Assembly (NCBI RefSeq): GCF_002750975.1
Contig: NZ_PEJS01000001.1
Location: 1,860,001-1,924,000 of the forward strand
DNA: 64,000 nucleotides
Direction of reading: 5' to 3'
From: Stenotrophomonas indicatrix
GTDB lineage: Bacteria > Pseudomonadota > Gammaproteobacteria > Xanthomonadales > Xanthomonadaceae
In this document: positions 1 through 64,000 of the stretch, in pieces
How positions within the stretch are numbered: position 1 is the first letter of the stretch
How the letters are laid out: each line of letters opens with the position of its first letter
Translations under genes and position numbers: made by a program
Notes under the pieces: model-generated
Database searches by the model: none
The model's input: only the letters and a program-made list of their open reading frames with translations
What the model was told of the DNA's origin: nothing

Positions 1-1966
1 CGGCGAACAGCTTGCGCACGTGGTCGAACAGGCCGGTATAGGTGGCCAGGTTGGAGCGTGGCGTGCGGCCGATGGGCTTCTGGTCCACCTGCACTACCCG
101 CTGGATGGCGTCCACATCGCCGGCCAACCGGCCTCGGGTCGCTTCGATCACGGTCGGCGCGTCGGTGGGCGCACTCTCGGCGCTGTTGTCCTCGGGCTCA
201 TGCCCCAGGTGCAGCAGCACCAGCTCGGGCAGTGCCTGCGCCATCAGGCTGGATTTGCCCGACCCCGAAATGCCGGTCACTGCGGTCAGCAACCCCAGCG
301 GCACCTGCGCGTCCACACCCTGCAGGTTATGGCGGTGGATGCCCTTCAGCTCCAGCCAGCTGCTGGCGCTGCGCTGCCGACTGGCGGCCGCGGGCACCTG
401 GTCGAACAGATACCGGGCGGTGCGCGACTCCTGGACCTTTCGCAGGCCGTCGGGCTCGCCACTGTAGAGAACGCGCCCGCCGTGCTCACCCGCCTCCGGG
501 CCAACATCCACCAGCCACTGCGCGCGGCGCATCAGCTCCAGGTCGTGTTCGACAACGAACACCGAGTTTCCGCCGTCGCGCAACCGGTCCAGCGCGTCGT
601 ACAGCGCCTGGCTGTCGGCGGGGTGCAGGCCGGCCGAGGGTTCATCAAGCACGTACAGCACGCCAAACAGCAACGAGCTGAGCTGCGTGGCCAGCCGCAG
701 GCGCTGCAGTTCGCCGGCCGACAGGGTTGGCGTGGCGCGATCCAGCGAGAGGTACCCCAGGCCCAGGCCTCGCAGCTGGTGTACACGCGCCATGACGCCG
801 CCTGCCAGCCGCTGCGCGGCCAAGCGCTTCTCTTCTGACAGGGCCGAGGTCAGCCGCACGTCGGGGGCCCCAGCATGGACAGGGCGGCCGCTTGCAGCCC
901 GCTGCGTGCGATCGCGTTTCGTGGCGCTGCCGCTGGTACGCGCGCCGCGGCTGTGCGCGCTGAAATCGCCCTGCGCGATGGGCCCCAGCAGGTCCGCCAA
1001 CTGGTCCAGCGGCAACCGCATGAACTCGCCGATATCCACACCGGCAAAGGTGACCGAAAGCGCTTCCGGCTTCAGGCGCTTTCCGTGGCAGGCCGGGCAC
1101 AACCTGCCTTCCATGTAGCGTGAAACGCGCTTGCGCATCAGTGCGCTCTGGGTGTTGGCAAAGGTGTGCAGCACGTAGCGGCGCGCACCGGTATAGGTGC
1201 CCATGTAGCTGGGTTCCAGCTTGCGCTTCAGTGCGGCACGGGTCTCTGCGGGCGTGAAGCCGGCATAGACCGGCACGGTTGGCGTTTCCTCGGTGAACAG
1301 GATCCAGTCGCGGTCCTTCTTCGGCAGCTTCTTCCACGGCACGTCGATGTCGTAGCCCAGCGTGACCAGGATGTCGCGCAGGTTCTGGCCATGCCATGCC
1401 GGCGGCCAGGAGGCGATGGCACGTTCACGGATGCTCAGCGACGGATCCGGAACCATCAGCGCTTCGGTCACCTCGTACACATGCCCCAGGCCGTGGCAGG
1501 TGCTGCAGGCGCCCTGCGGCGTATTGGGCGAGAAGTCCTCGGCGTACAGCATGGGCTGGTTGGCCGGGTAGGCCCCTGCGCGCGAGTACATCATGCGCAC
1601 CAGGCTGGACAGCGTGGTCACGCTGCCCACCGAGGAACGTGCATTGCTGGCGCCGCGCTGCTGCTGCAACGCCACCGCCGGCGGCAGGCCGTCGATGGCA
1701 TCCACATCGGGTACGCCCGCCTGGTCGATCAGGCGCCGCGCGTATGGCGCTACGGACTCGAAGTAGCGCCGCTGCGCCTCGGCAAAGACCGTACCGAAGG
1801 CCAACGACGACTTACCCGACCCCGACACCCCGGAGAACACCACCAGTGCATTGCGCGGAATGGAGACATCGACATTCTTGAGGTTGTGCTCGCGCGCGCC
1901 GCGCACCTCCACGCAACCGCTGGCTGCGGCAGCGCATGAGGATTCACCGAAAGGGTTGTTGGACAT
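1..1966 (-). CDS. UvrA-like ABC-type ATPase (class II UvrA), 3' end outside the window
   Basis: This is the first 655 codons of a UvrA-family protein; the frame is open to base 1, so the C-terminus is missing. Read from the ATG at 1966 it starts MSNNPFGES. It carries a Walker A (SGVSGSGKSS) near residue 40, CxxC zinc-type motifs (CSTCHG, CPACHG), an ABC signature variant (LSAGELQRLRLATQ), a Walker B region (VLDEPSAGLHP) and a second Walker A (TGISGSGKSS). The last residues visible are the UvrA motif VDQKPIGRTPRSN. UvrA recognises DNA damage for nucleotide excision repair. The insertion between the first Walker A and the signature looks short for the UvrB-binding region of housekeeping UvrA, so it may be a UvrA2 or drug-resistance type paralogue; that part is inference. 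The family is certain, the subclass is not. Confidence 0.9.
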   Translation of the reverse strand, partial: MSNNPFGESSCAAAASGCVEVRGAREHNLKNVDVSIPRNALVVFSGVSGSGKSSLAFGTVFAEAQRRYFESVAPYARRLIDQAGVPDVDAIDGLPPAVALQQQRGASNARSSVGSVTTLSSLVRMMYSRAGAYPANQPMLYAEDFSPNTPQGACSTCHGLGHVYEVTEALMVPDPSLSIRERAIASWPPAWHGQNLRDILVTLGYDIDVPWKKLPKKDRDWILFTEETPTVPVYAGFTPAETRAALKRKLEPSYMGTYTGARRYVLHTFANTQSALMRKRVSRYMEGRLCPACHGKRLKPEALSVTFAGVDIGEFMRLPLDQLADLLGPIAQGDFSAHSRGARTSGSATKRDRTQRAASGRPVHAGAPDVRLTSALSEEKRLAAQRLAGGVMARVHQLRGLGLGYLSLDRATPTLSAGELQRLRLATQLSSLLFGVLYVLDEPSAGLHPADSQALYDALDRLRDGGNSVFVVEHDLELMRRAQWLVDVGPEAGEHGGRVLYSGEPDGLRKVQESRTARYLFDQVPAAASRQRSASSWLELKGIHRHNLQGVDAQVPLGLLTAVTGISGSGKSSLMAQALPELVLLHLGHEPEDNSAESAPTDAPTVIEATRGRLAGDVDAIQRVVQVDQKPIGRTPRSNLATYTGLFDHVRKLFA

Positions 1967-2096
1967 CGTTGCGTTCCTGCAGGCAGTGAGCGGTGCGCCC
2001 TGGAGCGCGCCCAAGGCTGCATTTTCGCTGCTGCGAGGTGAATGTGGTGAGGGCACGACCGAAGCGCGTGCACCGCCCCCTCATCCTGGGCTGGAC

Positions 2097-4365
<2,269 letters not shown>

Positions 4366-4410
4366 GGCGCCAATCTACGCCCCCAAAACACATTCTTGCA
4401 GAGGCATAAT

Positions 4411-4429
4411 CGGATATCGCTTATATCCG
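4411..4429. promoter_or_regulatory. Inverted repeat, probable operator for the adjacent LysR regulator
   Basis: CGGATAT and ATATCCG form perfect 7-bp arms around a 5-bp spacer. The site sits 10 bp before the lysR start at 4440 and about 45 bp before the divergent flavodoxin gene start. Position and symmetry fit a LysR-type autoregulatory and activation site, but no binding data are implied. Confidence 0.55.
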
Positions 4430-4439
4430 GTGCGCATCA

Positions 4440-5333
4440 ATGAGCGTCGAGAATTACGATCAGCTGGCCATGTTCGCGCTGGTGGCGCGGGAACGCAGTT
4501 TTACCCGGGCTGCTGCCCAGCTGGGTATGTCCCAACCCGCCCTCAGCCGATCGATGCGCCAGCTGGAAGAACGCCTGGGCGTACGCCTGCTTGCGCGGAC
4601 CACCCGCAGCGTTTCGCCGACCGAGGCCGGAGAGCAGTTGCTGCGGGTGATTGCACCGCGCTTCGAGGAGATCGATAGCGAGCTTGCCCAGCTCAACGCG
4701 TACCGCGACAAACCCGCCGGTCGCCTCCGCATCACTGCAGGTGAGCACGCTGCGCTCACCGTGATGCAGCCGGTACTGGGCAAGCTGCTGCCGGCCAATC
4801 CCGACCTGAACATCGAGGTGATTGTCGACTACGGGCTGACCGACATCGTGGCCGAGGGCTTCGACGCCGGTATCCGCATGGGTGAGCAGGTGGCCAAGGA
4901 CATGATTGCCGTGCGTGTTGGGCCCGACCTGCGCATGGCCGTGGTCGGATCGCCCGTCTATTTCCAGCGCCATCCGAAGCCGAAATCACCGCACGACCTG
5001 ACCCGGCACAACTGCATCACCATCCGCCTGCCGACCCACGGTGGCATTTTCGCGTGGGAGTTCGAGAAGAAAGGCCAGGAGCTGAAAGTACGCGTGGAAG
5101 GCCAGTTGGTGTTCAACAACATCGCCCTGCGGCTGGGAGCTGCGCTGGAAGGCCTGGGGCTGGCGTACATGCCCGAGGATCTGGTGCGCCCCCATGTGCA
5201 GGCAGGCACCCTGGTCCACGTGCTGCAGGACTGGTGCCCCTCCTTCCCCGGCTACCACCTGTATTACCCCAGCCGCAGGCAGTCATCGCCTGCGTTCACC
5301 GTGCTGCGTGATGCGTTGCGCTATCGGGATTGA
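4440..5333 (+). CDS. LysR-family transcriptional regulator
   Basis: A 297-residue regulator of standard LysR length. The N-terminal winged helix-turn-helix is visible as FALVARERSFTRAAAQLGMSQPALSRSMRQLEERLGVRLLARTTR. The C-terminal effector domain follows from about residue 90 (GRLRITAGEHAALTV to YHLYYPSRRQSSPAF). It is divergent from the flavodoxin/aldo-keto reductase pair and convergent with the cupin-decarboxylase gene, whose stop lies only 13 bp beyond. The divergent pair is the likely target, and the inverted repeat at 4411-4429 the likely site. The effector domain is clearly related to that of the LysR at 56603 (shared FPGYHLYYP-RRQ-SPAF end), so the two probably sense similar compounds. 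Confidence 0.95.
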   Translation: MSVENYDQLAMFALVARERSFTRAAAQLGMSQPALSRSMRQLEERLGVRLLARTTRSVSPTEAGEQLLRVIAPRFEEIDSELAQLNAYRDKPAGRLRITAGEHAALTVMQPVLGKLLPANPDLNIEVIVDYGLTDIVAEGFDAGIRMGEQVAKDMIAVRVGPDLRMAVVGSPVYFQRHPKPKSPHDLTRHNCITIRLPTHGGIFAWEFEKKGQELKVRVEGQLVFNNIALRLGAALEGLGLAYMPEDLVRPHVQAGTLVHVLQDWCPSFPGYHLYYPSRRQSSPAFTVLRDALRYRD

Positions 5334-5345
5334 ACGGCGGCACGG

Positions 5346-6500
5346 TCATGGCGAAGGTGCCGGGGTCTGTTCCAGTGCCTGCACTGCGCGGTCAGATGCG
5401 GCCGCATATCCGCTATGTGCGAGCAACTGGGCCAGGTGCTGCAACTGTGCGCGGCTGAGGCCCACGCGCTGGCTGGCCGCCATGTGCGAGCGCAACTGCG
5501 CCTCCACGCCAGGCATGGCCGCCAGCGCGCCAACCGTCGCAAGTTCACGGCTCTGCCAGTCCAGGTTGTCGCGCTCGAAGATGTCGCCGAACAGATGTGT
5601 CTGCAGGAACTGGTTGATGATGGGCGCGAAGTCCATGACCGGGCCAGCCACCGGGGCACCGGAGATCCGCGTCTGGTTTGCGGTACCCACGGCGCGCAGT
5701 GCATCGCCTACCGGGGCCTTCCCGGCGGGCGGCTTCCCGGGTGCGGTGGCGATACCCTGCTCCTCGCGTTTGCGCACCACGTTCATCAGTTCGCCCAAGG
5801 CGTTGAGGCTCTTTGGGAACCCCGCATAGGCATACAGCTGCACGAGCACTTCCTTTGCCTCGCTCACGGTCAGGCCGGCATCCAGCCCCCGGACCAACGC
5901 GGCGTTGAGCTGGGGCATGTCACTGCTGGCCGCAGCGGCCGCAATCAGCGGGATCGCCTGCTGCCTGGGCGAAAGCGGCCCGGCAACGGGCGCCTCGATG
6001 CCTGCTGACGCTTGGCGGTACTGGTCATCACTCACCTGCTCCAGCCAGGCCACCGATTTTCCATCGGTCACACCGGTTACCGCGAGATGGGTCATCGCGC
6101 TGTGCGGCGCGGCGCCGTGCCAATGCTTGACCCCGGCCGGACACACCACCACATCCCCGGCGTGTATCTGCTGCACCGGCTTGCCCCATTCCTGGGTCAG
6201 CCCAACGCCGGAGGTAACCACCAATCGCTGCCCGGCGGGATGGGTGTGCCAGGCCGAACGCGCGCCCGGCTCGAAGCTGACGTATGCGGATGAGACCTGC
6301 ACGTCCTTGTCCGCTGGGAACAGCGGATCCACGCGTACTTTGCCAACGAAGGTCTCTGCTGGACCGGCAACGGACGATTGTGTTCCCGACCGGGTGATCT
6401 GCTGCATGGGCATTTCGCCGGCGCCGGCGAACGGTGCCGCCACGCTCAATGCAGCGCCCAGCAGCGCCGTCTGCGCGGGTGATTTACGAGGCGTGGTCAT
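5346..6500 (-). CDS. Secreted cupin + carboxymuconolactone decarboxylase-like fusion protein
   Basis: A 384-residue protein with a signal peptide (cleavage near AGAGEM). A cupin domain at about residues 50-150 has the metal-type histidines WHTHPAGQ and CPAGVKHWHGAAPHS. Two carboxymuconolactone decarboxylase (CMD/AhpD-fold) repeats follow at about 165-380 (EAKEVLVQLYAYAGFPKSLNAL; FERDNLDWQSRELATVGALAAM). There is no CxxC, so it is not an AhpD-type thiol peroxidase reductase. The start ATG overlaps the upstream hydrolase stop by 4 bp (ATGA), so the two are translationally coupled. CMD proteins with a cupin are found in aromatic or lactone breakdown and stress operons. The reaction here is unknown. 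A single-domain relative is encoded at 53039-53707. Confidence 0.88.
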   Translation of the reverse strand: MTTPRKSPAQTALLGAALSVAAPFAGAGEMPMQQITRSGTQSSVAGPAETFVGKVRVDPLFPADKDVQVSSAYVSFEPGARSAWHTHPAGQRLVVTSGVGLTQEWGKPVQQIHAGDVVVCPAGVKHWHGAAPHSAMTHLAVTGVTDGKSVAWLEQVSDDQYRQASAGIEAPVAGPLSPRQQAIPLIAAAAASSDMPQLNAALVRGLDAGLTVSEAKEVLVQLYAYAGFPKSLNALGELMNVVRKREEQGIATAPGKPPAGKAPVGDALRAVGTANQTRISGAPVAGPVMDFAPIINQFLQTHLFGDIFERDNLDWQSRELATVGALAAMPGVEAQLRSHMAASQRVGLSRAQLQHLAQLLAHSGYAAASDRAVQALEQTPAPSP

Positions 6501-7555
6501 GGTGCAAGCGTCCGGGTGTAGAACGTGGTGAGCGAGGCGACGGCAGCATCCACGTACTTCGGCACCCAGTAGGTCTCGATGTGCGTGGCCCCCTCCAGCA
6601 GCACCAGCTGCTTGTCGATGGTACCGGTTGCTTTGGCGAAGGCATCCTGGGTCATGTAAAGGCTGTCCGCCTTGCTGCCGGCAATCATCAGCAGCGGTTG
6701 GTTGATCAGCTCGATCTGGTTGGTGGCGTCCCAGCGCATCAGGTCCAGCAGGCTGCTGGTCGTGTACCGGAAGGTGGAATTGGGATGGGCATGCGTCTTC
6801 CAGTAGTACTCATAGCCCTGCCGATACAGATCGAAGGGGAGCTTGGCGATCTGCTCGTCGCTGAGGTTGGCATCGCCGGAGTACAGCACTTCGCCGCCGG
6901 CGGCCTGCTGTGCGCGCGCCTGCGAAGCCTGCTGCAGGCGCTGCTGGACGGTGTCCAGCTGCGAGTCGGCATAACCGTTGCGGCGAACTCGGCCAGAGTT
7001 GAACATGCTGATCGTGGCGACGGCCTTGAAGCGCTTGTCGGTCTGCGCGGCCGCCAGCGAGTAGCCGCCGCCACCACAGATGCCGAGCAAGCCCAGGCGC
7101 GAGGTGTCCACCCAGGGGAATCGACTGATGAAGTCCGCCATGCCGTGGATGTCCTCGATGCGGTGGGAAGGCATGTCCACGCTGCGCGGCTGGCCACCGC
7201 TTGCCCCCTGATAGGCCGCATCGGCGGTAATGGCGATGTAGCCCTGCTGGGCCAGGCGTTGCGCGTACAGGCCGGCCACCTGCTCTTTGACCCCGCCATT
7301 GGGGTGGGCAACCACGATGGTCGGGTACTTCCGCGAGGCATCAAAATTGGCGGGCGTGTAGAAGTTTGCCGCGATCTCGATTCCATTCAGCGGATAGGAC
7401 ACCGAGTGAATGTTGACCTCACTGGGCACATTGCGCGTGATCGCACCTTCGTAGGCCAGTTGGAAGGGGTTGAGCGTGTAGTCGGCAGCGGAGGCGTTGC
7501 CTGCTGCCAAGCCGAGAGACATCGCCAACAGCGTGGCGTGCACGATGTGCTTCAT
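6497..7555 (-). CDS. Secreted alpha/beta hydrolase with cysteine nucleophile (dienelactone hydrolase-like)
   Basis: A 352-residue protein with a clear signal peptide (LAAGNASA|ADY). The alpha/beta-hydrolase core shows the oxyanion segment YPTIVVAHPNGGVKEQ and the nucleophile elbow LGICGGGGY, with Cys160 in the place of the usual serine, as in dienelactone hydrolases. The C-terminal histidine is in LEGATHIETYW. It should hydrolyse an ester or lactone in the periplasm. It is the first gene of a two-gene unit with the cupin-CMD protein (ATGA overlap). The palindromic motif at 7671-7694 lies about 120 bp upstream. The closest relative in the window is the hydrolase at 55435-56493, which has the same GxCxG elbow. 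Confidence 0.88.
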   Translation of the reverse strand: MKHIVHATLLAMSLGLAAGNASAADYTLNPFQLAYEGAITRNVPSEVNIHSVSYPLNGIEIAANFYTPANFDASRKYPTIVVAHPNGGVKEQVAGLYAQRLAQQGYIAITADAAYQGASGGQPRSVDMPSHRIEDIHGMADFISRFPWVDTSRLGLLGICGGGGYSLAAAQTDKRFKAVATISMFNSGRVRRNGYADSQLDTVQQRLQQASQARAQQAAGGEVLYSGDANLSDEQIAKLPFDLYRQGYEYYWKTHAHPNSTFRYTTSSLLDLMRWDATNQIELINQPLLMIAGSKADSLYMTQDAFAKATGTIDKQLVLLEGATHIETYWVPKYVDAAVASLTTFYTRTLAP

Positions 7556-7670
7556 TCAAGTGCTCCGGGTTTGTACGTTACCCCTGACGGCGCGTGTTGC
7601 GGGCCGACGTTGGCGGGGTTCAGGAGTAAACCTAACGTCCGTGCACTCATGGAAACAGAGCATCAGCCGG

Positions 7671-7694
7671 ATATCACTCATGCATGCATGATAT
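7671..7694. promoter_or_regulatory. Palindromic motif upstream of the hydrolase operon
   Basis: ATATCA and TGATAT arms enclose the perfect 14-bp palindrome TCATGCATGCATGA (7678-7691). The sub-sequence ATGCATGCATGATAT (7680-7694) recurs with one mismatch at 8946-8960, upstream of the next hydrolase gene. A shared regulator binding site is the simplest explanation, but it is inferred from two copies only. Confidence 0.4.
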
Positions 7695-7772
7695 GAATGA
7701 CGAATTGGCGAGCGGCGCAGCATCCAGGACGCCACACTCCATGGCGCGATCCATGCACGGGCGCGGTCCGGC

Positions 7773-8867
7773 TCAACGATCCAGATGCTTCTTCTGCAGG
7801 AACTCACTCACAAGATCGGCGATCTGGACGTTGTTGAGGTCTGAGAACAGGAAGTGGCTGTTGCCACGGATTCCCATCTCCGGCAGATGGATCAGGGTGA
7901 CATCACCGCCCTGCCGATTGACGGCATCACGCCAGGCGCGGGCCATTTCCAACCGGGCCCGCCAACTGTCCTGCGCCGGCAGGTCAACGGGCTTGTCAGG
8001 GATGTTGTCGCCATACAGCACCAGAATCGGGATCCGGGTCAGCGCCTTGAATTCCGCGGGCGAAACCAGCGCGGGAGCGACGGTATCGAACGCGCTGGGA
8101 ATCGGTGCCGGCGCATCGTCCTTTGCGAACACGAAGCTGCTGCCAGGCTCGAACGCGACGATCGCGCGGACGTTGGGGCTTTTTATGGCCGTCATCCAGC
8201 CAGGACCACCCGCCTGCGAATGGGTAAACAGGATCGCAGGCCCTGTCTTCTGCAGCACGGCGGCTACCCCGTCCGACACTACGCCGAGGTCGAAGGGGCC
8301 GGTGTTGGGCGTGACCGAACGGAAGAACTGGTCAAGCGCGGCCTCCCCTTTCGGGAACTGGCTGCCAGCGAAGTAGTTTGGCCAGAGGCCGATTCGAAAC
8401 TGGTTGAACCACATCTGATCGTCTGCCACGGGCTTCAGCGTCGCCTCGACCATGCTTCGGCCGGCCTTGCCGCGCCGTGGTTGATCGATCAGGTAGGTAG
8501 CGAAACGACGACGCAGGAACAGGTTCTGGAAGCCCTCACGCCCATCGGCCGTCGTCTCCCAGCTCTTGGAAGACTGGCCCGCACCGTGCCACATCACGAT
8601 GGGCAACGTGCGCGCGTTCACCGGCTTCTGGTAGAAGGCATAGACGTGATCGCCGTGATAGCTCTGGCCATCCGGATTGGAGGGCTTCAACGGATCGAAC
8701 GTGCCAGACTCCTTCTTGGTCGTGCCCCCAGCGAGGAAGCTGCCTTGCGAATCGATCTGCAGTGGCTCGTTGGCCATGGCGGTCGTGGCGCAGAGGGAGA
8801 CCGCTATCCAGAGCAGTGTGGAGGGGAAGCTGGGCACCAGAGTGCGAAGGCGCGTGCGAGTCTGCAT
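7773..8867 (-). CDS. Secreted alpha/beta hydrolase (esterase-like)
   Basis: A 364-residue secreted protein (signal peptide ending TTAMA|NEP). The fold elements are LPIVMWHGAGQSSKSWE (oxyanion loop), ILFTHSQAGGPGW (nucleophile serine in an HSQAG elbow, a GxSxG variant), ILVLYGDNIPD (acid region) and GNSHFLF (histidine). Length is usual for periplasmic esterases annotated as alpha/beta fold hydrolases. It is transcribed alone: the neighbour at 9004 is 137 bp upstream and the gene at 7555 is more than 200 bp downstream. The motif at 8946-8960 is in its upstream region. The substrate is unknown. Confidence 0.87.
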   Translation of the reverse strand: MQTRTRLRTLVPSFPSTLLWIAVSLCATTAMANEPLQIDSQGSFLAGGTTKKESGTFDPLKPSNPDGQSYHGDHVYAFYQKPVNARTLPIVMWHGAGQSSKSWETTADGREGFQNLFLRRRFATYLIDQPRRGKAGRSMVEATLKPVADDQMWFNQFRIGLWPNYFAGSQFPKGEAALDQFFRSVTPNTGPFDLGVVSDGVAAVLQKTGPAILFTHSQAGGPGWMTAIKSPNVRAIVAFEPGSSFVFAKDDAPAPIPSAFDTVAPALVSPAEFKALTRIPILVLYGDNIPDKPVDLPAQDSWRARLEMARAWRDAVNRQGGDVTLIHLPEMGIRGNSHFLFSDLNNVQIADLVSEFLQKKHLDR

Positions 8868-8945
8868 GGGTCACTCCGTGACAGATTGTCAGGGGAATCT
8901 ACCCTCCGGGCCATCCTGGAAGAAGCGCGGGAGTGCATATGACCA

Positions 8946-8960
8946 ATGCATGCAGGATAT
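8946..8960. promoter_or_regulatory. Second copy of the ATGCATGCA(G/T)GATAT motif
   Basis: ATGCATGCAGGATAT matches 14 of 15 bases of 7680-7694 and likewise precedes a secreted hydrolase gene (start at 8867). TATATATGCA follows directly, giving partial symmetry around the centre (TGCAT/ATGCA). It is proposed as a shared operator; evidence is similarity and position only. Confidence 0.35.
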
Positions 8961-9003
8961 ATATGCACGTCCATCGTGTTGCAGTGAGTGTGAGTGATGA
9001 GCG

Positions 9004-9738
9004 CTATCGCGCCAGGGCCTCGGCCAGAATGTTGCCCATCACGTCAGATCTTGGCATTTGGTTGACTGGAATTTCGGCTTGTTCAAACCACGCTCGGCTG
9101 GCCTCAGGGTGCGGACCCGTCAGAACAACTTTTCCCGAACCATAGCGGTACGCGGCGGCGCTTACATCGCCATTCTTGTAGTGCCCAAGCGCCTTGAACC
9201 CAGGAGAGGGAGATTCAGGGAAATAGGGGCCGTCCTGGAAGAATATTTGATCTTGATGCCCAAGCCACTCCACGGCAACGGAATCGTCGACAATCGAATG
9301 CACTGGGAAGCCAGGACGGTTGACGGCACTATCCAACTCCTCGTCAATCAGCGCTAGATTGTTCGCGTCCGCCAGATACGCGCCCATGCATAAGCCAAGG
9401 TAGTGGCCGCCCTGATCGACGTACTCCCTGATGGCGTTCGAACGCTGCTTGCCTAGAGCACGAAGAGCAGCTGGAATATTCTGGCCTCCACCAGGTTGAA
9501 TGTAGAGATCGAAGCGCTTCAGATTTTCAGATGTAACATCCAGCGGCTCATCCGACCCGACGTATTCCACCTGGTACTTTCCCGATTTTTCGATCGAGCG
9601 TCGAACGGTCTCAGAGCAGTCATCGCATCCCGCATCGCCACGATAGACTGCGATACGAGGAAGAGTCGAGGATAACGCCGCGCCCGAAACCGGGAGCAGT
9701 GATGTCAGGAGTATTCCTGCCCACAGGTATTTAGCCAC
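9004..9738 (-). CDS. BPL_N-domain (class I amidotransferase-like fold) secreted protein
   Basis: A 244-residue protein with a signal peptide (PVSGAALSS). The start is GTG at 9738, preceded by AGGAGA. It matches the biotin-protein-ligase N-terminal (BPL_N) family, a glutamine-amidotransferase-like fold: IAVYRGDAGCDDC, FDLYIQPGGGQNIPAAL, GGHYLGLCMGAYLA (the position of the nucleophilic elbow, with Cys) and GSGKVVLTGPHPEASRAW. No biotin ligase domain is attached, so it is not a BirA enzyme. Its base use is visibly more AT-rich than its neighbours, which hints at separate ancestry. It is monocistronic, with about 450 bp upstream before arsB. The reaction is unknown. Confidence 0.82.
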   Translation of the reverse strand: MAKYLWAGILLTSLLPVSGAALSSTLPRIAVYRGDAGCDDCSETVRRSIEKSGKYQVEYVGSDEPLDVTSENLKRFDLYIQPGGGQNIPAALRALGKQRSNAIREYVDQGGHYLGLCMGAYLADANNLALIDEELDSAVNRPGFPVHSIVDDSVAVEWLGHQDQIFFQDGPYFPESPSPGFKALGHYKNGDVSAAAYRYGSGKVVLTGPHPEASRAWFEQAEIPVNQMPRSDVMGNILAEALAR

Positions 9739-9949
9739 CGGAAGATCTCCTGTGAATCACTGAAGTCATCTGCATACGACGGTGGCCAAGAGCGGTGGCG
9801 GGTGGCCGGATTACGCTGCATTGCGGGTGAATTTGCTCTGAATCAAATGGACACAGAATGATGCGGGAGCATGTCCACTGCGTCCCTGTTCCACCGACAT
9901 TTGTAGCGGCCACCGAGCCGTAGTTGAGGCGGCGCCACTTGGCGTCTTG

Positions 9950-9973
9950 CCGGCCAGCGGCCGGCACTACCCT
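9950..9973 (-). repeat. REP-like element of the SMAG type
   Basis: GCCGGCC-AGC-GGCCGGC forms a 7-bp stem with a 3-base loop, followed by ACTACCC. Read on the minus strand it starts with the GTAG signature of Stenotrophomonas REP-like elements. Identical cores are found at 13134-13150 and 60017-60033. Confidence 0.8.
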
Positions 9974-10080
9974 TGCGATGCGGATGTCCGGAATCGATAT
10001 TACCGTGACGCGTCACGATCAATGGCATGCGCCTTCAATCGGGCGCACGTCGGGTTCTGATACAGCCCTTTGCTGGCGGG

Positions 10081-10098
10081 GCCGGCACTGCAGCCGGC
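10081..10098. repeat. Short GC hairpin, REP-related
   Basis: Two copies of GCCGGC, each self-complementary, flank ACTGCA and form a hairpin or alternative pairing. It lies 100 bp before the ArsB-family gene. It resembles REP debris but lacks the GTAG-type end, so the assignment is weak. Confidence 0.4.
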
Positions 10099-10189
10099 AC
10101 GGTATGATGCCGACTTTCTCGCACTTGCCATCGCTCTAGCGCGCGTTGCTGTTGGCTCGCGCCGGTGCAGCTGAGACCCCACCCACTCC

Positions 10190-11437
10190 ATGCTCGCTTC
10201 CTGTTCCCCCTTCATCATCTGGGCGGCCGTGGCCGTTGCCACCGTCGGCCTGCTGTTCCGGCCGTTCCGCATTCCGGAGTACGTGTGGGCGCTGGGCGCG
10301 GCCGCGCTGCTTCCGCTGCTTGGGGCGGTGTCGCTCGGCACGACCTGGCATGCGGTTGCCGAAGGCCGGGATGTCTACCTGTTCCTGGTCGGCATGATGG
10401 TGCTGGCCGAGCTGGCGCGGCGCGAGGGCCTGTTCGACTGGCTGGCGCTGTATGCGGTACGGCATGCGGGCGGCTCGGGGCGGCGGTTGTTCGACCTGGT
10501 GTTCCTGGTCGGCACGGTGGTGACGGTGTTCCTGTCCAACGATGCCACGGCGGTGGTGCTGACGCCCGCGGTCTATGCGGCGTGCAAGGCGGCCCGCACC
10601 AACCCCCTGCCCTATCTGTTTGTCTGCGCGTTCATCGCCAATGCGGCGAGCTTCGTGCTGCCTATTTCCAACCCGGCCAACCTGGTGGTGTACGGCAACC
10701 ACATGCCGCCGCTGCTGCAGTGGCTGGCGCAGTTCGCGCTGCCTTCGCTGGCCGCGATCGGTGCCACGTATCTGGTGCTGCGCTGGGTGCATCGCCGCGA
10801 GATCGCCCAGCCGTTGGCGGCATCGCCCGAGCATCGCCCGCTTACCGAGGGTGGCCGCCTGAGTGCGCTGGGTGTGTTGTTCACCGGCACCGTGCTGCTG
10901 GTGACCTCCGCACTGAACGGCCCATTGGGCCTGACAACGTTCTGTGCGGGCGCGCTGAGCGTAGCGGTGGTGGCGATCCGCCAGCGCCGCAGCCCGCTGC
11001 CGCTGTTGCGCCACGTCTCCTGGGGCGTGCTGCCGCTGGTGGCCGGCCTGTTCGTGCTGGTTGAAGCGGTTTCGCAGACCGGTGTCATCCAGACAGCGGC
11101 CAGCAACCTGCAGGCGTTGGCGCAGACCTCGCCGCATCAGGCGGGCTGGCTGGCCGGAGGCGCAGCCGCACTGCTCAGCAACGTGGCCAACAATCTGCCG
11201 GTGGGCCTGGCGGCGGGCTCGCTGGGCCAGATGGCCGAACTGCCGGCGCAGACGCGCGCGGCGTTGCTGATCGGCGTGGACCTGGGCCCGAACCTGTCGG
11301 TGACCGGCTCGCTGGCTACCATGCTGTGGCTGGTGGCGCTACGCCGCGAAGGCGAGCATGTCAGCGCGCTCGACTTCCTGCGTGTCGGCGCGCTGGTGAT
11401 GCCGCCCGCGCTGATCGGGGCGTTGCTGCTGCTCTGA
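10190..11437 (+). CDS. arsB: ArsB-family arsenite / anion transporter
   Basis: A 415-residue inner-membrane protein with about 11-12 hydrophobic segments. Ion-transporter (ArsB/NhaD) superfamily signatures are FLVGMMVLAELARREGLFDWLA, VFLSNDATAVVLTPAVYA, LPISNPANLVVYG, LLSNVANNLPVGLAAG and GVDLGPNLSVTGSLATMLW. ArsB exports arsenite and antimonite by the proton gradient, alone or with ArsA. Length fits ArsB. No arsR, arsC or arsA lies beside it. The only other arsenic-type gene in the window is the ArsN2-like acetyltransferase 30 kb away, so the substrate is inferred from family only. Confidence 0.88.
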   Translation: MLASCSPFIIWAAVAVATVGLLFRPFRIPEYVWALGAAALLPLLGAVSLGTTWHAVAEGRDVYLFLVGMMVLAELARREGLFDWLALYAVRHAGGSGRRLFDLVFLVGTVVTVFLSNDATAVVLTPAVYAACKAARTNPLPYLFVCAFIANAASFVLPISNPANLVVYGNHMPPLLQWLAQFALPSLAAIGATYLVLRWVHRREIAQPLAASPEHRPLTEGGRLSALGVLFTGTVLLVTSALNGPLGLTTFCAGALSVAVVAIRQRRSPLPLLRHVSWGVLPLVAGLFVLVEAVSQTGVIQTAASNLQALAQTSPHQAGWLAGGAAALLSNVANNLPVGLAAGSLGQMAELPAQTRAALLIGVDLGPNLSVTGSLATMLWLVALRREGEHVSALDFLRVGALVMPPALIGALLLL

Positions 11438-11542
11438 TCAGGCGCGGGCTGGAACGCCAGGCGCGTCTATCGCGACCAGCGCAGCGCCCAGGATCGGCAA
11501 CTACCTCACAGACACCTGGTCAGTACACCGCCCCGGTGCAGA

Positions 11543-12595
11543 TTACTCGGCGTAGCTGGCGGTGTTCTTGCCGTGCCGTTTTGCGTGATAGAGCGCCTTG
11601 TCCGCCTTCGCCAACCAATCTTCTGCGCTGCCCGTGCCAGCCGCTGCGGCGATGCCGATACTGACGCTGAACTGGATATCGGCTGTTTCAGGGGCACCCG
11701 GCTCCTGCAGGTAGTGCCTTATCTGCTCGGCCACATCCATGGCCTCTGCCGGTATCCGCTGGCGCAGCAGGACGGCGAACTCATCACCGCCCAGACGCGC
11801 TGGCATGTCACCCGGCTGGGCTAGCTGACGCAGCACTACCGCGATGCGGCGAAGCACCTCATCGCCGGCACGATGGCCATGCGAGTCATTGATCCGCTTG
11901 AAATCATCAACATCAAGCATCAGCAGGCACGCGTCGCCGCCGTGGTGCTGCCCCGTCTGCAGCACCTGCTGGGCGCGCTGGATCAGGAAGCCGCGGTTGG
12001 CCAGCTCAACCAACGGATCCATCCGGCTCAGGCGCTGCAGTTGGCGATTCTGTGATTTCACCCGGCGCGCCAGCCGCCAGCTCAGCACGCTCAACCCGAT
12101 GCCGTAGACGAACAGGAAAGGCAGGCTGAGGACAACCGTGCGCTGCGAGGTGATGGGTTGATAAGGCAGGCCCAGGGCAAGCCAGGTGGCGGCGAACCCG
12201 ACCACCAGGGCCAGGGTTGCCCTCGTTGCCAGGCGGATGCCGCCGGCGGCGATCTTGTCGGCCACCAGTAGCGCGGCAAACAACGCACTGGGCACCGTGC
12301 TGAGGGCCATGAAGGCGATCCATGCGCCTCCAAAAAGAGAGTCGACGATCATGCAGCGGAACTGCGCTGCTGCAGGCTCACGGGCGCGACGTGTCAGGAG
12401 CATCGCCAGCGCCGGCCATGCGAGGGCGTTGAGCAACAGCAGCACCCAGGGGGCAGCATCCGCCTGACGCTCCAGAATGATCGAGGCAATTGGAAGCGCG
12501 CCCAAGCCGTTCCCCACGAAGCGCATCCAGCCGATGCGCCGGGCTGCACCGACGCCCTCGACGGCGACTTCTGTTGAGTCAGTGAGAAACGGCAT
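11543..12595 (-). CDS. MASE2-GGDEF diguanylate cyclase (AdrA/DgcC-like)
   Basis: A 350-residue membrane enzyme that should make cyclic di-GMP from two GTP. Residues about 15-175 form a MASE2-type sensor with multiple membrane segments (RRIGWMRFVGNGLGALP start; WVLLLLNALAWPALAMLL; LPFLFVYGIGLSVLSW). The GGDEF domain follows, with substrate residues DVDDFKRINDSHGH and the active site RLGGDEF. The inhibitory I-site normally reads RxxD five residues before GGDEF; here it is QPGD, so the arginine is missing and feedback inhibition may be weak. The start ATG follows AGGAGAGCTGGCA. The gene is isolated, with no PDE or BcsA nearby. AdrA-type enzymes control biofilm and cellulose, but the output here is unknown. 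Confidence 0.95.
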   Translation of the reverse strand: MPFLTDSTEVAVEGVGAARRIGWMRFVGNGLGALPIASIILERQADAAPWVLLLLNALAWPALAMLLTRRAREPAAAQFRCMIVDSLFGGAWIAFMALSTVPSALFAALLVADKIAAGGIRLATRATLALVVGFAATWLALGLPYQPITSQRTVVLSLPFLFVYGIGLSVLSWRLARRVKSQNRQLQRLSRMDPLVELANRGFLIQRAQQVLQTGQHHGGDACLLMLDVDDFKRINDSHGHRAGDEVLRRIAVVLRQLAQPGDMPARLGGDEFAVLLRQRIPAEAMDVAEQIRHYLQEPGAPETADIQFSVSIGIAAAAGTGSAEDWLAKADKALYHAKRHGKNTASYAE

Positions 12596-12830
12596 TGCCA
12601 GCTCTCCTGATGATCACTCCCCTGCAATTCACCCGGACACCCCTTTGTGCGCGAGTCTGACATCTGTGCGTCAACGACAGGTCAATGAGGCAAGGCGCGC
12701 TGCATCGCAGCCGCATGCCGAGGCTGCACACATGGGTTGATGGGCCGTGCGGCGGCCCTTCATCCGTCTGTGTTGCAGCGTTAACGCTCACTGGCAGAGG
12801 CTGGTCAACACGCCCGAGGAGCACACTCCA

Positions 12831-13028
12831 GTGAACGAGAAGAAGCTGCGGGATGACCTGCCTTTCAACCCTGGCGCCGACGCGGACGATGCGTCGAAGA
12901 GCCATACCCCGGACAGGCTCAGGAATGACAAAGCGACATGGAAGGAGCACGACATGCCCGATGATGGTGATGACCCCAAAGCTACGCCCGACGACTACGA
13001 ACGGCCTGATCCCGATCCGACCGGGTAG
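12831..13028 (+). CDS. Small acidic, probably disordered protein
   Basis: A 65-residue protein from a GTG start at 12831, preceded by GAGGAG. The sequence VNEKKLRDDLPFNPGADADDASKS... DPDPTG is rich in Asp, Lys and Pro and has no hydrophobic core, so it is likely disordered. A longer reading from 12747 adds a non-matching, Arg/Cys-rich N-terminus without a ribosome binding site, so I prefer the short form. No family is recognised. It stands between the diguanylate cyclase, from which it is divergent, and a REP-like cluster. Confidence 0.55.
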   Translation: MNEKKLRDDLPFNPGADADDASKSHTPDRLRNDKATWKEHDMPDDGDDPKATPDDYERPDPDPTG

Positions 13029-13133
13029 GCACGGCCAATTGAAGCCAACGGTGCGTGCCACGCGACATGGCGTACCTCCTTGCTGAAGGTGCGCCCGCAG
13101 AGCGCGCTGTAAGCGCGCGCCGGATCGCGTGTT

Positions 13134-13156
13134 GCCGGCCAGCGGCCGGCACTACC
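13134..13156 (-). repeat. REP-like element of the SMAG type
   Basis: GCCGGCC-AGC-GGCCGGC stem-loop followed by ACTACC, the same core as at 9950 and 60017. It is the first of three hairpins between the small acidic gene and the aldose epimerase gene, which are convergent. Confidence 0.8.
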
Positions 13157-13170
13157 GGACGCGACGCATG

Positions 13171-13241
13171 GGTGACGCCGGGCCATGCCCGGCGAAAGCG
13201 AAGATGGGTAGCGCCGGGCCATGCCCGGCGAAAGCGAAAAG
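13171..13241 (+). repeat. Two tandem REP-like hairpins (second SMAG-type subgroup)
   Basis: Two near-identical units of about 36 bp. Each has an 8-bp stem CGCCGGGC-CAT-GCCCGGCG (13176-13194 and 13212-13230) followed by AAAGCGAA. The second starts with GTAG directly before the stem, the signature of this REP family; the first has GTGA. Tandem pairs are usual for REP elements. Placed between two convergent genes, they may also work as a bidirectional transcript-end stabiliser. Confidence 0.8.
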
Positions 13242-13314
13242 CAGAAGGGCCGGCAGGCATTCGATGCGGTGGAACAGCCGTGGGGAGTTCTTGGGTTCTG
13301 CTGTGGACAGGTAA

Positions 13315-14187
13315 TCAGCTGGCGTCGACGCCAGCGAGATCGCCATCGTTGCCGATCTCCCAACGCAGTTCGAAGTTCAGTTCCAGCTGTTGTCCCGGCT
13401 GCAACCGGGTCGGCGCCAGCGTGAATCCGTCGGGTGGTCCGGTCTGCGGCTCCACGCAGGTGGCGTGCGCTGCCCCGTCATAGACCACCCAGTGATCGGT
13501 GTCGGCGCTCAGCCGCAGCCGCTGGCCGGCGGCAACCAGCGTCACTTCGGCCTGGTTGATGAAGCAGTCATCCCACGGCCCCTGCGTTGGCTGCACGCAG
13601 GGCAAGGTGGCGATGCCCTCCCCGTCGCGCGGGTACATCGCGCTGGGTGCGAACAGCAGTCGATCCGGCTTGCGGAACCAGGGATGCCAGCCAAGCACGG
13701 CTGGCATTGCCATGGCACCGGCCTGCACTGCGAGGCGCAGCTTCAGGCGGTCGGGTTGCACGAGGAGATGCTGCAATGCCTTGCCTCCGAAGGGCCAATA
13801 GGCGTCCTCAGGCAGGTCCAGCGACAGCGAGGCGCCGTCCGGTTCAAGGCGGTCGATGCGCCAGGGCCGTGAGAAGCCGACGCCATGGATGGCGTGCATT
13901 CCGAAGTTCACCGGCAACTGATAGGGCCTGCCGTCGAAGGCGAAGCGCCCGTGCCGGATGCGCCCGGCCCAGGGCAGCATGGGATAGCACCCCCACGCAA
14001 TGCCCGCCTGCCCTACTTCATGTTCGCTGACGAGCCAGTCCACACCGTCACAGCGTAGTTGGGCGATGCGCCCACCGGCTTCCGGTGCGAGCGCGACCTC
14101 CAGCCTGCCTGCGCGCAACCAGTGCAGTGGGCCGGCAGGCAGCGCCGCCTGCGCATCATCCATGGGCAAAGTCGGCTCAGGTGCCAT
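13315..14187 (-). CDS. Aldose 1-epimerase (galactose mutarotase family)
   Basis: A 290-residue mutarotase-like protein. The start ATG at 14187 overlaps the end of the transporter-GH43 gene by 11 bp, so it is the last gene of that operon; starts further upstream would lie inside it. The beta-sandwich signature residues are present: the His pair in GMHAIHGVGFSRPW and LGWHPWFRKP, and the base Glu in CVEPQTGPPDG. It interconverts alpha and beta anomers of aldoses. In a xylan locus it should speed delivery of the alpha-anomer of xylose to xylose isomerase. No signal peptide, hence cytoplasmic. Confidence 0.92.
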   Translation of the reverse strand: MAPEPTLPMDDAQAALPAGPLHWLRAGRLEVALAPEAGGRIAQLRCDGVDWLVSEHEVGQAGIAWGCYPMLPWAGRIRHGRFAFDGRPYQLPVNFGMHAIHGVGFSRPWRIDRLEPDGASLSLDLPEDAYWPFGGKALQHLLVQPDRLKLRLAVQAGAMAMPAVLGWHPWFRKPDRLLFAPSAMYPRDGEGIATLPCVQPTQGPWDDCFINQAEVTLVAAGQRLRLSADTDHWVVYDGAAHATCVEPQTGPPDGFTLAPTRLQPGQQLELNFELRWEIGNDGDLAGVDAS

Positions 14188-16657
14188 AGGGATGGATCGT
14201 CCGGATGCTGCCGTCTGCTTCCATGTGCAGCGGTGTGCACTTGACCGAACGCAGGTGGGTGACCCCGCCGGACAGCAACGCGTCGTGATAGAACAAGTAC
14301 CACCGCCCCTGGAACGCACAGATGGAGTGATGGGTGGTCCAGCCCACCACGGGGGTGAGGATCACGCCGCGATAGGTGAACGGCCCGTACGGGCTGTCGC
14401 TGGTGGCATAGCACAGCAGGTGCGTATCACCAGTGGAGTACGACAGGTAATACCGGCCCTGGTGTTTGTGCAGCCACGGTCCTTCGAAGAAGCGACGGGC
14501 ATGGTCGTCGGCGCGCAGCGGCTGCCCGTGCTCGTCCAGGATGACGATCTCCCGGGTGGGTTCGGCAAGCCGGGTCATGCCGGCATCCAGTCGCCCGATA
14601 CGCGGGCCCAGTGCCGGCGCCTCGCCGGCAGGTTCTTCATGCGCCGGGTCGTAGCGGTTGTCGCGGTACTTCTGCAGCTGGCCACCCCAGATGCCACCGA
14701 AACAGAGGTAGTGCGTGCCGTCGTCGTCCTCGAACACGGCCGGGTCGATCGAGTACGCGCCCTTGATGGGTTCGGGTTCTGGAGTGAACGGGCCCTCCGG
14801 CCGATCCGCCGCCGCAACGCCGATGCGGAACATGCCGTGGTCGTCCTTGGCCGGGAAGTACAGGTAATAGCGGCCATCGCGGGAGGCGGCATCCGGTGCC
14901 CACATCTGCTGGCTGGCCCAGGGCACGTCGCGCACATGCAGCGCCACGCCGCAGTCGGTGGCCTCGCCCTCCGGTGTGTCCATCCGCAGCACGTGGTAGT
15001 CCTGCATGCCGAAGTGGCCGCCCTCATCGTCGAAGGGGGCGCCGCTGTCGATGTCGTGCGATGGATAGATGTACAGCCGTCCCTCGAACACATGGGCCGA
15101 AGGGTCGGCCGTGTAGATGTGGCTTACCAGGGGCTGGGAGATGGCGTGTGCTGCCAGTTGCTGCAGATCGCTGCCCTGGCGCCGCGACTGCAGGTCCTGC
15201 TCGATGCGGGTCTCCATGCGCTTGTTGATCTCGTAGAGGAAAAGCAGCGCTACTGCAGCCAGGAACGGCAGGGAGCAGTACACACTCACCGTCAGGCGGA
15301 TACCATCCACCACGGCTTCGGGCTGTTGCGGTGCGCCTGCCTGGTAGCCGTGATGGGCGAGGATGCCGGCGACCAGCGCGCCACCGATGCTGAGCCCGAT
15401 CTTCAGGCCACACAGCATCGCCGAGAAGACGATGGCGGTGGCACGGCGATGGTTCTTCCATTCGGAGTAGTCGGCGACGTCGGCGATCATCGCCCACAGC
15501 AGCGGGATGGTGATGCCGTAGCAGAACCCGTGCAGCATGAAGGCAGCGAAGGCCACGGCAACCGCCGTGGGCGGGAAGAAATAGAACACCAGCAGGAACA
15601 CGGTGGACACCAGCAAGGCACCGCCAAAGACATCACGCTTGCCGAAACGGTCGGCCAGGCGGCGCGATACGCCGATGCCCAGGATCATGCAGACGATGCC
15701 GCAGGCGTTGAACAGGCTGAAGGCCGATGTTGCCGGATCCTTCGGCCAGGCAAAGCCGGCCAGGCCCAGGCCGTTGAGTGCCGCGTTGACGGCGCCGATG
15801 AAGCGGTTGAAGCCGGAGGTGTCGAGAAAGCCCGCCAGGGCGGCCTCGCTCATGTAGTACTGGAAGTAGTAGACGTAGGTGCCGCCCTTCAGCGACAGGT
15901 TGATGAAGACCAGGATGGTCAGCGCCAGCATCACCTTCCACGGGCGGTTGCGCAGCAGGTCGGACAGGTCCTGCAGCACCCCGGCAGTCTGTTCCTTCGC
16001 CGGTACGATGCGCTCGCGCGTGGTGGCGAAGGTGATCAGGAAGAACACCGTTCCCACCACCGCAAATACCGTCATGACCCGCTCGAAGCCCAGCACCCGG
16101 TCGCCGTCGCCGAGGATCAGCACCAGCGGCAGCAGCAGGACCTGGATGATGAACTGCGCGATCATCACCGCCACGAAGCGGTAGGCCGACAGGCTGTTGC
16201 GCTGGGCCATGCTGCCGGTGAGCACGCCACTGAGTGCCGAGTACGGCAGATTGTTGGCCGCATACACGAGCATCAACAGGCCGTACGTGGCCAGGGCGTA
16301 GACGACCTTGGCGCGCGGCGCCAGGTCGGGGGTGCTGAAGGCCAGCAGTGACAGCAGCCCGAAGGGAATCGCCGTCCACAGGATCCACGGCCGGAACTTG
16401 CCCCAGCGGCTGACCGTGCGATCGGCGGCGATGCCGATCAACGGGGTGAACACGAAGGCACCGAGCACGCCGATCACGAAGATGATCGTGGCGGCCGTGG
16501 CGGGCGGCAGCCGGTACACATCGGTGTAGAAGAACGCGAGGTAGGTGATCAGCGTCTGGAAGATCAGGTTGGCGGCCAGGTCGCCCAGGCTGTAGCCGAG
16601 CTTCTCCCGGATGGACAGCGTGTGCCCGGTGCTTTCCATGCGGCGCGCATCAGTCAC
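14177..16657 (-). CDS. GPH-family sugar:cation symporter fused to a GH43 glycosidase domain
   Basis: A single 826-codon frame joins two enzymes. Residues about 10-478 are a glycoside-pentoside-hexuronide symporter with 12 predicted membrane segments (IREKLGYSLGDLAANLIFQ; SRWGKFRPWILW; WAMIADVADYSEWK). A charged linker at about 479-505 (INKRMETRIEQDLQSRRQG) leads to a GH43 five-blade propeller at about 506-826. The GH43 catalytic set is complete: Asp518 (TADPSAHVF), Asp638 (SIDPAVFED) and Glu725 (FFEGPWLHK). The symporter C-terminus is cytoplasmic, so the glycosidase should cut xylo- or arabino-oligosaccharides as they enter. The start is GTG 16657, preceded by GGAG and overlapping the GH3 stop; ATG 16639 is the alternative. 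The frame is unbroken through the linker. Confidence 0.9.
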   Translation of the reverse strand: MTDARRMESTGHTLSIREKLGYSLGDLAANLIFQTLITYLAFFYTDVYRLPPATAATIIFVIGVLGAFVFTPLIGIAADRTVSRWGKFRPWILWTAIPFGLLSLLAFSTPDLAPRAKVVYALATYGLLMLVYAANNLPYSALSGVLTGSMAQRNSLSAYRFVAVMIAQFIIQVLLLPLVLILGDGDRVLGFERVMTVFAVVGTVFFLITFATTRERIVPAKEQTAGVLQDLSDLLRNRPWKVMLALTILVFINLSLKGGTYVYYFQYYMSEAALAGFLDTSGFNRFIGAVNAALNGLGLAGFAWPKDPATSAFSLFNACGIVCMILGIGVSRRLADRFGKRDVFGGALLVSTVFLLVFYFFPPTAVAVAFAAFMLHGFCYGITIPLLWAMIADVADYSEWKNHRRATAIVFSAMLCGLKIGLSIGGALVAGILAHHGYQAGAPQQPEAVVDGIRLTVSVYCSLPFLAAVALLFLYEINKRMETRIEQDLQSRRQGSDLQQLAAHAISQPLVSHIYTADPSAHVFEGRLYIYPSHDIDSGAPFDDEGGHFGMQDYHVLRMDTPEGEATDCGVALHVRDVPWASQQMWAPDAASRDGRYYLYFPAKDDHGMFRIGVAAADRPEGPFTPEPEPIKGAYSIDPAVFEDDDGTHYLCFGGIWGGQLQKYRDNRYDPAHEEPAGEAPALGPRIGRLDAGMTRLAEPTREIVILDEHGQPLRADDHARRFFEGPWLHKHQGRYYLSYSTGDTHLLCYATSDSPYGPFTYRGVILTPVVGWTTHHSICAFQGRWYLFYHDALLSGGVTHLRSVKCTPLHMEADGSIRTIHPYGT

Positions 16658-19322
16658 GGTTGGTCTCCACGGTGAACCCGGCCTTCGCGCGGATGTCGGC
16701 GCTGGAGCTGCCCACCCATGCCTCGTACGCGCCCGCCGGCACGGCATAGCCCCCGCGCGCGTCGTCATAGTGGCGCAGGGCCTGCTGCGCTTCCAGGTCG
16801 AACACCACGGTGCGCCGCTCGCCTGCGGCCAGGTGCACACGCTGGAAGCCGCGCAATGTCTGGCGTGCGTCGCCAGGCCCGGCCTGCAGCCGTCGCACAT
16901 ACAGCTGGACCACTTCGTCGCCGGCGCGCTTGCCCGTGTTGGCGATCTCGACCTGCACCTTGAGTGTCCCGTCGTTGGCGATGCGCGTTGAATCGAGCTG
17001 CAGCCTGCCGTAGTCGAAGCGGGTGTACGACAGCCCGTGCCCGAACGGATACAGCGGGGTACCGAGGAAGTAGCGGTAGGTGCGTCCTTCCATCGTGTAG
17101 TCGTCAAAGGCCGGCATCGCCTCGTCCGCCTTGTAGAAGGTCACCGGCAGGCGCCCGCCCGGATTGACGTCACCGAACAGCGCCTGGCCGACGGCAGTGC
17201 CGCCGCGTTGCCCGGGATACCAGCTCATCAGGATGGCGGACAGATTCTGCTGCGCCCAGTCCACCGCCATGGCAGAGCCGCCGGTGAGGACCATCACCAC
17301 CGGTTTGCCGGTGGCATGCAGCGCTTCCAGCAGCGAGCGCTGGGGCGCGGGCAGGCGCAGGTCGGTACGGTCACCGCCAGCGAAGCCCGGGTAGTTGACC
17401 TTCATCTCTTCGCCTTCGACGTCGCCGGTGAGGCCGCCCACGAACACCACCACATCGGCGTTGCGCGCGGCCTCCAGCGCCGCTTCGAACGGCGGCTTGG
17501 CACCGGGCATGCGCCACCCCAGGCGGACGCCGGCATCGCGCTCGGCGTCGAAGTACTCAAGCCTCAGGTCATAGGCGCGGCCGGCCTGCAGGTCCAGTTC
17601 CACGCCATCGCCGTGCAGGCGATCACTGTTGGCCCAGTGGTCGAGCACCCGCTTGCCGTCCACGTAGAGGCGGAAACCATCGTCGGCGGCCGCCTCGATC
17701 CGGTAGCGCCCCGAGACGGGCGGCAGCAACTGGCCAGTCCAGCGGATGCTGAAACCATCGCTGGGGATGCCCTGCCCCGGTGCGGCTTCACCACGGGCCA
17801 GCAGGTTGTCGGTCGGGGAGCCCCGATCCCAGCGGAATCCGATCTGGGCATCGGTGCGGACCAGGGCCGGAGTGCCGGAAAGATCGGCGGTACGGAAGTA
17901 CTCGCCGCGCAGCCCGCGCTCCGGGGAGTCAGCCGACGGGCGCAGGTAGGTCGCTTCGATCAAGGGTGTAGCGCTGGGATCGTCGCGCCCTTCAACCAGG
18001 TCCACGCCGCGTGCGTAGCTCACCTCGATTCCCTTGGCGGCATCGCGGATGCCCTGCAGGAGGGTGACCGGCGCGGCCGGGGTGCCGAAGTAGTTGCCGA
18101 GCAGTGCCATGGTGTCATCGGCCGTGGGGCCGATCACGGCGATGCGCTTCAGGTTGCGGGACAGCGGCAGCACGCCATCGTTCTTCAGCAGCACCAGCGA
18201 TTCCTGGGCGGCCTTCAGGGCCAGCGCATCATGCGCCGGAGCCTGGTTGACCGACGCGGGAATCTGCGCCCAGCGCACGCGCTCGGGTGGGTCGAACATG
18301 CCCAGCCGCATCCGCGCGGCAAACAGGCGGGTCACCGCATCGTCGATCTCCGCCTCGCTGATCAGGCCCTGCCGTACTGCCGCCGGCAGCGTGGCGTACT
18401 CCTGGCCGCACTCCAGTTCGGTGCCGTTGCGGACCGCCAACGCGGCAGCCGCCTCGCGGCTGGGAACGATCCGGTGATGTTTCCAGATGTCGACGATGGC
18501 CCAGCAGTCGGACACCACGTAGCCCTTGAAGCCCCAGTCACGGCGCAGCACGTCGCGCAGCAGGAACCGGCTGGCGCTGGCGGACTCGCCGTACACCCGG
18601 TTGTAGGCGCCCATCACCGCGTCCACCTGCCCCTCTTTCACCAGCGCCTCGAACGCGGGCAGGTAGGTGTCGTACAGGTCGCGCTTGCTCGGGCGCGCAT
18701 CGAAGTGGTGGCGGTCGGCCTCGGGGCCACTGTGCACGGCCAGGTGCTTGGCGGTGGCGTCGAGCTTGCGGTACACCGGGTCATCGCCCTGCAGGCCGTG
18801 CACGAAGGCCACGCCCATGCGGGCGGTGAGGTACGGGTCCTCGCCGTAGGTTTCCTGGCCACGGCCCCATCGCGGGTCGCGGAAGATGTTGATGTTCGGC
18901 GACCAGTAGGTCAGCCCCTGGTAGCGGCCATGCGAACCTTCACGGAGGAACTGGTGATGCTTGGCACGGGCTTCGTCGCTGATGGTGCTGGCCACCTGCC
19001 CCATCAGCGGCACATCGAAGGTGGCCGCCAGGCCGATGGCCTGCGGAAACACGGTGGCCTGCCCTGCCCGCGCCACGCCATGCAGGCCTTCGTTCCACCA
19101 GTCGTAGGCGGGAACGCCCAGGCGCTCGATCGCGGGCGCGGCGTTCTGCATCTGCGCTGCCTTCTCCTCCAGGGTCATCCGTGCGACCAGGGCAGCGGCG
19201 CGGTTTTCGAAGCTGGCCGAGGTGTCGAGCCAGGGCGCGGGCTCGGCTGCGTAACCCGTGCCCGCCAGCGCGATGGCAGCGCACAGGGCCAGCGTGCGGA
19301 AGATGGGAGTGCGCGTCATCAT
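16650..19322 (-). CDS. GH3 beta-xylosidase/beta-glucosidase with PA14 domain, secreted
   Basis: An 890-residue secreted enzyme (signal peptide ending GTGYAA|EP). The GH3 N-terminal barrel has YDWWNEGLHGVARAG, WSPNINIFRDPRWGRGQETYGEDP and KHLAVHSGPEADRHHFDA. The nucleophile is Asp272 in YVVSDCWAI. A PA14 insert at about residues 475-610 (YFRTADLSGTPAL to LGWRMPG) sits inside the C-terminal alpha/beta domain, and a fibronectin III-like end closes it. This layout is usual for bacterial beta-xylosidases releasing xylose from xylo-oligosaccharides, the role expected here. The ATG overlaps the GH43 stop (ATGA) and is preceded by GAGGAG. It lies between two GH43-containing genes in a tightly coupled operon. 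Confidence 0.94.
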   Translation of the reverse strand: MMTRTPIFRTLALCAAIALAGTGYAAEPAPWLDTSASFENRAAALVARMTLEEKAAQMQNAAPAIERLGVPAYDWWNEGLHGVARAGQATVFPQAIGLAATFDVPLMGQVASTISDEARAKHHQFLREGSHGRYQGLTYWSPNINIFRDPRWGRGQETYGEDPYLTARMGVAFVHGLQGDDPVYRKLDATAKHLAVHSGPEADRHHFDARPSKRDLYDTYLPAFEALVKEGQVDAVMGAYNRVYGESASASRFLLRDVLRRDWGFKGYVVSDCWAIVDIWKHHRIVPSREAAAALAVRNGTELECGQEYATLPAAVRQGLISEAEIDDAVTRLFAARMRLGMFDPPERVRWAQIPASVNQAPAHDALALKAAQESLVLLKNDGVLPLSRNLKRIAVIGPTADDTMALLGNYFGTPAAPVTLLQGIRDAAKGIEVSYARGVDLVEGRDDPSATPLIEATYLRPSADSPERGLRGEYFRTADLSGTPALVRTDAQIGFRWDRGSPTDNLLARGEAAPGQGIPSDGFSIRWTGQLLPPVSGRYRIEAAADDGFRLYVDGKRVLDHWANSDRLHGDGVELDLQAGRAYDLRLEYFDAERDAGVRLGWRMPGAKPPFEAALEAARNADVVVFVGGLTGDVEGEEMKVNYPGFAGGDRTDLRLPAPQRSLLEALHATGKPVVMVLTGGSAMAVDWAQQNLSAILMSWYPGQRGGTAVGQALFGDVNPGGRLPVTFYKADEAMPAFDDYTMEGRTYRYFLGTPLYPFGHGLSYTRFDYGRLQLDSTRIANDGTLKVQVEIANTGKRAGDEVVQLYVRRLQAGPGDARQTLRGFQRVHLAAGERRTVVFDLEAQQALRHYDDARGGYAVPAGAYEAWVGSSSADIRAKAGFTVETNRD

Positions 19323-21010
19323 TTGCTCCTCAATGCACGCTCGTCGCGCGCGAATGGTCCCAGCAGGGCGCCGACGAAGCCGCCTGCACGATCCGTACTC
19401 AACACCGTTCCGTCCACGTCATCGGCCAGTGTCTGCCAGCCACGCCCGTCGCCGCTGTCGAAGGCGAACGCATAGCGGCCTTCGTCACCGGCGATCTTCA
19501 GGCGCAGCGACGTCGCTGCCGTTGCCTGGCGCGTTGCCAGGGTGCGGGTGACACCGCCGCCGTCGCGCGCTTCCAGGAAGACCGCCACGCGCTCACCGCC
19601 GAGGCTGCGCACGCCAAGGAAATACCAGTGGGTCTCGCTCTGGAAAGCTGCCAGGCCTGCGGCCACGTCCGCCGCCGGCCGGGTCATGGCCGTGCTGGAT
19701 TCGAAGCGCAGGTGCTGCTGGCGCCGGCCGAGGAACGCGGGGTTGCGCAGCGTGTCCAGGTTCTCCGCCAGCGGATGGATGGCCAAGGCCCCCGGTCGCT
19801 CGCGCAGGTCCGCCCACGACTGCCTGGGGATGCGCACGCGCAGCCAGCCGCTGCCGAGTGCCGGCGCATCGAATTCGTCACGATCGGTGAAATTGCCGGT
19901 GGACGGCGCCTGCGACGCTTCGCCCTGCATCCAGGAGGGCGCTCTGGCCGCATACGGAATGACCTGGTTGGCCGGCAGGATCACCGGCCAGCCGTCACGC
20001 CATTGCACCGGCAGCAGATAGGTCTCGCGCCCGGTGTTGTAGTGGCGCGTGTCGTAGTTGCGGCTGGCAAGGAACACCGCCCACCATGAGCCGTCCGGCC
20101 CCTCCACCAGATCCGCATGTCCGGCATTGGTGATCGGCAACGGCCTGTCGGCAGGCAGGTCACGCTGGGTGAGAATCGGATTGCCCGCATACGGCACGTA
20201 GGGCCCCCACACATCACGGCTGCGCAGCACCACCTGCGAATGTTGCGGCCCGGTGCCGCCTTCCGCGTCGGAGAGGTAGTACCAGCCATCGCGTTGGTAG
20301 ATGTGCGGCCCCTCGATCCAGATCGGGTTCCTGGCCGGCTCCACCCCGCCGTCGATCAACACCTTGCGAGGGCCTACCGGGGTGAAGGTCGCCAGATCCA
20401 TCTGCTGCATCCAGATGGCACGGTGGCCCTCGTAACGTGGCGGGCCGGGCGGTACATCGTTGTTGAGCAGATACACGGTGCCGTCGCTGTCGAAGAACAA
20501 TGACGGATCGATCCCATCGATGCCAGGCAGCCAGTGCGGGTCGGACCAGGGACCGGCAGGATCACGGGCGGTAGCGATGAAGTTGCCGCCGCTGTCGACG
20601 GCCGTGGTGACCACGTAGAACATGCCGTGGTGGTAACTGATGGCCGGTGCGAAGATGCCGCGCGACACGCCCAGTCCGTCGAAGTCCAGCTGCGACGGTC
20701 GGTCGATCACATTGCCGATCTGCTTCCAGTGCACCAGGTCCACGCTTTCGAACACCGGGATGCCCGGGAAGTAGGTGAAGCTGGAATTGACCAGATAGAA
20801 GCGCCCGTTTGCGGCGACGATGCTGGGGTCGGCATGGAACCCGGCAAGGATCGGGTTGCGATAGTGCCCGGCCGGCAACGGCGCATCGAAGGCCGCGTCG
20901 CGACCGCTGTACTCGAACCAGTCGAAGTAGACCGGCGGCGCGGGCGGCGCTGCCCACGCCTGCGGCAGGAACGACATCAACATGAGTACTGGAGCCAGCA
21001 GCAGACGCAT
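19319..21010 (-). CDS. GH43 beta-xylosidase / alpha-arabinofuranosidase, secreted
   Basis: A 563-residue secreted enzyme (signal peptide ending PQAWA|APP). The propeller carries Asp61 (GFHADPSIV, base), Asp168 (GIDPSLFF, pKa modulator) and Glu233 (IWIEGPHIY, acid). A C-terminal beta-sandwich runs from about residue 350 to the end (GALAIHPLAENLDTLRNPAFLGRRQ), as in two-domain GH43 xylosidases and arabinofuranosidases. It should trim xylose or arabinose from the non-reducing end or side chains in the periplasm. Its ATG (21010) overlaps the esterase stop by one base, so starts further upstream are ruled out by that gene. It is coupled to the GH3 gene by ATGA. Confidence 0.93.
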   Translation of the reverse strand: MRLLLAPVLMLMSFLPQAWAAPPAPPVYFDWFEYSGRDAAFDAPLPAGHYRNPILAGFHADPSIVAANGRFYLVNSSFTYFPGIPVFESVDLVHWKQIGNVIDRPSQLDFDGLGVSRGIFAPAISYHHGMFYVVTTAVDSGGNFIATARDPAGPWSDPHWLPGIDGIDPSLFFDSDGTVYLLNNDVPPGPPRYEGHRAIWMQQMDLATFTPVGPRKVLIDGGVEPARNPIWIEGPHIYQRDGWYYLSDAEGGTGPQHSQVVLRSRDVWGPYVPYAGNPILTQRDLPADRPLPITNAGHADLVEGPDGSWWAVFLASRNYDTRHYNTGRETYLLPVQWRDGWPVILPANQVIPYAARAPSWMQGEASQAPSTGNFTDRDEFDAPALGSGWLRVRIPRQSWADLRERPGALAIHPLAENLDTLRNPAFLGRRQQHLRFESSTAMTRPAADVAAGLAAFQSETHWYFLGVRSLGGERVAVFLEARDGGGVTRTLATRQATAATSLRLKIAGDEGRYAFAFDSGDGRGWQTLADDVDGTVLSTDRAGGFVGALLGPFARDERALRSK

Positions 21011-22992
21011 CAGGGAACCTCCGCAGGGGTGATGGAAAGCTCGAACGGGCCGGCGGGCGCCCCACTGCTGTCGCGCAGGGTGCACACCGGGCCATCGGCC
21101 CAGCAGTAGCGCACGCGCCCGCCCGCGTAAGCCAGTGGGCTGCGCAGCACGACGTCGTGCCCGTGCAGCACCGCGTCGGCGTAGCGGCAGTGGTGCGCAT
21201 CGGCGTCGCACAGCTCGAAGCCGATGGGGCCGTTCGCGCCGGTCGTGACCAAGGTGCCGGTGACCCCGTTGAAGCGGATACGCACGCCGGCGCGCGTGGC
21301 CGATGCCGTGTGTGCAGTTGGGCCGGCGGGCGCCAGGCTGCGCTCGCCATAGACCACATGGCGCGCTGCCCGCGCCAGCCGCCGGCCCAGTTCCTGCTTG
21401 TTCGGCGGGTGGATGTCGTAGGCATCGCCGATGTCGATGGCCACGGCCAGCCCGGTGCGCGGGTCTTCCGCCGCAGCGAGCCGCTGCGCCTCGCGCACCT
21501 GCGCCCAGCCACTTTCAACCGGCGCCACGGGTGGCTGGCCATAGCCGGCCAGCTGCACCAGCAGCAGCGGCGTGTGCGCGCCGAACCGCCCCCGCCAGTC
21601 GTCGCGCAGGCTGCGCAGGCGTGCGAGGTATGCCGTTGCGTCGCCGGTGTTGGATTCACCCTGGTACCACGGCATGCCGCGCAGGCCATAGGCACCCAGC
21701 GGCGCGATCATGCCGTTGTACAGCGTCGACAGTCCCGTGGCGGCGTGCCACGGTGCCAGCGGCGGCGCCTGTGCGCCGGGCGCCACCCGGTACTGCCAGC
21801 GGGCATCCAGCTCGATGCGCGTACCGTCATCCAGGCCGATGGCGTGCGCGCTCGCGGGCCCTGCAAGGCCACCCTCACCGTAGGTGTCCAGCACATTGAT
21901 CACCACGGTGTTGGCGCCGGCTTTCAGCAAGCCGGCTGGCAGCGCATAGGTTCGCCGCTCGCCCGCACCGTACTGGCTGCCCACGGCCACGCCGTTCACC
22001 CAGGTCATGTCCGTCTCGTCGATGGGGCCGAGCTCAAGCTGTGCGCGCTTGGCGGCCTGGTCGGCGCTCAGTGTCACCTGGGTGCGGTACCAGACCATGC
22101 CGTTGTAGCCGGCCAGCGCTGGCACACCCCAGCGCTCCCACGCCCCGAGCGTGGCGGGTGCGCGTTGCCATCCACGGCTGTCGTTGCCTGGCTGCCAGGG
22201 TGCATCGGCGGCGACGGCATCGGCGCGTGTTGTCCACCAGTGTTGCCACTGCTGGCCCCAACGTTCGTTTGCCGCCGCCGGATCACGCGCGTACAGCGCG
22301 AGCACGTCAAGCGCTGGGCCCAGGCCACCCTGCATGCGCAGGGCATCGCTGCTGGTCCAGGCCTCGATACGCGAGCCGCCCCACGCTGCCTGGATCAGCC
22401 CCATCGGAACGTCGACGCTCTTGCGCAGTTCACGCGCAAAGTAGAAACACGCGGCGGAAAAGTCACGCACGGTGTCCGGTGAGGCGGGGCGCCATGCCAC
22501 AGACGCGGGAAAATCACTCTGTGGTGAAACCGCCGCCGCCTTCGGCACGGTGAACAGGCGGATCCCCGGTTCCGTGGCGGAGGCGATCTCGCTGCCTGCA
22601 TCGAGCGCGCGCCACACCGGAAGCTCCATGTTCGACTGCCCGGAACACAACCAGACATCGCCGATCTGCACGTCGCGCACGATCTGGCTGGCATGCCCGG
22701 ACCGGACCGACATTTCGTAAGGTCCGCCGGCTGCGGCAGGCGGTAGCGTTGCGTGCCAGCGGCCATCGCCAGCCGCGTGCGTGCTGACAGTGCGCCCTGC
22801 AAACGCCACGGAAACCGAGGCGCCAGGCGTGGCCTGGCCCCATACCGGAATCGGCCGGTCACGCTGCAGCACGGCGTGATCCTGGAACAGCGGATGCAGC
22901 AGCGCCATCGTTGATTCCTGTGCCGCTGCACGCGTGGCGCAGCCGCCCATGGCAACCAGCAGCAGCCATCCCACCCACGACGTCGGCTTCAT
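21010..22992 (-). CDS. Sialate O-acetylesterase-family deacetylase, lipoprotein signal
   Basis: A 660-residue protein with a lipoprotein-type signal (LLLVAMGGCATRA). It matches the SASA/SGNH-like esterase family: the nucleophile block GDVWLCSGQSNMELP, the oxyanion block GLIQAAWGGSRIEAW, an inserted jelly-roll (about residues 270-390, WYRTQVTLSADQAAK), then GMPWYQGESNTGDA and the Asp/His block DIGDAYDIHPPNKQELG. In xylan loci these enzymes remove acetyl groups from xylo-oligosaccharides or from acetylated glucuronoxylan; this role is inferred from context. The start ATG overlaps the GH67 stop (ATGA) and has GGAGATGG before it. It is the second gene of the operon. Confidence 0.92.
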   Translation of the reverse strand: MKPTSWVGWLLLVAMGGCATRAAAQESTMALLHPLFQDHAVLQRDRPIPVWGQATPGASVSVAFAGRTVSTHAAGDGRWHATLPPAAAGGPYEMSVRSGHASQIVRDVQIGDVWLCSGQSNMELPVWRALDAGSEIASATEPGIRLFTVPKAAAVSPQSDFPASVAWRPASPDTVRDFSAACFYFARELRKSVDVPMGLIQAAWGGSRIEAWTSSDALRMQGGLGPALDVLALYARDPAAANERWGQQWQHWWTTRADAVAADAPWQPGNDSRGWQRAPATLGAWERWGVPALAGYNGMVWYRTQVTLSADQAAKRAQLELGPIDETDMTWVNGVAVGSQYGAGERRTYALPAGLLKAGANTVVINVLDTYGEGGLAGPASAHAIGLDDGTRIELDARWQYRVAPGAQAPPLAPWHAATGLSTLYNGMIAPLGAYGLRGMPWYQGESNTGDATAYLARLRSLRDDWRGRFGAHTPLLLVQLAGYGQPPVAPVESGWAQVREAQRLAAAEDPRTGLAVAIDIGDAYDIHPPNKQELGRRLARAARHVVYGERSLAPAGPTAHTASATRAGVRIRFNGVTGTLVTTGANGPIGFELCDADAHHCRYADAVLHGHDVVLRSPLAYAGGRVRYCWADGPVCTLRDSSGAPAGPFELSITPAEVP

Positions 22993-25121
22993 CGGCCATC
23001 TCCTGGCGCGGAGGGAAACTGCAGGGCCTGGTACCAGGCCAGCGGATGCGGCGGCGCGGGTTCGCCTGCGGGCAACGGTCTGCCGCTCACCGACTGGAAG
23101 TACGCCACGCTGGCATCGCGCCACCACTGTGCTTCGCGCTGCTGGATACGCAGGAAGGCCGTGACCTGCGCATGCCGTTGCGCATCCACCTTGCCCTGCA
23201 GCCCCGCCCAGGTGGCCTGCATGCCCTGCACCTGCCGTACCCCCCGCGAGTAGCGCCCGACCAGTTCGTCCCACAGCGTCCGCCCAGAGGCCATGCGGTG
23301 ACCCCACGGCACGTGGTGGAACCACAGCAGCAGCGGCTCCGGAACCCGCGCCAGGTCGCCATACTGCTCGGCCACGCCGGGGGAATACTGGGCCACGGCG
23401 TTGCTGCCGCGTGCGGTGCGGTCGAAGCCGATGCCGTTGTGATCCGCACGGTGGTAGTACACCGACGTCCAGTCCGCGCGCGGGCCGCCATCGACCCATG
23501 GACCGGGACCATAGTGGTGCCCCCGCGCCATCAGATGGTGCAGGCCCAGCGGCGTCATGTAGTTCACCGCAGCCTCGCGCGAGGCCATCATCATCCCGAC
23601 GATGGGCCGCACCACGCCGGGATCGGCCGAGAACGTCAGCGCCGCCCAGTCCGCCGCGATGTCCTGGGCCGATTGCCGCGGATCCCACGCAAGACGGCCG
23701 AAGGCGTACCAGTTGGCCTGGTCGAAGTGCGATCCACTCCAGGTGCGGTCGGTGCCGATGTTGGCGACCCCGGCCATGCCGGCCAGGGACTGCGCCACGG
23801 TGGCCTCCTTGCCGCGTGTGCGGGTGTCGGCCCGCAGCACTTCCTCGTACAACGGCCCCAGGTAAACCAGATGCGTGGCAAAGCCCAGGTACTCCTTGGT
23901 GATCTGCACTTCCATCACCAGCGGCGTGCGCGGCATGGCCCCGAACAGCGGATGGAACGGCTCACGCGGCTGGAAGTCGATGGGCCCGTTCTTCACCTGC
24001 AGCACCACGTTCGGGCGGAACGCACCCTCCAGGCCGGCGAATTCGCTGTAGGCCTGCGTGGCGCGGTCCGCAGGAACGTCGTGCGCATAGACGAAGGCGC
24101 GCCACATCACCAGGCCGCCGTGCGGGGCCAGCGCATCGGCCAGCAGGTTGGCGCCGTCGGCGTGCGAGCGGCCGTAGTCCTGCGGGCCGGGCTGCCCTTC
24201 CGAATTGGCCTTCACCAGGAAGCCACCGAAATCGGGAATGCGCGCGTAGATCTGGTCGGCTTTGTCGCGCCACCAGCGTTGCACGGCCGGGTCGAGCGGA
24301 TCGGCGGTGTCGAGCCCGCCCAGCTCGATGGGTGCGCTGAAGCGTGCACTCAGGTAGACACGGATGCCATACGGCCGGAACAGATCGGCCAGTGTCGCCG
24401 CTTTGTCGAGATAGTCCGGCGCAAGACTCTGTGCGTTTGCATTCACGTTGTTGAGCACGGTGCCGTTGATGCCTACGGATGCGTTGGCGCGTGCATAGTC
24501 GGTGTAGCGCGGGTCGCGCCACTCCGGCAACGTCTGCCAGTCCCACAGTGAACGGCCTGCGTAGCCACGTTCGACATGGCCATCCAGGTTGTCCCAGTGA
24601 TTGAGCACGCGCAGCCGGAGCCGTGGCGATTGACGCACATCGAGAGCGTCCAGTGCCGCGCCCGTCTGCAGCAGCCGCAGCAGGTGGAACACCCCGTACA
24701 GCACGCCGATATCCCGCGGTGCGGCGACCAGCAGCGCATCGCGCCCGCCTACCCGTGTGCGCTTGAGCAGGTAGCCTTCCTCGCCCAGCGGCTGCATCTG
24801 CGCACGCAACGGCGCGATCAACGCCGACGACTGCGGCGTACCCAGCACCAGCATGGGGCCGGTGGCTGCCGTACCTGCCAACTGCGGAGCGCTGCCGAGC
24901 AGCCCGGCCAGTCCACGCTGCAGTTCATCGCGCGCGGCGCGCTGCGTGGCTGTGTGATCAGGGGCCACCACCTGCCCCAGGCGGGTGCGGTAGTCGGCAG
25001 CGAGGGCCGGTTCGAGCGGAACGTAGCGCATCCACAGGGCATGGCCGTCCTCTGCGCGCGCGTCGCCCATGCAGGCCAGCAGCGCCAGCAGCGCCAGCAG
25101 CGCCAGCACGGCAGCGAACAT
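22989..25121 (-). CDS. aguA: GH67 alpha-glucuronidase, secreted
   Basis: A 710-residue alpha-glucuronidase, full family length. It removes (4-O-methyl-)glucuronic acid from the non-reducing end xylose of aldouronic acids. The conserved catalytic set is visible: Glu308 (KANSEGQPGP), Asp382 (VKNGPIDFQPREPFHP) and Glu410 (EVQITKEYLG); the 28-residue spacing of the last two fits the Asp/Glu pair of characterised GH67 enzymes. A signal peptide with a reiterated Leu-Ala-Leu core (9-bp DNA repeat) ends near GDARA|ED, so it is probably periplasmic. It is the first gene of a six-gene operon and divergent from a LacI regulator. The ribosome binding site is weak. Confidence 0.96.
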   Translation of the reverse strand: MFAAVLALLALLALLACMGDARAEDGHALWMRYVPLEPALAADYRTRLGQVVAPDHTATQRAARDELQRGLAGLLGSAPQLAGTAATGPMLVLGTPQSSALIAPLRAQMQPLGEEGYLLKRTRVGGRDALLVAAPRDIGVLYGVFHLLRLLQTGAALDALDVRQSPRLRLRVLNHWDNLDGHVERGYAGRSLWDWQTLPEWRDPRYTDYARANASVGINGTVLNNVNANAQSLAPDYLDKAATLADLFRPYGIRVYLSARFSAPIELGGLDTADPLDPAVQRWWRDKADQIYARIPDFGGFLVKANSEGQPGPQDYGRSHADGANLLADALAPHGGLVMWRAFVYAHDVPADRATQAYSEFAGLEGAFRPNVVLQVKNGPIDFQPREPFHPLFGAMPRTPLVMEVQITKEYLGFATHLVYLGPLYEEVLRADTRTRGKEATVAQSLAGMAGVANIGTDRTWSGSHFDQANWYAFGRLAWDPRQSAQDIAADWAALTFSADPGVVRPIVGMMMASREAAVNYMTPLGLHHLMARGHHYGPGPWVDGGPRADWTSVYYHRADHNGIGFDRTARGSNAVAQYSPGVAEQYGDLARVPEPLLLWFHHVPWGHRMASGRTLWDELVGRYSRGVRQVQGMQATWAGLQGKVDAQRHAQVTAFLRIQQREAQWWRDASVAYFQSVSGRPLPAGEPAPPHPLAWYQALQFPSAPGDGR
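25081..25107. repeat. Three tandem copies of a 9-bp repeat in the GH67 signal peptide
   Basis: AGCGCCAGC occurs three times head to tail (25081, 25090, 25099) and encodes the Leu-Ala-Leu core of the signal peptide. A unit gain or loss would keep the frame and only lengthen or shorten the hydrophobic core. Confidence 0.8.
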
Positions 25122-25232
25122 CCAATGACACCGCTCGCCATCCGGACCGGACCGTTGGACGGCCGGCAAACCTTGTAAGCTCCGAACGTGCGCGGGCTTC
25201 GGCAGCGTCACAGAGAAGAACGGGAGCGCGTA

Positions 25233-26291
25233 TTGGACAAGCCGAAGAAATCGGTCCGCCGCAAAACCAGTGGCGTGACGATCGACGAGGTGGCGGCCCT
25301 GGCCGGAGTGTCGCCGATGACGGTGTCGCGGGCGATCAACCAGGGCAAGGTGCGCGACGTCACCCGCGAGCGCGTGATGCGCGCAGTGCGTGAACTGGGC
25401 TATACGCCCAACCTCGCCGCCAGTTCGCTGGCCGCCGCGCAGCACACGCGTATTGCACTGATCTACACCGACCCCAGCGGTGCCTACCTGCGCGAACTGC
25501 TGGTCGGCCTGCTGCGCGTAGCGTCCAACGCTGCCATCCAGCTGGTCATCGACTACTGGGACGAGCCGGGCCCCGCGGCCCAGCGCAAGGCCGCGCGTGC
25601 CCTGGCCGGGCGGGTGGACGGCGTCATCCTGCCGCCGCCGCTGTGCGAATCGAAGCCCGTGGTGACCGAGCTGGTCAAGGCCGGCATCCCGGTGGTGGCT
25701 ATCGCGCCGGGTCACCTCGGCAATGACATTTCCTGCGTGCGCATCGATGACTTCCACGCCGGCAGGGAATTGGCTGAACACCTGATCCAGCAGGGCCACC
25801 GCCGCATCGGCTTCATCTGCGGGCGCACCGACCTCAGTGCCAGCGCGCGGCGCTATGACGGCTTTGTCAGCGCGCTGCACGACGCCGGGCTGGAGGTCGA
25901 CCCCGCCCTGGTCGAACAGGGCGACTACACCTACCGCTCCGGGCTGGCCGCTGCCGAGAAACTGCTGTGCCAGCCCAGGCCGCCCACCGCAATCCTGGCC
26001 AGCAACGACGATATGGGCGCGGCGGCGATCTCCGTCGCGCACCGGCGTGGCCTGGAGGTGCCCCGCGACCTGTCGGTGGTGGGCTTCGATGACAGCTCCG
26101 CCGCCACGACGGTCTGGCCCGAGCTCACCACCATCCATCAGCCCATCGCCTCGATGGCCGATGCCGCCATCGAGATCCTGCTGCGCACCATCCGCCGCCG
26201 CAGCGAGGGCGTGCGCGTGTTGACCGACCACGTGGTGCCGCACCGGCTGGTGGTGCGCGATTCGGTCACGCGCCCACCCGGTTCCCGATAG
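25233..26291 (+). CDS. LacI-family transcriptional regulator (xylan locus)
   Basis: A 352-residue LacI repressor from a TTG start preceded by GGGAG; a GTG start 15 codons upstream is possible. The helix-turn-helix is VTIDEVAALAGVSPMTVSRAINQG with hinge LGYTPNLAASSLAAAQ. The periplasmic-binding-protein-like sensor follows (IALIYTDPSGAYLREL to VVGFDDSSAATTVWPELTTIHQP). It is divergent from the GH67 operon, so that operon is the likely target. It is a close paralogue of the regulator at 40117 with an almost identical recognition helix. No full xyl-box is seen in the 111 bp between it and GH67. It probably senses a xylo- or glucurono-xylo-oligosaccharide; this is inference. Confidence 0.93.
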   Translation: MDKPKKSVRRKTSGVTIDEVAALAGVSPMTVSRAINQGKVRDVTRERVMRAVRELGYTPNLAASSLAAAQHTRIALIYTDPSGAYLRELLVGLLRVASNAAIQLVIDYWDEPGPAAQRKAARALAGRVDGVILPPPLCESKPVVTELVKAGIPVVAIAPGHLGNDISCVRIDDFHAGRELAEHLIQQGHRRIGFICGRTDLSASARRYDGFVSALHDAGLEVDPALVEQGDYTYRSGLAAAEKLLCQPRPPTAILASNDDMGAAAISVAHRRGLEVPRDLSVVGFDDSSAATTVWPELTTIHQPIASMADAAIEILLRTIRRRSEGVRVLTDHVVPHRLVVRDSVTRPPGSR

Positions 26292-26311
26292 CGCAGGACG
26301 CAGCGTCACGG

Positions 26312-28882
26312 TCACGCGCCTGCGCCTGCGCACCCGATGCTGGTCTCCGCCTCGTTCAGGGCGCCCAGCGCGACACGTGACACCGACAGTGTCATCGCCC
26401 CCGCCGTTCCGATCGACCACGGGCGATCCAGCTTGCCGACGTCCGCACCTGCGGTTGCAAGGCACTTCAGCGGCACGCCCACGCGCGTCCATTGGCCCAC
26501 CGGCAGTTTTGCCAGCGTCGGCGTGAGCGCAATGCGGGCCGAGCAGCCCGTGCCGCAGTCCACCGCCAACCAGGCCTCGCCACGGGGTGCAGACTCCACC
26601 CGCAACGTGGTCAGCAGCATCAGGTCGCCGTTGCTTTCGCGCTGCAGGTCCAGTGCCGTGTGTGACTGCAGCGCGGCAACTGCCTCAGCCTTGCCCGACC
26701 AGGCCAGGCGGCGGCCGTCTTCCTGTGCCAGGTGGTCTACGCCGGTGACCTTGAGCAGATCGCCCTCCAGGGCCTCCGGCACGTTGGTGACCGTGACGCC
26801 CTGCCCCGTGCTGTTCTGCAGGCGCAGGGCCATGCCTGAACCGGCTTCGCCGCGCGCGAAGAAGACGCCGGCGGCACCTTCATTGCCAGTTACCCCGGAG
26901 ACTTCCGGCAGCGCCGCCAGATCGCCGTTGTCGGCGTAGGACAGGCCGAAGCCGAAGGCGAACTGCGGGTTGTAATCCTTCTGCCCCACATTGTTGGCGT
27001 ACTGCGTCGCCGTGCGCGGCCAGCTGAAGCTCAACCTGCCCTTGAAATCGTGCTGCACGCTGCCATCAGGCCTGCGCAGCAGCACGTCGGCAACGCCAGC
27101 ACCTTCCGAACCGGGCAGCCACGCCGCCACGAACGCATCAGCGGCGTTGATCTCGCGGTTGACCCACAGCGGGCGTCCGCTCAGGAACACGGCCACCACC
27201 GGAATGCCGTCGGCCTTCAGCCGCTTGATCAGGTCAAGGTCGGCATCGTCCCCCGGCTTGTAGGCCAGCGTCGGCAGATCGCCCTGGAACTCGGCATACG
27301 GGCTCTCGCCGAATACCACCACGGCCACATCCGGCTTCGTTACATATTTCCCATCGACCGCCAGCACTGCCTCGCCACCCGCGGCCGACGCCTGCTGGGC
27401 GATGCCCTCATAGATCGTGTCCGCATTGGGGAAGTCCTTGCGGGTCGTGCCGGTGCCCTGCCAGTTCAGCGTCCAGCCGCCGGCCTGCTTGCCCACGTCG
27501 TTGGCACCGTCACCGGCCACCAGGATCCGTTGCTTGGGCGACAGTGGCAACACGCCCCCCTGGTTCTTCAGCAGTACCAGCGATTCGCGCACCGCCTGCC
27601 GTGCAAGCGCACGATGCTCCGGTGCGCCGATGAGGGCGAACTGGCCGCCGACCGCACGTGTGGACGGCTTGCCGGCCTCGAACAGACCCAGCCGCATCTT
27701 GACGCGCAGGATCCGGCGCACCGCCTCGTCCAGCCGTTGCTGGCTGATGGTGTCGTTCTTCACGGCGGCCAGCGTGGTCTCGTAGAAGCCCTTCCAGCTG
27801 TCCGAGGCCATGGCCATGTCCAGGCCCGCATTGATGGTGGCCGGGCAATCGGTGGTCGTGCAGCCCTTGACCTGCCCGTGGCCGTTCCAGTCGCCCACCA
27901 CGAACCCACCGAAGTGCATGCGGCCCTTCAACGCATCGGTCAGGTACTGCCTGTGACCATGCATTTTTTCGCCGTTGACGCTGTTGAAGGAGGCCATGAC
28001 GGTCTGCGCGCCTGCAGCGATCGCCGGCGGATACCCGGCCGCGTGGATGCGCACCAGGTCCGCTTCGCTGATCCGTGTATCCCCCTGGTCCTTGCCATCG
28101 GTAGTGCCACCGTCGCCGAGGAAGTGCTTCACCGAGGCGATCACATGACGACCATCGAGGAACGCGGGCGTACCCACTTTGCCCTGCAGCCCTTCGACCA
28201 TTGCACCGGCATAGCTGGCCACCACCTCGGGCGATTCGGAATAGCCCTCATAGGTGCGCCCCCAGCGGTCGTCCTGCGGTACCGCCACGGTTGGTGCGAA
28301 CGCCCACTCCATCCCGGTCGCACGGGTCTCCAGCGCGGTCACCTCGCCGATCCGGCGCAGCAGATCCGGGTTGCGGGCCGCGCCCAGGCCGATGTTGTGC
28401 GGGAACAGCGTCGCGCCGATGATGTTGCTCTGCCCGTGCACGGCATCGATGCCGAACAGCACCGGAATCGCTTTGCCGCCGGTGGAGGTGTCCATCGACG
28501 CCGCGTAGAACGCATCGGCCAGCGCCAGCCATTCGGCCGGCGCGGCATCGTAACGGCCACCGGGATCGGAATTGCCACCGGCCAGGACCGAGCCCAACCG
28601 ATAGCGGCGCACGTCCTCGGGCGTGATGCTGGCGATATCTCCCTGCACCAGCTGGCCGACCTTTTCCTCCACCGTCATGGTGGCCATCAGGTCGGTGATG
28701 CGCTTTTCCAGCGCGGGGTCCTCGGCCAGTGGCCAGGCGACCTGCGGCCACGGGTCCGGCGTCGCGGCTGCAGTTGCGGCAACGTTTTCATCCTTGCCGC
28801 AGGCCGCCAGTGCCAGCAGCAGCGTGGTCAGCAGCACGCCAGCGTGGGCGCGGCCAACGTGTCGATGGGTCATCGCGTTCAT
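26312..28882 (-). CDS. GH3 exo-beta-glucosidase, lipoprotein
   Basis: An 856-residue GH3 enzyme with a lipoprotein signal (LLLALAACGKDE). The barrel holds LVQGDIASITPEDV, LFGIDAVHGQSNIIGATLFPHNIGLGA and the nucleophile Asp331 in FVVGDWNGHG. The second domain has LLKNQGGVLPLSPKQRILVAGDGANDVGKQAGGWT. After FAFGFGLSY an extra C-terminal beta domain of about 160 residues (about 695-856) follows. This is the layout of marine and Cellvibrio-type exo-1,3/1,4-beta-glucosidases. It should clear gluco-oligosaccharides from mixed hemicellulose. It is anchored to a membrane and faces the periplasm or the surface. Its ATG overlaps the XylE-type gene stop (ATGA), so it is the last gene of the xylBA operon. 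Confidence 0.93.
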   Translation of the reverse strand: MNAMTHRHVGRAHAGVLLTTLLLALAACGKDENVAATAAATPDPWPQVAWPLAEDPALEKRITDLMATMTVEEKVGQLVQGDIASITPEDVRRYRLGSVLAGGNSDPGGRYDAAPAEWLALADAFYAASMDTSTGGKAIPVLFGIDAVHGQSNIIGATLFPHNIGLGAARNPDLLRRIGEVTALETRATGMEWAFAPTVAVPQDDRWGRTYEGYSESPEVVASYAGAMVEGLQGKVGTPAFLDGRHVIASVKHFLGDGGTTDGKDQGDTRISEADLVRIHAAGYPPAIAAGAQTVMASFNSVNGEKMHGHRQYLTDALKGRMHFGGFVVGDWNGHGQVKGCTTTDCPATINAGLDMAMASDSWKGFYETTLAAVKNDTISQQRLDEAVRRILRVKMRLGLFEAGKPSTRAVGGQFALIGAPEHRALARQAVRESLVLLKNQGGVLPLSPKQRILVAGDGANDVGKQAGGWTLNWQGTGTTRKDFPNADTIYEGIAQQASAAGGEAVLAVDGKYVTKPDVAVVVFGESPYAEFQGDLPTLAYKPGDDADLDLIKRLKADGIPVVAVFLSGRPLWVNREINAADAFVAAWLPGSEGAGVADVLLRRPDGSVQHDFKGRLSFSWPRTATQYANNVGQKDYNPQFAFGFGLSYADNGDLAALPEVSGVTGNEGAAGVFFARGEAGSGMALRLQNSTGQGVTVTNVPEALEGDLLKVTGVDHLAQEDGRRLAWSGKAEAVAALQSHTALDLQRESNGDLMLLTTLRVESAPRGEAWLAVDCGTGCSARIALTPTLAKLPVGQWTRVGVPLKCLATAGADVGKLDRPWSIGTAGAMTLSVSRVALGALNEAETSIGCAGAGA

Positions 28883-30288
28883 CCTTCCATCTGCTCCAGT
28901 TCCTTGCCCTTGGTTTCGTGCACGTACCTGAGCACGAAGAACACCGAAATGACCGCCGCCACCAGGTAGATGCTGTACGTGGCTGCCAGCCCGGTGGCGG
29001 CCAGCAGAATCGGGAAGGTCACGGTGACGGCGAAATTGGCGGTCCACTGCGCCGCACCGGCCACCGCCAGGCCCGAACCGCGGATCTGGTTGGGGAACAT
29101 CTCGCCCAGCATCACCCACATCACCGGGCCCCACGAGATGTTGAAGAACACGACATAGGCATTGGCCGCCACCAGCGCCAGCGTGCCCATGCCCGCAGGC
29201 AGCTGCAGGTGCGTATCGACCAGCGAGCCACTGGCGAATGCGGCCACCAGCAGTGCCAGTGACACCGCCATGCCGGCCGAGCCAACCCACAGCAATGGCT
29301 TGCGCCCGATGCGATCGATCAGCAGCACGGTGACGATGCAGGCGCCGATGCTGAGCGCACCGGACAGCACGTTGATCAGCAGCGCGTCGTTCTCGGAGAA
29401 GCCGACGGCCTGCCAGAGCACGGCACCGTAGTAGAACACCACGTTGATGCCGACCAGCTGCTGGAAGGTGGCCAGGCCGATGCCGACCCAGACAATCGGG
29501 CGGATCCTGCCGGTGGCCTTGTTGCGCAGGTCCGACAGCCGCGGCCGATGGTGGTCGCTCGACAGCGAAGCGTCGATCTCGGCAAGCTTCGCCTGCGCCT
29601 CGACACCGCCGTACAGCCGCGCAAGCACCTGCAGCGCCTCGTCCTTGCGGCGCTTCACCATCAGGTAGCGCGGGCTTTCCGGAATGGTCAGCAGCAGTGC
29701 CAGGAACAGCAGCGAGGGCACGACCTGCATCCAGAACATCCAGCGCCACGCTGCGTGCCCGCCCCACAGTGCCTCGGTGGACGCACCGGCGGTGGCCGCC
29801 AGCAGATAGTTGGACAGGAACGCGACGGTCAGCCCGCTGATGATGGCGATCTGCTGGACCGTGGCGAGCCGGCCACGGTAGCGCGCCGGCGCGACTTCGG
29901 CGATGTAGGCCGGGGAGATGACACTGGCGGCCCCCACCGCAAAGCCCCCCAACACCCGCGCGACGATGAACATCGCCGAGGAGGATGCGGCGCCGGCACC
30001 GATCGCCGACAGCAGGAACAACACTGCCGAGACGATCAGCACGTTGCGGCGGCCGAGACGGTCGGCCAGCCGGCCGGCGCTGAAGGCACCCACGGCGCAG
30101 CCCAGCAACATCGAGGCGATCTCGAACCCCTGCATCCACTCGCCGGATCTGAACGCCTGGTGCAGGCCGTCCTGGGTGCCGTTGATCACGCCGCTGTCGA
30201 ACCCGAACAGGAATCCGCCAATCGTCGCCACCACGCTGATCAATACGATCAGCCGGGTGTTCTCTCCACCGCTCATTGCCTGCTGCAT
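28879..30288 (-). CDS. xylE: MFS sugar porter (D-xylose:H+ symporter, XylE-like)
   Basis: A 469-residue 12-TM sugar porter. Family signatures are GGFLFGFDSGVINGTQ, GRLADRLGRRNVLI, RYRGRLATVQQIAIISG, PESPRYLMVKRRKDEAL, FQQLVGINVVFYYGAVLW, DRIGRKPLLWVG and the C-terminal VHETKGKELEQME (PETKG variant). The start ATG at 30288 follows GAGGGGC. It lies between xylA and the GH3 gene; with xylB and xylA the context strongly indicates D-xylose import by proton symport, although glucose or arabinose use cannot be excluded. In the xylan pipeline it takes up the monomer, while the GPH-GH43 fusion would take the oligomers. Confidence 0.92.
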   Translation of the reverse strand: MQQAMSGGENTRLIVLISVVATIGGFLFGFDSGVINGTQDGLHQAFRSGEWMQGFEIASMLLGCAVGAFSAGRLADRLGRRNVLIVSAVLFLLSAIGAGAASSSAMFIVARVLGGFAVGAASVISPAYIAEVAPARYRGRLATVQQIAIISGLTVAFLSNYLLAATAGASTEALWGGHAAWRWMFWMQVVPSLLFLALLLTIPESPRYLMVKRRKDEALQVLARLYGGVEAQAKLAEIDASLSSDHHRPRLSDLRNKATGRIRPIVWVGIGLATFQQLVGINVVFYYGAVLWQAVGFSENDALLINVLSGALSIGACIVTVLLIDRIGRKPLLWVGSAGMAVSLALLVAAFASGSLVDTHLQLPAGMGTLALVAANAYVVFFNISWGPVMWVMLGEMFPNQIRGSGLAVAGAAQWTANFAVTVTFPILLAATGLAATYSIYLVAAVISVFFVLRYVHETKGKELEQMEG

Positions 30289-30335
30289 TGCCGTGCCCCT
30301 CCCCGGTTCGGTGTCATCGATGCGAGCCGCTGTGC

Positions 30336-31670
30336 TCAACGCAGCAGGTACTGGTTGATCAGGTTCTCGTAGCGCTCCTGCTTGCCGCTGATCTGCCTGG
30401 GCTCGCCGCCCTTGGCACCCAGCGCAGCCAACTCTGCGAGACTGAGCGCGCCGCCCGCGAAGTCCTTGCCGGCACCACTGTCGAAGCTGGCGTAACGCTC
30501 CTTGCGCCACTGCTCCAGCGGCGAGTCGTTCAGCAGCGCATGGGCCACTTCCAGCCCGCGGGCGAAGGCATCCATGCCGCCGACATGGGCAATGAACAGA
30601 TCTTCCAGGTCGGTCGATTCACGGCGCACCTTGGCGTCGAAGTTCAAGCCGCCTTCCAGCCCACCCTGGCGCAGCACCACCAGCATCGCGCCCACGGTGT
30701 CGTACAGGTCGGTGGGGAACTGGTCGGTATCCCAGCCGTTCTGGGCGTTGCCGCGGTTGGCGTCGATGCTGCCGAGCAGGCCGTGGTCCGAGGCGACCTG
30801 CAGATCGTGTTCGAAGGTGTGGCCGGACAGCGTCGCGTGGTTGGCCTCGATGTTGAGCTTGAAATCCTTGTCCAGGCCATGTTCCTTCAGGAACCCCACC
30901 ACGGTGGCGCTGTCGAAGTCGTACTGGTGCTTCATCGGTTCCATCGGCTTGGGCTCGATCAGGAAGTTGCCCTTCAGGCCGATGCTGCGGCCATGGTCGC
31001 GCGCCATGGTCAGGAACCGCGCGAGGTGGTCGACTTCGCGCTTCATCTGGGTATTGGCCAGCGCGGCATAGCCTTCGCGGCCGCCCCAGAACACGTAATG
31101 CTCGCCGCCCAGTTCAACGGTGGCCTCCAGCGCCGCCTTTACCTGCACGGCGGCACGCGCCACCACTGCGAAATCCGGGTTGGTGGACGCACCGTTCATG
31201 TAGCGCGGGTGCGAGAACAGGTTGGCCGTGCCCCACAGCAGCTTCATGCCGGTTGCATCCTGACGCGCCTTGGCCAGGCCCACCATGTGCTTCAGGTTCT
31301 TTTCGTACTGCCCGACATCCTCGGCGTCCGGCGCCAGGTCGATATCGTGGAAGCACCAGTACGGCACGCCCAGCTTGGTGAAGAACTCGAATGCCGCGTC
31401 CACCTTCGCCTCGGCGGTGGCCATCGGCGAGCCGGCCTCCCAGGGGAAATGACGGGTACCCGGACCGAACGGATCGTGCCCGGCATTGCAGAAGGTGTGC
31501 CAGTAACAGACTGCAAAGCGCAGATGTTCCTGCATGGTCCTGCCGCCGATGACCTTGTCCGCGTCGTAGACCTTGAACGCGAGCGGGTTGTCCGAGCCCC
31601 GGCCTTCGAAGGGAATGCGGCCGATGCCGGGGAAGTATTCCTTGGCGCCGATGAAAGGTTGCGTGCTCAT
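30336..31670 (-). CDS. xylA: Xylose isomerase
   Basis: A 444-residue xylose isomerase, class II length. It converts D-xylose to D-xylulose in the cytoplasm with two divalent metal ions. Signatures seen are WYHTF-like [28 protein letters not shown] (base His), VFWGGREGY, the metal ligands in [33 protein letters not shown] and [19 protein letters not shown]. The start ATG at 31670 precedes [16 protein letters not shown], the family N-terminus, so the longer open frame to 31967 is rejected. It follows xylB by 43 bp in the same direction and is followed by the XylE-type porter after 47 bp. Confidence 0.98.
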
Positions 31671-31713
31671 GGTGCGTCTTCCTGTCGTTGTGCGAGGTGT
31701 CGCGGAAAGGAGA

Positions 31714-33207
31714 TCAGCCGCGGTACAGCGGCGTGATGGCGTCGAGATGTCGGAGGAAACGGGCGTAGGCCGTGGCGTAGGCTTCGGCGCGTGCGGGGTC
31801 CGGGCGTGCCGAACGCAGCGGGTCAAGCGCAACGTGGCGGTCGGCGACGTCGGCGATGGAGGCGGCATCGCCGCGGCCGTGGCCCAACGCCCACAGGGCC
31901 TGCAATGCCGCACCGAATGCCGCGCCTTCGGACTGGGCCGGCACGTCCACCGGCAGGCCGAACACATCGGCCACCAGTTGCCGCCACTGCGCGCTGTTGC
32001 TGCCGCCGCCGGTCAGCACGATGCGTTCGAACTGCATGCCCGCGCCGACGAATGCGTCGTAGCCATACTTCAGGGCGTAGGTGGCCCCTTCCATGGCCGC
32101 GCGGTAGATGTGCGCCGGCGTCATGTTGGTCGTGTCCAGGCCCGCCAGCAACCCCTTGCCCTGCGGCAGGTCCGGCGTGCGTTCGCCGTTGAGGAACGGC
32201 AGCATCACCAGGCCGTCGGCACCGGGCGGCGTGGCCTGCAGGTGCCGGTCGCCCTCGCGGCTGCTGAAGCCGAAGGCGTCGGCGACCTGTCCGGTCACTA
32301 CGGTGCAGTTCATCGTGCAGATCAGCGGCAGCCAGCCGCCGGTCGACGAGCAGAACGCGGCCCAAGCCCCGCCCGGGTCGACCACGGGCGTGTCCGAGAA
32401 GGCAAACAGGGTGCCGGACGTACCCAGGCTCATCACCAGGCGACCGGGTACGACGCAGCCGGTACCCACGGCCGCCATCATGTTGTCGCCACCGCCGACG
32501 GCCACCTTCACCGATGCGGGAAGGCCCAACGCCTCCGCCGCGGCGGGGGTGATGCCGAACATCTCTTCGGTTGCGGCGATGCGTGGCAGGCAGTCGGCGA
32601 GATCGCGCTGCGGATCGGTCGCGTGCAGCAGCTCGGGCGACCAGGTTCGGGTGCGCACATCCAGCCAGCCGGTGCCCGACGCATCGCCGTATTCGCAGAA
32701 GCGCTCGCCGGTCAACACGAAATTGAGATAGTCGTGCGGCAGCAGGATGGTGGCAAGCCGCGCGTAGGCGTCGGGCCGGTGCGTTTTCGTCCACGGCAGC
32801 TTGGAGGCGGTGTAACCGGCAAGCACCGGGTTGCCGGCCAACTCGATGGTGCGCGCCGTGCCGCCTGCGGCGTCCATGATCTGCACGCATTCGGCCGAGG
32901 TGCTGGTGTCGCACCACAGCTTGGCCGGTGCCAGCACCTCCCCGGCCGCATCGACCGGCACGAACCCATGCTGCTGTCCTGAGACTGCCAGCGCGGCAAT
33001 CCGGGAGCGCACCGCCGGATCGATCGCAGCAAAGCAGGCGTGCAGTGCCGTCACCCAATCGGCCGGCCGCTGTTCCCGGCTGCCGTCTGCAGCGCTGGTC
33101 AGCTGCAATGGCGCGCTGGCGCTGGCCACGAGACAGCGCCCTTCAGGGTCGTAGACGACCACCTTCAGGCTTTGCGTACCAGCGTCGACTCCCGCAACCA
33201 ATTCCAT
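31714..33207 (-). CDS. xylB: Xylulokinase
   Basis: A 497-residue FGGY kinase that phosphorylates D-xylulose to xylulose 5-phosphate, feeding the pentose phosphate or phosphoketolase routes. Family features are [17 protein letters not shown] (first ATP/sugar loop), [10 protein letters not shown], the catalytic-region [22 protein letters not shown] and [23 protein letters not shown]. Full length. The ATG at 33207 is 25 bp downstream of a near-perfect xyl-box, so transcription of xylB-xylA-xylE-GH3 is probably blocked directly by XylR when xylose or xylo-oligosaccharides are absent. The halogenase-like gene upstream ends 65 bp before. Confidence 0.97.
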
Positions 33208-33231
33208 TCACTGCACCCCGTAGTGGTTTGA

Positions 33232-33245
33232 AGGTAGCGCTACCA
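33232..33245. promoter_or_regulatory. xyl-box operator in front of xylB
   Basis: AGGTAGCGCTACCA matches 13 of 14 bases of TGGTAGCGCTACCA, the palindromic xyl-box known from Xanthomonas XylR regulons. The perfect core is GGTAGCGCTACC (33233-33244). It lies 25 bp from the xylB ATG and shows that xylB-xylA-xylE-GH3 has its own promoter apart from the receptor operon upstream. Confidence 0.88.
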
Positions 33246-33271
33246 ATTCGATGCAACAGCGCGCACTGCGG

Positions 33272-34801
33272 CTACGCCACGGCCCTGCCCCTTTGCCATG
33301 CGTCCGGCGCCGCCTTGCAGTAGCGCTCGATGAACTCTGCCTGCGTCGGCATCTTCGCCACCGTTTCCTGCACTGGCTGCCGGATGCGATGCAACAGGGT
33401 GCGCAGGTCCGCATCGCCGATGGCCCGCGCAAGCCGGTGCGGCGGTCCGGGCTGGATACCCTGGCCCATCAGGACGCTGGTCCAGGAGTCGACCCGGAAC
33501 AGCTCGCCAGGGTCCTGCCAGGCATGGGCCCGCTCGCGCCACGCGCGCAGGCGGACCTGCAGCGATTCAGGCAGCGCCATCTCGCGGCAGGCCTTCCACA
33601 TCGGCTCGTCGCGCTGGTTGGCGTGGTAATGCAGGATGATGAAATCGCGCACGTGCTCCATCTCCTGGCGGCTCACGTCGTTGTAGAGCGCCACCAGCGA
33701 AGGGGTGATGCCGTCGGACGGGAACAGCTGGATCAGGCGCACCACGCCGCTGATGGTCAGGTGGATGCTGGTCGATTCCAGCGGCTCGATGAATCCACTG
33801 GCCAGCCCGAGCGCCACCACGTTCCTGTTCCAAGCCTGCAACCGGCGCCCGCTGCGGAACGGCACCAGCCACGGATCGCGCAGGGGCTGTCCGTCGACAT
33901 CACGCAGCAGCTTGGCCTGCGCCTCGTCATCGGACATGTGGCGGCTGGAGAAGACCAGCCCGCAGCCGACCCGGTGCTGCAGCGCGATGTGCCAGCGCCA
34001 CCCGGCCTCGTGCGCGATGGCACGGGTGTAGGGCACCGGCGGCGCGGGCGAGTCGGTCTGCACGGCAACGGCGCGATCACTGGGCAACCATTCGTTCCAG
34101 TCTTCATAGCCGGTATGCAGGGTCTGCTCGGTCAACAGGCCGCGGAAGCCGGTGCAGTCGATGAACAGATCGCCTTCGATGACCTGCCCGTCGTCCAGCA
34201 CCAGCGACGCAACCGAGCCGTCATGGGGATGCTGGCGGACCTCGCGGATCTTGCCTTCCACCCGCCGCAGGCCGTTTGCTTCGGCCTTGCCGCGCAGGAA
34301 CCTGGCATAGAGCCCGGCGTCGAAATGGTAGGCGTAGTTGACCTGGGGTTGGGTCTGCAGCGAGAACCTGTCGGCCAGGGAAGCGGCGCTTTCCAGGCAG
34401 AAGTCGCCCAACTCGGAGTGCATGCCGCGGCGCAGGCTGTCCAGCCAGAAGTGATGGAACGGCGTGGCCCAGGTGCCCTGCCCGATCGTGCCGAAAGGAT
34501 GGATGAAGCGTTCACCGGGGCGACGCCAGTTCTCGAACGAGATCGACAGCTTGAACGTGCCGGCGACCGCACGCAGGAACTCCTGCTCATCGATCTGCAG
34601 GAAACGGTGGAACGTGCGGATGGGCGGCACGGTGGATTCGCCCACACCCACGGTACCGATCTGCTCGGACTCCACCAGCGTGATGTCCAGCTGTTGGCGG
34701 AACTGGTGCGCCAGTGCGCAGCCGGCCAGCCAGCCGGCAGTGCCGCCACCGGCGATCACCACTCTCCGGATCGGCCCTTGTGTAGTGTCCGCAGCGTTCA
34801 A
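33272..34801 (-). CDS. Flavin-dependent tryptophan-halogenase-family protein
   Basis: A 509-residue protein of the tryptophan halogenase family. I place the start at TTG 34801 (preceded by GGGAG), 14 bp after the cupin gene, giving MNAADTTQGPIRRVVIAGGGTAGW with the FAD-binding GxGxxG. Also present are GVGESTVPPI, Lys84 in TFKLSISFENW (the position of the catalytic lysine) and Glu342 in GFIEPLESTSIHL. The halogenase WxWxIP motif reads GWRWHIAL here, with Ala for Pro. Genes of this type recur beside TonB receptors for plant sugars in Xanthomonadaceae and Caulobacter; their reaction there is not known and true tryptophan halogenation is unlikely. It is the last gene of the receptor-SapC-cupin-halogenase set. 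Confidence 0.92.
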   Translation of the reverse strand: MNAADTTQGPIRRVVIAGGGTAGWLAGCALAHQFRQQLDITLVESEQIGTVGVGESTVPPIRTFHRFLQIDEQEFLRAVAGTFKLSISFENWRRPGERFIHPFGTIGQGTWATPFHHFWLDSLRRGMHSELGDFCLESAASLADRFSLQTQPQVNYAYHFDAGLYARFLRGKAEANGLRRVEGKIREVRQHPHDGSVASLVLDDGQVIEGDLFIDCTGFRGLLTEQTLHTGYEDWNEWLPSDRAVAVQTDSPAPPVPYTRAIAHEAGWRWHIALQHRVGCGLVFSSRHMSDDEAQAKLLRDVDGQPLRDPWLVPFRSGRRLQAWNRNVVALGLASGFIEPLESTSIHLTISGVVRLIQLFPSDGITPSLVALYNDVSRQEMEHVRDFIILHYHANQRDEPMWKACREMALPESLQVRLRAWRERAHAWQDPGELFRVDSWTSVLMGQGIQPGPPHRLARAIGDADLRTLLHRIRQPVQETVAKMPTQAEFIERYCKAAPDAWQRGRAVA

Positions 34802-34814
34802 TGCGATGCTCCCA

Positions 34815-35834
34815 TCAGCGGTTGAGTCGACCCAGCAGCTGGGCGCGCATGCGCCGCGCCTGCGTCTCGTCGAACGGTGCCAGCTCACCCCGGGCTGCTT
34901 CGGGCAGGTGTTGCCCTGCCTGCTCGCCGGGACCAAACACGTAGTACTGGAAGATCTTTGCCCACGCCTGCTTCTCGCGCGCCGGTAGATCGCGCAGGGC
35001 CCACATCGCATGCTGCAGCGCCGGCAGGGGTGAGCCGAGATAGCCAGGCGCACTGCGCCACCAGTAGTTCACCAGCACGTTGAACGGTTCCAGGCTGCGC
35101 ACGTGGTGCCACCACAGGCCCGGGATGAAGATGGCATCCCCGGGTTCAAGCGTGGCGGTCTGCGCGCTTGCCAGGGCATCACGGAAGCGCGGATGGCGGT
35201 CGAAATCCGGCTGGTCGACATCCACCACGCTGACCACCTGCCCACCCGGGGTGGGCTCCACCGGCCCCGGGTAGAGGTTGTCGATCTGCTCCGGCGGAAA
35301 CAGGGTGAAGCGGCGCCGGCCCACCGCGCAGCACGCCAGGTTGTCCGGAATGTCGTAATGGCAGGAAGCCGTCACCCGGTTGCCGACCCAGATGCTGGCC
35401 GAAGCATCGATGCCCTGCCCCGCCAGTCCGGCGTCGTTGTGCTGGGCGAACCCGGGCAGCGCACGCGCGATCAGCAGCGAAGCGACGTAATAGGTGGGCG
35501 GGCTCGGCGAATCGAGGTGGTCGGCGATTGCGTCCAGCACCTCTGTCAGCAGGCCACGCCGGACCTCGAAGTTCAAGCGGGTGAAGTCCGCGTTGTAGAA
35601 CGGACGCCCTTCGATCTCGGGGCCGCCGAAGGAATAGGGAACAGGCACGCCTGCTTCGAACCCGCGCAGGTAGGCCATGGCCTCCTGCAGGGAACGCGAC
35701 CCGGCCTGCACCAATGCCCAGTCGCGCGCGATGCCGCGCAGCACCACTGGCTCGCCGGCTGCCACCAGCGCCTGCAGCGGCAGCGCCGTGGAATCCAGGC
35801 CTTCCAGTGTGCGCATGGCGACGCCGTCCAGCAC
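34815..35834 (-). CDS. Cupin-like (JmjC/Cupin_8) Fe(II)/2-oxoglutarate-oxygenase-type protein
   Basis: A 339-residue JmjC/FIH-like protein. The metal facial triad is visible in CHYDIPDNLACCAVG (HxD) and WWHHVRSLEPFNVLVNYWW (His). The fold markers EPVVLRGIARDWALV and FTLFPPEQIDNLYPGP are typical of Cupin_8 proteins, which hydroxylate proteins or small molecules. The start is GTG 35834, 3 bp after the SapC gene, with AGGAA before it; ATG 35816 is the alternative. It is part of the conserved receptor-SapC-cupin-halogenase string. The substrate is unknown; coupling to the halogenase-like flavoenzyme is suggested by the constant neighbourhood of the two families. Confidence 0.9.
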   Translation of the reverse strand: MLDGVAMRTLEGLDSTALPLQALVAAGEPVVLRGIARDWALVQAGSRSLQEAMAYLRGFEAGVPVPYSFGGPEIEGRPFYNADFTRLNFEVRRGLLTEVLDAIADHLDSPSPPTYYVASLLIARALPGFAQHNDAGLAGQGIDASASIWVGNRVTASCHYDIPDNLACCAVGRRRFTLFPPEQIDNLYPGPVEPTPGGQVVSVVDVDQPDFDRHPRFRDALASAQTATLEPGDAIFIPGLWWHHVRSLEPFNVLVNYWWRSAPGYLGSPLPALQHAMWALRDLPAREKQAWAKIFQYYVFGPGEQAGQHLPEAARGELAPFDETQARRMRAQLLGRLNR

Positions 35835-35837
35835 CGG

Positions 35838-36596
35838 TCAGTTCCTGCCGCCCGCGACGGCGGTATTCGCTGCGCGCAGGCGTCGCTGCTTCTCGGCGAT
35901 CAGGCGGCGCATGTTGTGCAGCGATGCCAGCATCAGATAGGCGCCCTCCAGGTAGCCGGCGCGGTTGAGTTCGGCCAGCGCCGCACCCTCCAGCAGCGCG
36001 AGGCGGTCACGGTCGACCGCGTGCAGGCCGTTGACGCCGACCCGATGCTCAGCGTCGATCCGCACATCCAGCGTGATCGGTTGGATCAACCCTTTCGCGT
36101 CGAGCGTGGCGAACATGTCCGCGGCAAAGGCATGGCCGTCGTGGATGCCGCGCAGCACCCCGGCGATATGGTCCAGATAGGGCGAGTTACCGCCCTGTGG
36201 CAGGAACACCGGCTCGCCGTGCATTGCGGTCACGCGCGGATGATCCAGATCCACGTGCAACACCGCTTCCCGGGTAAGCGCACCATCGATGTGCCCTTCC
36301 TGGAAACCGATCAGGAATGGCCCTTTCGCCGCGGCGCCGGGCAGGTAGGAGGCGTTCCAGCGACCGTCCTGCAGGAACAGGTTCTCGTGCTGTTCGAACC
36401 CCAGCAGGGCCACCGCCTGCCAGCCGCCCGTGGCGGGGTCCTTGCGCAGGAAGATGGGATATTCACGCTGCAGTTCGGCGAACTCGCTCGGATAGGCCGG
36501 CACCATGCCCACCGCGTCGCCGAACTCGGCGCCGAAGCCGGTGGCCACACGCAGGTCCCGATGGGCAATGTTGTTGAGCATTTCGTAACGCGACAT
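35838..36596 (-). CDS. SapC family protein
   Basis: A 252-residue SapC-type protein, named after the Campylobacter surface-layer associated family. Recognisable segments are MSRYEMLNNIAHRDLRV, EFAELQREYPIFLRKDPATGGWQAVALLGFE, ENLFLQDGRWNASYLPG and ALLEGAALAELNRAGYLEGAYLMLASLHNMRRLI. There is no signal peptide. The ATG at 36596 is chosen because the residues before it are Pro/Arg-rich and unlike the family. It lies 65 bp after the TonB receptor gene and is followed directly by the cupin gene. In Xanthomonadaceae and Caulobacterales it accompanies TonB receptors, but its biochemical role is not established. Confidence 0.9.
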   Translation of the reverse strand: MSRYEMLNNIAHRDLRVATGFGAEFGDAVGMVPAYPSEFAELQREYPIFLRKDPATGGWQAVALLGFEQHENLFLQDGRWNASYLPGAAAKGPFLIGFQEGHIDGALTREAVLHVDLDHPRVTAMHGEPVFLPQGGNSPYLDHIAGVLRGIHDGHAFAADMFATLDAKGLIQPITLDVRIDAEHRVGVNGLHAVDRDRLALLEGAALAELNRAGYLEGAYLMLASLHNMRRLIAEKQRRLRAANTAVAGGRN

Positions 36597-36661
36597 GGTG
36601 TTGTCCAATCCGTCAGCAGCCTGGAACGGGTGCCGCTGCCGTGGCAGCGGCACCCCACGGT

Positions 36662-39600
36662 TCAGAACCTGTAACGCACGCCCAGCATGTAACGCGGGCT
36701 CTGGTCGGCCAGCTTCACGATCATCTGCGAGGTACGCGAACGCCAGCGCACATCCTCACCGGTCAGGTTGATCGCCTCCAGGCCAAACGACCAGTGGTCA
36801 TCCAGGGTGTAGTTCACGCTGAGATCCCACTGCTCATACGCCTCCACATAGTACGGATTGCGGCTGGCTCCCTGGTTGGCCAGGATCAGGTACTGGTCAC
36901 GCCAGTTCCACGCCAGTCGTACCGACCAACCGTACTTCTCGTACATCAGCATCGCATTGGCCGTGTCGCTCAGTCCCGTGAGCGAGAACTGGTCGATGCC
37001 CGGGTCGCCTGCGTTGTTGAAGCCCACATCGCCATTGACCAGGGTGTAGTTGGCCAGGACGCCGAAGCCGGTATCGCCGAAGAAGTATTGCCCACCCAGT
37101 TCCCAGCCGTGGAGCTTGGCCTTGTTCTGGTTGATGGGACGATTGACGTTGAACTGGTACAGCGGATCACCGGCCGTACCGTACAGGTCGTAGGCTGCTT
37201 CAGTGGCCAGCACCTGGGCGTCGGTACCGTTGTAGGCGCCCAACCCGGCGGGATTGTTGCGCAGCAGGGCCAGGGCGGTGAACAGCGAGGTGTCATTGGC
37301 CGAGCACGCCGCTGCATTGGCAGCGCCGACCTGTGTGACGCAGGCACCGCTGGTGAGGAACGCCAGCGCCGCCTGCGCATCCGGACCGGCGGTAGGATCG
37401 CGCAGGCCGTACAGATTCTCCTGGACAATGGTGTTGCCGACGAAATTGTCGACCGATTTGTTCCAGTAGGTCAGCGAGACGTAGCTCGCATCGGCGAAGT
37501 ACCACTCCAGCGCCAGATCCAGGTTGTCCGATTCCAGCGGTTTCAGCTGCGGGTTCTGTGCGGTACCGCTGGCCCGCGAGGACGGGTCGATGAGGACCGA
37601 GCCGAACGGTTGCTGGGCGGTCGGGCCGGCATACAGGTTGCCGATCGGCGCGCGTGCGATGCTCTTGCCGAATGAGACACGCCCCTTCAGATCCTCACGA
37701 AGATCGATGCTGAAGTCCAGATTGGGCAGGATGTAGCTGTAGCTGTTCTTCTCGGTGAACGGCTGTTGTTCGTCGGACAACACCACGCGAAAGTCATTGT
37801 TGGATTGCCACTCGATGGCTTCCGGGATGGCGATGTTCGAGGTGGAGACAACGTCGGTGGTTTCATAGCGCACACCCAGGCGGGTATTGGTTCGCATGCC
37901 GCCCAGCTCACCATCCAGCTCCACCTGGAAGTAGGCTGACTTCGTCTTCTCTTCCACCAGGTTATCGGCGGCGCGCTGCGGGCTCACGCCGAGATTGGCG
38001 CCATAGTTGTCCGCCGCCCACTGCGCGAGGCGACCTGCGTCGCCGCGCCAGGCCGTGAAGCTGTTGGCATTGAAGTCGTTGAACAGCCCGACGATGTTGA
38101 CCGGCTGCAGCAGGTCCATCAGCCCGTTGGCAACATCCCCGTCAACGTTGGCCACGCCCCAATCGCCCAGGGTGTTGTAATTCTCCGCTGCCTGGATGCG
38201 GTGGGTGGTCTGCTTGCTCGAGTCCACGCCAAACTGGAAGCGCCCCTTGTCGAAGCTCCACTCACCGTCGACACGCCCCTGCTTGATCTCGCTGATCTGG
38301 GTCTGCGAGTTGATTCGCAATACCTGCGAACCGATCTCGCCCGGCGCGAAGCCCGGATTGACCACGCCATTGGTATTGGCGATGGCGTCGGCCGTGCTCG
38401 GGTACCAGACCTGGGTGCCCACCGGCAGGCCGTTGTTGAAGACCATTTCCTGCACCCATGACCCACCGCAATGCGGTCCGGCGGTGCAGTTGTTGGTGCC
38501 GGCGATGCTGCTGAAGATGGAGCCGCCACCAGTGAGCGGATCGTTCGGGCGGCTTTCGTTCTTCGAGTTGTGCGCATCGAAGCTGAGCTTGAAGCGGTCG
38601 GTCACATTCCAGACCGCGTTCAGGCCGAGCGAACCCAGCTTGTACTTCTGCATGCTGCGCTGCTGCTCAAGGCCGAAGTCCTTGGTGCCGGCGATTTCAC
38701 GGATGTAGATCGGCGTGGCAACCGCACCACTGGTATCGAATTCGACGTCGGTGTAGTTGCTGTTCTGCAGCCACATGCCCTGCTCGCCACGATTTTCAGT
38801 GATCTCGTTGGTCGAATAGGTGTAATCCAGGGTCAAGGTCACCGCATCGGTCGGCGCGAACTGCAGCACGGCCTGGCCGTTGATGCGCTCACGCTCGAAT
38901 TCGGAGAAGGCATAGCGCAGGTCGTTCGGCCGCGCATACAGCGCACCGATCGCCGGCGCATTGACCACCCTCGGGTTGCCCGGCATCGTGCCGGTCCACG
39001 GCTGCACGTTCCAGTAGTTGTCGGTGGCCTGCACCGAACCGCCCTTGCGTTTCTGGTAGCTGGCGCTCACGCCCACGCCGACGGTCTTGTCGGGATTGGT
39101 GTAACTGAAGATGCCGGACAGTTCCGGCGTCAGGTCGTCGCCGAACGGCTGGCTGCGGTCGGAGACGGCCTTCGCCCCGGCACTGGCGACGATGCCCTCG
39201 TGGTCGAACGGCCGCGAGGTCAGGATGTTGATGGTGGCACCGATGCCACCGCTGGGCACATTGGCCTGGCTGGTCTTGTAGACCTCGATGCCATTGATGG
39301 CTTCAGCGGCCAACTGGGCGAAGTTGAAGGCACGGGTGCCGCCGTCGACACCACCGATGGCGACCTGCCCCGACGCACCGAACGCATCGGCGCCGGGCAT
39401 CTGCCGCCCGTTGAGCGTCACCATGTTGAACTGAGGGCCGAAACCACGCGCCGTTACCTGTGCGCCCTCACCATCACGGCGCTCGATCGAGATGCCGGTG
39501 ATGCGCTGCAGGGATTCGGCCAGGTTGGTATCGGGGAACTTGCCGATGTCCTCCGCACTGATCGCATCCACCACGCCGGCCGAATCACGCTTGATGTCCA

Positions 39601-39793
39601 TGGCCTGGCTGAGGCTGTTGCGGATGCCGGTGACCTGCACGGTGTCCAGCTGCGTCGGGCTGGGCGGGTTCTGCTGCCCGGCGACGGGTGCCGGTGTTGA
39701 CGCCTCTTGTGCGAATGCGGGATTGATGACCAGGACGCCACCGACAAAGGTGAACATGGCCCTGGAAGTGAACTTCGCCAGCGTCCGGCTCAT
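36662..39793 (-). CDS. TonB-dependent outer-membrane receptor (xylan oligosaccharides)
   Basis: A 1043-residue receptor of the TonB-Xanth-Caul type. After the signal peptide (INPAFA|QEAS) comes the plug (TQLDTVQVTGIRNSLSQAMDIKR, DTNLAESLQRITGISIERRDGEG, RGFGPQFNMVTLNGRQMPG), then a 22-strand barrel that ends in MLGVRYRF with the terminal Phe needed for membrane insertion. The start at 39793 has GGAGGG before it. It should import large xylo-oligosaccharides across the outer membrane using TonB-ExbBD energy. It is the first gene of the receptor-SapC-cupin-halogenase operon. A xyl-box lies at 40032-40045, about 240 bp upstream, beyond a C9 run. Substrate is assigned by context. Confidence 0.94.
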   Translation of the reverse strand: MSRTLAKFTSRAMFTFVGGVLVINPAFAQEASTPAPVAGQQNPPSPTQLDTVQVTGIRNSLSQAMDIKRDSAGVVDAISAEDIGKFPDTNLAESLQRITGISIERRDGEGAQVTARGFGPQFNMVTLNGRQMPGADAFGASGQVAIGGVDGGTRAFNFAQLAAEAINGIEVYKTSQANVPSGGIGATINILTSRPFDHEGIVASAGAKAVSDRSQPFGDDLTPELSGIFSYTNPDKTVGVGVSASYQKRKGGSVQATDNYWNVQPWTGTMPGNPRVVNAPAIGALYARPNDLRYAFSEFERERINGQAVLQFAPTDAVTLTLDYTYSTNEITENRGEQGMWLQNSNYTDVEFDTSGAVATPIYIREIAGTKDFGLEQQRSMQKYKLGSLGLNAVWNVTDRFKLSFDAHNSKNESRPNDPLTGGGSIFSSIAGTNNCTAGPHCGGSWVQEMVFNNGLPVGTQVWYPSTADAIANTNGVVNPGFAPGEIGSQVLRINSQTQISEIKQGRVDGEWSFDKGRFQFGVDSSKQTTHRIQAAENYNTLGDWGVANVDGDVANGLMDLLQPVNIVGLFNDFNANSFTAWRGDAGRLAQWAADNYGANLGVSPQRAADNLVEEKTKSAYFQVELDGELGGMRTNTRLGVRYETTDVVSTSNIAIPEAIEWQSNNDFRVVLSDEQQPFTEKNSYSYILPNLDFSIDLREDLKGRVSFGKSIARAPIGNLYAGPTAQQPFGSVLIDPSSRASGTAQNPQLKPLESDNLDLALEWYFADASYVSLTYWNKSVDNFVGNTIVQENLYGLRDPTAGPDAQAALAFLTSGACVTQVGAANAAACSANDTSLFTALALLRNNPAGLGAYNGTDAQVLATEAAYDLYGTAGDPLYQFNVNRPINQNKAKLHGWELGGQYFFGDTGFGVLANYTLVNGDVGFNNAGDPGIDQFSLTGLSDTANAMLMYEKYGWSVRLAWNWRDQYLILANQGASRNPYYVEAYEQWDLSVNYTLDDHWSFGLEAINLTGEDVRWRSRTSQMIVKLADQSPRYMLGVRYRF

Positions 39794-39996
39794 CGACGAG
39801 CCCTCCGGCCTGGGGTACGACGGAAAGTAGCAGCGCTCATGACTCTCCCCTCTGACATACGATCGAATGGATGTACCGCCCCTCCTGGGGGCACGTACGG
39901 GCGACGCCCGTCTTCCACACCGAACATCGCAGTGCGCTTTGCACCCACTGCGACTCAAACTCGCTTTCAGACTTGCCGGAACAGCCGCGCGGTAAA

Positions 39997-40005
39997 GGGG
40001 GGGGG
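39997..40005. repeat. Nine-base G homopolymer in the receptor leader
   Basis: Nine consecutive G on the plus strand (C9 on the receptor's sense strand), 27 bp from the xyl-box and about 200 bp before the receptor ATG. It lies where it would be transcribed or would space promoter elements. Such runs change length readily by slippage. Confidence 0.7.
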
Positions 40006-40031
40006 CATCCGCTGGCCTTACACCGGCTCAG

Positions 40032-40045
40032 TGGTAGCGCTACCA
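40032..40045. promoter_or_regulatory. xylR: Perfect xyl-box operator between receptor and XylR
   Basis: TGGTAGCGCTACCA is a perfect 14-bp palindrome, identical to the xyl-box of Xanthomonas XylR. It is 72 bp upstream of the LacI gene start at 40117 and on the receptor side of the shared region, so it can control both the receptor operon and the regulator itself. Confidence 0.92.
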
Positions 40046-40116
40046 TCGCGTCACGGCGCAGACTACTCATCCGCAATCGCGCTTGTCATCATGCAGCGCA
40101 GCAAAGGAATCCAGCC

Positions 40117-41238
40117 TTGAAAAACGGCCATAAAGCGGTCCGTCGAAAAGCAAGCGCCATCACCATCGATGACGTCGCTGCCCATGCCGGTGTTTCCGCC
40201 ATGACGGTGTCACGCGTCATCAACGGCCATGCCGGGGTACGCGAAGGCAACCGCGAACGCGTCCTGCGCAGCGTACTGGCGCTGGACTACCGGCCCAACC
40301 CTGCTGCCTCCGCCCTGGCTGCGGCGCAGCACACCTGCATCGCCCTGATCTACACCAACCCCAGCTCCAGCTACCTGCGCGAACTGCTGGTCGGCGCGCT
40401 GCGTGGTTCCACCCGGTCGGCGGCGCAGCTGGTCATCGCTGCCTGGGATGAGCTGGGCACCCCGGCGCGTCGCGAGGCGGCGCGGCAACTCGCCACCACC
40501 GTGGCAGGCGTGATTCTTCCGCCGCCGCTGTGTGAATCGAAGGACATCGTCGAGGTATTCGTCAACGCGGGCATTCCCGTCGTCTCCATCGCCTCCAGCC
40601 GCTTCAGCGACAGGATCTCCTGCGTGCGCATCGACGACCGCCAGGCCAGCCATGACATGGTGTCGCACCTCATCGCCCACGGTCATACCCGCATCGGCTA
40701 TATCAAGGGCGACCCGAACCAGACCGCCAGCGCGCACCGCTGGCAGGGCTACCGGGATGCACTGGCCAATGCCGGCATCGGCTACGACGACGCGCTCGTG
40801 CAACCCGGCTGCTTCACCTACCGTTCCGGCCTGGAGGCAGCCGAGCGGCTGCTGTCCCAGGGCCCGCCACCCAGTGCGATCTTCGCCAGCAACGATGACA
40901 TGGCATCGGCGGTTGTTTCAGTAGCCCACCGCCGCGGCCTGCAGGTGCCGGGGGATCTTTCGGTGGTGGGCTTCGACGACACCTCCGCCGCGACAATGGT
41001 GTGGCCGGAACTGACCACCATCCATCAGCCGGTCGCAGAGATGGCGGACAACGCGATAGACATCCTGCTGCGGGAAATGCGCCGCCCCGCGTCTTCAAGG
41101 CGCGCCACCGTCAACCACGTGCTTGCGCACCAGTTGATCACGCGCGCCTCGGTATCGGCACCGCAGCTGTCCTCTGCAAGCCGGGCATCCCGGATCGCAA
41201 CGCGGCAAGCCCCGGACATCGATGGACAAGGGGGCTGA
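40117..41238 (+). CDS. xylR: LacI-family repressor, probable XylR
   Basis: A 373-residue LacI regulator starting at TTG 40117, preceded by AAAGGAA. The helix-turn-helix is ITIDDVAAHAGVSAMTVSRVINGH and the hinge LDYRPNPAASALAAAQ. The sensor domain runs from IALIYTNPSSSYLREL to VVGFDDTSAATMVWPELTTIHQP. A 30-residue tail rich in Ser, Arg and Ala follows. It is divergent from the TonB receptor, with a perfect xyl-box between them, so it is the best candidate for the xyl-box repressor that also controls xylB. It is closely similar over its whole length to the regulator at 25233; the two may read the same operator or divide the regulon. Ligand unknown, probably xylose or a xylo-oligosaccharide. Confidence 0.93.
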   Translation: MKNGHKAVRRKASAITIDDVAAHAGVSAMTVSRVINGHAGVREGNRERVLRSVLALDYRPNPAASALAAAQHTCIALIYTNPSSSYLRELLVGALRGSTRSAAQLVIAAWDELGTPARREAARQLATTVAGVILPPPLCESKDIVEVFVNAGIPVVSIASSRFSDRISCVRIDDRQASHDMVSHLIAHGHTRIGYIKGDPNQTASAHRWQGYRDALANAGIGYDDALVQPGCFTYRSGLEAAERLLSQGPPPSAIFASNDDMASAVVSVAHRRGLQVPGDLSVVGFDDTSAATMVWPELTTIHQPVAEMADNAIDILLREMRRPASSRRATVNHVLAHQLITRASVSAPQLSSASRASRIATRQAPDIDGQGG

Positions 41239-41262
41239 AGCACCCGCCGGGTCCCGGCCGGC

Positions 41263-41688
41263 CTACAGCCGACGCATCATCAGCTGGGCGGAGCCTGGGC
41301 ACAGTTCACTGAACTGCGTCGACGCAGCGATGAATCCCGGTGCTGCATCACGCGCGACACGCTCATAGCCAAGCTGCTCGAAGAACGGTGCTGCCGTGGT
41401 CGTGAGAAGGAACACGGTCCTGCCACCCGCCGCCTTGGCATGCTGCTCCAGTTCCACCACCAGTTGCCGCCCCAGGCCCCTGCCCTGCGACATCGGCTGG
41501 ATCGCCAACGAGCGCAGGAGCACGACGTCGCGGCTCGACTCATAGCCCACGCAACCGAGCAGCTCTCCATTCAACGACGCTGCCAGAAAGGCGATCGGCC
41601 TGCCTGCACGCAGATCCTCCGTAGGCAGGCCGCTGGCCTCCAGCAGGGCCAGCACGTCGGCAGACAACGCTGTCTCCATCACTCGCAT
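41263..41688 (-). CDS. arsN2: GNAT acetyltransferase, ArsN2-like
   Basis: A 141-residue GNAT N-acetyltransferase. The acetyl-CoA loop is visible as SLAIQPMSQGRGLGRQLVVELEQHA, followed by VFLLTTTAAPFFEQLGYERVARD. The end, GFIAASTQFSELCPGSAQLMMRR, resembles the ArsN2 arsenic-resistance family. ArsN-type enzymes acetylate organoarsenicals such as phosphinothricin-like or trivalent compounds. No other ars gene is adjacent; the ArsB-family gene is 30 kb away. The start is uncertain: ATG 41688 is used, but a GTG at 41751 in the same frame would add 21 residues and overlap the gene upstream by 11 bp. Confidence 0.8.
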   Translation of the reverse strand: MRVMETALSADVLALLEASGLPTEDLRAGRPIAFLAASLNGELLGCVGYESSRDVVLLRSLAIQPMSQGRGLGRQLVVELEQHAKAAGGRTVFLLTTTAAPFFEQLGYERVARDAAPGFIAASTQFSELCPGSAQLMMRRL

Positions 41689-41740
41689 GCGGCAGCTCTC
41701 GCTTTGGTCCGGCCAGGCGACCTGCAGCGGCGACAGGGGC

Positions 41741-42205
41741 TCATCGCCCACTCCGCGCGGCGTGGGCGCGGTCGCTGGTGGACGCCGCCTGCTGGCAGGG
41801 AAGCGCAGTCTCCAGCGATTCAATGACCAGAGATGCGGCATCCTGATGCAGTCGTTCGGCGGGTAGCTGCCGGATGTGCGAAGACACACGGTCGACCAGT
41901 TCATGGGGGAGAATATGTCCCTGGCCACACCACTGCCCTCGGCCTGTATCCGCAACGCCCTGGATGTAGGCGCCCGCGCGGGCGCTCGCCAGGTTCCGGC
42001 ACTGATCGCCGCTGCAGAATCCGTCTTCACCCCTGCCCTGCAGGAGCTTGGCCAACTCTGCTCCGCTCACGAACCAGGTGCGCGTGACAGGCGCTGTCTG
42101 CGCCAGCGCAGATCCGGCCAGCATGCAGAAGCAGACTACAAGGGCGCCGGGCAAGCAGCGTGCTCTCCTGCTGACTGGATCCCTGCGGGTGCCTGTGCTT
42201 GTCAT
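41741..42205 (-). CDS. Rap1a/Tai-family immunity-like secreted protein
   Basis: A 154-residue protein with a signal peptide (AGSALAQ|TAP). The mature part VSGAELAKLLQGRGEDGFCSGDQCRNLASARAGAYIQGVAD... WCGQGHILPHELVDRV... ALPC has the spacing and conserved cysteines of the Rap1a/Tai domain, whose founding members are periplasmic immunity proteins against type VI secretion amidases. The ATG directly follows the stop of the gene upstream (TAG-ATG) and has AGGAGAAC before it, so the two are translationally coupled. No effector or T6SS gene is in the window. The last 15 residues are low in similarity. Family assignment is fairly sure; an immunity role is inference. Confidence 0.8.
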   Translation of the reverse strand: MTSTGTRRDPVSRRARCLPGALVVCFCMLAGSALAQTAPVTRTWFVSGAELAKLLQGRGEDGFCSGDQCRNLASARAGAYIQGVADTGRGQWCGQGHILPHELVDRVSSHIRQLPAERLHQDAASLVIESLETALPCQQAASTSDRAHAARSGR

Positions 42206-42856
42206 CTAGTTCTCCTGGGCCGCATGACCGCGCTCCTGGATACGGTCGAACTGATTGCGTGGAGTGAACTGCGGGTCGTCCGCTCCGTCCAGCATGAGCT
42301 CGACCATTGCATCGAAGGTCGCAGCGGTCTCGCCGGCCTGCGCCGGCGTCATGAAGCCCGAATCGCCCTTGCCGGCGAGGTGGACCGCAGCAACCGTCTC
42401 CCGCTCACCGTCCTCGGCCCATAGGTAGTCGTGCACCAGTGCCACGCCGTGCTCGCCAGGCTCAAGGAAATCGGCGGCGCCCCGCGCCATCGCCAGAAAC
42501 ACGACCAGGTCATAGAGGTTCTCGGAATACGTCAGTGACCCTGCAACGAAGTCCGCCCCGGCCCGATCGTAGGCCGCAACCCTGATGTTCTCCGCCTGCG
42601 CCGATTCCAAGAGGGCGGCCAACGCGGCGCGATTGTCCGCATGCCGGGCCAGCATCGCAGTGCAATCGGAGAGGAATTCACCCAGCTCCACATCACTGGA
42701 CGCAGCCAGATCGACGCCGCCGGGCAGGCGCCACCGGCCGGCGATGGATCGCCAGTCATTCCACCTCGATGCTGCAGGCACCGGGGCCGCCAACCAGCGT
42801 GCAAGACGCTCGCGCGGCAGCTGCAGCCTGAGCAGGGCCGAATAGGGTTCGGACAT
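42206..42856 (-). CDS. Unrecognised 216-residue cytoplasmic protein coupled to the Rap1a-like gene
   Basis: Begins MSEPYSALLRLQLPRERLARWLAAPVPA at ATG 42856; a TTG at 42901 would add 15 residues. It has no signal peptide or membrane segment. A middle part (RAALAALLESAQAENIRVAAYDRAGADFVAGSLTYSENLYDLVVFLAMARGAADFLEPG) looks like a globular alpha/beta domain, followed by acidic stretches. No family is recognised with confidence. It ends one base before the Rap1a-like gene, so the two are made together. Possible roles are an immunity partner or adaptor; nothing in the sequence decides this. Confidence 0.7.
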   Translation of the reverse strand: MSEPYSALLRLQLPRERLARWLAAPVPAASRWNDWRSIAGRWRLPGGVDLAASSDVELGEFLSDCTAMLARHADNRAALAALLESAQAENIRVAAYDRAGADFVAGSLTYSENLYDLVVFLAMARGAADFLEPGEHGVALVHDYLWAEDGERETVAAVHLAGKGDSGFMTPAQAGETAATFDAMVELMLDGADDPQFTPRNQFDRIQERGHAAQEN

Positions 42857-42998
42857 GGCTCGCGCCCATTCTTTGATCTTCGACAGCTTGGCTTGTACCA
42901 AACAACGTCAGCCAAGCCAACTGCCGCTAGCGGGCACGTGCTGTTAACGCTCCCGCATTATGCTGACCGTCTCATTGGACTTCCGCGAGGTGCACCCC

Positions 42999-43277
42999 TT
43001 GACCAAGCTGCATACCCTGATGATCGCCGGCTGCCTGTCTGCCTTCAGCCCATTGGCCCTGGCTGAAACCGTGAACCTGACCAACAGCGCCGACGGTGCC
43101 AACCGCGAGGCCGGCATTGCTGCGGTCAAGAAAAAACTCCACGACGCGTGTACCGATCGCAAGGGCTCGCCCGACGCAGCGTCGTTCGAAGTGGTCTTTG
43201 AGAAGACCAGCGACAACCCGAACGTACCCAAGCCGTATTACGTGGACGGCAAGATGAAGTGCGAGTTGCCGGGGTGA
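42999..43277 (+). CDS. Small secreted protein of unknown function
   Basis: A 92-residue protein from TTG 42999, preceded by GAGG at a good distance. The signal peptide is LTKLHTLMIAGCLSAFSPLALA|ETV, and the mature part is about 70 residues (VNLTNSADGANREAGIAAVKKKLHDACTDRKGSPD... YYVDGKMKCELPG) with two cysteines that could pair in the periplasm. A start at 42960 would add a charged N-terminus and spoil the signal peptide. No known family is recognised. It is monocistronic and divergent from the gene at 42856. Confidence 0.65.
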   Translation: MTKLHTLMIAGCLSAFSPLALAETVNLTNSADGANREAGIAAVKKKLHDACTDRKGSPDAASFEVVFEKTSDNPNVPKPYYVDGKMKCELPG

Positions 43278-43355
43278 GAGCGCGATGTCAGCGGCGGTCG
43301 TGCCGCCATTACCCCGCGGCGGCTGCGTGCCGCCCGGGGGCCCGTGCCGGAATCC

Positions 43356-43703
43356 CTAGCGACGCAAGGCGTCGATGATCACGCCGGTGGCGATCTCCAC
43401 CAGCAGGTATTCCGTATCCGACTGCCGCACCCACCGCTGACCGCGGCCGGGATCGCGCAGACGGTAATGCGCGTAGTCGTCCACCCAGTAGCGGCGGTCA
43501 ACTTCGGCCCAGGGCAAGCGGTCACCGCGGCGCCATGCCTTTTTCTGCCAGCCCGGCGGCGGTGCGTCGCGGTTGTGGGGGCCGCCTGCGTGGGGCGGCG
43601 GTCCGTTGCCACGTGCATGGTGCGGCGGATCGGCCCAGGCGGGGACGGCCACCAGGGTGACTGCCGCACCCAGGGCAATGCCAAGCAAACGTCCGGTTTT
43701 CAT
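43356..43703 (-). CDS. RcnB-family periplasmic protein
   Basis: A 115-residue protein with a signal peptide (AVPAWA|DPP), a His/Pro/Gly-rich linker (PPHHARGNGPPPHAGGPHNRDAPPP) and the RcnB core WRRGDRLPWAEVDRRYWVDDYAHYRLRDPGRGQRWVRQ... YLLVEIATGVIIDALRR. RcnB proteins tune nickel and cobalt efflux in the periplasm in Escherichia coli; many relatives in other bacteria are of unknown role. The start ATG 43703 has GGGAG before it; a longer frame to 43826 lacks a signal. Monocistronic. Confidence 0.88.
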   Translation of the reverse strand: MKTGRLLGIALGAAVTLVAVPAWADPPHHARGNGPPPHAGGPHNRDAPPPGWQKKAWRRGDRLPWAEVDRRYWVDDYAHYRLRDPGRGQRWVRQSDTEYLLVEIATGVIIDALRR

Positions 43704-43836
43704 GGGGATACTCCCGGTCCAGCCGCGGTATGCGGCGTTGTGACCCGGAATATAGGGCAGCACCTGTGAATGAATCCGTGCACCCCGATCGGACCCGATG
43801 GGCGCCCACAAACCCGCAGTCAGCAATGCGGCGCCC

Positions 43837-44002
43837 TCACCCTCGAATCCGGGTGGAAGTCAGGCCCAATCGGCGGCGCAGCAATCGCCTGAGTGTCGCA
43901 GAATCGCCCAAGCCCACCTGCGTGGCCACTTCTTCCACCGAAAGCCTGCCGCTTTCCAGCATCAGCCGCGCCCGGTTCAAGCGCACCGACTGGATGAGCT
44001 GC
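43837..44002 (-). pseudogene. AraC-family regulator remnant (C-terminal helix-turn-helix only)
   Basis: Read on the minus strand, 43837-44002 encodes PQQLIQSVRLNRARLMLESGRLSVEEVATQVGLGDSATLRRLLRRRLGLTSTRIRG and a stop. This is the second helix-turn-helix and end of an AraC/GlxA-type activator. Upstream the frame is closed by a TGA about three codons before the match, and no N-terminal domain or first helix-turn-helix follows in any frame. The gene has been lost by truncation. The bases at 44003-44214 show no recognisable gene. Confidence 0.75.
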
Positions 44003-44214
44003 TGCGGCGGGCGCCATCATTGCCGGCGACATGTACAGCGTCTGCAGGCGCTGGGGACCCAATGGCCAGCTGTGGACGCTGCCGCAGTTCGTGGAAGCTG
44101 CAGGCTATTCCCATCTGCACCCCTGTGACCCGCTGACGCCGCAAGCGCATGGCCGGGCCTTGCGGACGCACGGTGCTTGTCCAGAACGCCCTTGTCAGCA
44201 GGCCGCGCTATCGA
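44003..44214. other. Unassigned stretch beside the AraC remnant
   Basis: Together with the remnant and flanks this forms a gap of about 510 bp without an intact gene (43704-44214). An open plus-strand frame at 44031-44291 runs into the FMN reductase gene and matches nothing I know; it is treated as chance. The stretch may be scar sequence from the event that truncated the AraC gene. Confidence 0.4.
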
Positions 44215-44760
44215 TCATGCGCGATCACCCTGCGGTCGGCCGCAGTAGCGGGCGAATTCCTGAAGAAAGGCCTCTGCCGGCGCGCGATTGACCGGTTGTC
44301 TTACAGCACTGGCAATGGCCTCCGGCTCCATCTTCATGAAAGGAAAGCGCAGGAACAGTTCCTCGTTGAAGCGGGAACTGATGGTCGACAGCACAAGCCG
44401 GAGAGACGCGAGCATGTCGTCGCCGCGATGGGAGGCGTGCACCAGGGCGATGGGCTTTGCAACCACGAGGTCGCCCGATACCAGCCAATCCATGGCGTTC
44501 TTCAGGCCGCCGGGAATGCCTCTTGCGTACTCGGGGCTTGAAATCAGGATGCCATCGCTGGCTTCAATGCATTGCTTGAAGCGCACGACGCTGTCATGCA
44601 AGGGCAGATCTTCAAGGTCGGGAGAGAAAACGGGAAGTCCGCCGAGGTCGGCGCAGGCCGTCAGCGCGATATCCGGCGGCGCGATTTCTTCCAGCGCCCT
44701 CAGCAATGCGGTGTTGGTGGACAGCCGGCGTGCACTACCGGATATGGCAAGGATCTTCAT
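44215..44760 (-). CDS. NADPH-dependent FMN reductase
   Basis: A 181-residue flavodoxin-like reductase. MKILAISGSARRLSTNTALLRAL is the FMN phosphate loop, and ISSPEYARGIPGGLKNAMDWLV is the signature of the NADPH-dependent FMN reductase family (SsuE/YieF/ArsH-like). These cytoplasmic enzymes reduce FMN or quinones and protect against oxidative stress. Complete length. It is divergent from the response regulator at 44884 across 123 bp. No partner monooxygenase is adjacent. Confidence 0.9.
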   Translation of the reverse strand: MKILAISGSARRLSTNTALLRALEEIAPPDIALTACADLGGLPVFSPDLEDLPLHDSVVRFKQCIEASDGILISSPEYARGIPGGLKNAMDWLVSGDLVVAKPIALVHASHRGDDMLASLRLVLSTISSRFNEELFLRFPFMKMEPEAIASAVRQPVNRAPAEAFLQEFARYCGRPQGDRA

Positions 44761-44883
44761 CCTGGCACGCTACCACAGGCGCCTGTCGCCGCGCCCGGCG
44801 ATGGCCTGCAGCACCTCCCCGCACTTGGCAAACCCCAGGTGATCGTCCAAAGTCCGCTGCTCATGCACGGATGCACGTAGCCC

Positions 44884-45579
44884 ATGACACGACTGCTCAT
44901 CATTGAAGACAACCCCGAGCTGGTTGCCAACCTTTACGCGTTCTTCGAGCCACTGGGCTACGTACTTGACGATGCACGGGATGGTGCCAGCGGCCTGCGC
45001 AGGGCAACGCAGCATGATTACGATGCCATCCTGCTGGACCTGATGCTGCCCCGCCTTGATGGCATGGCGCTGTGCCAGACACTCCGCGAGAAGTTCCAGA
45101 ACCCGGTGCCGATCCTGATGCTGACCGCCCGTGATCCGGTGGAAGACCGCGTGCAGGGGCTCGCGCTGGGTGCGGATGATTACCTGGTCAAGCCCTTTTC
45201 CCTGAAGGAGCTGGACGCGCGCATCAAGGCGCTGGTCCGCCGCGCCCAGGGTCGGCAGGTGCAGAGTGTGCTGGCCTGGGCGGAGCTTCGGGTCGACACC
45301 CGTTCGCCACAGGCATGGCGCCAGGGCCAGGCCCTCAACCTGACACCGACCACGCACAAGCTGCTGATGTGCCTGATGCGGGCCGCGCCGGCGGTGGTGC
45401 GCAAGCAGGAGATGGAGTACCTGATATGGGGCGACGAGCCGCCGGAGAGCGGCGCACTACGTACGCATATCCATGAGCTGCGCCTTCAGGTGGACAGGCC
45501 GTTCGACCCTGCACTCATTGCTACCGTGCACAGTGTCGGCTGGCGCCTGGGCACGCCGGCGCCAGCACATGCGGAATAG
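44884..45579 (+). CDS. OmpR-family response regulator
   Basis: A 231-residue regulator with a receiver domain (IIEDNPELVANLYAFFEP; phospho-acceptor Asp52 in ILLDLMLPRLDGM; LTARD; Lys in LVKPFSLKELDAR) and a C-terminal winged helix (LNLTPTTHKLLMCLMRAAPAVVRKQEMEYLIWGDE, LRTHIHELRLQVDRPF). It is followed after 9 bp by the histidine kinase, then dgkA and eptA in the same direction. Control of eptA by this pair, as in PmrAB-, ColRS- or CarRS-type systems, is a strong inference from the order. The winged helix is shorter and more divergent than in PhoP/PmrA, so the name is left open. Confidence 0.95.
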   Translation: MTRLLIIEDNPELVANLYAFFEPLGYVLDDARDGASGLRRATQHDYDAILLDLMLPRLDGMALCQTLREKFQNPVPILMLTARDPVEDRVQGLALGADDYLVKPFSLKELDARIKALVRRAQGRQVQSVLAWAELRVDTRSPQAWRQGQALNLTPTTHKLLMCLMRAAPAVVRKQEMEYLIWGDEPPESGALRTHIHELRLQVDRPFDPALIATVHSVGWRLGTPAPAHAE

Positions 45580-45588
45580 TCGCCACCC

Positions 45589-46845
45589 ATGAATGCCCGC
45601 TCGCTGAAGTCCCTCTATCGAAGCTTGACCCTGAGAACGCGCATCACCGTTGCGTTCGTGTTGCTGATGGCCGGTGCCATGGGCTTCATCGTACTGGTCG
45701 AACTGGTGGACTATGACGAAGTAAGGGCCTCCGTGGTTTCGATGAGCCAGGACCGGGAGGTCCGCAGGCTGCAGGTGGCCTTGGCCCAAGGCGTGCAACC
45801 GGACCTGCCGGAAGGCAGCCAGCTGTTTGATCCGCATACGGTTCCGCAGGTGCTGCGCCGGTACGGGCTGGGTTACCACGGTGAAGCCGCACCGAACGAA
45901 TGGCACCTTCGGGTCTTCGAAAGCAGCGGGCAGCGCTACTACCTGCTGCAGCACGGTGATCACTACGCCTACCTCGAGCACCTGATCAACGCCTTTGCTG
46001 CGCTGGTGATCCTAACCTGCGTGCTCTGTGCGTTCTGGATTGGTCGCCGGACGTCGGCCCACGTCATCGCGCCCATTACGCGCCTGGCTGATGCCGTGCA
46101 GAACAAGCACAAGCCCTTTCCCTTCCAGGACGCGCGCGACGAGATCGGCGTTCTGGCGCGCGCCTTTGCCCAGCACAGCGACGAACTTGAGCAGTTCCTG
46201 CAGCGTGAACAGTGCTTCGCTGGCGACGCCAGCCATGAACTGCGCACACCACTGGCGATCATCGGTGGCGCCGCCGAAACGCTGCTGCACCAGCTGCCGG
46301 CCGACAGCCGGCTGCTGGCCAGTGCCGAGCGCATTGTGCGGACCACGCAGGAAATGCAGCGCCAGCTGACCTGCCTGCTGCTGCTTTCCCGCGACCCCAG
46401 GACGGTGCCACGCAGCAACCTCCTGCTGCGACCGGTGATCGAGGAATGCATGGCGCGATGCGTGCCGTGGCTGGCAGGAAAGCCGGTGCGGCTGACCCTT
46501 GATGCGGCGCAGGACGAGCAGCTGCTGACCAATGACGTGCTGGCACAGAGCGTGATCTGGAACCTGCTGCGCAATGCGTGCCAGTACACGGAGGAAGGCG
46601 AGGTACGGGTGGAACTGCGTGGCACCACGCTGCGGGTTGCCGATACCGGCCCGGGGCTGCCGTCCAGCATCGACGCGCAGCAGTTCCACCGCTTCGTGAC
46701 CAGCGCCCGGCAGAGTGGCGAAGGTCTGGGCCTGTCCATCGTGCAGCGCGTGGTCGAGCATCTTGGCTGGCAGATGACGGTCGATACCTCGGTGCAAGGC
46801 TGCTGCTTCACCCTGCAGATGCGCCCAGCCGCAGCCGATACCTGA
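45589..46845 (+). CDS. Membrane sensor histidine kinase
   Basis: A 418-residue kinase. Two membrane segments (TVAFVLLMAGAMGFIVLVELV near residue 20; LINAFAALVILTCVLCAFWIG near 135) enclose a periplasmic sensor of about 95 residues. HAMP follows (RTSAHVIAPITRLADAVQN), then the DHp helix with His216 (DASHELRTPLAII). The ATPase domain shows the N box VIWNLLRNACQYT, the G1 box VADTGPGLP and the G2 box GEGLGLSIVQRVVEHL. It pairs with the regulator 9 bp upstream. The small periplasmic loop may sense envelope stress, metals or cationic peptides; this cannot be settled from sequence. It is 60 bp upstream of dgkA. Confidence 0.95.
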   Translation: MNARSLKSLYRSLTLRTRITVAFVLLMAGAMGFIVLVELVDYDEVRASVVSMSQDREVRRLQVALAQGVQPDLPEGSQLFDPHTVPQVLRRYGLGYHGEAAPNEWHLRVFESSGQRYYLLQHGDHYAYLEHLINAFAALVILTCVLCAFWIGRRTSAHVIAPITRLADAVQNKHKPFPFQDARDEIGVLARAFAQHSDELEQFLQREQCFAGDASHELRTPLAIIGGAAETLLHQLPADSRLLASAERIVRTTQEMQRQLTCLLLLSRDPRTVPRSNLLLRPVIEECMARCVPWLAGKPVRLTLDAAQDEQLLTNDVLAQSVIWNLLRNACQYTEEGEVRVELRGTTLRVADTGPGLPSSIDAQQFHRFVTSARQSGEGLGLSIVQRVVEHLGWQMTVDTSVQGCCFTLQMRPAAADT

Positions 46846-46905
46846 CAGCTTCCTGACATTGCCCCTTCCACCCTTGCCGGATCTCTTCATGAAGGCAGGT
46901 ACGAA

Positions 46906-47298
46906 ATGCAGCCAGGGCAACCCAAGGGCAACGGCAAGTACGCGCACGGCAAGACCGGTCTGCGCCGCATCCTGCATACCGTGATCCATTCCCGCGACGG
47001 TTTCGTCGCGACATTCAAGGGTGAGGCCGCGTTCCGGCAGCTGCTGTTGCTGCATGGCGCGCTGGCAACCGTCGCGCTCCTGCTGGACGTCAGCCGCAGC
47101 GAGCGCGCCCTGATGCTGATGGTCTGCTTCGTCAGCCTGCTGGTGGAGCTGCTCAACTCGGCCATCGAAGCGGTGGTGGATCGCATCTCTCTGGAACACC
47201 ATCCACTTTCCAAGAACGCCAAGGACATGGGCAGCGCCGCACAGAGCACGGCCCTGCTGATGGTGGCTACGGTGTGGGCCGTGGTCCTGTTGGGATGA
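46906..47298 (+). CDS. dgkA: Diacylglycerol kinase
   Basis: A 130-residue integral-membrane kinase that turns diacylglycerol into phosphatidic acid. DgkA hallmarks are present: FKGEAAFRQLLLLH (Glu and Arg of the active site), the membrane helices LLLLHGALATVALLLDV and ALMLMVCFVSLLVELLNSAIEAVVDRIS, and KNAKDMGSAAQSTALLM. It lies between the histidine kinase and eptA. EptA releases diacylglycerol when it takes phosphoethanolamine from phosphatidylethanolamine, and DgkA recycles it; pairing of the two genes is known from other gamma-proteobacteria. The start ATG 46906 follows AGGTACGAA. Confidence 0.96.
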   Translation: MQPGQPKGNGKYAHGKTGLRRILHTVIHSRDGFVATFKGEAAFRQLLLLHGALATVALLLDVSRSERALMLMVCFVSLLVELLNSAIEAVVDRISLEHHPLSKNAKDMGSAAQSTALLMVATVWAVVLLG

Positions 47299-47371
47299 GC
47301 AACGAACCTGACAACTTCCTGATGAACGCGTCCAGATACTGCGCGCACTTCTGGCTCAGCGGATTCTGCAC

Positions 47372-49012
47372 GTGCGTTCATGCTTCAGGTCTGTCCCGCA
47401 ACATCCGATCATGCTTGTCTGGTGCACGGCATTGTTCTTCACCACGCTGGGAAACATCGCTCTCTGGAAGACGCTCTGGTCTCTCATCGACATCCATGAT
47501 CTGCGCAGCGCTTTGTTCTTCTGCAGCCTTCCGGTGCTGCTGCTGTGCCTGTTCAATCTGCTGTTCACGCCCATCGGCATGCTTCCCTATGTGCGCAAAC
47601 CGGTGCTGGCGTTGCTGGTTTTCGTCAGCGCCGCGTGCACCTACTTCATGCTGCATTACAACGTACTGATCGACCGCGACATGGTGCAGAACGCACTGGA
47701 GACCAACCAGGCTGAAATGACCTCCTACCTGTCGCTGCCGTTGCTGTTGACGGTGCTGCTGCTGGGCGCGCTGCCCACATGCGTTCTGCTGATCATGCGC
47801 AGTGGAAACAGCGGGCGCCCTTTGCGGGCGGCGCTGGTGTGGTTGGGGAACGTGCTGGCGACGCTGATGGTGCTGGCAGCGGTAAGCCTGGCGTTCTACA
47901 AGGAGTATTCGTCGCTGCTCCGCAACAACCGCTACATCCGCGAGCAGGTGCTGCCGATGAACGTCCTTCGTCACACCTATGGCTACCTCCGGAGCAGCTA
48001 CAGCGCCAAGGCACAGCCGCTGCGCACGATCGGCGAAGACGCCGCGCGCGCGCCCGGCGAGCGCCCACGCCTGGTCATCCTGGTGGCCGGCGAGACGGCA
48101 CGTGCAAAGAACTTCCAGCTCAACGGCTATCCGCGCCCAACCAACCCGCAATTGTCACGCAAGGACGGCGTCATCAGCTTCCGGGACGTTGCATCCTGCG
48201 GCACATCAACGGCGGTGTCACTGCCGTGCATGTTCTCGCAGATGCCGCGGTCGCAGTACGAGGGCGTCGCTGCGGCATCGGAAGAGAACGTGCTGGACAT
48301 CCTGCAGCGCACCGGCGCCAGCGTGCTCTGGCGCGACAACAACAACGGTGGCTGCAAGGGCGTGTGCAACCGCATTCCCACCGACGACATGCCGCCGCTG
48401 AAGGTGCCTGGGTTGTGCGTGAACAAGGACGGCACCTGCCATGACGAGATCCTGCTGCACCAGCTGGACACGCGCATCGCGGCCATGCAGGGTGATGGTC
48501 TGATCGTGCTGCACCAGCTGGGCAGCCATGGCCCCACCTACTTTGAACGCTATCCCGCCGACTCCAGGGCATTCAGCCCTACCTGCGACAGCAACCAGAT
48601 ACAGAAGTGCAGCAACGAAGCGCTGACCAACACCTACGACAATACGCTGGTCTATACCGACCGGCTGCTGGGCAAGGCCATCGACCTGCTGCAGACCTAT
48701 TCGGAGCAGCGTGACGTTGCACTGATCTATGTCTCCGATCACGGCGAGTCGCTTGGCGAGCGCGGCCTGTATCTGCACGGAACGCCCTACTTCATAGCGC
48801 CACGCGAGCAGACCCAGGTGCCGATGGTGATGTGGTTCTCCCCGGGCTTTGCAACCCATGCCCGCCTTGATCTGGCCTGCCTGCGCCATGCTGCGGGCAC
48901 CGGATCCTACAGCCACGACAATCTCTTCCATTCCCTGCTGGGACTGTTCGCTATCAGCAGCGGTATCTACCAGCCGGGACTGGATGTGTTCGCGGGCTGC
49001 CGCATTCCCTAG
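47372..49012 (+). CDS. eptA: Lipid A phosphoethanolamine transferase (EptA/MCR family)
   Basis: A 546-residue inner-membrane enzyme. Five N-terminal membrane helices (up to about residue 175) precede a periplasmic alkaline-phosphatase-like domain. The zinc and nucleophile residues are Glu241 (VAGETARAKNFQLNGY), Thr280 (SCGTSTAVSLPCMF) and the Asp-His pair in YVSDHGESLGERGLYLHG. Cysteine pairs (NNNGGCKGVCNRI; GLCVNKDGTCHDE) match the family disulfides. It transfers phosphoethanolamine to lipid A phosphates, lowering negative charge and polymyxin binding. The start is GTG 47372; the next ATG (47411) would cut the first helix. Same strand as the two-component genes and dgkA. Chromosomal context argues for an intrinsic gene, not an acquired mcr. 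Confidence 0.95.
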   Translation: MRSCFRSVPQHPIMLVWCTALFFTTLGNIALWKTLWSLIDIHDLRSALFFCSLPVLLLCLFNLLFTPIGMLPYVRKPVLALLVFVSAACTYFMLHYNVLIDRDMVQNALETNQAEMTSYLSLPLLLTVLLLGALPTCVLLIMRSGNSGRPLRAALVWLGNVLATLMVLAAVSLAFYKEYSSLLRNNRYIREQVLPMNVLRHTYGYLRSSYSAKAQPLRTIGEDAARAPGERPRLVILVAGETARAKNFQLNGYPRPTNPQLSRKDGVISFRDVASCGTSTAVSLPCMFSQMPRSQYEGVAAASEENVLDILQRTGASVLWRDNNNGGCKGVCNRIPTDDMPPLKVPGLCVNKDGTCHDEILLHQLDTRIAAMQGDGLIVLHQLGSHGPTYFERYPADSRAFSPTCDSNQIQKCSNEALTNTYDNTLVYTDRLLGKAIDLLQTYSEQRDVALIYVSDHGESLGERGLYLHGTPYFIAPREQTQVPMVMWFSPGFATHARLDLACLRHAAGTGSYSHDNLFHSLLGLFAISSGIYQPGLDVFAGCRIP

Positions 49013-49024
49013 CGTGCTGGCCGG

Positions 49025-50212
49025 TCACAGCGTCTCTGCCAACCGCAGTACATCCATGGGAAACGCGGCGTAATCGTCGAGCGGGGCGCTGTGGCTCTCC
49101 CGCCGTTGAATCTGCCTTACCGCCACCACGCCCTTGTCGGGAACAATGACCAGGTGCTGGCCGAGATAGCCGTTGGCGGCGTATGCCGCTACCGGCCCTC
49201 GGTCGATGTCGAAGATGTCGCCGAGCTTCAGTCCACGCCCAGTGATTTCCGCAGCGTAGCGCTGTGGCCAGCTGGGTCCCAGCCGTTCGGCCAGGAAGCT
49301 GATCAGCGCTAACTTGCTGTCAAATACCTGGCCGTCGGCGGCCAGCAGCGCGTCCAGCATCACGGCATCCATGCTGCGAGCGCTCAGAAGCGTGGCTGCA
49401 CCGGCCTTCAATCGGTAGTGCTCCCATGCGGGGATGCGCCACCACAACAGGCCGACGTCGGGGGAACGCGCGCTTTCGGCGGTCATCAACGCTACCGAGC
49501 GTTCGCTCAGCAACCGCTTGCCGCCCGGGGTGACGCCGCCGTCCAGCATCAATCGTCCGATCGCTGCAAGATCAACCGCCGACAGCGACAGCCCGGCCAT
49601 GCCCATGGGCGTCCCGGCCTGGTCCTTCATCCATGCATGGGCGGTGATGCCAAGCGGCTTGAACAACCGTTCGTCCAGATAGACATCCAGTGGCTTGCCG
49701 GCAAGCCGCTGCACGATGTCCGGCAGAAGATTGGTCGCCTTGTTGTTGTAGGCGAAGGTGGTGCCTGGATCGCTGGACACCTCGGCCGCCAGCGCCAGCT
49801 TCACCAGATCCGGCGCGCCCTCCAGTTCCACCCCCGCGTTGGCCGCGTTCTGCAGGCCGGAGGTGTGGTCCATCAACATCCGGATCGTGATGTCACGCTT
49901 CCTGCCCTGGCGCCATTCCGGGTACACCGTGCTGACCGGTTCGTCGATGGATGCGAGCTTGCCGTCATCGAGCAGCAGCCCGATGGCCAGGGCGACGACG
50001 GACTTGGTCGCCGACATCAGGTGGATGCGGTCTTCACCGGCTGCCGGCGCGATCCGCAGCAGCACCCCGCGCCCGCTTTCAATGTAGACCGCGTCGGAAT
50101 GCGCGTTGCGGGCATTCCGCTCTATCGCTGCCAAGGCATCAGGCGTGTTGGCTGCGGCCGCAAACGGGCGTAGCGCCAGGAAGAACAGGCAGGCAAGCAG
50201 AGGTGCTCTCAT
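49025..50212 (-). CDS. Serine hydrolase of the beta-lactamase / penicillin-binding family, secreted
   Basis: A 395-residue secreted protein (signal ending RPFAAAA|NTP). The class C-like active-site set is visible: Ser67-x-x-Lys70 in MSATKSVVALA, the YxN motif in FAYNNKATNLLPD and a C-terminal LGQHLVIVPDKGVV block. These proteins act as esterases, D-aminopeptidases or PBP-like hydrolases; true beta-lactamase activity cannot be assumed. The start ATG 50212 has AGGATC before it. A BlaI-type palindrome lies 31 bp upstream (50243-50260), so expression is probably repressed by a BlaI/MecI-type protein encoded elsewhere. It is convergent with eptA. Confidence 0.9.
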   Translation of the reverse strand: MRAPLLACLFFLALRPFAAAANTPDALAAIERNARNAHSDAVYIESGRGVLLRIAPAAGEDRIHLMSATKSVVALAIGLLLDDGKLASIDEPVSTVYPEWRQGRKRDITIRMLMDHTSGLQNAANAGVELEGAPDLVKLALAAEVSSDPGTTFAYNNKATNLLPDIVQRLAGKPLDVYLDERLFKPLGITAHAWMKDQAGTPMGMAGLSLSAVDLAAIGRLMLDGGVTPGGKRLLSERSVALMTAESARSPDVGLLWWRIPAWEHYRLKAGAATLLSARSMDAVMLDALLAADGQVFDSKLALISFLAERLGPSWPQRYAAEITGRGLKLGDIFDIDRGPVAAYAANGYLGQHLVIVPDKGVVAVRQIQRRESHSAPLDDYAAFPMDVLRLAETL

Positions 50213-50242
50213 GGCAGGATCCTTCAATGGACACAGAGATAA

Positions 50243-50260
50243 TGACTACATTTGTAGTCA
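50243..50260. promoter_or_regulatory. BlaI/MecI-type operator palindrome
   Basis: TGACTACA-TT-TGTAGTCA has perfect 8-bp arms around two bases and contains the TACA...TGTA core of BlaI/MecI/CopY-type operators. It lies 31 bp before the serine hydrolase start, where a repressor would block transcription. No blaI or blaR gene is in the window. Confidence 0.7.
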
Positions 50261-50271
50261 ATCTGCAGTGC

Positions 50272-50288
50272 ATGAAGTCATGCTTCAT
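50272..50288. terminator. Inverted repeat after the LytTR gene
   Basis: ATGAAG-TCATG-CTTCAT, with 6-bp arms, lies 4 bp beyond the stop of the LytTR regulator gene and before the serine hydrolase operator. It may act as a weak terminator or insulator between the two genes, though it has no T-run. Confidence 0.35.
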
Positions 50289-50291
50289 CCA

Positions 50292-51152
50292 TCACCCTCC
50301 TCCAAGTGCTTGCCGCAGCGTTGGCAACTGGCGGCGGCTGCACGGTACCCGTGCACCATCGGCCATGTGCAGCAGGGCTTCACCGCCATCGGCAGGTTCG
50401 ATCGAGCGCAGATGACGCCGGTTGATGAGCCAACTGCGGTGGCAGCGCAGGAAAACGGAAGGATCAAGGCGCTCCTCCAGTGCGGCCATCGTCATGCGCA
50501 GCGGATAGTCACATCCGCGCACGCGCAGGTTCACATAGTTGCCGGAGGCCTGGGCGTACTCCACCTCCTCGGTGGCCACCAGGAATTCCTTGCCCAACTT
50601 GCGCACCAGGAAATTCTGGGGCCGTTGAACAGGCTCGACTGGCGGACCATCTTCCGGCGCTGCCAACAGATGGGCTTCGCCCTGACGACGGCGGCCGAAC
50701 CAGCTCAGGAAATGCTCCAGCGCCACGAAACTGAAGAAGACCCGCACGTCCTTCAGGTACTCATACAGCAGCCGTGACGCCCAGCTGGAGCCATCCACAT
50801 ACGTTGTACCAAGCCCAAGGTAGGTGACCTTGCGCAACGCCATCATGCCCAGCACATGCAGCAACGACCATCCCATGCTGGCCAGCAGGTACAGCGGCAG
50901 GCGCCGCTTCCAGGTGTCGATGTGCAGGGGCCAGCGCCTGCAGCCCCACCACAGCATCGGCAGGCAGGCCAGGATCACACCGACGCTGCTCAGCTCCCAG
51001 ACCAGCGGTTCCCACAGCGCAAGTACATCGCCACGGCGCTGTGCGTCCATGACTTCCACCACGGCATTGGCCACGGCCACCACCAGCAGGATCCCTGCCC
51101 ACATCAGCAGACGGGAGGCCAGGGGCAAGCGTGGGGAGGAAGGGACAGGCAT
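50292..51152 (-). CDS. Membrane-bound LytTR-family transcriptional regulator
   Basis: A 286-residue protein with about four N-terminal membrane helices (LLMWAGILLVVAVANAVVEV; SVGVILACLPMLWWGCR; PLYLLASMGWSLLHVLGMMAL; LKDVRVFFSFVALEHFLSWF) and a C-terminal LytTR DNA-binding domain (NFLVRKLGKEFLVATEEVEYAQASGNYVNLRV... LERLDPSVFLRCHRSWLINRRHLRSIEP). LytTR domains bind direct repeats of about 9-10 bp. Regulators with a membrane sensor act without a kinase. It is divergent from the acyltransferase at 51328 across 175 bp, the likely target. Signal unknown. Confidence 0.92.
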   Translation of the reverse strand: MPVPSSPRLPLASRLLMWAGILLVVAVANAVVEVMDAQRRGDVLALWEPLVWELSSVGVILACLPMLWWGCRRWPLHIDTWKRRLPLYLLASMGWSLLHVLGMMALRKVTYLGLGTTYVDGSSWASRLLYEYLKDVRVFFSFVALEHFLSWFGRRRQGEAHLLAAPEDGPPVEPVQRPQNFLVRKLGKEFLVATEEVEYAQASGNYVNLRVRGCDYPLRMTMAALEERLDPSVFLRCHRSWLINRRHLRSIEPADGGEALLHMADGARVPCSRRQLPTLRQALGGG

Positions 51153-51327
51153 GGGGTGGTGGTCACACAGAACGGCGCATAACGCGACAAGGTGGCAATT
51201 CTAGCCGCGCCATCCGTCCCACGAACCCCGCCATTGGTCACTTTCCGGCAGCGGGCCATCCCTTCGCCGCTGGCGCTGCCGGCCACGTGCCGCACATTGG
51301 CCCGATCTTGCCTCCACCAGAACCATC

Positions 51328-52500
51328 ATGACGCGCCGCCACGATATCGATGCTCTTCGCATCATCGCCTTCGCCCTGCTGATCCTCTACCACACCGCCA
51401 TGGCGTACGTGGGCGAATGGGGCTTTCATCTCAAGGGCAACTTCACGACCGACGCACTTCAATGGCCCATGCGCCTGCTCAACGGCTGGCGCATGTCACT
51501 GTTGTTTCTGATTTCCGGGGTGGCCATTGCGCTGACACGAAACCGACTGCAACGCGGTCGCTTCATTCTGAAGAGGACATGGAGGCTGTTGCTGCCACTC
51601 GCCTTTGGCATGTTCGTGGTCGTGCCCATCCAGCCGTACTGCGAGGGTGTGAGCAGAGGCATGGTCGCGCCCGGATTCTGGGAATTCCTGCTGCGCTACT
51701 GGCAGGTGCGCCCATGGCCGGAAGGCAGTTTCGCCGGTGATCGCTTCGGCATCACCTGGAACCATCTGTGGTACCTGGCCTATCTCTGGGTGTATACGAC
51801 GATTCTGGCCATCGCCCTGCCGGTGCTGGATTCGGCGCCATTGCGATCGGCCAGCCGGCAGTTTGCCAACGCCCCGGGCTGGATGCTGACCGGGCTTCCG
51901 GCGCTGCTGTTGCTGCTGTGGCTGGGGTGGCTCGCCCCGTCGTACCCTGCCACCAACACCCTGGTGGACGATGTCCATCAACATGCCAAGTATGGGACGG
52001 TGTTCCTTGCCGGTTACCTGCTCGGCCGTGAGCCGCGCTTCTGGGAACGGGTCGAGGCGCTTCGCTGGGCAACACTGGCCACGGTACTGGGTGCTGTTGC
52101 GTGGTACCTGTTCCTGGAAGCGCTCGGGCGCTGGTTGCCTCCGGCATCGCCACTGCGCCAGTGGCCGGAACCTTTCTGGCGCCTGCAGTCGCAGTACTGC
52201 GAGGTGGTGTACTCGTGGGGAATGCTGCTGACCCTGCTCGGATGGGGCAAGCACTGTCTGGATCGCCCCTTCCCTTGGCTGCCGTACTGCACGGAGGCCA
52301 TCTACCCTTGGTATGTCCTGCATCAGAGCCTGATGATCGCCGTGTTGTTCTGGCTGAAGCCGATGCAGCTTGGGCCTTGGATGGAGCCGGCGCTGGTGCT
52401 GCTCGGCACGGTAGGCGGTTGCCTGCTGCTGCACGAACTGCTGATCCGACGTTCCCGCTGGCTGCGGCCCCTGTTTGGACTGAAATCGAGCGTGCACTGA
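51328..52500 (+). CDS. Acyltransferase 3 family membrane protein (OpgC/MdoC-like)
   Basis: A 390-residue membrane acyltransferase with about ten hydrophobic segments. The start RRHDIDALRIIAFALLILYHTAMAYVGEWGF is the family signature (catalytic-type Arg/His region), with FLISGVAIAL, WNHLWYLAYLWVYTTILAIALP and TEAIYPWYVLHQSLMIAVLFWLKP following. The closest named type by motif is OpgC/MdoC, which adds succinyl groups to periplasmic glucans. A cyclic glucan synthase is encoded 8 kb downstream, which makes glucan modification a fair guess, but other acyl acceptors are possible. It is divergent from the membrane LytTR regulator. Confidence 0.9.
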   Translation: MTRRHDIDALRIIAFALLILYHTAMAYVGEWGFHLKGNFTTDALQWPMRLLNGWRMSLLFLISGVAIALTRNRLQRGRFILKRTWRLLLPLAFGMFVVVPIQPYCEGVSRGMVAPGFWEFLLRYWQVRPWPEGSFAGDRFGITWNHLWYLAYLWVYTTILAIALPVLDSAPLRSASRQFANAPGWMLTGLPALLLLLWLGWLAPSYPATNTLVDDVHQHAKYGTVFLAGYLLGREPRFWERVEALRWATLATVLGAVAWYLFLEALGRWLPPASPLRQWPEPFWRLQSQYCEVVYSWGMLLTLLGWGKHCLDRPFPWLPYCTEAIYPWYVLHQSLMIAVLFWLKPMQLGPWMEPALVLLGTVGGCLLLHELLIRRSRWLRPLFGLKSSVH

Positions 52501-52592
52501 ATGCCTGGCGGGGCCATGGCGAAAGCCGGATGGCCTTGAGGCGTCGACTCAATGTTCCCGGGGAGTCTTTCGGTCCACCAGCCACCCGGCGG

Positions 52593-52970
52593 CTATTTGA
52601 TCTTCAACTCCGGCAGAAGAGGATCAACATCAACCAGTTCCAGTGACTTGACCATGTGCAGCGTCCCGCTTTTGTACTTGAGGAAATGCGAGCTCTTCAC
52701 ATGCTGTTCGTAAGCCTGTCGGCTCGCATAGATTTCAAGGATTGTCAGCCGGGTCGGATCTTCCTTGTCAAAGACCGCATACAACGACAGCACGCCGGGT
52801 TCCAGCTCCATTGAAGCGCGAACCTCCTCAGCCAAGGCGTCTCGATAGGCGGGCAGATGGTCTGCATTGACGGTGATCTTCGAGAGCCTTGTCATCTGTA
52901 CCTCCTGCGCTCCAACACTGAAGGGTCCTGCCAGCATGCTGATCAACGTGCCGATGATCATCTTTTTCAT
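52593..52970 (-). CDS. Secreted ABM-fold monooxygenase-like protein (putative quinol monooxygenase)
   Basis: A 125-residue protein with a signal peptide (LAGPFSVGA|QEV) and an antibiotic-biosynthesis-monooxygenase (ABM) domain: TRLSKITVNADHLPAYRDALAEEVRASMELEPGVLSLYAVFDKEDPTRLTILEIYASRQAYEQHVKSSHFLKYK. Relatives such as YgiN oxidise quinols. Export is unusual for the type. It is the last gene of a five-gene operon divergent from lysR at 56603. Its ribosome binding site and start are tandemly duplicated, creating a seven-residue leader peptide frame that overlaps the start by ATGA. Confidence 0.87.
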   Translation of the reverse strand: MKKMIIGTLISMLAGPFSVGAQEVQMTRLSKITVNADHLPAYRDALAEEVRASMELEPGVLSLYAVFDKEDPTRLTILEIYASRQAYEQHVKSSHFLKYKSGTLHMVKSLELVDVDPLLPELKIK

Positions 52971-53002
52971 TCAATCCTCCAATTTTTCATTCAATCCTCC
53001 AA
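52963..53002 (-). repeat. 20-bp tandem duplication carrying ribosome binding site and start codon
   Basis: Two exact copies of a 20-bp unit (52963-52982 and 52983-53002). On the minus strand each reads TTGGAGGATTGAATGAAAAA, so GGAGG and an ATG are both duplicated. The upstream ATG (52990) opens a seven-codon frame, MKNWRIE, ending in TGA at 52967 that overlaps the true start at 52970 by 4 bp. Confidence 0.85.
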
Positions 53003-53038
53003 TGCGCGGGCCATGCGACGGAATCTCCCGTCTGAACA

Positions 53039-53707
53039 TCATTCGTGCCGAACGTCCAGCTGGCATTGAATACCGACACGAACACGCTCCGCGGCCTCCA
53101 GGCCGAAGCGCGCTTCGAGAACAGCAGCCAGCGCGTACAGCTGCTCTGGGCGCAGCCCTATGTTCATGCTGATGCCAATGTGAGACTGCAACTGCGGCTC
53201 CACCCCGGACATGGCAGCCAGCATGCTGACCGTGGCCAACTCGCGGATTTGCCAATCAAGGTTGTCGCGCTCGAAGATGTCGCCAAACAGATGCGTACGC
53301 AGGTACTCATTTGCCTGGGGTGCGAAATCGAACAAAGGCCCTGAGACCGGGCCGCCAGCCAGCCTGGTCTGATTGGCCGTGCCTGCGGCGAGCAGTGCGT
53401 CTCCTTTGGGGATCGGCCTGCCCGGCTCGCGGCCAGCTTCATCCTGGATGCCCCGCTGCCTGCGTGCCTGCGCCACCCTCATCAGTTCGCTCAACGCGTT
53501 CAGGCTCCGTGGGAAACCTGCATAGGCATAGACCTGCACGAGGATCTCGCGCACCACTGCCACGCTCAGCCCCGCGTCCAGACCTTGATTCAACGCCTGA
53601 TCAAGGGCACTCATGTTGCCCGCCGCTGCGCAGGCGCTGATTGGAATGATGGCTTGCTGGTGGGCATCCAGCCCGGTGACAGAGAACCGGCTGTACTTGC
53701 TGTTCAT
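53039..53707 (-). CDS. Carboxymuconolactone decarboxylase-family protein
   Basis: A 222-residue two-repeat CMD protein without signal peptide. The repeats are LDAGLSVAVVREILVQVYAYAGFPRSLNALSELM and FERDNLDWQIRELATVSMLAAMSGVEPQLQSHIGISMNIGL. No CxxC is present, so no AhpD peroxidase role. It is a close relative of the CMD part of the cupin fusion at 5346-6500. The start 53707 (MNSKYSRFSVTG) has AAGGAGCAGC before it, and the long frame upstream is a chance extension into the next gene. It is the fourth gene of the operon led by the hydrolase at 56493. Confidence 0.92.
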   Translation of the reverse strand: MNSKYSRFSVTGLDAHQQAIIPISACAAAGNMSALDQALNQGLDAGLSVAVVREILVQVYAYAGFPRSLNALSELMRVAQARRQRGIQDEAGREPGRPIPKGDALLAAGTANQTRLAGGPVSGPLFDFAPQANEYLRTHLFGDIFERDNLDWQIRELATVSMLAAMSGVEPQLQSHIGISMNIGLRPEQLYALAAVLEARFGLEAAERVRVGIQCQLDVRHE

Positions 53708-53744
53708 AGCTGCTCCTTCGTGTGCAGGGGACGTAGCCAGACGT

Positions 53745-54239
53745 CTACTCGAACTCGATCCGCGCTTCCACTGGTCCCTCCGCGCGAAGCGCCTGTAAGT
53801 CCCCCTGGATGCGGCCCAACCGCACCAAACCCTTCGAGTAACGGAACGGCCTGTGGAAGAGCGCCAGATTTCCCCACGGCGCGTAGAAGGCGATATCGCC
53901 GGCCACTGGCGTGAACCCATCCGGTTCGCCGGCGATGCTGAGACCGTACGGGAGCTGCGCGATCTTCTCCGTAGCTGCATGGTCCTCAAGCTGCAGCGTA
54001 ATCGGCAACTGTGCGGCGAATTCGCGTGCAGGGACGCTGTCCTCCAGCGTGGCCGACAACGTCTGGTTGTTGATGATCAGTCGAACCTTCACTGAGGGCA
54101 CCTCCGGGTTGGATGCGTTTTTCATGGGCGCGACGGTGTGATGCTTCTGCTCGGCAGAGCATGCGGACACCGCCGCGAAGGCAAGGCAAAGCGAAAGCAG
54201 CTGCCCAATGATCCTTGTCGCGCGCCTCATCAGCCTCAT
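53745..54239 (-). CDS. Cyclophilin-like-fold lipoprotein
   Basis: A 164-residue protein with a lipoprotein signal (AFAAVSACSAEQ). The mature domain SVKVRLIINNQTLSATLEDSVPAREFAAQLPITLQLEDHAATEKIAQLPYGLSI... GDIAFYAPWGNLALFHRPFRYSKGLVRLGRI is the cyclophilin-like fold seen in many flavodoxin/AKR/CMD stress operons of Proteobacteria. Prolyl isomerase activity is not implied. The ATG (54239) overlaps the MFS stop by 4 bp (ATGA). A periplasmic partner of the secreted hydrolase of the same operon is possible. Confidence 0.87.
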   Translation of the reverse strand: MRLMRRATRIIGQLLSLCLAFAAVSACSAEQKHHTVAPMKNASNPEVPSVKVRLIINNQTLSATLEDSVPAREFAAQLPITLQLEDHAATEKIAQLPYGLSIAGEPDGFTPVAGDIAFYAPWGNLALFHRPFRYSKGLVRLGRIQGDLQALRAEGPVEARIEFE

Positions 54240-55438
54240 GCCTCTACGGCGACCGCCGAGCCGGATGCGGACGCAGCATCGGCGGCCGTGACATAGGCGA
54301 GCAATGCCGCGAACAGCAGCAAGCCCGCACTGGCCAGGAATGTGCAGGCGAAACCAACACTGTCCAACAGCACGCCGCCAAGGCTGGAACCCAGCGCGAT
54401 CGAGCACTGCACCACCGCTACCATCAGCCCGCCGCCCGCTTCAGCGTTGTTGGTGAACGTGCGTGCCAGCCAGCTCCACCAACCCACCGGCGCAGCCGTG
54501 GCCAGCAGCCCCCATACCGAAAACAGTACGGCCGTCGGCCAGAGTTGAGGGCCCAGCGCCACGAGCGCCGCGGCAATCACCGCCATCAGGATCGGGACGG
54601 CCACCAGTGTGCGATAAAGACCACGCCTGATGAATGCCCCGATCGCGAGCGTGCCGACAACGCCGCTTGCACCAATGGCCAGCAGCACCAGCGGAACGGC
54701 GGATTCCCCTGCACCCGTGACCTTTTCCAGGAACGGGCGCACATAGGTGAACAAGGCAAACTGCCCCATGAAGAAGATGCCGCACGCCGCCATTCCCAAC
54801 ATCACCACCCGCCGCCGCAACAGGGCCAGCACCCCGCCCCGGGATTGCCGTCGTTCTGCGGCCATGGAAGGAAGACACAGCCACTGCCATGCAAGCGCGA
54901 TGGCGGCCACAGGCAGGAGGCACAGGAATGTCCCACGCCATCCGATCACGCCGCCAAGGTAGCTGCCCAAGGGGGCAGCCACTACCGTTGCCAGCGCGTT
55001 GCCGCCATTGAAGATTGCCAGTGCTCGCGGCACCTGCGCTGCTGGCACCAGCCGCATGGCCGTGGCCGCAGACAAGGACCAGAAGCCACCGATCACCACG
55101 CCGATCAATGCCCGGCCCATCATGTAGATCGGGTAGCTGGGAGCCAATGCCACCACCACGCCGGATACCGCCATCAATGCGGTGAGCGTCAGCAGCACTG
55201 TCTTCCGGTTGATGCTCCCGGCCAAGCGGGAGATCGACAGGCTGGTCAGCACGGCGAAGGCACCAGAGATGGCAATCCCATACCCGGCCAGCCCTTCGCT
55301 CACGCCAAGGTCAGCCGCCAAGGGCGTAAGCAGGCTCACCGGCATGAATTCAGAGGCGATCAGTGCGAACACGCACAGCGTCATTGCCAGCACCCCGCCC
55401 CAGTTGGCCCGGTCGGCCGTCGCGTCGTTGCTGCTCAT
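54236..55438 (-). CDS. MFS transporter, DHA1 drug/metabolite efflux type
   Basis: A 400-residue transporter with 12 membrane segments. Typical features are GYGIAISGAFAVLTSLSISRLAGSINRKTVLLTLTALMA (motif A region), YMMGRALIGVVIGGFWSLSAATAMRLVPAAQVPRALAIFNGGNALATVVAAPLGSYLGGVIGWRGTF (motif C, GxxxGPxxGG-like) and WLARTFTNNAEAGGGLMVAVVQCSIALGSSLGGVL. This is the AraJ/Bcr-like efflux group. It is second in the operon and coupled to the hydrolase gene upstream by ATGA, and to the cyclophilin-like gene below. It probably exports the compound, or its product, that the operon handles. The MFS at 57640-58887 is a clear relative. Confidence 0.93.
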   Translation of the reverse strand: MSSNDATADRANWGGVLAMTLCVFALIASEFMPVSLLTPLAADLGVSEGLAGYGIAISGAFAVLTSLSISRLAGSINRKTVLLTLTALMAVSGVVVALAPSYPIYMMGRALIGVVIGGFWSLSAATAMRLVPAAQVPRALAIFNGGNALATVVAAPLGSYLGGVIGWRGTFLCLLPVAAIALAWQWLCLPSMAAERRQSRGGVLALLRRRVVMLGMAACGIFFMGQFALFTYVRPFLEKVTGAGESAVPLVLLAIGASGVVGTLAIGAFIRRGLYRTLVAVPILMAVIAAALVALGPQLWPTAVLFSVWGLLATAAPVGWWSWLARTFTNNAEAGGGLMVAVVQCSIALGSSLGGVLLDSVGFACTFLASAGLLLFAALLAYVTAADAASASGSAVAVEA

Positions 55439-56493
55439 TTCCCAGCCAGGCCTTGCTGGAAGAACGTCGCCAACCTTGCGAAGGGAATCAGGTCGGTGCG
55501 GTCATACAGGTCTACATGACCGGCATCCTTCACCCAGTAGAGCTCCTTCGGCTGCCCCGCCCTGCGGTACGCGTCCTCGCTGAACTCACGCGAGTGGGCG
55601 TGGTCGCCAGAGATGAACAGCATCGGTCTGGGCGAGATGGTCTCGATATCGTTGAAGGGGTAGAAATTGACGAACTTGACCAAGCTGCTGAACAGCGGCT
55701 GGGTGGTCAAGTCGCTGCGCTCGCCTTCGGCAGTGTAAGCGCCACGCGACGTGCGGTAGAAATCAAAGAACTCGCGCTGCACTTCGGACGCATCGGCCTC
55801 GAGCTTGTTCACGGTGCCAGGTACATGGACTGCCGGCCCACCGTTGAACTCGACCAGACGCTGGTCCGTTGCGGCCTTGATCATCTGTCTGCGCTGCTCC
55901 AGCGATTGCGCGTGGTTCAGCCCTTGGCGCGCGGCGGCCCCCATGTCATACATGCTGACCGTAGCGATTGCCTTGATGCGCGGGTCGATCTTGGCTGCGC
56001 TGATCACGAAACTGCCACTGCCACAGATACCCAGGCCACCAATCCGCTGCGGATCCACGAACGACTGCGTGCTCAGGAAGTCAACCGCCGCGCTGACGTC
56101 GTCCGAATAGATTTCAGGCGACACCAGGTGCCGCGGGGTACCCGCGCTCTCTCCCCAGAAGGAAAGATCGATCGCCAACGTAACGAAACCCTGCTCAGCC
56201 AGCTTCTGCGCATACAGCTGTGAGCTCTGCTCCTTCACCGCGCCCATCGGGTGTCCGACCACCACGGCGGGTGCGCGGCCGCCATGCGTCAGGGCCTGAG
56301 GCCGGTACAGCGTCCCGACCACTTCCATCTGGTACTGGTTGCGGAAGCTGACGCGCTCGCCTTTTACGCTGGCGCTTCTGTAGAAATTGTCGGCGCCGGC
56401 GGTTCGTGTGGCCGCCGGCGCCTCAGCGGACAAGGCCGACTGCGGAACGAAATGGCTGGCGATCAGTGCCAGCAGTAGCGTGGAGGGTTTCAT
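55435..56493 (-). CDS. Secreted alpha/beta hydrolase with cysteine nucleophile
   Basis: A 352-residue protein with a signal peptide (PQSALSAEA). The core shows APAVVVGHPMGAVKEQSSQLYAQKLAEQGF, then the nucleophile elbow GLGICGSGSFVIS with Cys157 and the histidine in VKDAGHVDLYD. It has the same length and elbow as the hydrolase at 6497-7555, so the two are paralogues. It is the first gene of a five-gene operon (hydrolase, MFS, cyclophilin-like, CMD, ABM) divergent from the LysR regulator. An ester- or lactone-splitting enzyme acting in the periplasm is expected. Confidence 0.9.
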   Translation of the reverse strand: MKPSTLLLALIASHFVPQSALSAEAPAATRTAGADNFYRSASVKGERVSFRNQYQMEVVGTLYRPQALTHGGRAPAVVVGHPMGAVKEQSSQLYAQKLAEQGFVTLAIDLSFWGESAGTPRHLVSPEIYSDDVSAAVDFLSTQSFVDPQRIGGLGICGSGSFVISAAKIDPRIKAIATVSMYDMGAAARQGLNHAQSLEQRRQMIKAATDQRLVEFNGGPAVHVPGTVNKLEADASEVQREFFDFYRTSRGAYTAEGERSDLTTQPLFSSLVKFVNFYPFNDIETISPRPMLFISGDHAHSREFSEDAYRRAGQPKELYWVKDAGHVDLYDRTDLIPFARLATFFQQGLAGK

Positions 56494-56602
56494 GTGCGGA
56501 CGGCCTCAGTGGGGACTCAGGTCGCCACGATAGGCGCCGCCCGCTACCGCGATAAGCCAGCTGAAAGTTGATGCATTATTGAGTTGCGCTCACAATTGGC
56601 CC

Positions 56603-57496
56603 ATGAACGGCGTGAAGACCAATGATCTGCAAGCCTTCCTGGTAGTGGCACAGGAGCAGAGCTTCACCAGGGCAGCTGTACGCCTCGGTGTTACGCCCTC
56701 AGCGCTCAGCCATTCCATGCGGCTGCTGGAAGATCGCCTGGGGATCCGCCTGCTGGCCCGGACCACGCGCAACGTCTCCCTGACCGAGGCGGGCGAGCGC
56801 CTGATGCGCTCCGTTGCACCGCATTTCGAGGCCATCGTCGCCAGCGTCGAGGCACTGGGGGATCTGCGCGACCGCCCGGCCGGAACTCTTCGTATCTCCT
56901 GTACGGACGATTCCATGGAGACCATCGTCCGCCCTCGCCTTGCCGGGTTCCTCGCCGAGTATCCGGACATCACACTTGAGTTCTACGTCGATTACGGCTT
57001 CACCAATGTGGTTGAACAGCGCTTCGACGCCGGCATCCGGCTGGGTGAGGCGCTCAGCAAGGACATGATCGCGGTCAGGGTCGGACCGGATTGGCGCCTG
57101 GTGGTGGTTGGATCCCCCGACTACTTCGAGAGGCACGCCAAGCCAAGGAAGCCTGCCGATATCACGCAACATCGCTGCGTGCACATCCGGCATCGCCCGA
57201 ACGGCGCCATCTATGCATGGGAGTTCGAAGAGAAGGGCAAGGAATTCACCGTGCGCGGTGATGGGCCACTGGTGTTCAACAGCATGATCCACGTCATCAA
57301 TGCCGCACTGGATGGACTGGGCCTGGCGTATGCGCCCGAGCCGATGGTGGCCGACCACATTGCCGAGGGGCGGCTGGTTGCCGTGCTGGACAAGTGGTGC
57401 TTGCCTTTCCCCGGTTATCACCTGTATTACCCGAACCGTCGGCAGCCCTCGCCGGCATTTTCGGCGCTGGTGGCCTGGCTGAGGCGAGATGCCTGA
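56603..57496 (+). CDS. LysR-family transcriptional regulator
   Basis: A 297-residue regulator beginning MNGVKTNDLQAFLVVAQEQSFTRAAVRLGVTPSALSHSMRLLEDRLGIRLLARTTRN; a start at 56579 would add eight residues that are not part of the fold. The effector domain runs from GTLRISCTDDSMETIV to FPGYHLYYPNRRQPSPAFSALV. It is divergent from the five-gene operon at 52593-56493 (gap 109 bp), its likely target. Length and effector-domain end match the LysR at 4440, a paralogue that is also set beside hydrolase and CMD genes. Confidence 0.95.
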   Translation: MNGVKTNDLQAFLVVAQEQSFTRAAVRLGVTPSALSHSMRLLEDRLGIRLLARTTRNVSLTEAGERLMRSVAPHFEAIVASVEALGDLRDRPAGTLRISCTDDSMETIVRPRLAGFLAEYPDITLEFYVDYGFTNVVEQRFDAGIRLGEALSKDMIAVRVGPDWRLVVVGSPDYFERHAKPRKPADITQHRCVHIRHRPNGAIYAWEFEEKGKEFTVRGDGPLVFNSMIHVINAALDGLGLAYAPEPMVADHIAEGRLVAVLDKWCLPFPGYHLYYPNRRQPSPAFSALVAWLRRDA

Positions 57497-57528
57497 GGTC
57501 CGGGGCGACACCAGGGCCGACAAGATCA

Positions 57529-57639
<111 letters not shown>

Positions 57640-58887
57640 CTAGATGTGAAACGCCGGACCGGCCGACAAGGTCGCCGAACTCACCCTGACACGGAACGCA
57701 ATGAGCAGGCTCGCGATGAGCATCACCGCCGCAGCAACGGTGAGCACGGCAACAATGCCCCCGAACCCGAACACCAGGCCGCCCAAAGCGGCACCCGCAG
57801 CGATGGAAGACTGCACAGCAGCGACCACCATCCCACCGGCACTCTCGGCCTGATCGGGCATCGCACGTGCAACCCAGCTCGACCAGGCAACGGGCACGCC
57901 ACCAAAGGCCAGGCCCCAGAGCGCGACCAGGACCGACAGCCCGCCAACGCCCACCGGCAACAGGAGCATGCCCAGCGCGGCTGCGCCAACCAAGGCGGGC
58001 ATGATCACCAACGTGACTTTCAAGCTGCGCTCCATGAGCCAGCCGGCCAGCAGGGTGCCAACGAAATTCGCCACACCGAATCCCAGCAGAATCAGCGCCA
58101 GGCCATCCGCGCTCATCTGCCCCAGGCTCTCCAGCGTTGGGCGGATGTACGTAAAGAGCGAGTACTGACCGGTGTGCGCCAGAACGCAGCCCAGCATGCC
58201 GACCGCAACGCCTGGCCGGCGCAGGAGCCCCACCACCGACTCTGGGACTGCCGCCTTGCGCGGGGCCATTCGGGGCAGCGTGAACCACTGGAACGCGAAC
58301 GTGAGTCCACCTACCGCCGTCGCAGCCCAGAAGGCGCTGCGCCAGCCCAGCAGACCACCGAGATAGCTCCCCAAAGGAACGGAAACCACGGTGCCGACCG
58401 CAATGCCGCTGAAGATTATGGAAAGCGCGCGAGGCACGCGCTGCGGCGGCACCAACCGCATGGCCACGGCTGCTGCCATGCTCCAGGAACCGCCCAGCGC
58501 GATGCCCAGAAGGACGCGCATCACCAGCAGGAGGCCCATGCTGGACGACAATGCCACCAGGGCGTTGGAGAGAATCATCAGACCAGTGAAACTCAACAGC
58601 ACCAAGCGCCGGTCTATCGAACGGGTCAGCCGCGGCACCAGCAGGCCAGCGAACAGGGCCACTACAGCGGTGACCGTCACTGCTTGACCAGCCAGCGCCT
58701 CCGACACCCCCAGGTCCGCCGCCATCGGCGTCAGCAGGCTGGCAGGCAGATATTCGGCCGTGAGCAGCCCGAAGACACCCATGGCCAGCGAAAACACCGC
58801 TACCCATGCCGACGAAGAAGATTCCCCGCTACTCCAGGCCACAGAATCAGGTGCGTCTGCGGCATCAGCTACGTCATTACTCATCAA
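57640..58887 (-). CDS. MFS transporter, DHA1 efflux type
   Basis: A 415-residue 12-TM transporter. Characteristic parts are FGLLTAEYLPASLLTPMAADLGVSEALAGQ, LTRSIDRRLVLLSFTGLMI (motif A), MAAAVAMRLVPPQRVPRALSIIFSGIAVGTVVSVPLGSYLGGLLGWRSAFW (motif C region) and WVARAMPDQAESAGGMVVAAVQSSIAAGAALGGLVFGFGG. It is close in pattern to the MFS at 54236. The N-terminus (about 30 Ala/Ser/Asp-rich residues) is cytoplasmic. It is divergent from the AraC regulator at 58988 across 100 bp, so it is probably induced by that regulator's ligand. Confidence 0.93.
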   Translation of the reverse strand: MMSNDVADAADAPDSVAWSSGESSSSAWVAVFSLAMGVFGLLTAEYLPASLLTPMAADLGVSEALAGQAVTVTAVVALFAGLLVPRLTRSIDRRLVLLSFTGLMILSNALVALSSSMGLLLVMRVLLGIALGGSWSMAAAVAMRLVPPQRVPRALSIIFSGIAVGTVVSVPLGSYLGGLLGWRSAFWAATAVGGLTFAFQWFTLPRMAPRKAAVPESVVGLLRRPGVAVGMLGCVLAHTGQYSLFTYIRPTLESLGQMSADGLALILLGFGVANFVGTLLAGWLMERSLKVTLVIMPALVGAAALGMLLLPVGVGGLSVLVALWGLAFGGVPVAWSSWVARAMPDQAESAGGMVVAAVQSSIAAGAALGGLVFGFGGIVAVLTVAAAVMLIASLLIAFRVRVSSATLSAGPAFHI

Positions 58888-58987
58888 AGATCCCAGTGCA
58901 ATCGTGCAGCCGAGAGTCTAGGGAGCTACATCCGGATGATCTATGATTGCCTGACCTGTATTTTTGATCGAAACCCCGGGTCGTCTC

Positions 58988-59953
58988 ATGAGCCACGCTC
59001 CATCCCAGCCCACCGACCTGATCAGCGAGCTGCTGACCGGCATGCGGCTGCATGGCGTTCAATACCGACGCATTCAGACCGGGCCGACCTTTGGGCTTGG
59101 ATTTTCTCCGAAGCCAGGCCATGCCTACTTCCATTACCTGGCAGTGGGCACTGCCATTCTTCGTGGCGCGGACGGTAGCCAACACCGCCTATCTGCCGGG
59201 GATGTCGTGCTTCTTCCCCGCGGAGAAGGACACGCGTTGCTGTCGGGCGACGACCACCCCGTCCAGTGCCTGGAAACGATAGACGCAGCTCCGCTGGGTG
59301 ACGCGGTGAGCGGCATAGACACGTGCCCGAGCACGCACGCCGTGCCGAGCGCAGTGCTCTTCCACGGCTGCATGGTGTTCGATCTGGGCGGCATGCAAGG
59401 GTTGAGCAAGGTGATGCCGGCGGTAATGTTGGCCGATGGCAACGGCACGCAGTTCCCTGGGCTGTTGCCCATGGTCGACGCGATGAAGCGCGAGGTCTGC
59501 TCCGGACGTATCGGATATGCAGGAATACTCTCCCGGCTGGCGGATGCAGTGGCCGCCATGATCGTTCGTGACTGGGTCGAGCGCGGTTGCGACGGCGCAT
59601 CCGGCCTGGTCATGGCCATGCGCGACCCGCGTCTATCGCTGTCGTTGCTTGCCCTGCACAGAGACCCCGGGCGTGACTGGACCGTCGAAGCGCTGGCCGC
59701 AGAATCCAACATCTCACGCTCTGTCTTTGCAGATCGGTTCCAGACCGTTATTGGAACCGCACCCCTGCGGTACGTGACTGAGCTGCGGATGCAATTGGCA
59801 AGTCAATGGCTGACCCACCAGAGCCTACCGATCGAGGTAGTGGCAGAGCGCCTCGGCTACGCGTCGCAGGCCGCTTTCAGTCGCGCCTACAAGCGCGTCA
59901 TCGGGCACTCGCCTGGGGCGACCCGGCGCGGGCGCGCCTTGGCCTCAACATAG
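58988..59953 (+). CDS. AraC-family regulator with cupin-type sensor
   Basis: A 321-residue regulator starting at ATG 58988 (MSHAPSQPTDLISELL). The N-terminal cupin_6 sensor (FGLGFSPKPGHAYFHYLAVGTAILRGADGSQHRLSAGDVVLLPRGEGHAL) is followed by an alpha-helical linker. The two AraC helix-turn-helix motifs are WTVEALAAESNISRSVFADRFQTVIGTAPLRYVTELRM and LPIEVVAERLGYASQAAFSRAYKRVIGHSPG. It is divergent from the MFS efflux gene and most likely activates it. A hairpin GCCGAGC-AG-GCTCGGC lies 11 bp beyond the stop (59964-59979). Confidence 0.95.
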   Translation: MSHAPSQPTDLISELLTGMRLHGVQYRRIQTGPTFGLGFSPKPGHAYFHYLAVGTAILRGADGSQHRLSAGDVVLLPRGEGHALLSGDDHPVQCLETIDAAPLGDAVSGIDTCPSTHAVPSAVLFHGCMVFDLGGMQGLSKVMPAVMLADGNGTQFPGLLPMVDAMKREVCSGRIGYAGILSRLADAVAAMIVRDWVERGCDGASGLVMAMRDPRLSLSLLALHRDPGRDWTVEALAAESNISRSVFADRFQTVIGTAPLRYVTELRMQLASQWLTHQSLPIEVVAERLGYASQAAFSRAYKRVIGHSPGATRRGRALAST

Positions 59954-59963
59954 AAAGAAGTGC

Positions 59964-59979
59964 GCCGAGCAGGCTCGGC
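59964..59979. terminator. GC hairpin after the AraC gene
   Basis: GCCGAGC-AG-GCTCGGC forms a 7-bp stem 10 bases after the stop codon. There is no T-run, so it is either a weak terminator or part of a REP-like element, since a further REP-like hairpin follows at 60017. Confidence 0.4.
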
Positions 59980-60016
59980 ATCCATCGTAGTCGAGGAGCG
60001 CGATGGATGGCGCGTT

Positions 60017-60040
60017 GCCGGCCAGCGGCCGGCACTACCC
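60017..60040 (-). repeat. REP-like element of the SMAG type
   Basis: GCCGGCC-AGC-GGCCGGC followed by ACTACCC, identical in its core to the copies at 9950 and 13134. It lies in the 224 bp between the AraC gene and the glucan synthase gene. An imperfect pair CCATC / GATGG flanks the short stretch before it. Confidence 0.8.
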
Positions 60041-60177
60041 TTGCCTTGCTGACTGCGGGTCGCCTCAGGATCAGACCGCATTGAGCGGCGACCACGCCAA
60101 CCGGGCCCGGCCTTCACAGTTACCACGGCCCCTGCAATGCAACCATGCAGGACGCGCCCTGCCCCCATCGGTAACCT

Positions 60178-63100
60178 ATGCCCCACCTTCGTCGTCTTTT
60201 TGGCCGCTGGCTGCGCCTGCGTCGTCGTGTGCGTTGGCGCTGGCGTGAGCACCAGGCCTCGGCCCCGGCCATCGAGGCCACCGAGGGCCCACTGCGTGCC
60301 GCGCTGTACAACGTTGAACAGATGGAGGAGTACGGCCGCGCACTTGCGCGACAGCATCGCGTGCGGTTGCGACCCAGCCCGGAGCGCCTGCTCGAACGAC
60401 TGCAGGCCAACGAGCGCGTGCTGGAAGACGCCAACACGCTGCTGAGCAGCGTGGTGCGCGAACAGCGGCCGGTCACCCCGGCGGGGGAATGGCTGCTCGA
60501 CAACTACTACCTGGTCGAAGAACAGATCCAGACCGCGCGACGCCACCTGCCGCGCGGCTACAGCCGCCAGCTTCCTTCACTTGCCTCCGGCCCATCGGCC
60601 GGGTTGCCACGGGTGTATGAGCTGTCGATGCAGGCGATCGCGCACGGTGACGGCCGCATTGACGCCGATACGCTGGGCCGCTTCATCGCCTCGTACCAGT
60701 CGCTCGCGCCGCTGAGCCTGGGCGAACTGTGGGCCGTTCCGATCATGCTGCGCCTGGCGCTGCTGGAGAACCTGCGGCGCATGGCCGCGCGGGTGATGCG
60801 CGATGGGACCGACCGCCGCCTGGCTGCGCAGTGGGCCGACCAGCTCAATCGCGCGGCGTCCGACACCCCTACCGATGTGGTCCTGGTGGTTGCCGACATG
60901 GCGCGATCCGCGCCGCCGCTGACCGGCGCGTTCATCGCCGAGCTGACGCGCTCGCTGCAGGGGCGCGGCGGCGCGTGGGCCATGCCCATCGCGTGGCTGG
61001 AACAGTGGGCGGCAGCGGCTGGGCAGCGCATCGACGAACTGGTTGCCGCCGAGGGGCAGCAGCAGGCGGCCGACCAGGTCTCCATCGGCAACAGCATCGG
61101 CAGCCTGCGTTTCCTCTCCACCATGGATTGGCGCACCTTTGTCGAAGACATGAGTGTGGTCGAGCAGCGGCTGCGGGAAGACCCCATGGGCGTCTATGCG
61201 CAGATGGATTTCGGCACCCGCGATGCCTACCGCCACGTGGTGGAGAAGATTGCCCGCGGCAGCCGCATCGCCGAAGAGCGCGTTGCGACCATCGCCCTGG
61301 ACCTGGCACGGGCGGCTACGCCGGCGGACGGCCCACGCACGCACGTGGGCTACTGGCTGGTCGGCGAAGGCCTGCAGACCACTGTTGCGGCGGTGGCCGA
61401 GGCAGCACCGCGCCACCGCAAGGCACGGCGACTGGCGCATCGCGTGCCGCTTGCGCTGTACCTGCTGCCGATCGGCCTGCTGGCGGTGCTGGCGACCAGC
61501 GGCCTGCTGGCAACCGGCAGCGGCTCGGTACCTGTCTGGCTGGCCGCGCTGCTCGGGCTGCTGGTATTCAGTGAACTCGGCATCGTGCTGGTGAACTGGA
61601 CCGCGACGGTGCTGGTCGCCCCCAGGCCGCTTCCCAAGCTTGATTTCAGCGAAGGCATTCCTGCCGCGTGCGCCACCGTGGTCGCGGTCCCCTCGATGCT
61701 GTCCAGCGTCGACGGCATCGACGTTCTGGTCGAAGCGCTGGAGGTGCGTTTCCTGGCCAACCGCGATCCCCAGCTGCGCTTCGTGTTGTTGACGGATTTT
61801 CTCGACGCGCCAGCAGCACAGGCGCCGATGGACGACGCTCTGCTTGCGCACGCCGTGGCACGGATCGAGGAACTGAACCATCGTTACGCGCCCGAGCGCG
61901 GCGACCGCTTCTACCTGCTGCACCGGCCCAGGCAATGGAACCCGGGCGAAGGTGTGTGGATGGGCCACGAGCGCAAGCGCGGCAAGCTGGCCGCGCTCAA
62001 TGCCCTGCTCCGCCAAGGCGATGCGGCGGCGTTCATGCGCATCGTCGGAGACGCGGCGGCCCTGATCGGCGTCCGTTACGTCATCACGCTGGACTCGGAC
62101 ACGCAGCTTCCGCGGGATGCGGCACGCGCGTTCGTCGCCACCTTGGCGCACCCGCTCAACCGCCCGCGCTTCGATCCGCAGCTGCAACGCGTGGTGGAGG
62201 GCTACGGCATCCTGCAGCCCAGCGTCGGCACCAGCCTGGGCAGGCGCCGCACCTCGCGTTTTGCCAGGATGTTCGGCAGCGAGCCCGGCATCGATCCGTA
62301 CACGCGCATGGTTTCCGACGTCTACCAGGACCTGTTCGACGAAGGCTCGTTCGTGGGCAAGGGCATCTATGACGTCGACGCCTTCGAGCATGCGCTGGAG
62401 GGCCGCCTGCCCGAGAACCGCATCCTCAGCCACGATCTGCTGGAAGGCTGCTATGCACGCGCAGGCCTGGTCAGTGATGTGCGCCTGTACGAGGACTATC
62501 CCGAGCGCTACGCCGCCGACGCCAAGCGCCGTGCGCGCTGGATCCGTGGCGACTGGCAGCTGCTGCCGTGGTTGTTGCCGTGGACACCGCGCCCGGGCCC
62601 GGGTTGGGAACGCAACCGGCTCAGCCTGCTCTCGCGCGGCAAGTTGCTGGACAACCTGCGCCGGAGCGTGGTGCCGATCGCTGCCCTTGCGTTGTTGGTA
62701 GCCGGTTGGCTGTATGCGCGAAACCCTGCTGCGTGGACCGCGTGGGTGCTGGCGCTGTGGTTCGCGCCGCCGCTGATAGGCATGCTGCGTGATGGCCTGA
62801 GCGTTCCGGAAGACACGCCGCTGGAAGCGCATTACATCAAGGTCGGGCGCGGTACGTTGCAGTCGTTGCTGCGCGCATCCACCCAGATTGCGTGCCTGCC
62901 CTACGAAGCACTGCTGGCCAGTGACGCCGTGCTGCGCACGCTCTGGCGCATGGCCGTCACACGCCGTCACCTGCTGCAATGGAATCCCTCCAGCGAAGTC
63001 GAGCGCCGCCTTGGCAGCGACCGTGGCGCGGAATGGCGGGTGATGGCGCCGGCCTCGCTGCTGGCGCTCGCGCTGGTGGCTGTGGTGGCCGGCGTGCGTC

Positions 63101-64000
63101 CGCAGGCATTGCCGATCGCCCTGCCGCTGCTGTTGGCATGGACCTTTGCGCCGGCATTGATGGCGTGGCTGGGCCGCCCGCCGGCGGCAAGCGTGGCCGA
63201 GTTGTCGGTCACGCAACGGGCGTTCCTGGGCCGGCTGGCGCGGCGCACCTGGTCCTTCTTCCAGGCCTGGGTGCGCGAGCAGGACCATTGGCTGCCGCCG
63301 GACAACATCCAGGAGCATCCTGCGCTGGTGGTCGCGCGGCGGACCTCGCCGACCAACATCGGCCTGTCCCTGCTGGCGAATCTGTCTGCGTGGGATTTCG
63401 GCTATCTGCAGCAGGGCGCGGTGGCTGAACGTACCGCCCGCACGTTCGATACGCTGGACCAGCTGCCGCGCCATCGCGGCCACTTCCTGAACTGGTACGA
63501 CACCGAAACCCTGGCGCCGCTGCCGCCGCGCTACGTCTCCACCGTCGACAGCGGCAACCTTGCCGGCCACCTGCTTACCCTGCGCCAAGGCCTGCTCGCG
63601 CTGGTGGACGCGCCGGTGCTGGCGCCGCACACGTTCGATGGCCTGGCCGATACGCTGGGTGTTCTGGAAGAGGAGCGGCAGCGTCATCGCGCCGACGATG
63701 CGTCGCTGGTCGAGGCGCTCAATCATCTTCGCCAGCGTCTGGCGTCTACGCGTGTCGACCGCCCCGTCGGGACGGCGCAGTCGCTGGCCCGTCTGCAGGA
63801 ACTGGCCGGTCGGGCCGACGCCGTGCTGCTGCAATGGCCGGCACCGGCCTCGCCCGAGGACGGTGAGCTGCATTGGCCGGCCCTGTTCGCCGCCGAATGC
63901 CATGCCGCCCATGCCTCGCTTGCCGATATCCCTGCCGATGCCAACGTGGCCGTCGATGCACCGGTGCCAAGCCTGCGTCAGTTGGCCGCCCTGCCCGGCA
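60178..64000 (+). CDS. ndvB: Cyclic beta-1,2-glucan synthase (NdvB/Cgs), 3' end outside the window
   Basis: The first 1274 codons of a very large protein; the frame is open to the window end and the family is usually about 2800 residues. It starts MPHLRRLFGRWLRLRRR at ATG 60178 and carries the family marker PAGEWLLDNYYLVEEQIQTARRHLPRGYSRQLP near residue 100. A first membrane pair lies at about 425-480 (LYLLPIGLLAVLATSGLL; ALLGLLVFSELGIVLVNW). The GT84 glycosyltransferase domain follows with the DxD-type Asp639-Ser-Asp641 (VITLDSDTQLPRDAARAF). Further membrane segments are at about 830-870 and 955-1000. The enzyme primes, elongates and cyclises osmoregulated periplasmic beta-glucans in the inner membrane. 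The phosphorylase-like C-terminal half is not visible here. Confidence 0.95.
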   Translation, partial: MPHLRRLFGRWLRLRRRVRWRWREHQASAPAIEATEGPLRAALYNVEQMEEYGRALARQHRVRLRPSPERLLERLQANERVLEDANTLLSSVVREQRPVTPAGEWLLDNYYLVEEQIQTARRHLPRGYSRQLPSLASGPSAGLPRVYELSMQAIAHGDGRIDADTLGRFIASYQSLAPLSLGELWAVPIMLRLALLENLRRMAARVMRDGTDRRLAAQWADQLNRAASDTPTDVVLVVADMARSAPPLTGAFIAELTRSLQGRGGAWAMPIAWLEQWAAAAGQRIDELVAAEGQQQAADQVSIGNSIGSLRFLSTMDWRTFVEDMSVVEQRLREDPMGVYAQMDFGTRDAYRHVVEKIARGSRIAEERVATIALDLARAATPADGPRTHVGYWLVGEGLQTTVAAVAEAAPRHRKARRLAHRVPLALYLLPIGLLAVLATSGLLATGSGSVPVWLAALLGLLVFSELGIVLVNWTATVLVAPRPLPKLDFSEGIPAACATVVAVPSMLSSVDGIDVLVEALEVRFLANRDPQLRFVLLTDFLDAPAAQAPMDDALLAHAVARIEELNHRYAPERGDRFYLLHRPRQWNPGEGVWMGHERKRGKLAALNALLRQGDAAAFMRIVGDAAALIGVRYVITLDSDTQLPRDAARAFVATLAHPLNRPRFDPQLQRVVEGYGILQPSVGTSLGRRRTSRFARMFGSEPGIDPYTRMVSDVYQDLFDEGSFVGKGIYDVDAFEHALEGRLPENRILSHDLLEGCYARAGLVSDVRLYEDYPERYAADAKRRARWIRGDWQLLPWLLPWTPRPGPGWERNRLSLLSRGKLLDNLRRSVVPIAALALLVAGWLYARNPAAWTAWVLALWFAPPLIGMLRDGLSVPEDTPLEAHYIKVGRGTLQSLLRASTQIACLPYEALLASDAVLRTLWRMAVTRRHLLQWNPSSEVERRLGSDRGAEWRVMAPASLLALALVAVVAGVRPQALPIALPLLLAWTFAPALMAWLGRPPAASVAELSVTQRAFLGRLARRTWSFFQAWVREQDHWLPPDNIQEHPALVVARRTSPTNIGLSLLANLSAWDFGYLQQGAVAERTARTFDTLDQLPRHRGHFLNWYDTETLAPLPPRYVSTVDSGNLAGHLLTLRQGLLALVDAPVLAPHTFDGLADTLGVLEEERQRHRADDASLVEALNHLRQRLASTRVDRPVGTAQSLARLQELAGRADAVLLQWPAPASPEDGELHWPALFAAECHAAHASLADIPADANVAVDAPVPSLRQLAALPG

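Follow-up and report, generated by a model that had tools for sequence, protein, structure and literature searches.

A GPH-family transporter and a GH43_1 glycosidase fused in one reading frame within a putative xylan operon of Stenotrophomonas indicatrix

The LacS proteins of streptococci and lactobacilli are GPH transporters that carry an extra soluble, EIIA-Glc-like domain fused to them, as set out in the accessible part of the source (PMC10710835), much as the protein analyzed here carries a GH43 domain. For the enzyme, a described counterpart is XacGH43_1 of Xanthomonas citri (Xac4258, PDB 6xn0-6xn2), which the available portion of its report (PMC7809346) presents as a biochemically characterized, xylose-releasing and calcium-activated exo-oligoxylanase that favours xylose-derived substrates, uses Asp30, Asp150 and Glu237 as catalytic residues, and is monomeric in solution with calcium, as determined by SAXS. 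Unlike the GH43 of the fusion, it is known as a stand-alone protein without a transporter. The xytB and xytA loci of Xanthomonas campestris are xylan utilization loci according to the available part of their description (PMC3826837); they share with the present locus the link to xylan utilization, and XytB is at most a candidate orthologue. Among the titles and abstract openings by which the literature was mostly judged, we recognized no report of a GPH-GH fusion.

The window, i.e., the whole 64,000-nucleotide stretch of S. indicatrix DNA that was analyzed, contains on the minus strand of positions 14177-16657 one uninterrupted 826-codon frame that ends in a stop; a plus-strand reading of this interval is ruled out by a stop codon within it. 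The frame starts with a GTG at 16657 and shares 8 nt with the end of a GH3 gene that lies upstream of it (stop at 16650); an ATG at residue 7 is a possible alternative start. Pfam detects MFS_2 (best stretch, residues 21-283), MFS_1 (311-474) and Glyco_hydro_43 (577-817) in the 826-residue product, and frame, Pfam, NCBIfam and structure matches agree on a GPH/MFS_2 transporter followed by a GH43_1 enzyme. The preliminary description, which had noted the 826-codon frame without its strand and had proposed one polypeptide holding a complete transporter and a complete GH43, is upheld on both counts.

Since high-GC DNA commonly has long open frames, and since a damaged variant of the fusion exists among the protein matches (P0067), two genes might have been joined artificially during sequencing or assembly. 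However, the unbroken fusion is found in 13 of 101 genomes of one genome set and 18 of 395 of another, amounting to 24 distinct genomes, ten of which are single-contig or nearly so (e.g., G044, G027, G407, G289, G330, G380), and 99% identical fused proteins have been obtained from other sources (P0003, P0004). This recurrence in independent genomes and protein matches rules out an artefact, the chance of which we regard as negligible, and confirms the transporter-GH43 fusion as genuine. The suggestion to look for the same two-domain order in other genomes was thus borne out, and the concern that only this assembly fuses the two parts failed. The fused form occurs in one Stenotrophomonas branch and in some Xanthomonas. 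Among the protein matches listed (the best 120 of 6505, at a ceiling of 8000 candidates, and the best 120 of 2572, a depth at which distant fused forms may escape), there are at least 54 fused clusters (51 Xanthomonadaceae-like, three Bacteroidota-like), all of which share one architecture.

The transporter part (residues 14-476; 15230-16618, minus strand) was delimited from its MFS_2 and MFS_1 matches, TIGR00792, the helices of an AF2 model and a match to MelB. It scores 260.1 against PF13347 (cut-off 27) and 338.4 against the NCBIfam profile TIGR00792 (gph; cut-off 231.35), placing it in the GPH:cation symporter family. Consistent with the 12-TM symporter proposed previously, the AF2 model contains 12 long membrane helices, counted by hand, and structure matching of the model extends a MelB/MFSD2A-like MFS fold to residue ~494. 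Plain hydropathy gave 16 overlapping peaks, and helix number cannot be read from such peaks. The sodium site of MelB, formed by Asp55, Asp59 and Asp124, is a MelB trait that is not known to define GPH proteins as a family. In an alignment inspected by eye, these MelB-type residues are not conserved: Asp59 is replaced by Thr, Asp124 by Asn, and Asp55 falls at a gap. Their absence counts against the functional reading proposed below, so that cation drive is putative. No C-terminal EIIA-like domain of the LacS type was detected, Glyco_hydro_43 being the sole C-terminal Pfam match at E<=0.01.

The GH43_1 propeller (residues 508-826; 14180-15136, minus strand) is 71-73% identical to XacGH43_1, with which it shares the fold, the catalytic triad and an N-terminal helix. 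In an alignment to the X. citri enzyme (PDB 6xn0), Asp518 (15104-15106), Asp638 (14744-14746) and Glu725 (14483-14485), all on the minus strand and at the positions given in the preliminary description, correspond to Asp30, Asp150 and Glu237 with an offset of 488 throughout, and by equivalence would act as general base, pKa modulator and general acid, respectively. The domain has the propeller and the Asp/Asp/Glu triad of GH43 subfamily 1; the triad motifs are present in 53 of the 54 fused clusters, the remaining one being unparsed. In the same alignment, His776 (14330-14332, minus strand) is the equivalent of His288, the ligand of the calcium near subsite -1 in GH43 subfamily 1, and the ligand residue is thus kept. 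Because the X. citri enzyme prefers xylose-derived substrates, xylo-oligosaccharides are better supported as the substrate than arabino-oligosaccharides, the other option that had been put forward.

The two halves meet in a join of residues 477-507 (15137-15229, minus strand), the site of an ancestral deletion of ~76 nt; with a dN/dS of 0.28, it is the least constrained part of the fusion. A "short charged linker" had been described here. In the model, the C-terminal helix of the transporter (479-494) is instead followed directly by the N-terminal helix of the GH43 (496-504), so that, by model and alignments, the join holds no separate linker, the proteins' own terminal helices abutting. The hinge is modelled at low confidence (pLDDT 55 in the block 491-500; pTM 0.61), and the model therefore gives no fixed mutual orientation of the domains. 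Across the 54 fused clusters the join is 36 residues long in 48 and 26-39 residues in five, P0032 being unmatched by the pattern used; it is seven residues shorter in P0051, which has no firm place near the root of the fused clade discussed below, and in P0052, which lies outside the trees; these two may represent a second Stenotrophomonas-type fusion. The 12-helix model with its fold to ~494, together with stand-alone relatives that by eye have no signal-like N-terminus, supports the cytoplasmic side assigned earlier to the enzyme.

The fused frame could nevertheless yield separate products, if an internal start (e.g., Met481) or proteolysis within the join were to free a soluble GH43. The low confidence of the join would suit this reading, as would Met481 itself, which is kept in all 16 fused sequences compared, the residue being Thr or Ala in S. 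maltophilia-like split relatives. However, P0055 is without the Met, and the deletion took away the stop as well as the start of the separate enzyme gene and the region upstream of it. Synonymous divergence averages 0.304 (sd 0.089) and falls to 0.21 across codons 477-488, a drop of roughly one standard deviation and therefore no clear sign of a hidden signal. We consider separate products improbable.

Close relatives that have both parts but not the fusion mostly carry them as two adjoining genes, with families and order as in the fusion; such separate adjoining genes are kept in 12 of the 101 genomes. Of 133 loci considered for transporter-GH43_1 pairs from Xanthomonadaceae and Bacteroidota, six were dropped for want of one half or of an in-range pair (L131, L025, L026, L028, L029, L030). 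The remaining 127 comprise 96 split and 31 fused loci, which is not a frequency and does not equal a genome count, as some genomes are represented by two entries and loci with in-frame pairs were picked preferentially. In split loci, the enzyme ATG nearest the transporter stop lies from 4 nt inside to 111 nt past it. One bridging match with one internal stop covers both parts in eight of 147 matching genomes; read-through is unsupported in the 12 closely related split loci considered (L014-L024, L027), all of which are out of frame. Among plasmid matches (best 10 of 363), the single record with at least 80% query coverage (Runella) is annotated as two genes.

The junction measures 184 nt in S. 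maltophilia-like split loci and mostly 108 nt in fused ones, so that ~76 nt have been lost, comprising the stop, the ribosome site, the start and ~17 codons. As a tree of the GH43 part resolved no single fusion origin (four changes), both parts were combined, and in the combined transporter and GH43 tree the fused Xanthomonadaceae form one clade (95/86), including X. sacchari-type copies carried together with the operon. Besides the loci, the trees contain six fused clusters out of the 54, added through their protein ids (four in the combined tree), with identical rows merged. They point to at least one further fusion of these two families in Bacteroidota, in one or two events. Among 16 distinct fused sequences of equal length (of 26; ten were excluded as unequal in length or identical), dN/dS is 0.116 in the transporter half and 0.098 in the GH43 half, i.e., both are under strong purifying selection.

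A deletion of this kind might also have joined two co-expressed genes without benefit, leaving the halves to act as if apart; the fusion would then persist because a reversal would have to create a stop, a ribosome site and a start anew, all in one step. This neutral ratchet, a rival to coupling and not to bifunctionality, has in our estimate a substantial, if somewhat less than even, chance of being correct. It fits the many relatives with adjoining separate genes, the weak constraint and variable length of the join, and the other N-terminal partners that GH43_1 tolerates elsewhere among the matches listed (GH10, PF01261). The additional Bacteroidota fusion with the same families and order, and the spread of the fused form with the operon to X. 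sacchari-type genomes, weigh against it, although both are compatible with neutrality too.

On the minus strand, the end of the fusion is overlapped by an aldose 1-epimerase gene (13315-14187; ORF list, Pfam), and its start by the stop of the PA14-containing GH3 gene (16650-19322; Pfam). Beyond the latter lie genes for a GH43 with a GH43_C2 domain (19319-21010) and a SASA-type esterase (21010-22992), both from Pfam and hydropathy, a GH67 alpha-glucuronidase (22989-25121) and, past a divergent LacI-family regulator (25188-26291, plus strand), a second GH3 with an Exop_C domain (26312-28882). Starts are inferred for these minus-strand genes other than the PA14-containing GH3. A Sugar_tr (PF00083) transporter ORF (28879-30510) and a xylose-isomerase-like ORF (PF01261; 30336-31967), both with unrefined starts, and an FGGY kinase, probably a xylulokinase (31714-33207), follow on the minus strand. 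The cluster's other carbohydrate-active enzymes, four GH proteins and the esterase, have signal-like N-termini, four of them called by a rough hydropathy rule, which is weak because it also matched a membrane helix inside the fusion, and that of the PA14-containing GH3 by eye; to this extent the export signals previously ascribed to the other GH proteins of the cluster were recovered. The GH67, esterase, GH43, two GH3, sugar transporter and XylA-/XylB-like genes support the reading of the cluster as a xylan operon.

From the frame and its two complete domains, from the residues of the catalytic and metal sites, and from the predicted fold, the conservation, the origin and the operon setting, we consider it probable that this is a true translational fusion of neighbouring xylan-operon genes that unites a GPH importer and a cytoplasmic GH43_1 exo-oligoxylanase in one membrane protein. 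In-frame loss of ~76 nt would have merged the adjoining genes; the transporter half, presumably in the inner membrane and putatively cation-driven, would import xylo-oligosaccharides; the C-terminal GH43, on the cytoplasmic face, would remove xylose from their non-reducing end; and the released xylose would feed the cluster's own XylA/XylB-type genes. Cytosolic calcium is low. The calcium activation of XacGH43_1 in vitro, as given in the accessible portion of its report (PMC7809346), is therefore a poor fit. Tethering may couple import and hydrolysis, so that, as proposed earlier, free oligosaccharide might not accumulate, or the fusion may be neutral and one-way; sequence alone does not discriminate between the two, and retention of the fusion is equally expected from the latter. 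In a further, rather doubtful extension of coupling, the GH43 would form a sugar platform at the importer's cytoplasmic mouth, where emerging chains would be trimmed and hydrolysis would help to pull transport. This is suggested by the enzyme's N-terminal helix within the join and by the docked N-terminus of XacGH43_1, for which the available part of the source places Leu10 (equivalent to Leu498) and Leu5 (Arg493 here) at the far + subsites with long xylo-oligosaccharides.

Sister species with fused and split forms, one small deletion apart, offer a natural comparison of uptake-hydrolysis coupling, which could address flux, leakage and competition for xylo-oligosaccharides. If transport and trimming are indeed coupled, the fusion would be a secondary-transport counterpart of group translocation. 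A single chain that joins an importer to a hydrolase of its probable cargo seems rare, given the number of fused clusters among the matches listed. MelB and other GPH proteins (TC 2.A.2) share the fold of the transporter half but have no C-terminal enzyme, and whereas the extra domain of LacS is regulatory, that of the fusion is a hydrolase matched to the likely cargo.

Translation of the minus strand from 16657 to 14177 yielded 826 amino acids without a stop, confirming the unbroken 826-codon frame proposed for 14177..16657 in the preliminary description; on the plus strand of the same interval a stop is present. The gene starts with GTG at 16657, in an 8-nt overlap with the stop of a GH3 gene (19322-16650), and its 3' end overlaps the probable ATG of an aldose 1-epimerase gene. 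Pfam and NCBIfam profiles place a GPH/MFS_2 transporter first and a GH43 domain second. Residues 491-825 are nearest by sequence to PDB 6xn0 (E 8.3e-170), followed by 5glk and 4mlg, all GH43 xylosidases according to their titles, with 6xn0 named GH43_1. In alignment with this X. citri enzyme, XacGH43_1, the proposed triad of Asp518, Asp638 and Glu725 matches the catalytic Asp30, Asp150 and Glu237 at a constant offset of 488; Trp773 corresponds to Trp285, and His776, by sequence equivalence, to the calcium ligand His288. XacGH43_1 (PMC7809346) degrades X2 to X6 with release of xylose, favours substrates derived from xylose, responds to calcium with higher activity and, with calcium, is a monomer in solution.

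An alignment of the transporter part (15000-16657, minus strand) clearly shows other residues in place of two of the three acids of the MelB sodium/cation site; most of these positions are substituted across this GPH subgroup.

Genes for a GH67, a SASA-type esterase, a GH43 with a C2 domain and the GH3 precede the fusion on its strand, and beyond the LacI gene are a second GH3, a Sugar_tr transporter and XylA-like and XylB-like genes; past the epimerase end of this xylan operon is a MASE2-GGDEF diguanylate cyclase gene (11543-12595, minus strand). In keeping with the export signals previously ascribed to the other glycosidases, all five other carbohydrate-active enzymes have signal-like N-termini, four by a rough rule that also matched inside the fusion and one by eye; no such signal stands at the beginning of the fused GH43. 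It is likely that xylan is converted to xylose through operon and fusion: exported enzymes would cleave xylan into oligomers with and without decorations, xylo-oligosaccharides would enter through the GPH half, the GH43 half would liberate xylose from them, and the XylA and XylB products would process it onward.

The fusion is not confined to this assembly: across two surveys, 24 distinct genomes, our own counted, carry it. Among 101 genomes (our own and 100 relatives; E<=0.001), 50 had matches of any kind, 13 of them with the unbroken fusion and 12 with adjacent separate genes, the match list being read by eye. In two genomes of the same taxonomic order the transporter and GH43_1 genes are not neighbours, lying ~390 kb apart in G076 (contig C1) and on different contigs (C1 and C3) in G066; G029 has only a more distant GH43, and the remaining matching genomes have weaker matches. 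In the second survey, 147 of 395 family genomes matched at E<=1e-100 and 18 carried the fusion, 11 from Stenotrophomonas (our own genome counted) and seven from a second genus (g33), probably Xanthomonas because its fused rows group in the tree with P0045, a protein cluster named X. sacchari. At least 54 fused clusters rank above the first stand-alone transporter among the best 120 of 6505 protein matches, and a search with the Bacteroidota junction returned the same 54 among the best 120 of 2572, together with a damaged one, P0067. This 593-aa fused protein lacks the transporter start and has a scrambled GH43 stretch, as from a local frame change, and is either a draft error or a pseudogene. 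One split locus (L021, from G018) has a single in-frame stop within its GH43 match. Clusters P0122-P0186 of the latter search, from other lineages, carry GH43_1-like domains behind GH10 xylanases, the xylose-isomerase-like PF01261 and others.

The short charged linker that had been proposed is not supported. In a structural model (78 sequences, mean pLDDT 87.4, pTM 0.61), the join forms helices at 479-494 and 496-504; the alignment of MelB crystal structures extends to model residue 494-497 (475 for cryo-EM 8t60) and that of XacGH43_1 starts at 494-495, so that one known protein directly follows the other and nothing is inserted between them. The hinge is poorly predicted (pLDDT 55 in block 491-500). 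The split S. maltophilia-like loci L014-L020 have an identical-type charged helix at the transporter end, then a stop, with candidate enzyme ATGs 7-17 nt further on and ~17 extra N-terminal enzyme residues ahead of the stretch common with the fused form. Counted by loci, some genomes being entered twice, the junction stretch measures 184 nt in 13 of the 96 split loci, including L014-L019, and 108 nt in 26, 126 nt in four and 117 nt in one (Bacteroidota L102, a metagenome-assembled genome) of 31 fused loci. Judged from these sequences, the event is a ~76-nt deletion that took out the transporter's stop along with the upstream region and start of the enzyme gene and brought the two into frame.

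Mapped on the transporter tree (122 rows), the fused/split label needs three changes: a single clade (SH-aLRT 93) holds the 29 fused rows of Xanthomonadaceae type, and P0055 and L102 with P0053 fall among split Bacteroidota. The GH43 tree needs four and does not resolve that clade, P0044 lying beside split S. maltophilia rows. The combined tree (48 rows, 806 columns) again unites the 29 (bootstrap 95, SH-aLRT 86), with split S. maltophilia-like rows as sister. The Bacteroidota-type rows account for one or two further fusions, with joins unlike one another and unlike those of Xanthomonadaceae. The eight X. sacchari-type rows group together (100/100) within a 20-row fused clade (100/99) otherwise made up of Stenotrophomonas rows. 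In G330, one of these X. sacchari-type genomes (L134 1-12032), the gene order LacI, GH67, esterase, GH43, GH3 and fusion is conserved at 75-89% identity, with no epimerase found in the 20-kb stretch examined. Because of this nesting and gene order, the xylan operon appears to have moved between genera.

Computed on the 16 distinct fused genes of equal length (out of 26), dN/dS was 0.116 over residues 7-476, 0.281 over 477-507 and 0.098 over 508-825. The low values indicate that both halves are maintained; they show function of each half, not a benefit of fusion. The product is probably a bifunctional protein, and true coupling of import and hydrolysis seems rather unlikely. A neutral fusion, which would oppose coupling but not bifunctionality, is a real if somewhat less than even possibility. 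In favour of a role for the fusion are the repeated joining of these two families, in one and the same order, in two phyla, and the spread of the fused form together with the operon. The join also keeps the enzyme helix bearing Leu498, equivalent in the alignment to XacGH43_1 Leu10, one of those located near the far + subsites by docking (PMC7809346). Against such a role, persistence is weak evidence, since a neutral fusion is hard to undo; GH43_1 has other fusion partners, GH10 and PF01261; XacGH43_1 Leu5 is replaced by Arg493; the joins of P0051/P0052 and P0053 are shorter, which makes the helix no absolute requirement; and activation by calcium is an awkward fit to the cytosol.

Both halves of this probably bifunctional protein belong to known families, and the two genes are widely found side by side. 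Their fused GPH-GH43 architecture appears rare, and a literature search at the level of titles and summaries found no report of one. LacS is likewise a GPH transporter with a fused soluble domain, but there the domain is regulatory (PMC10710835).
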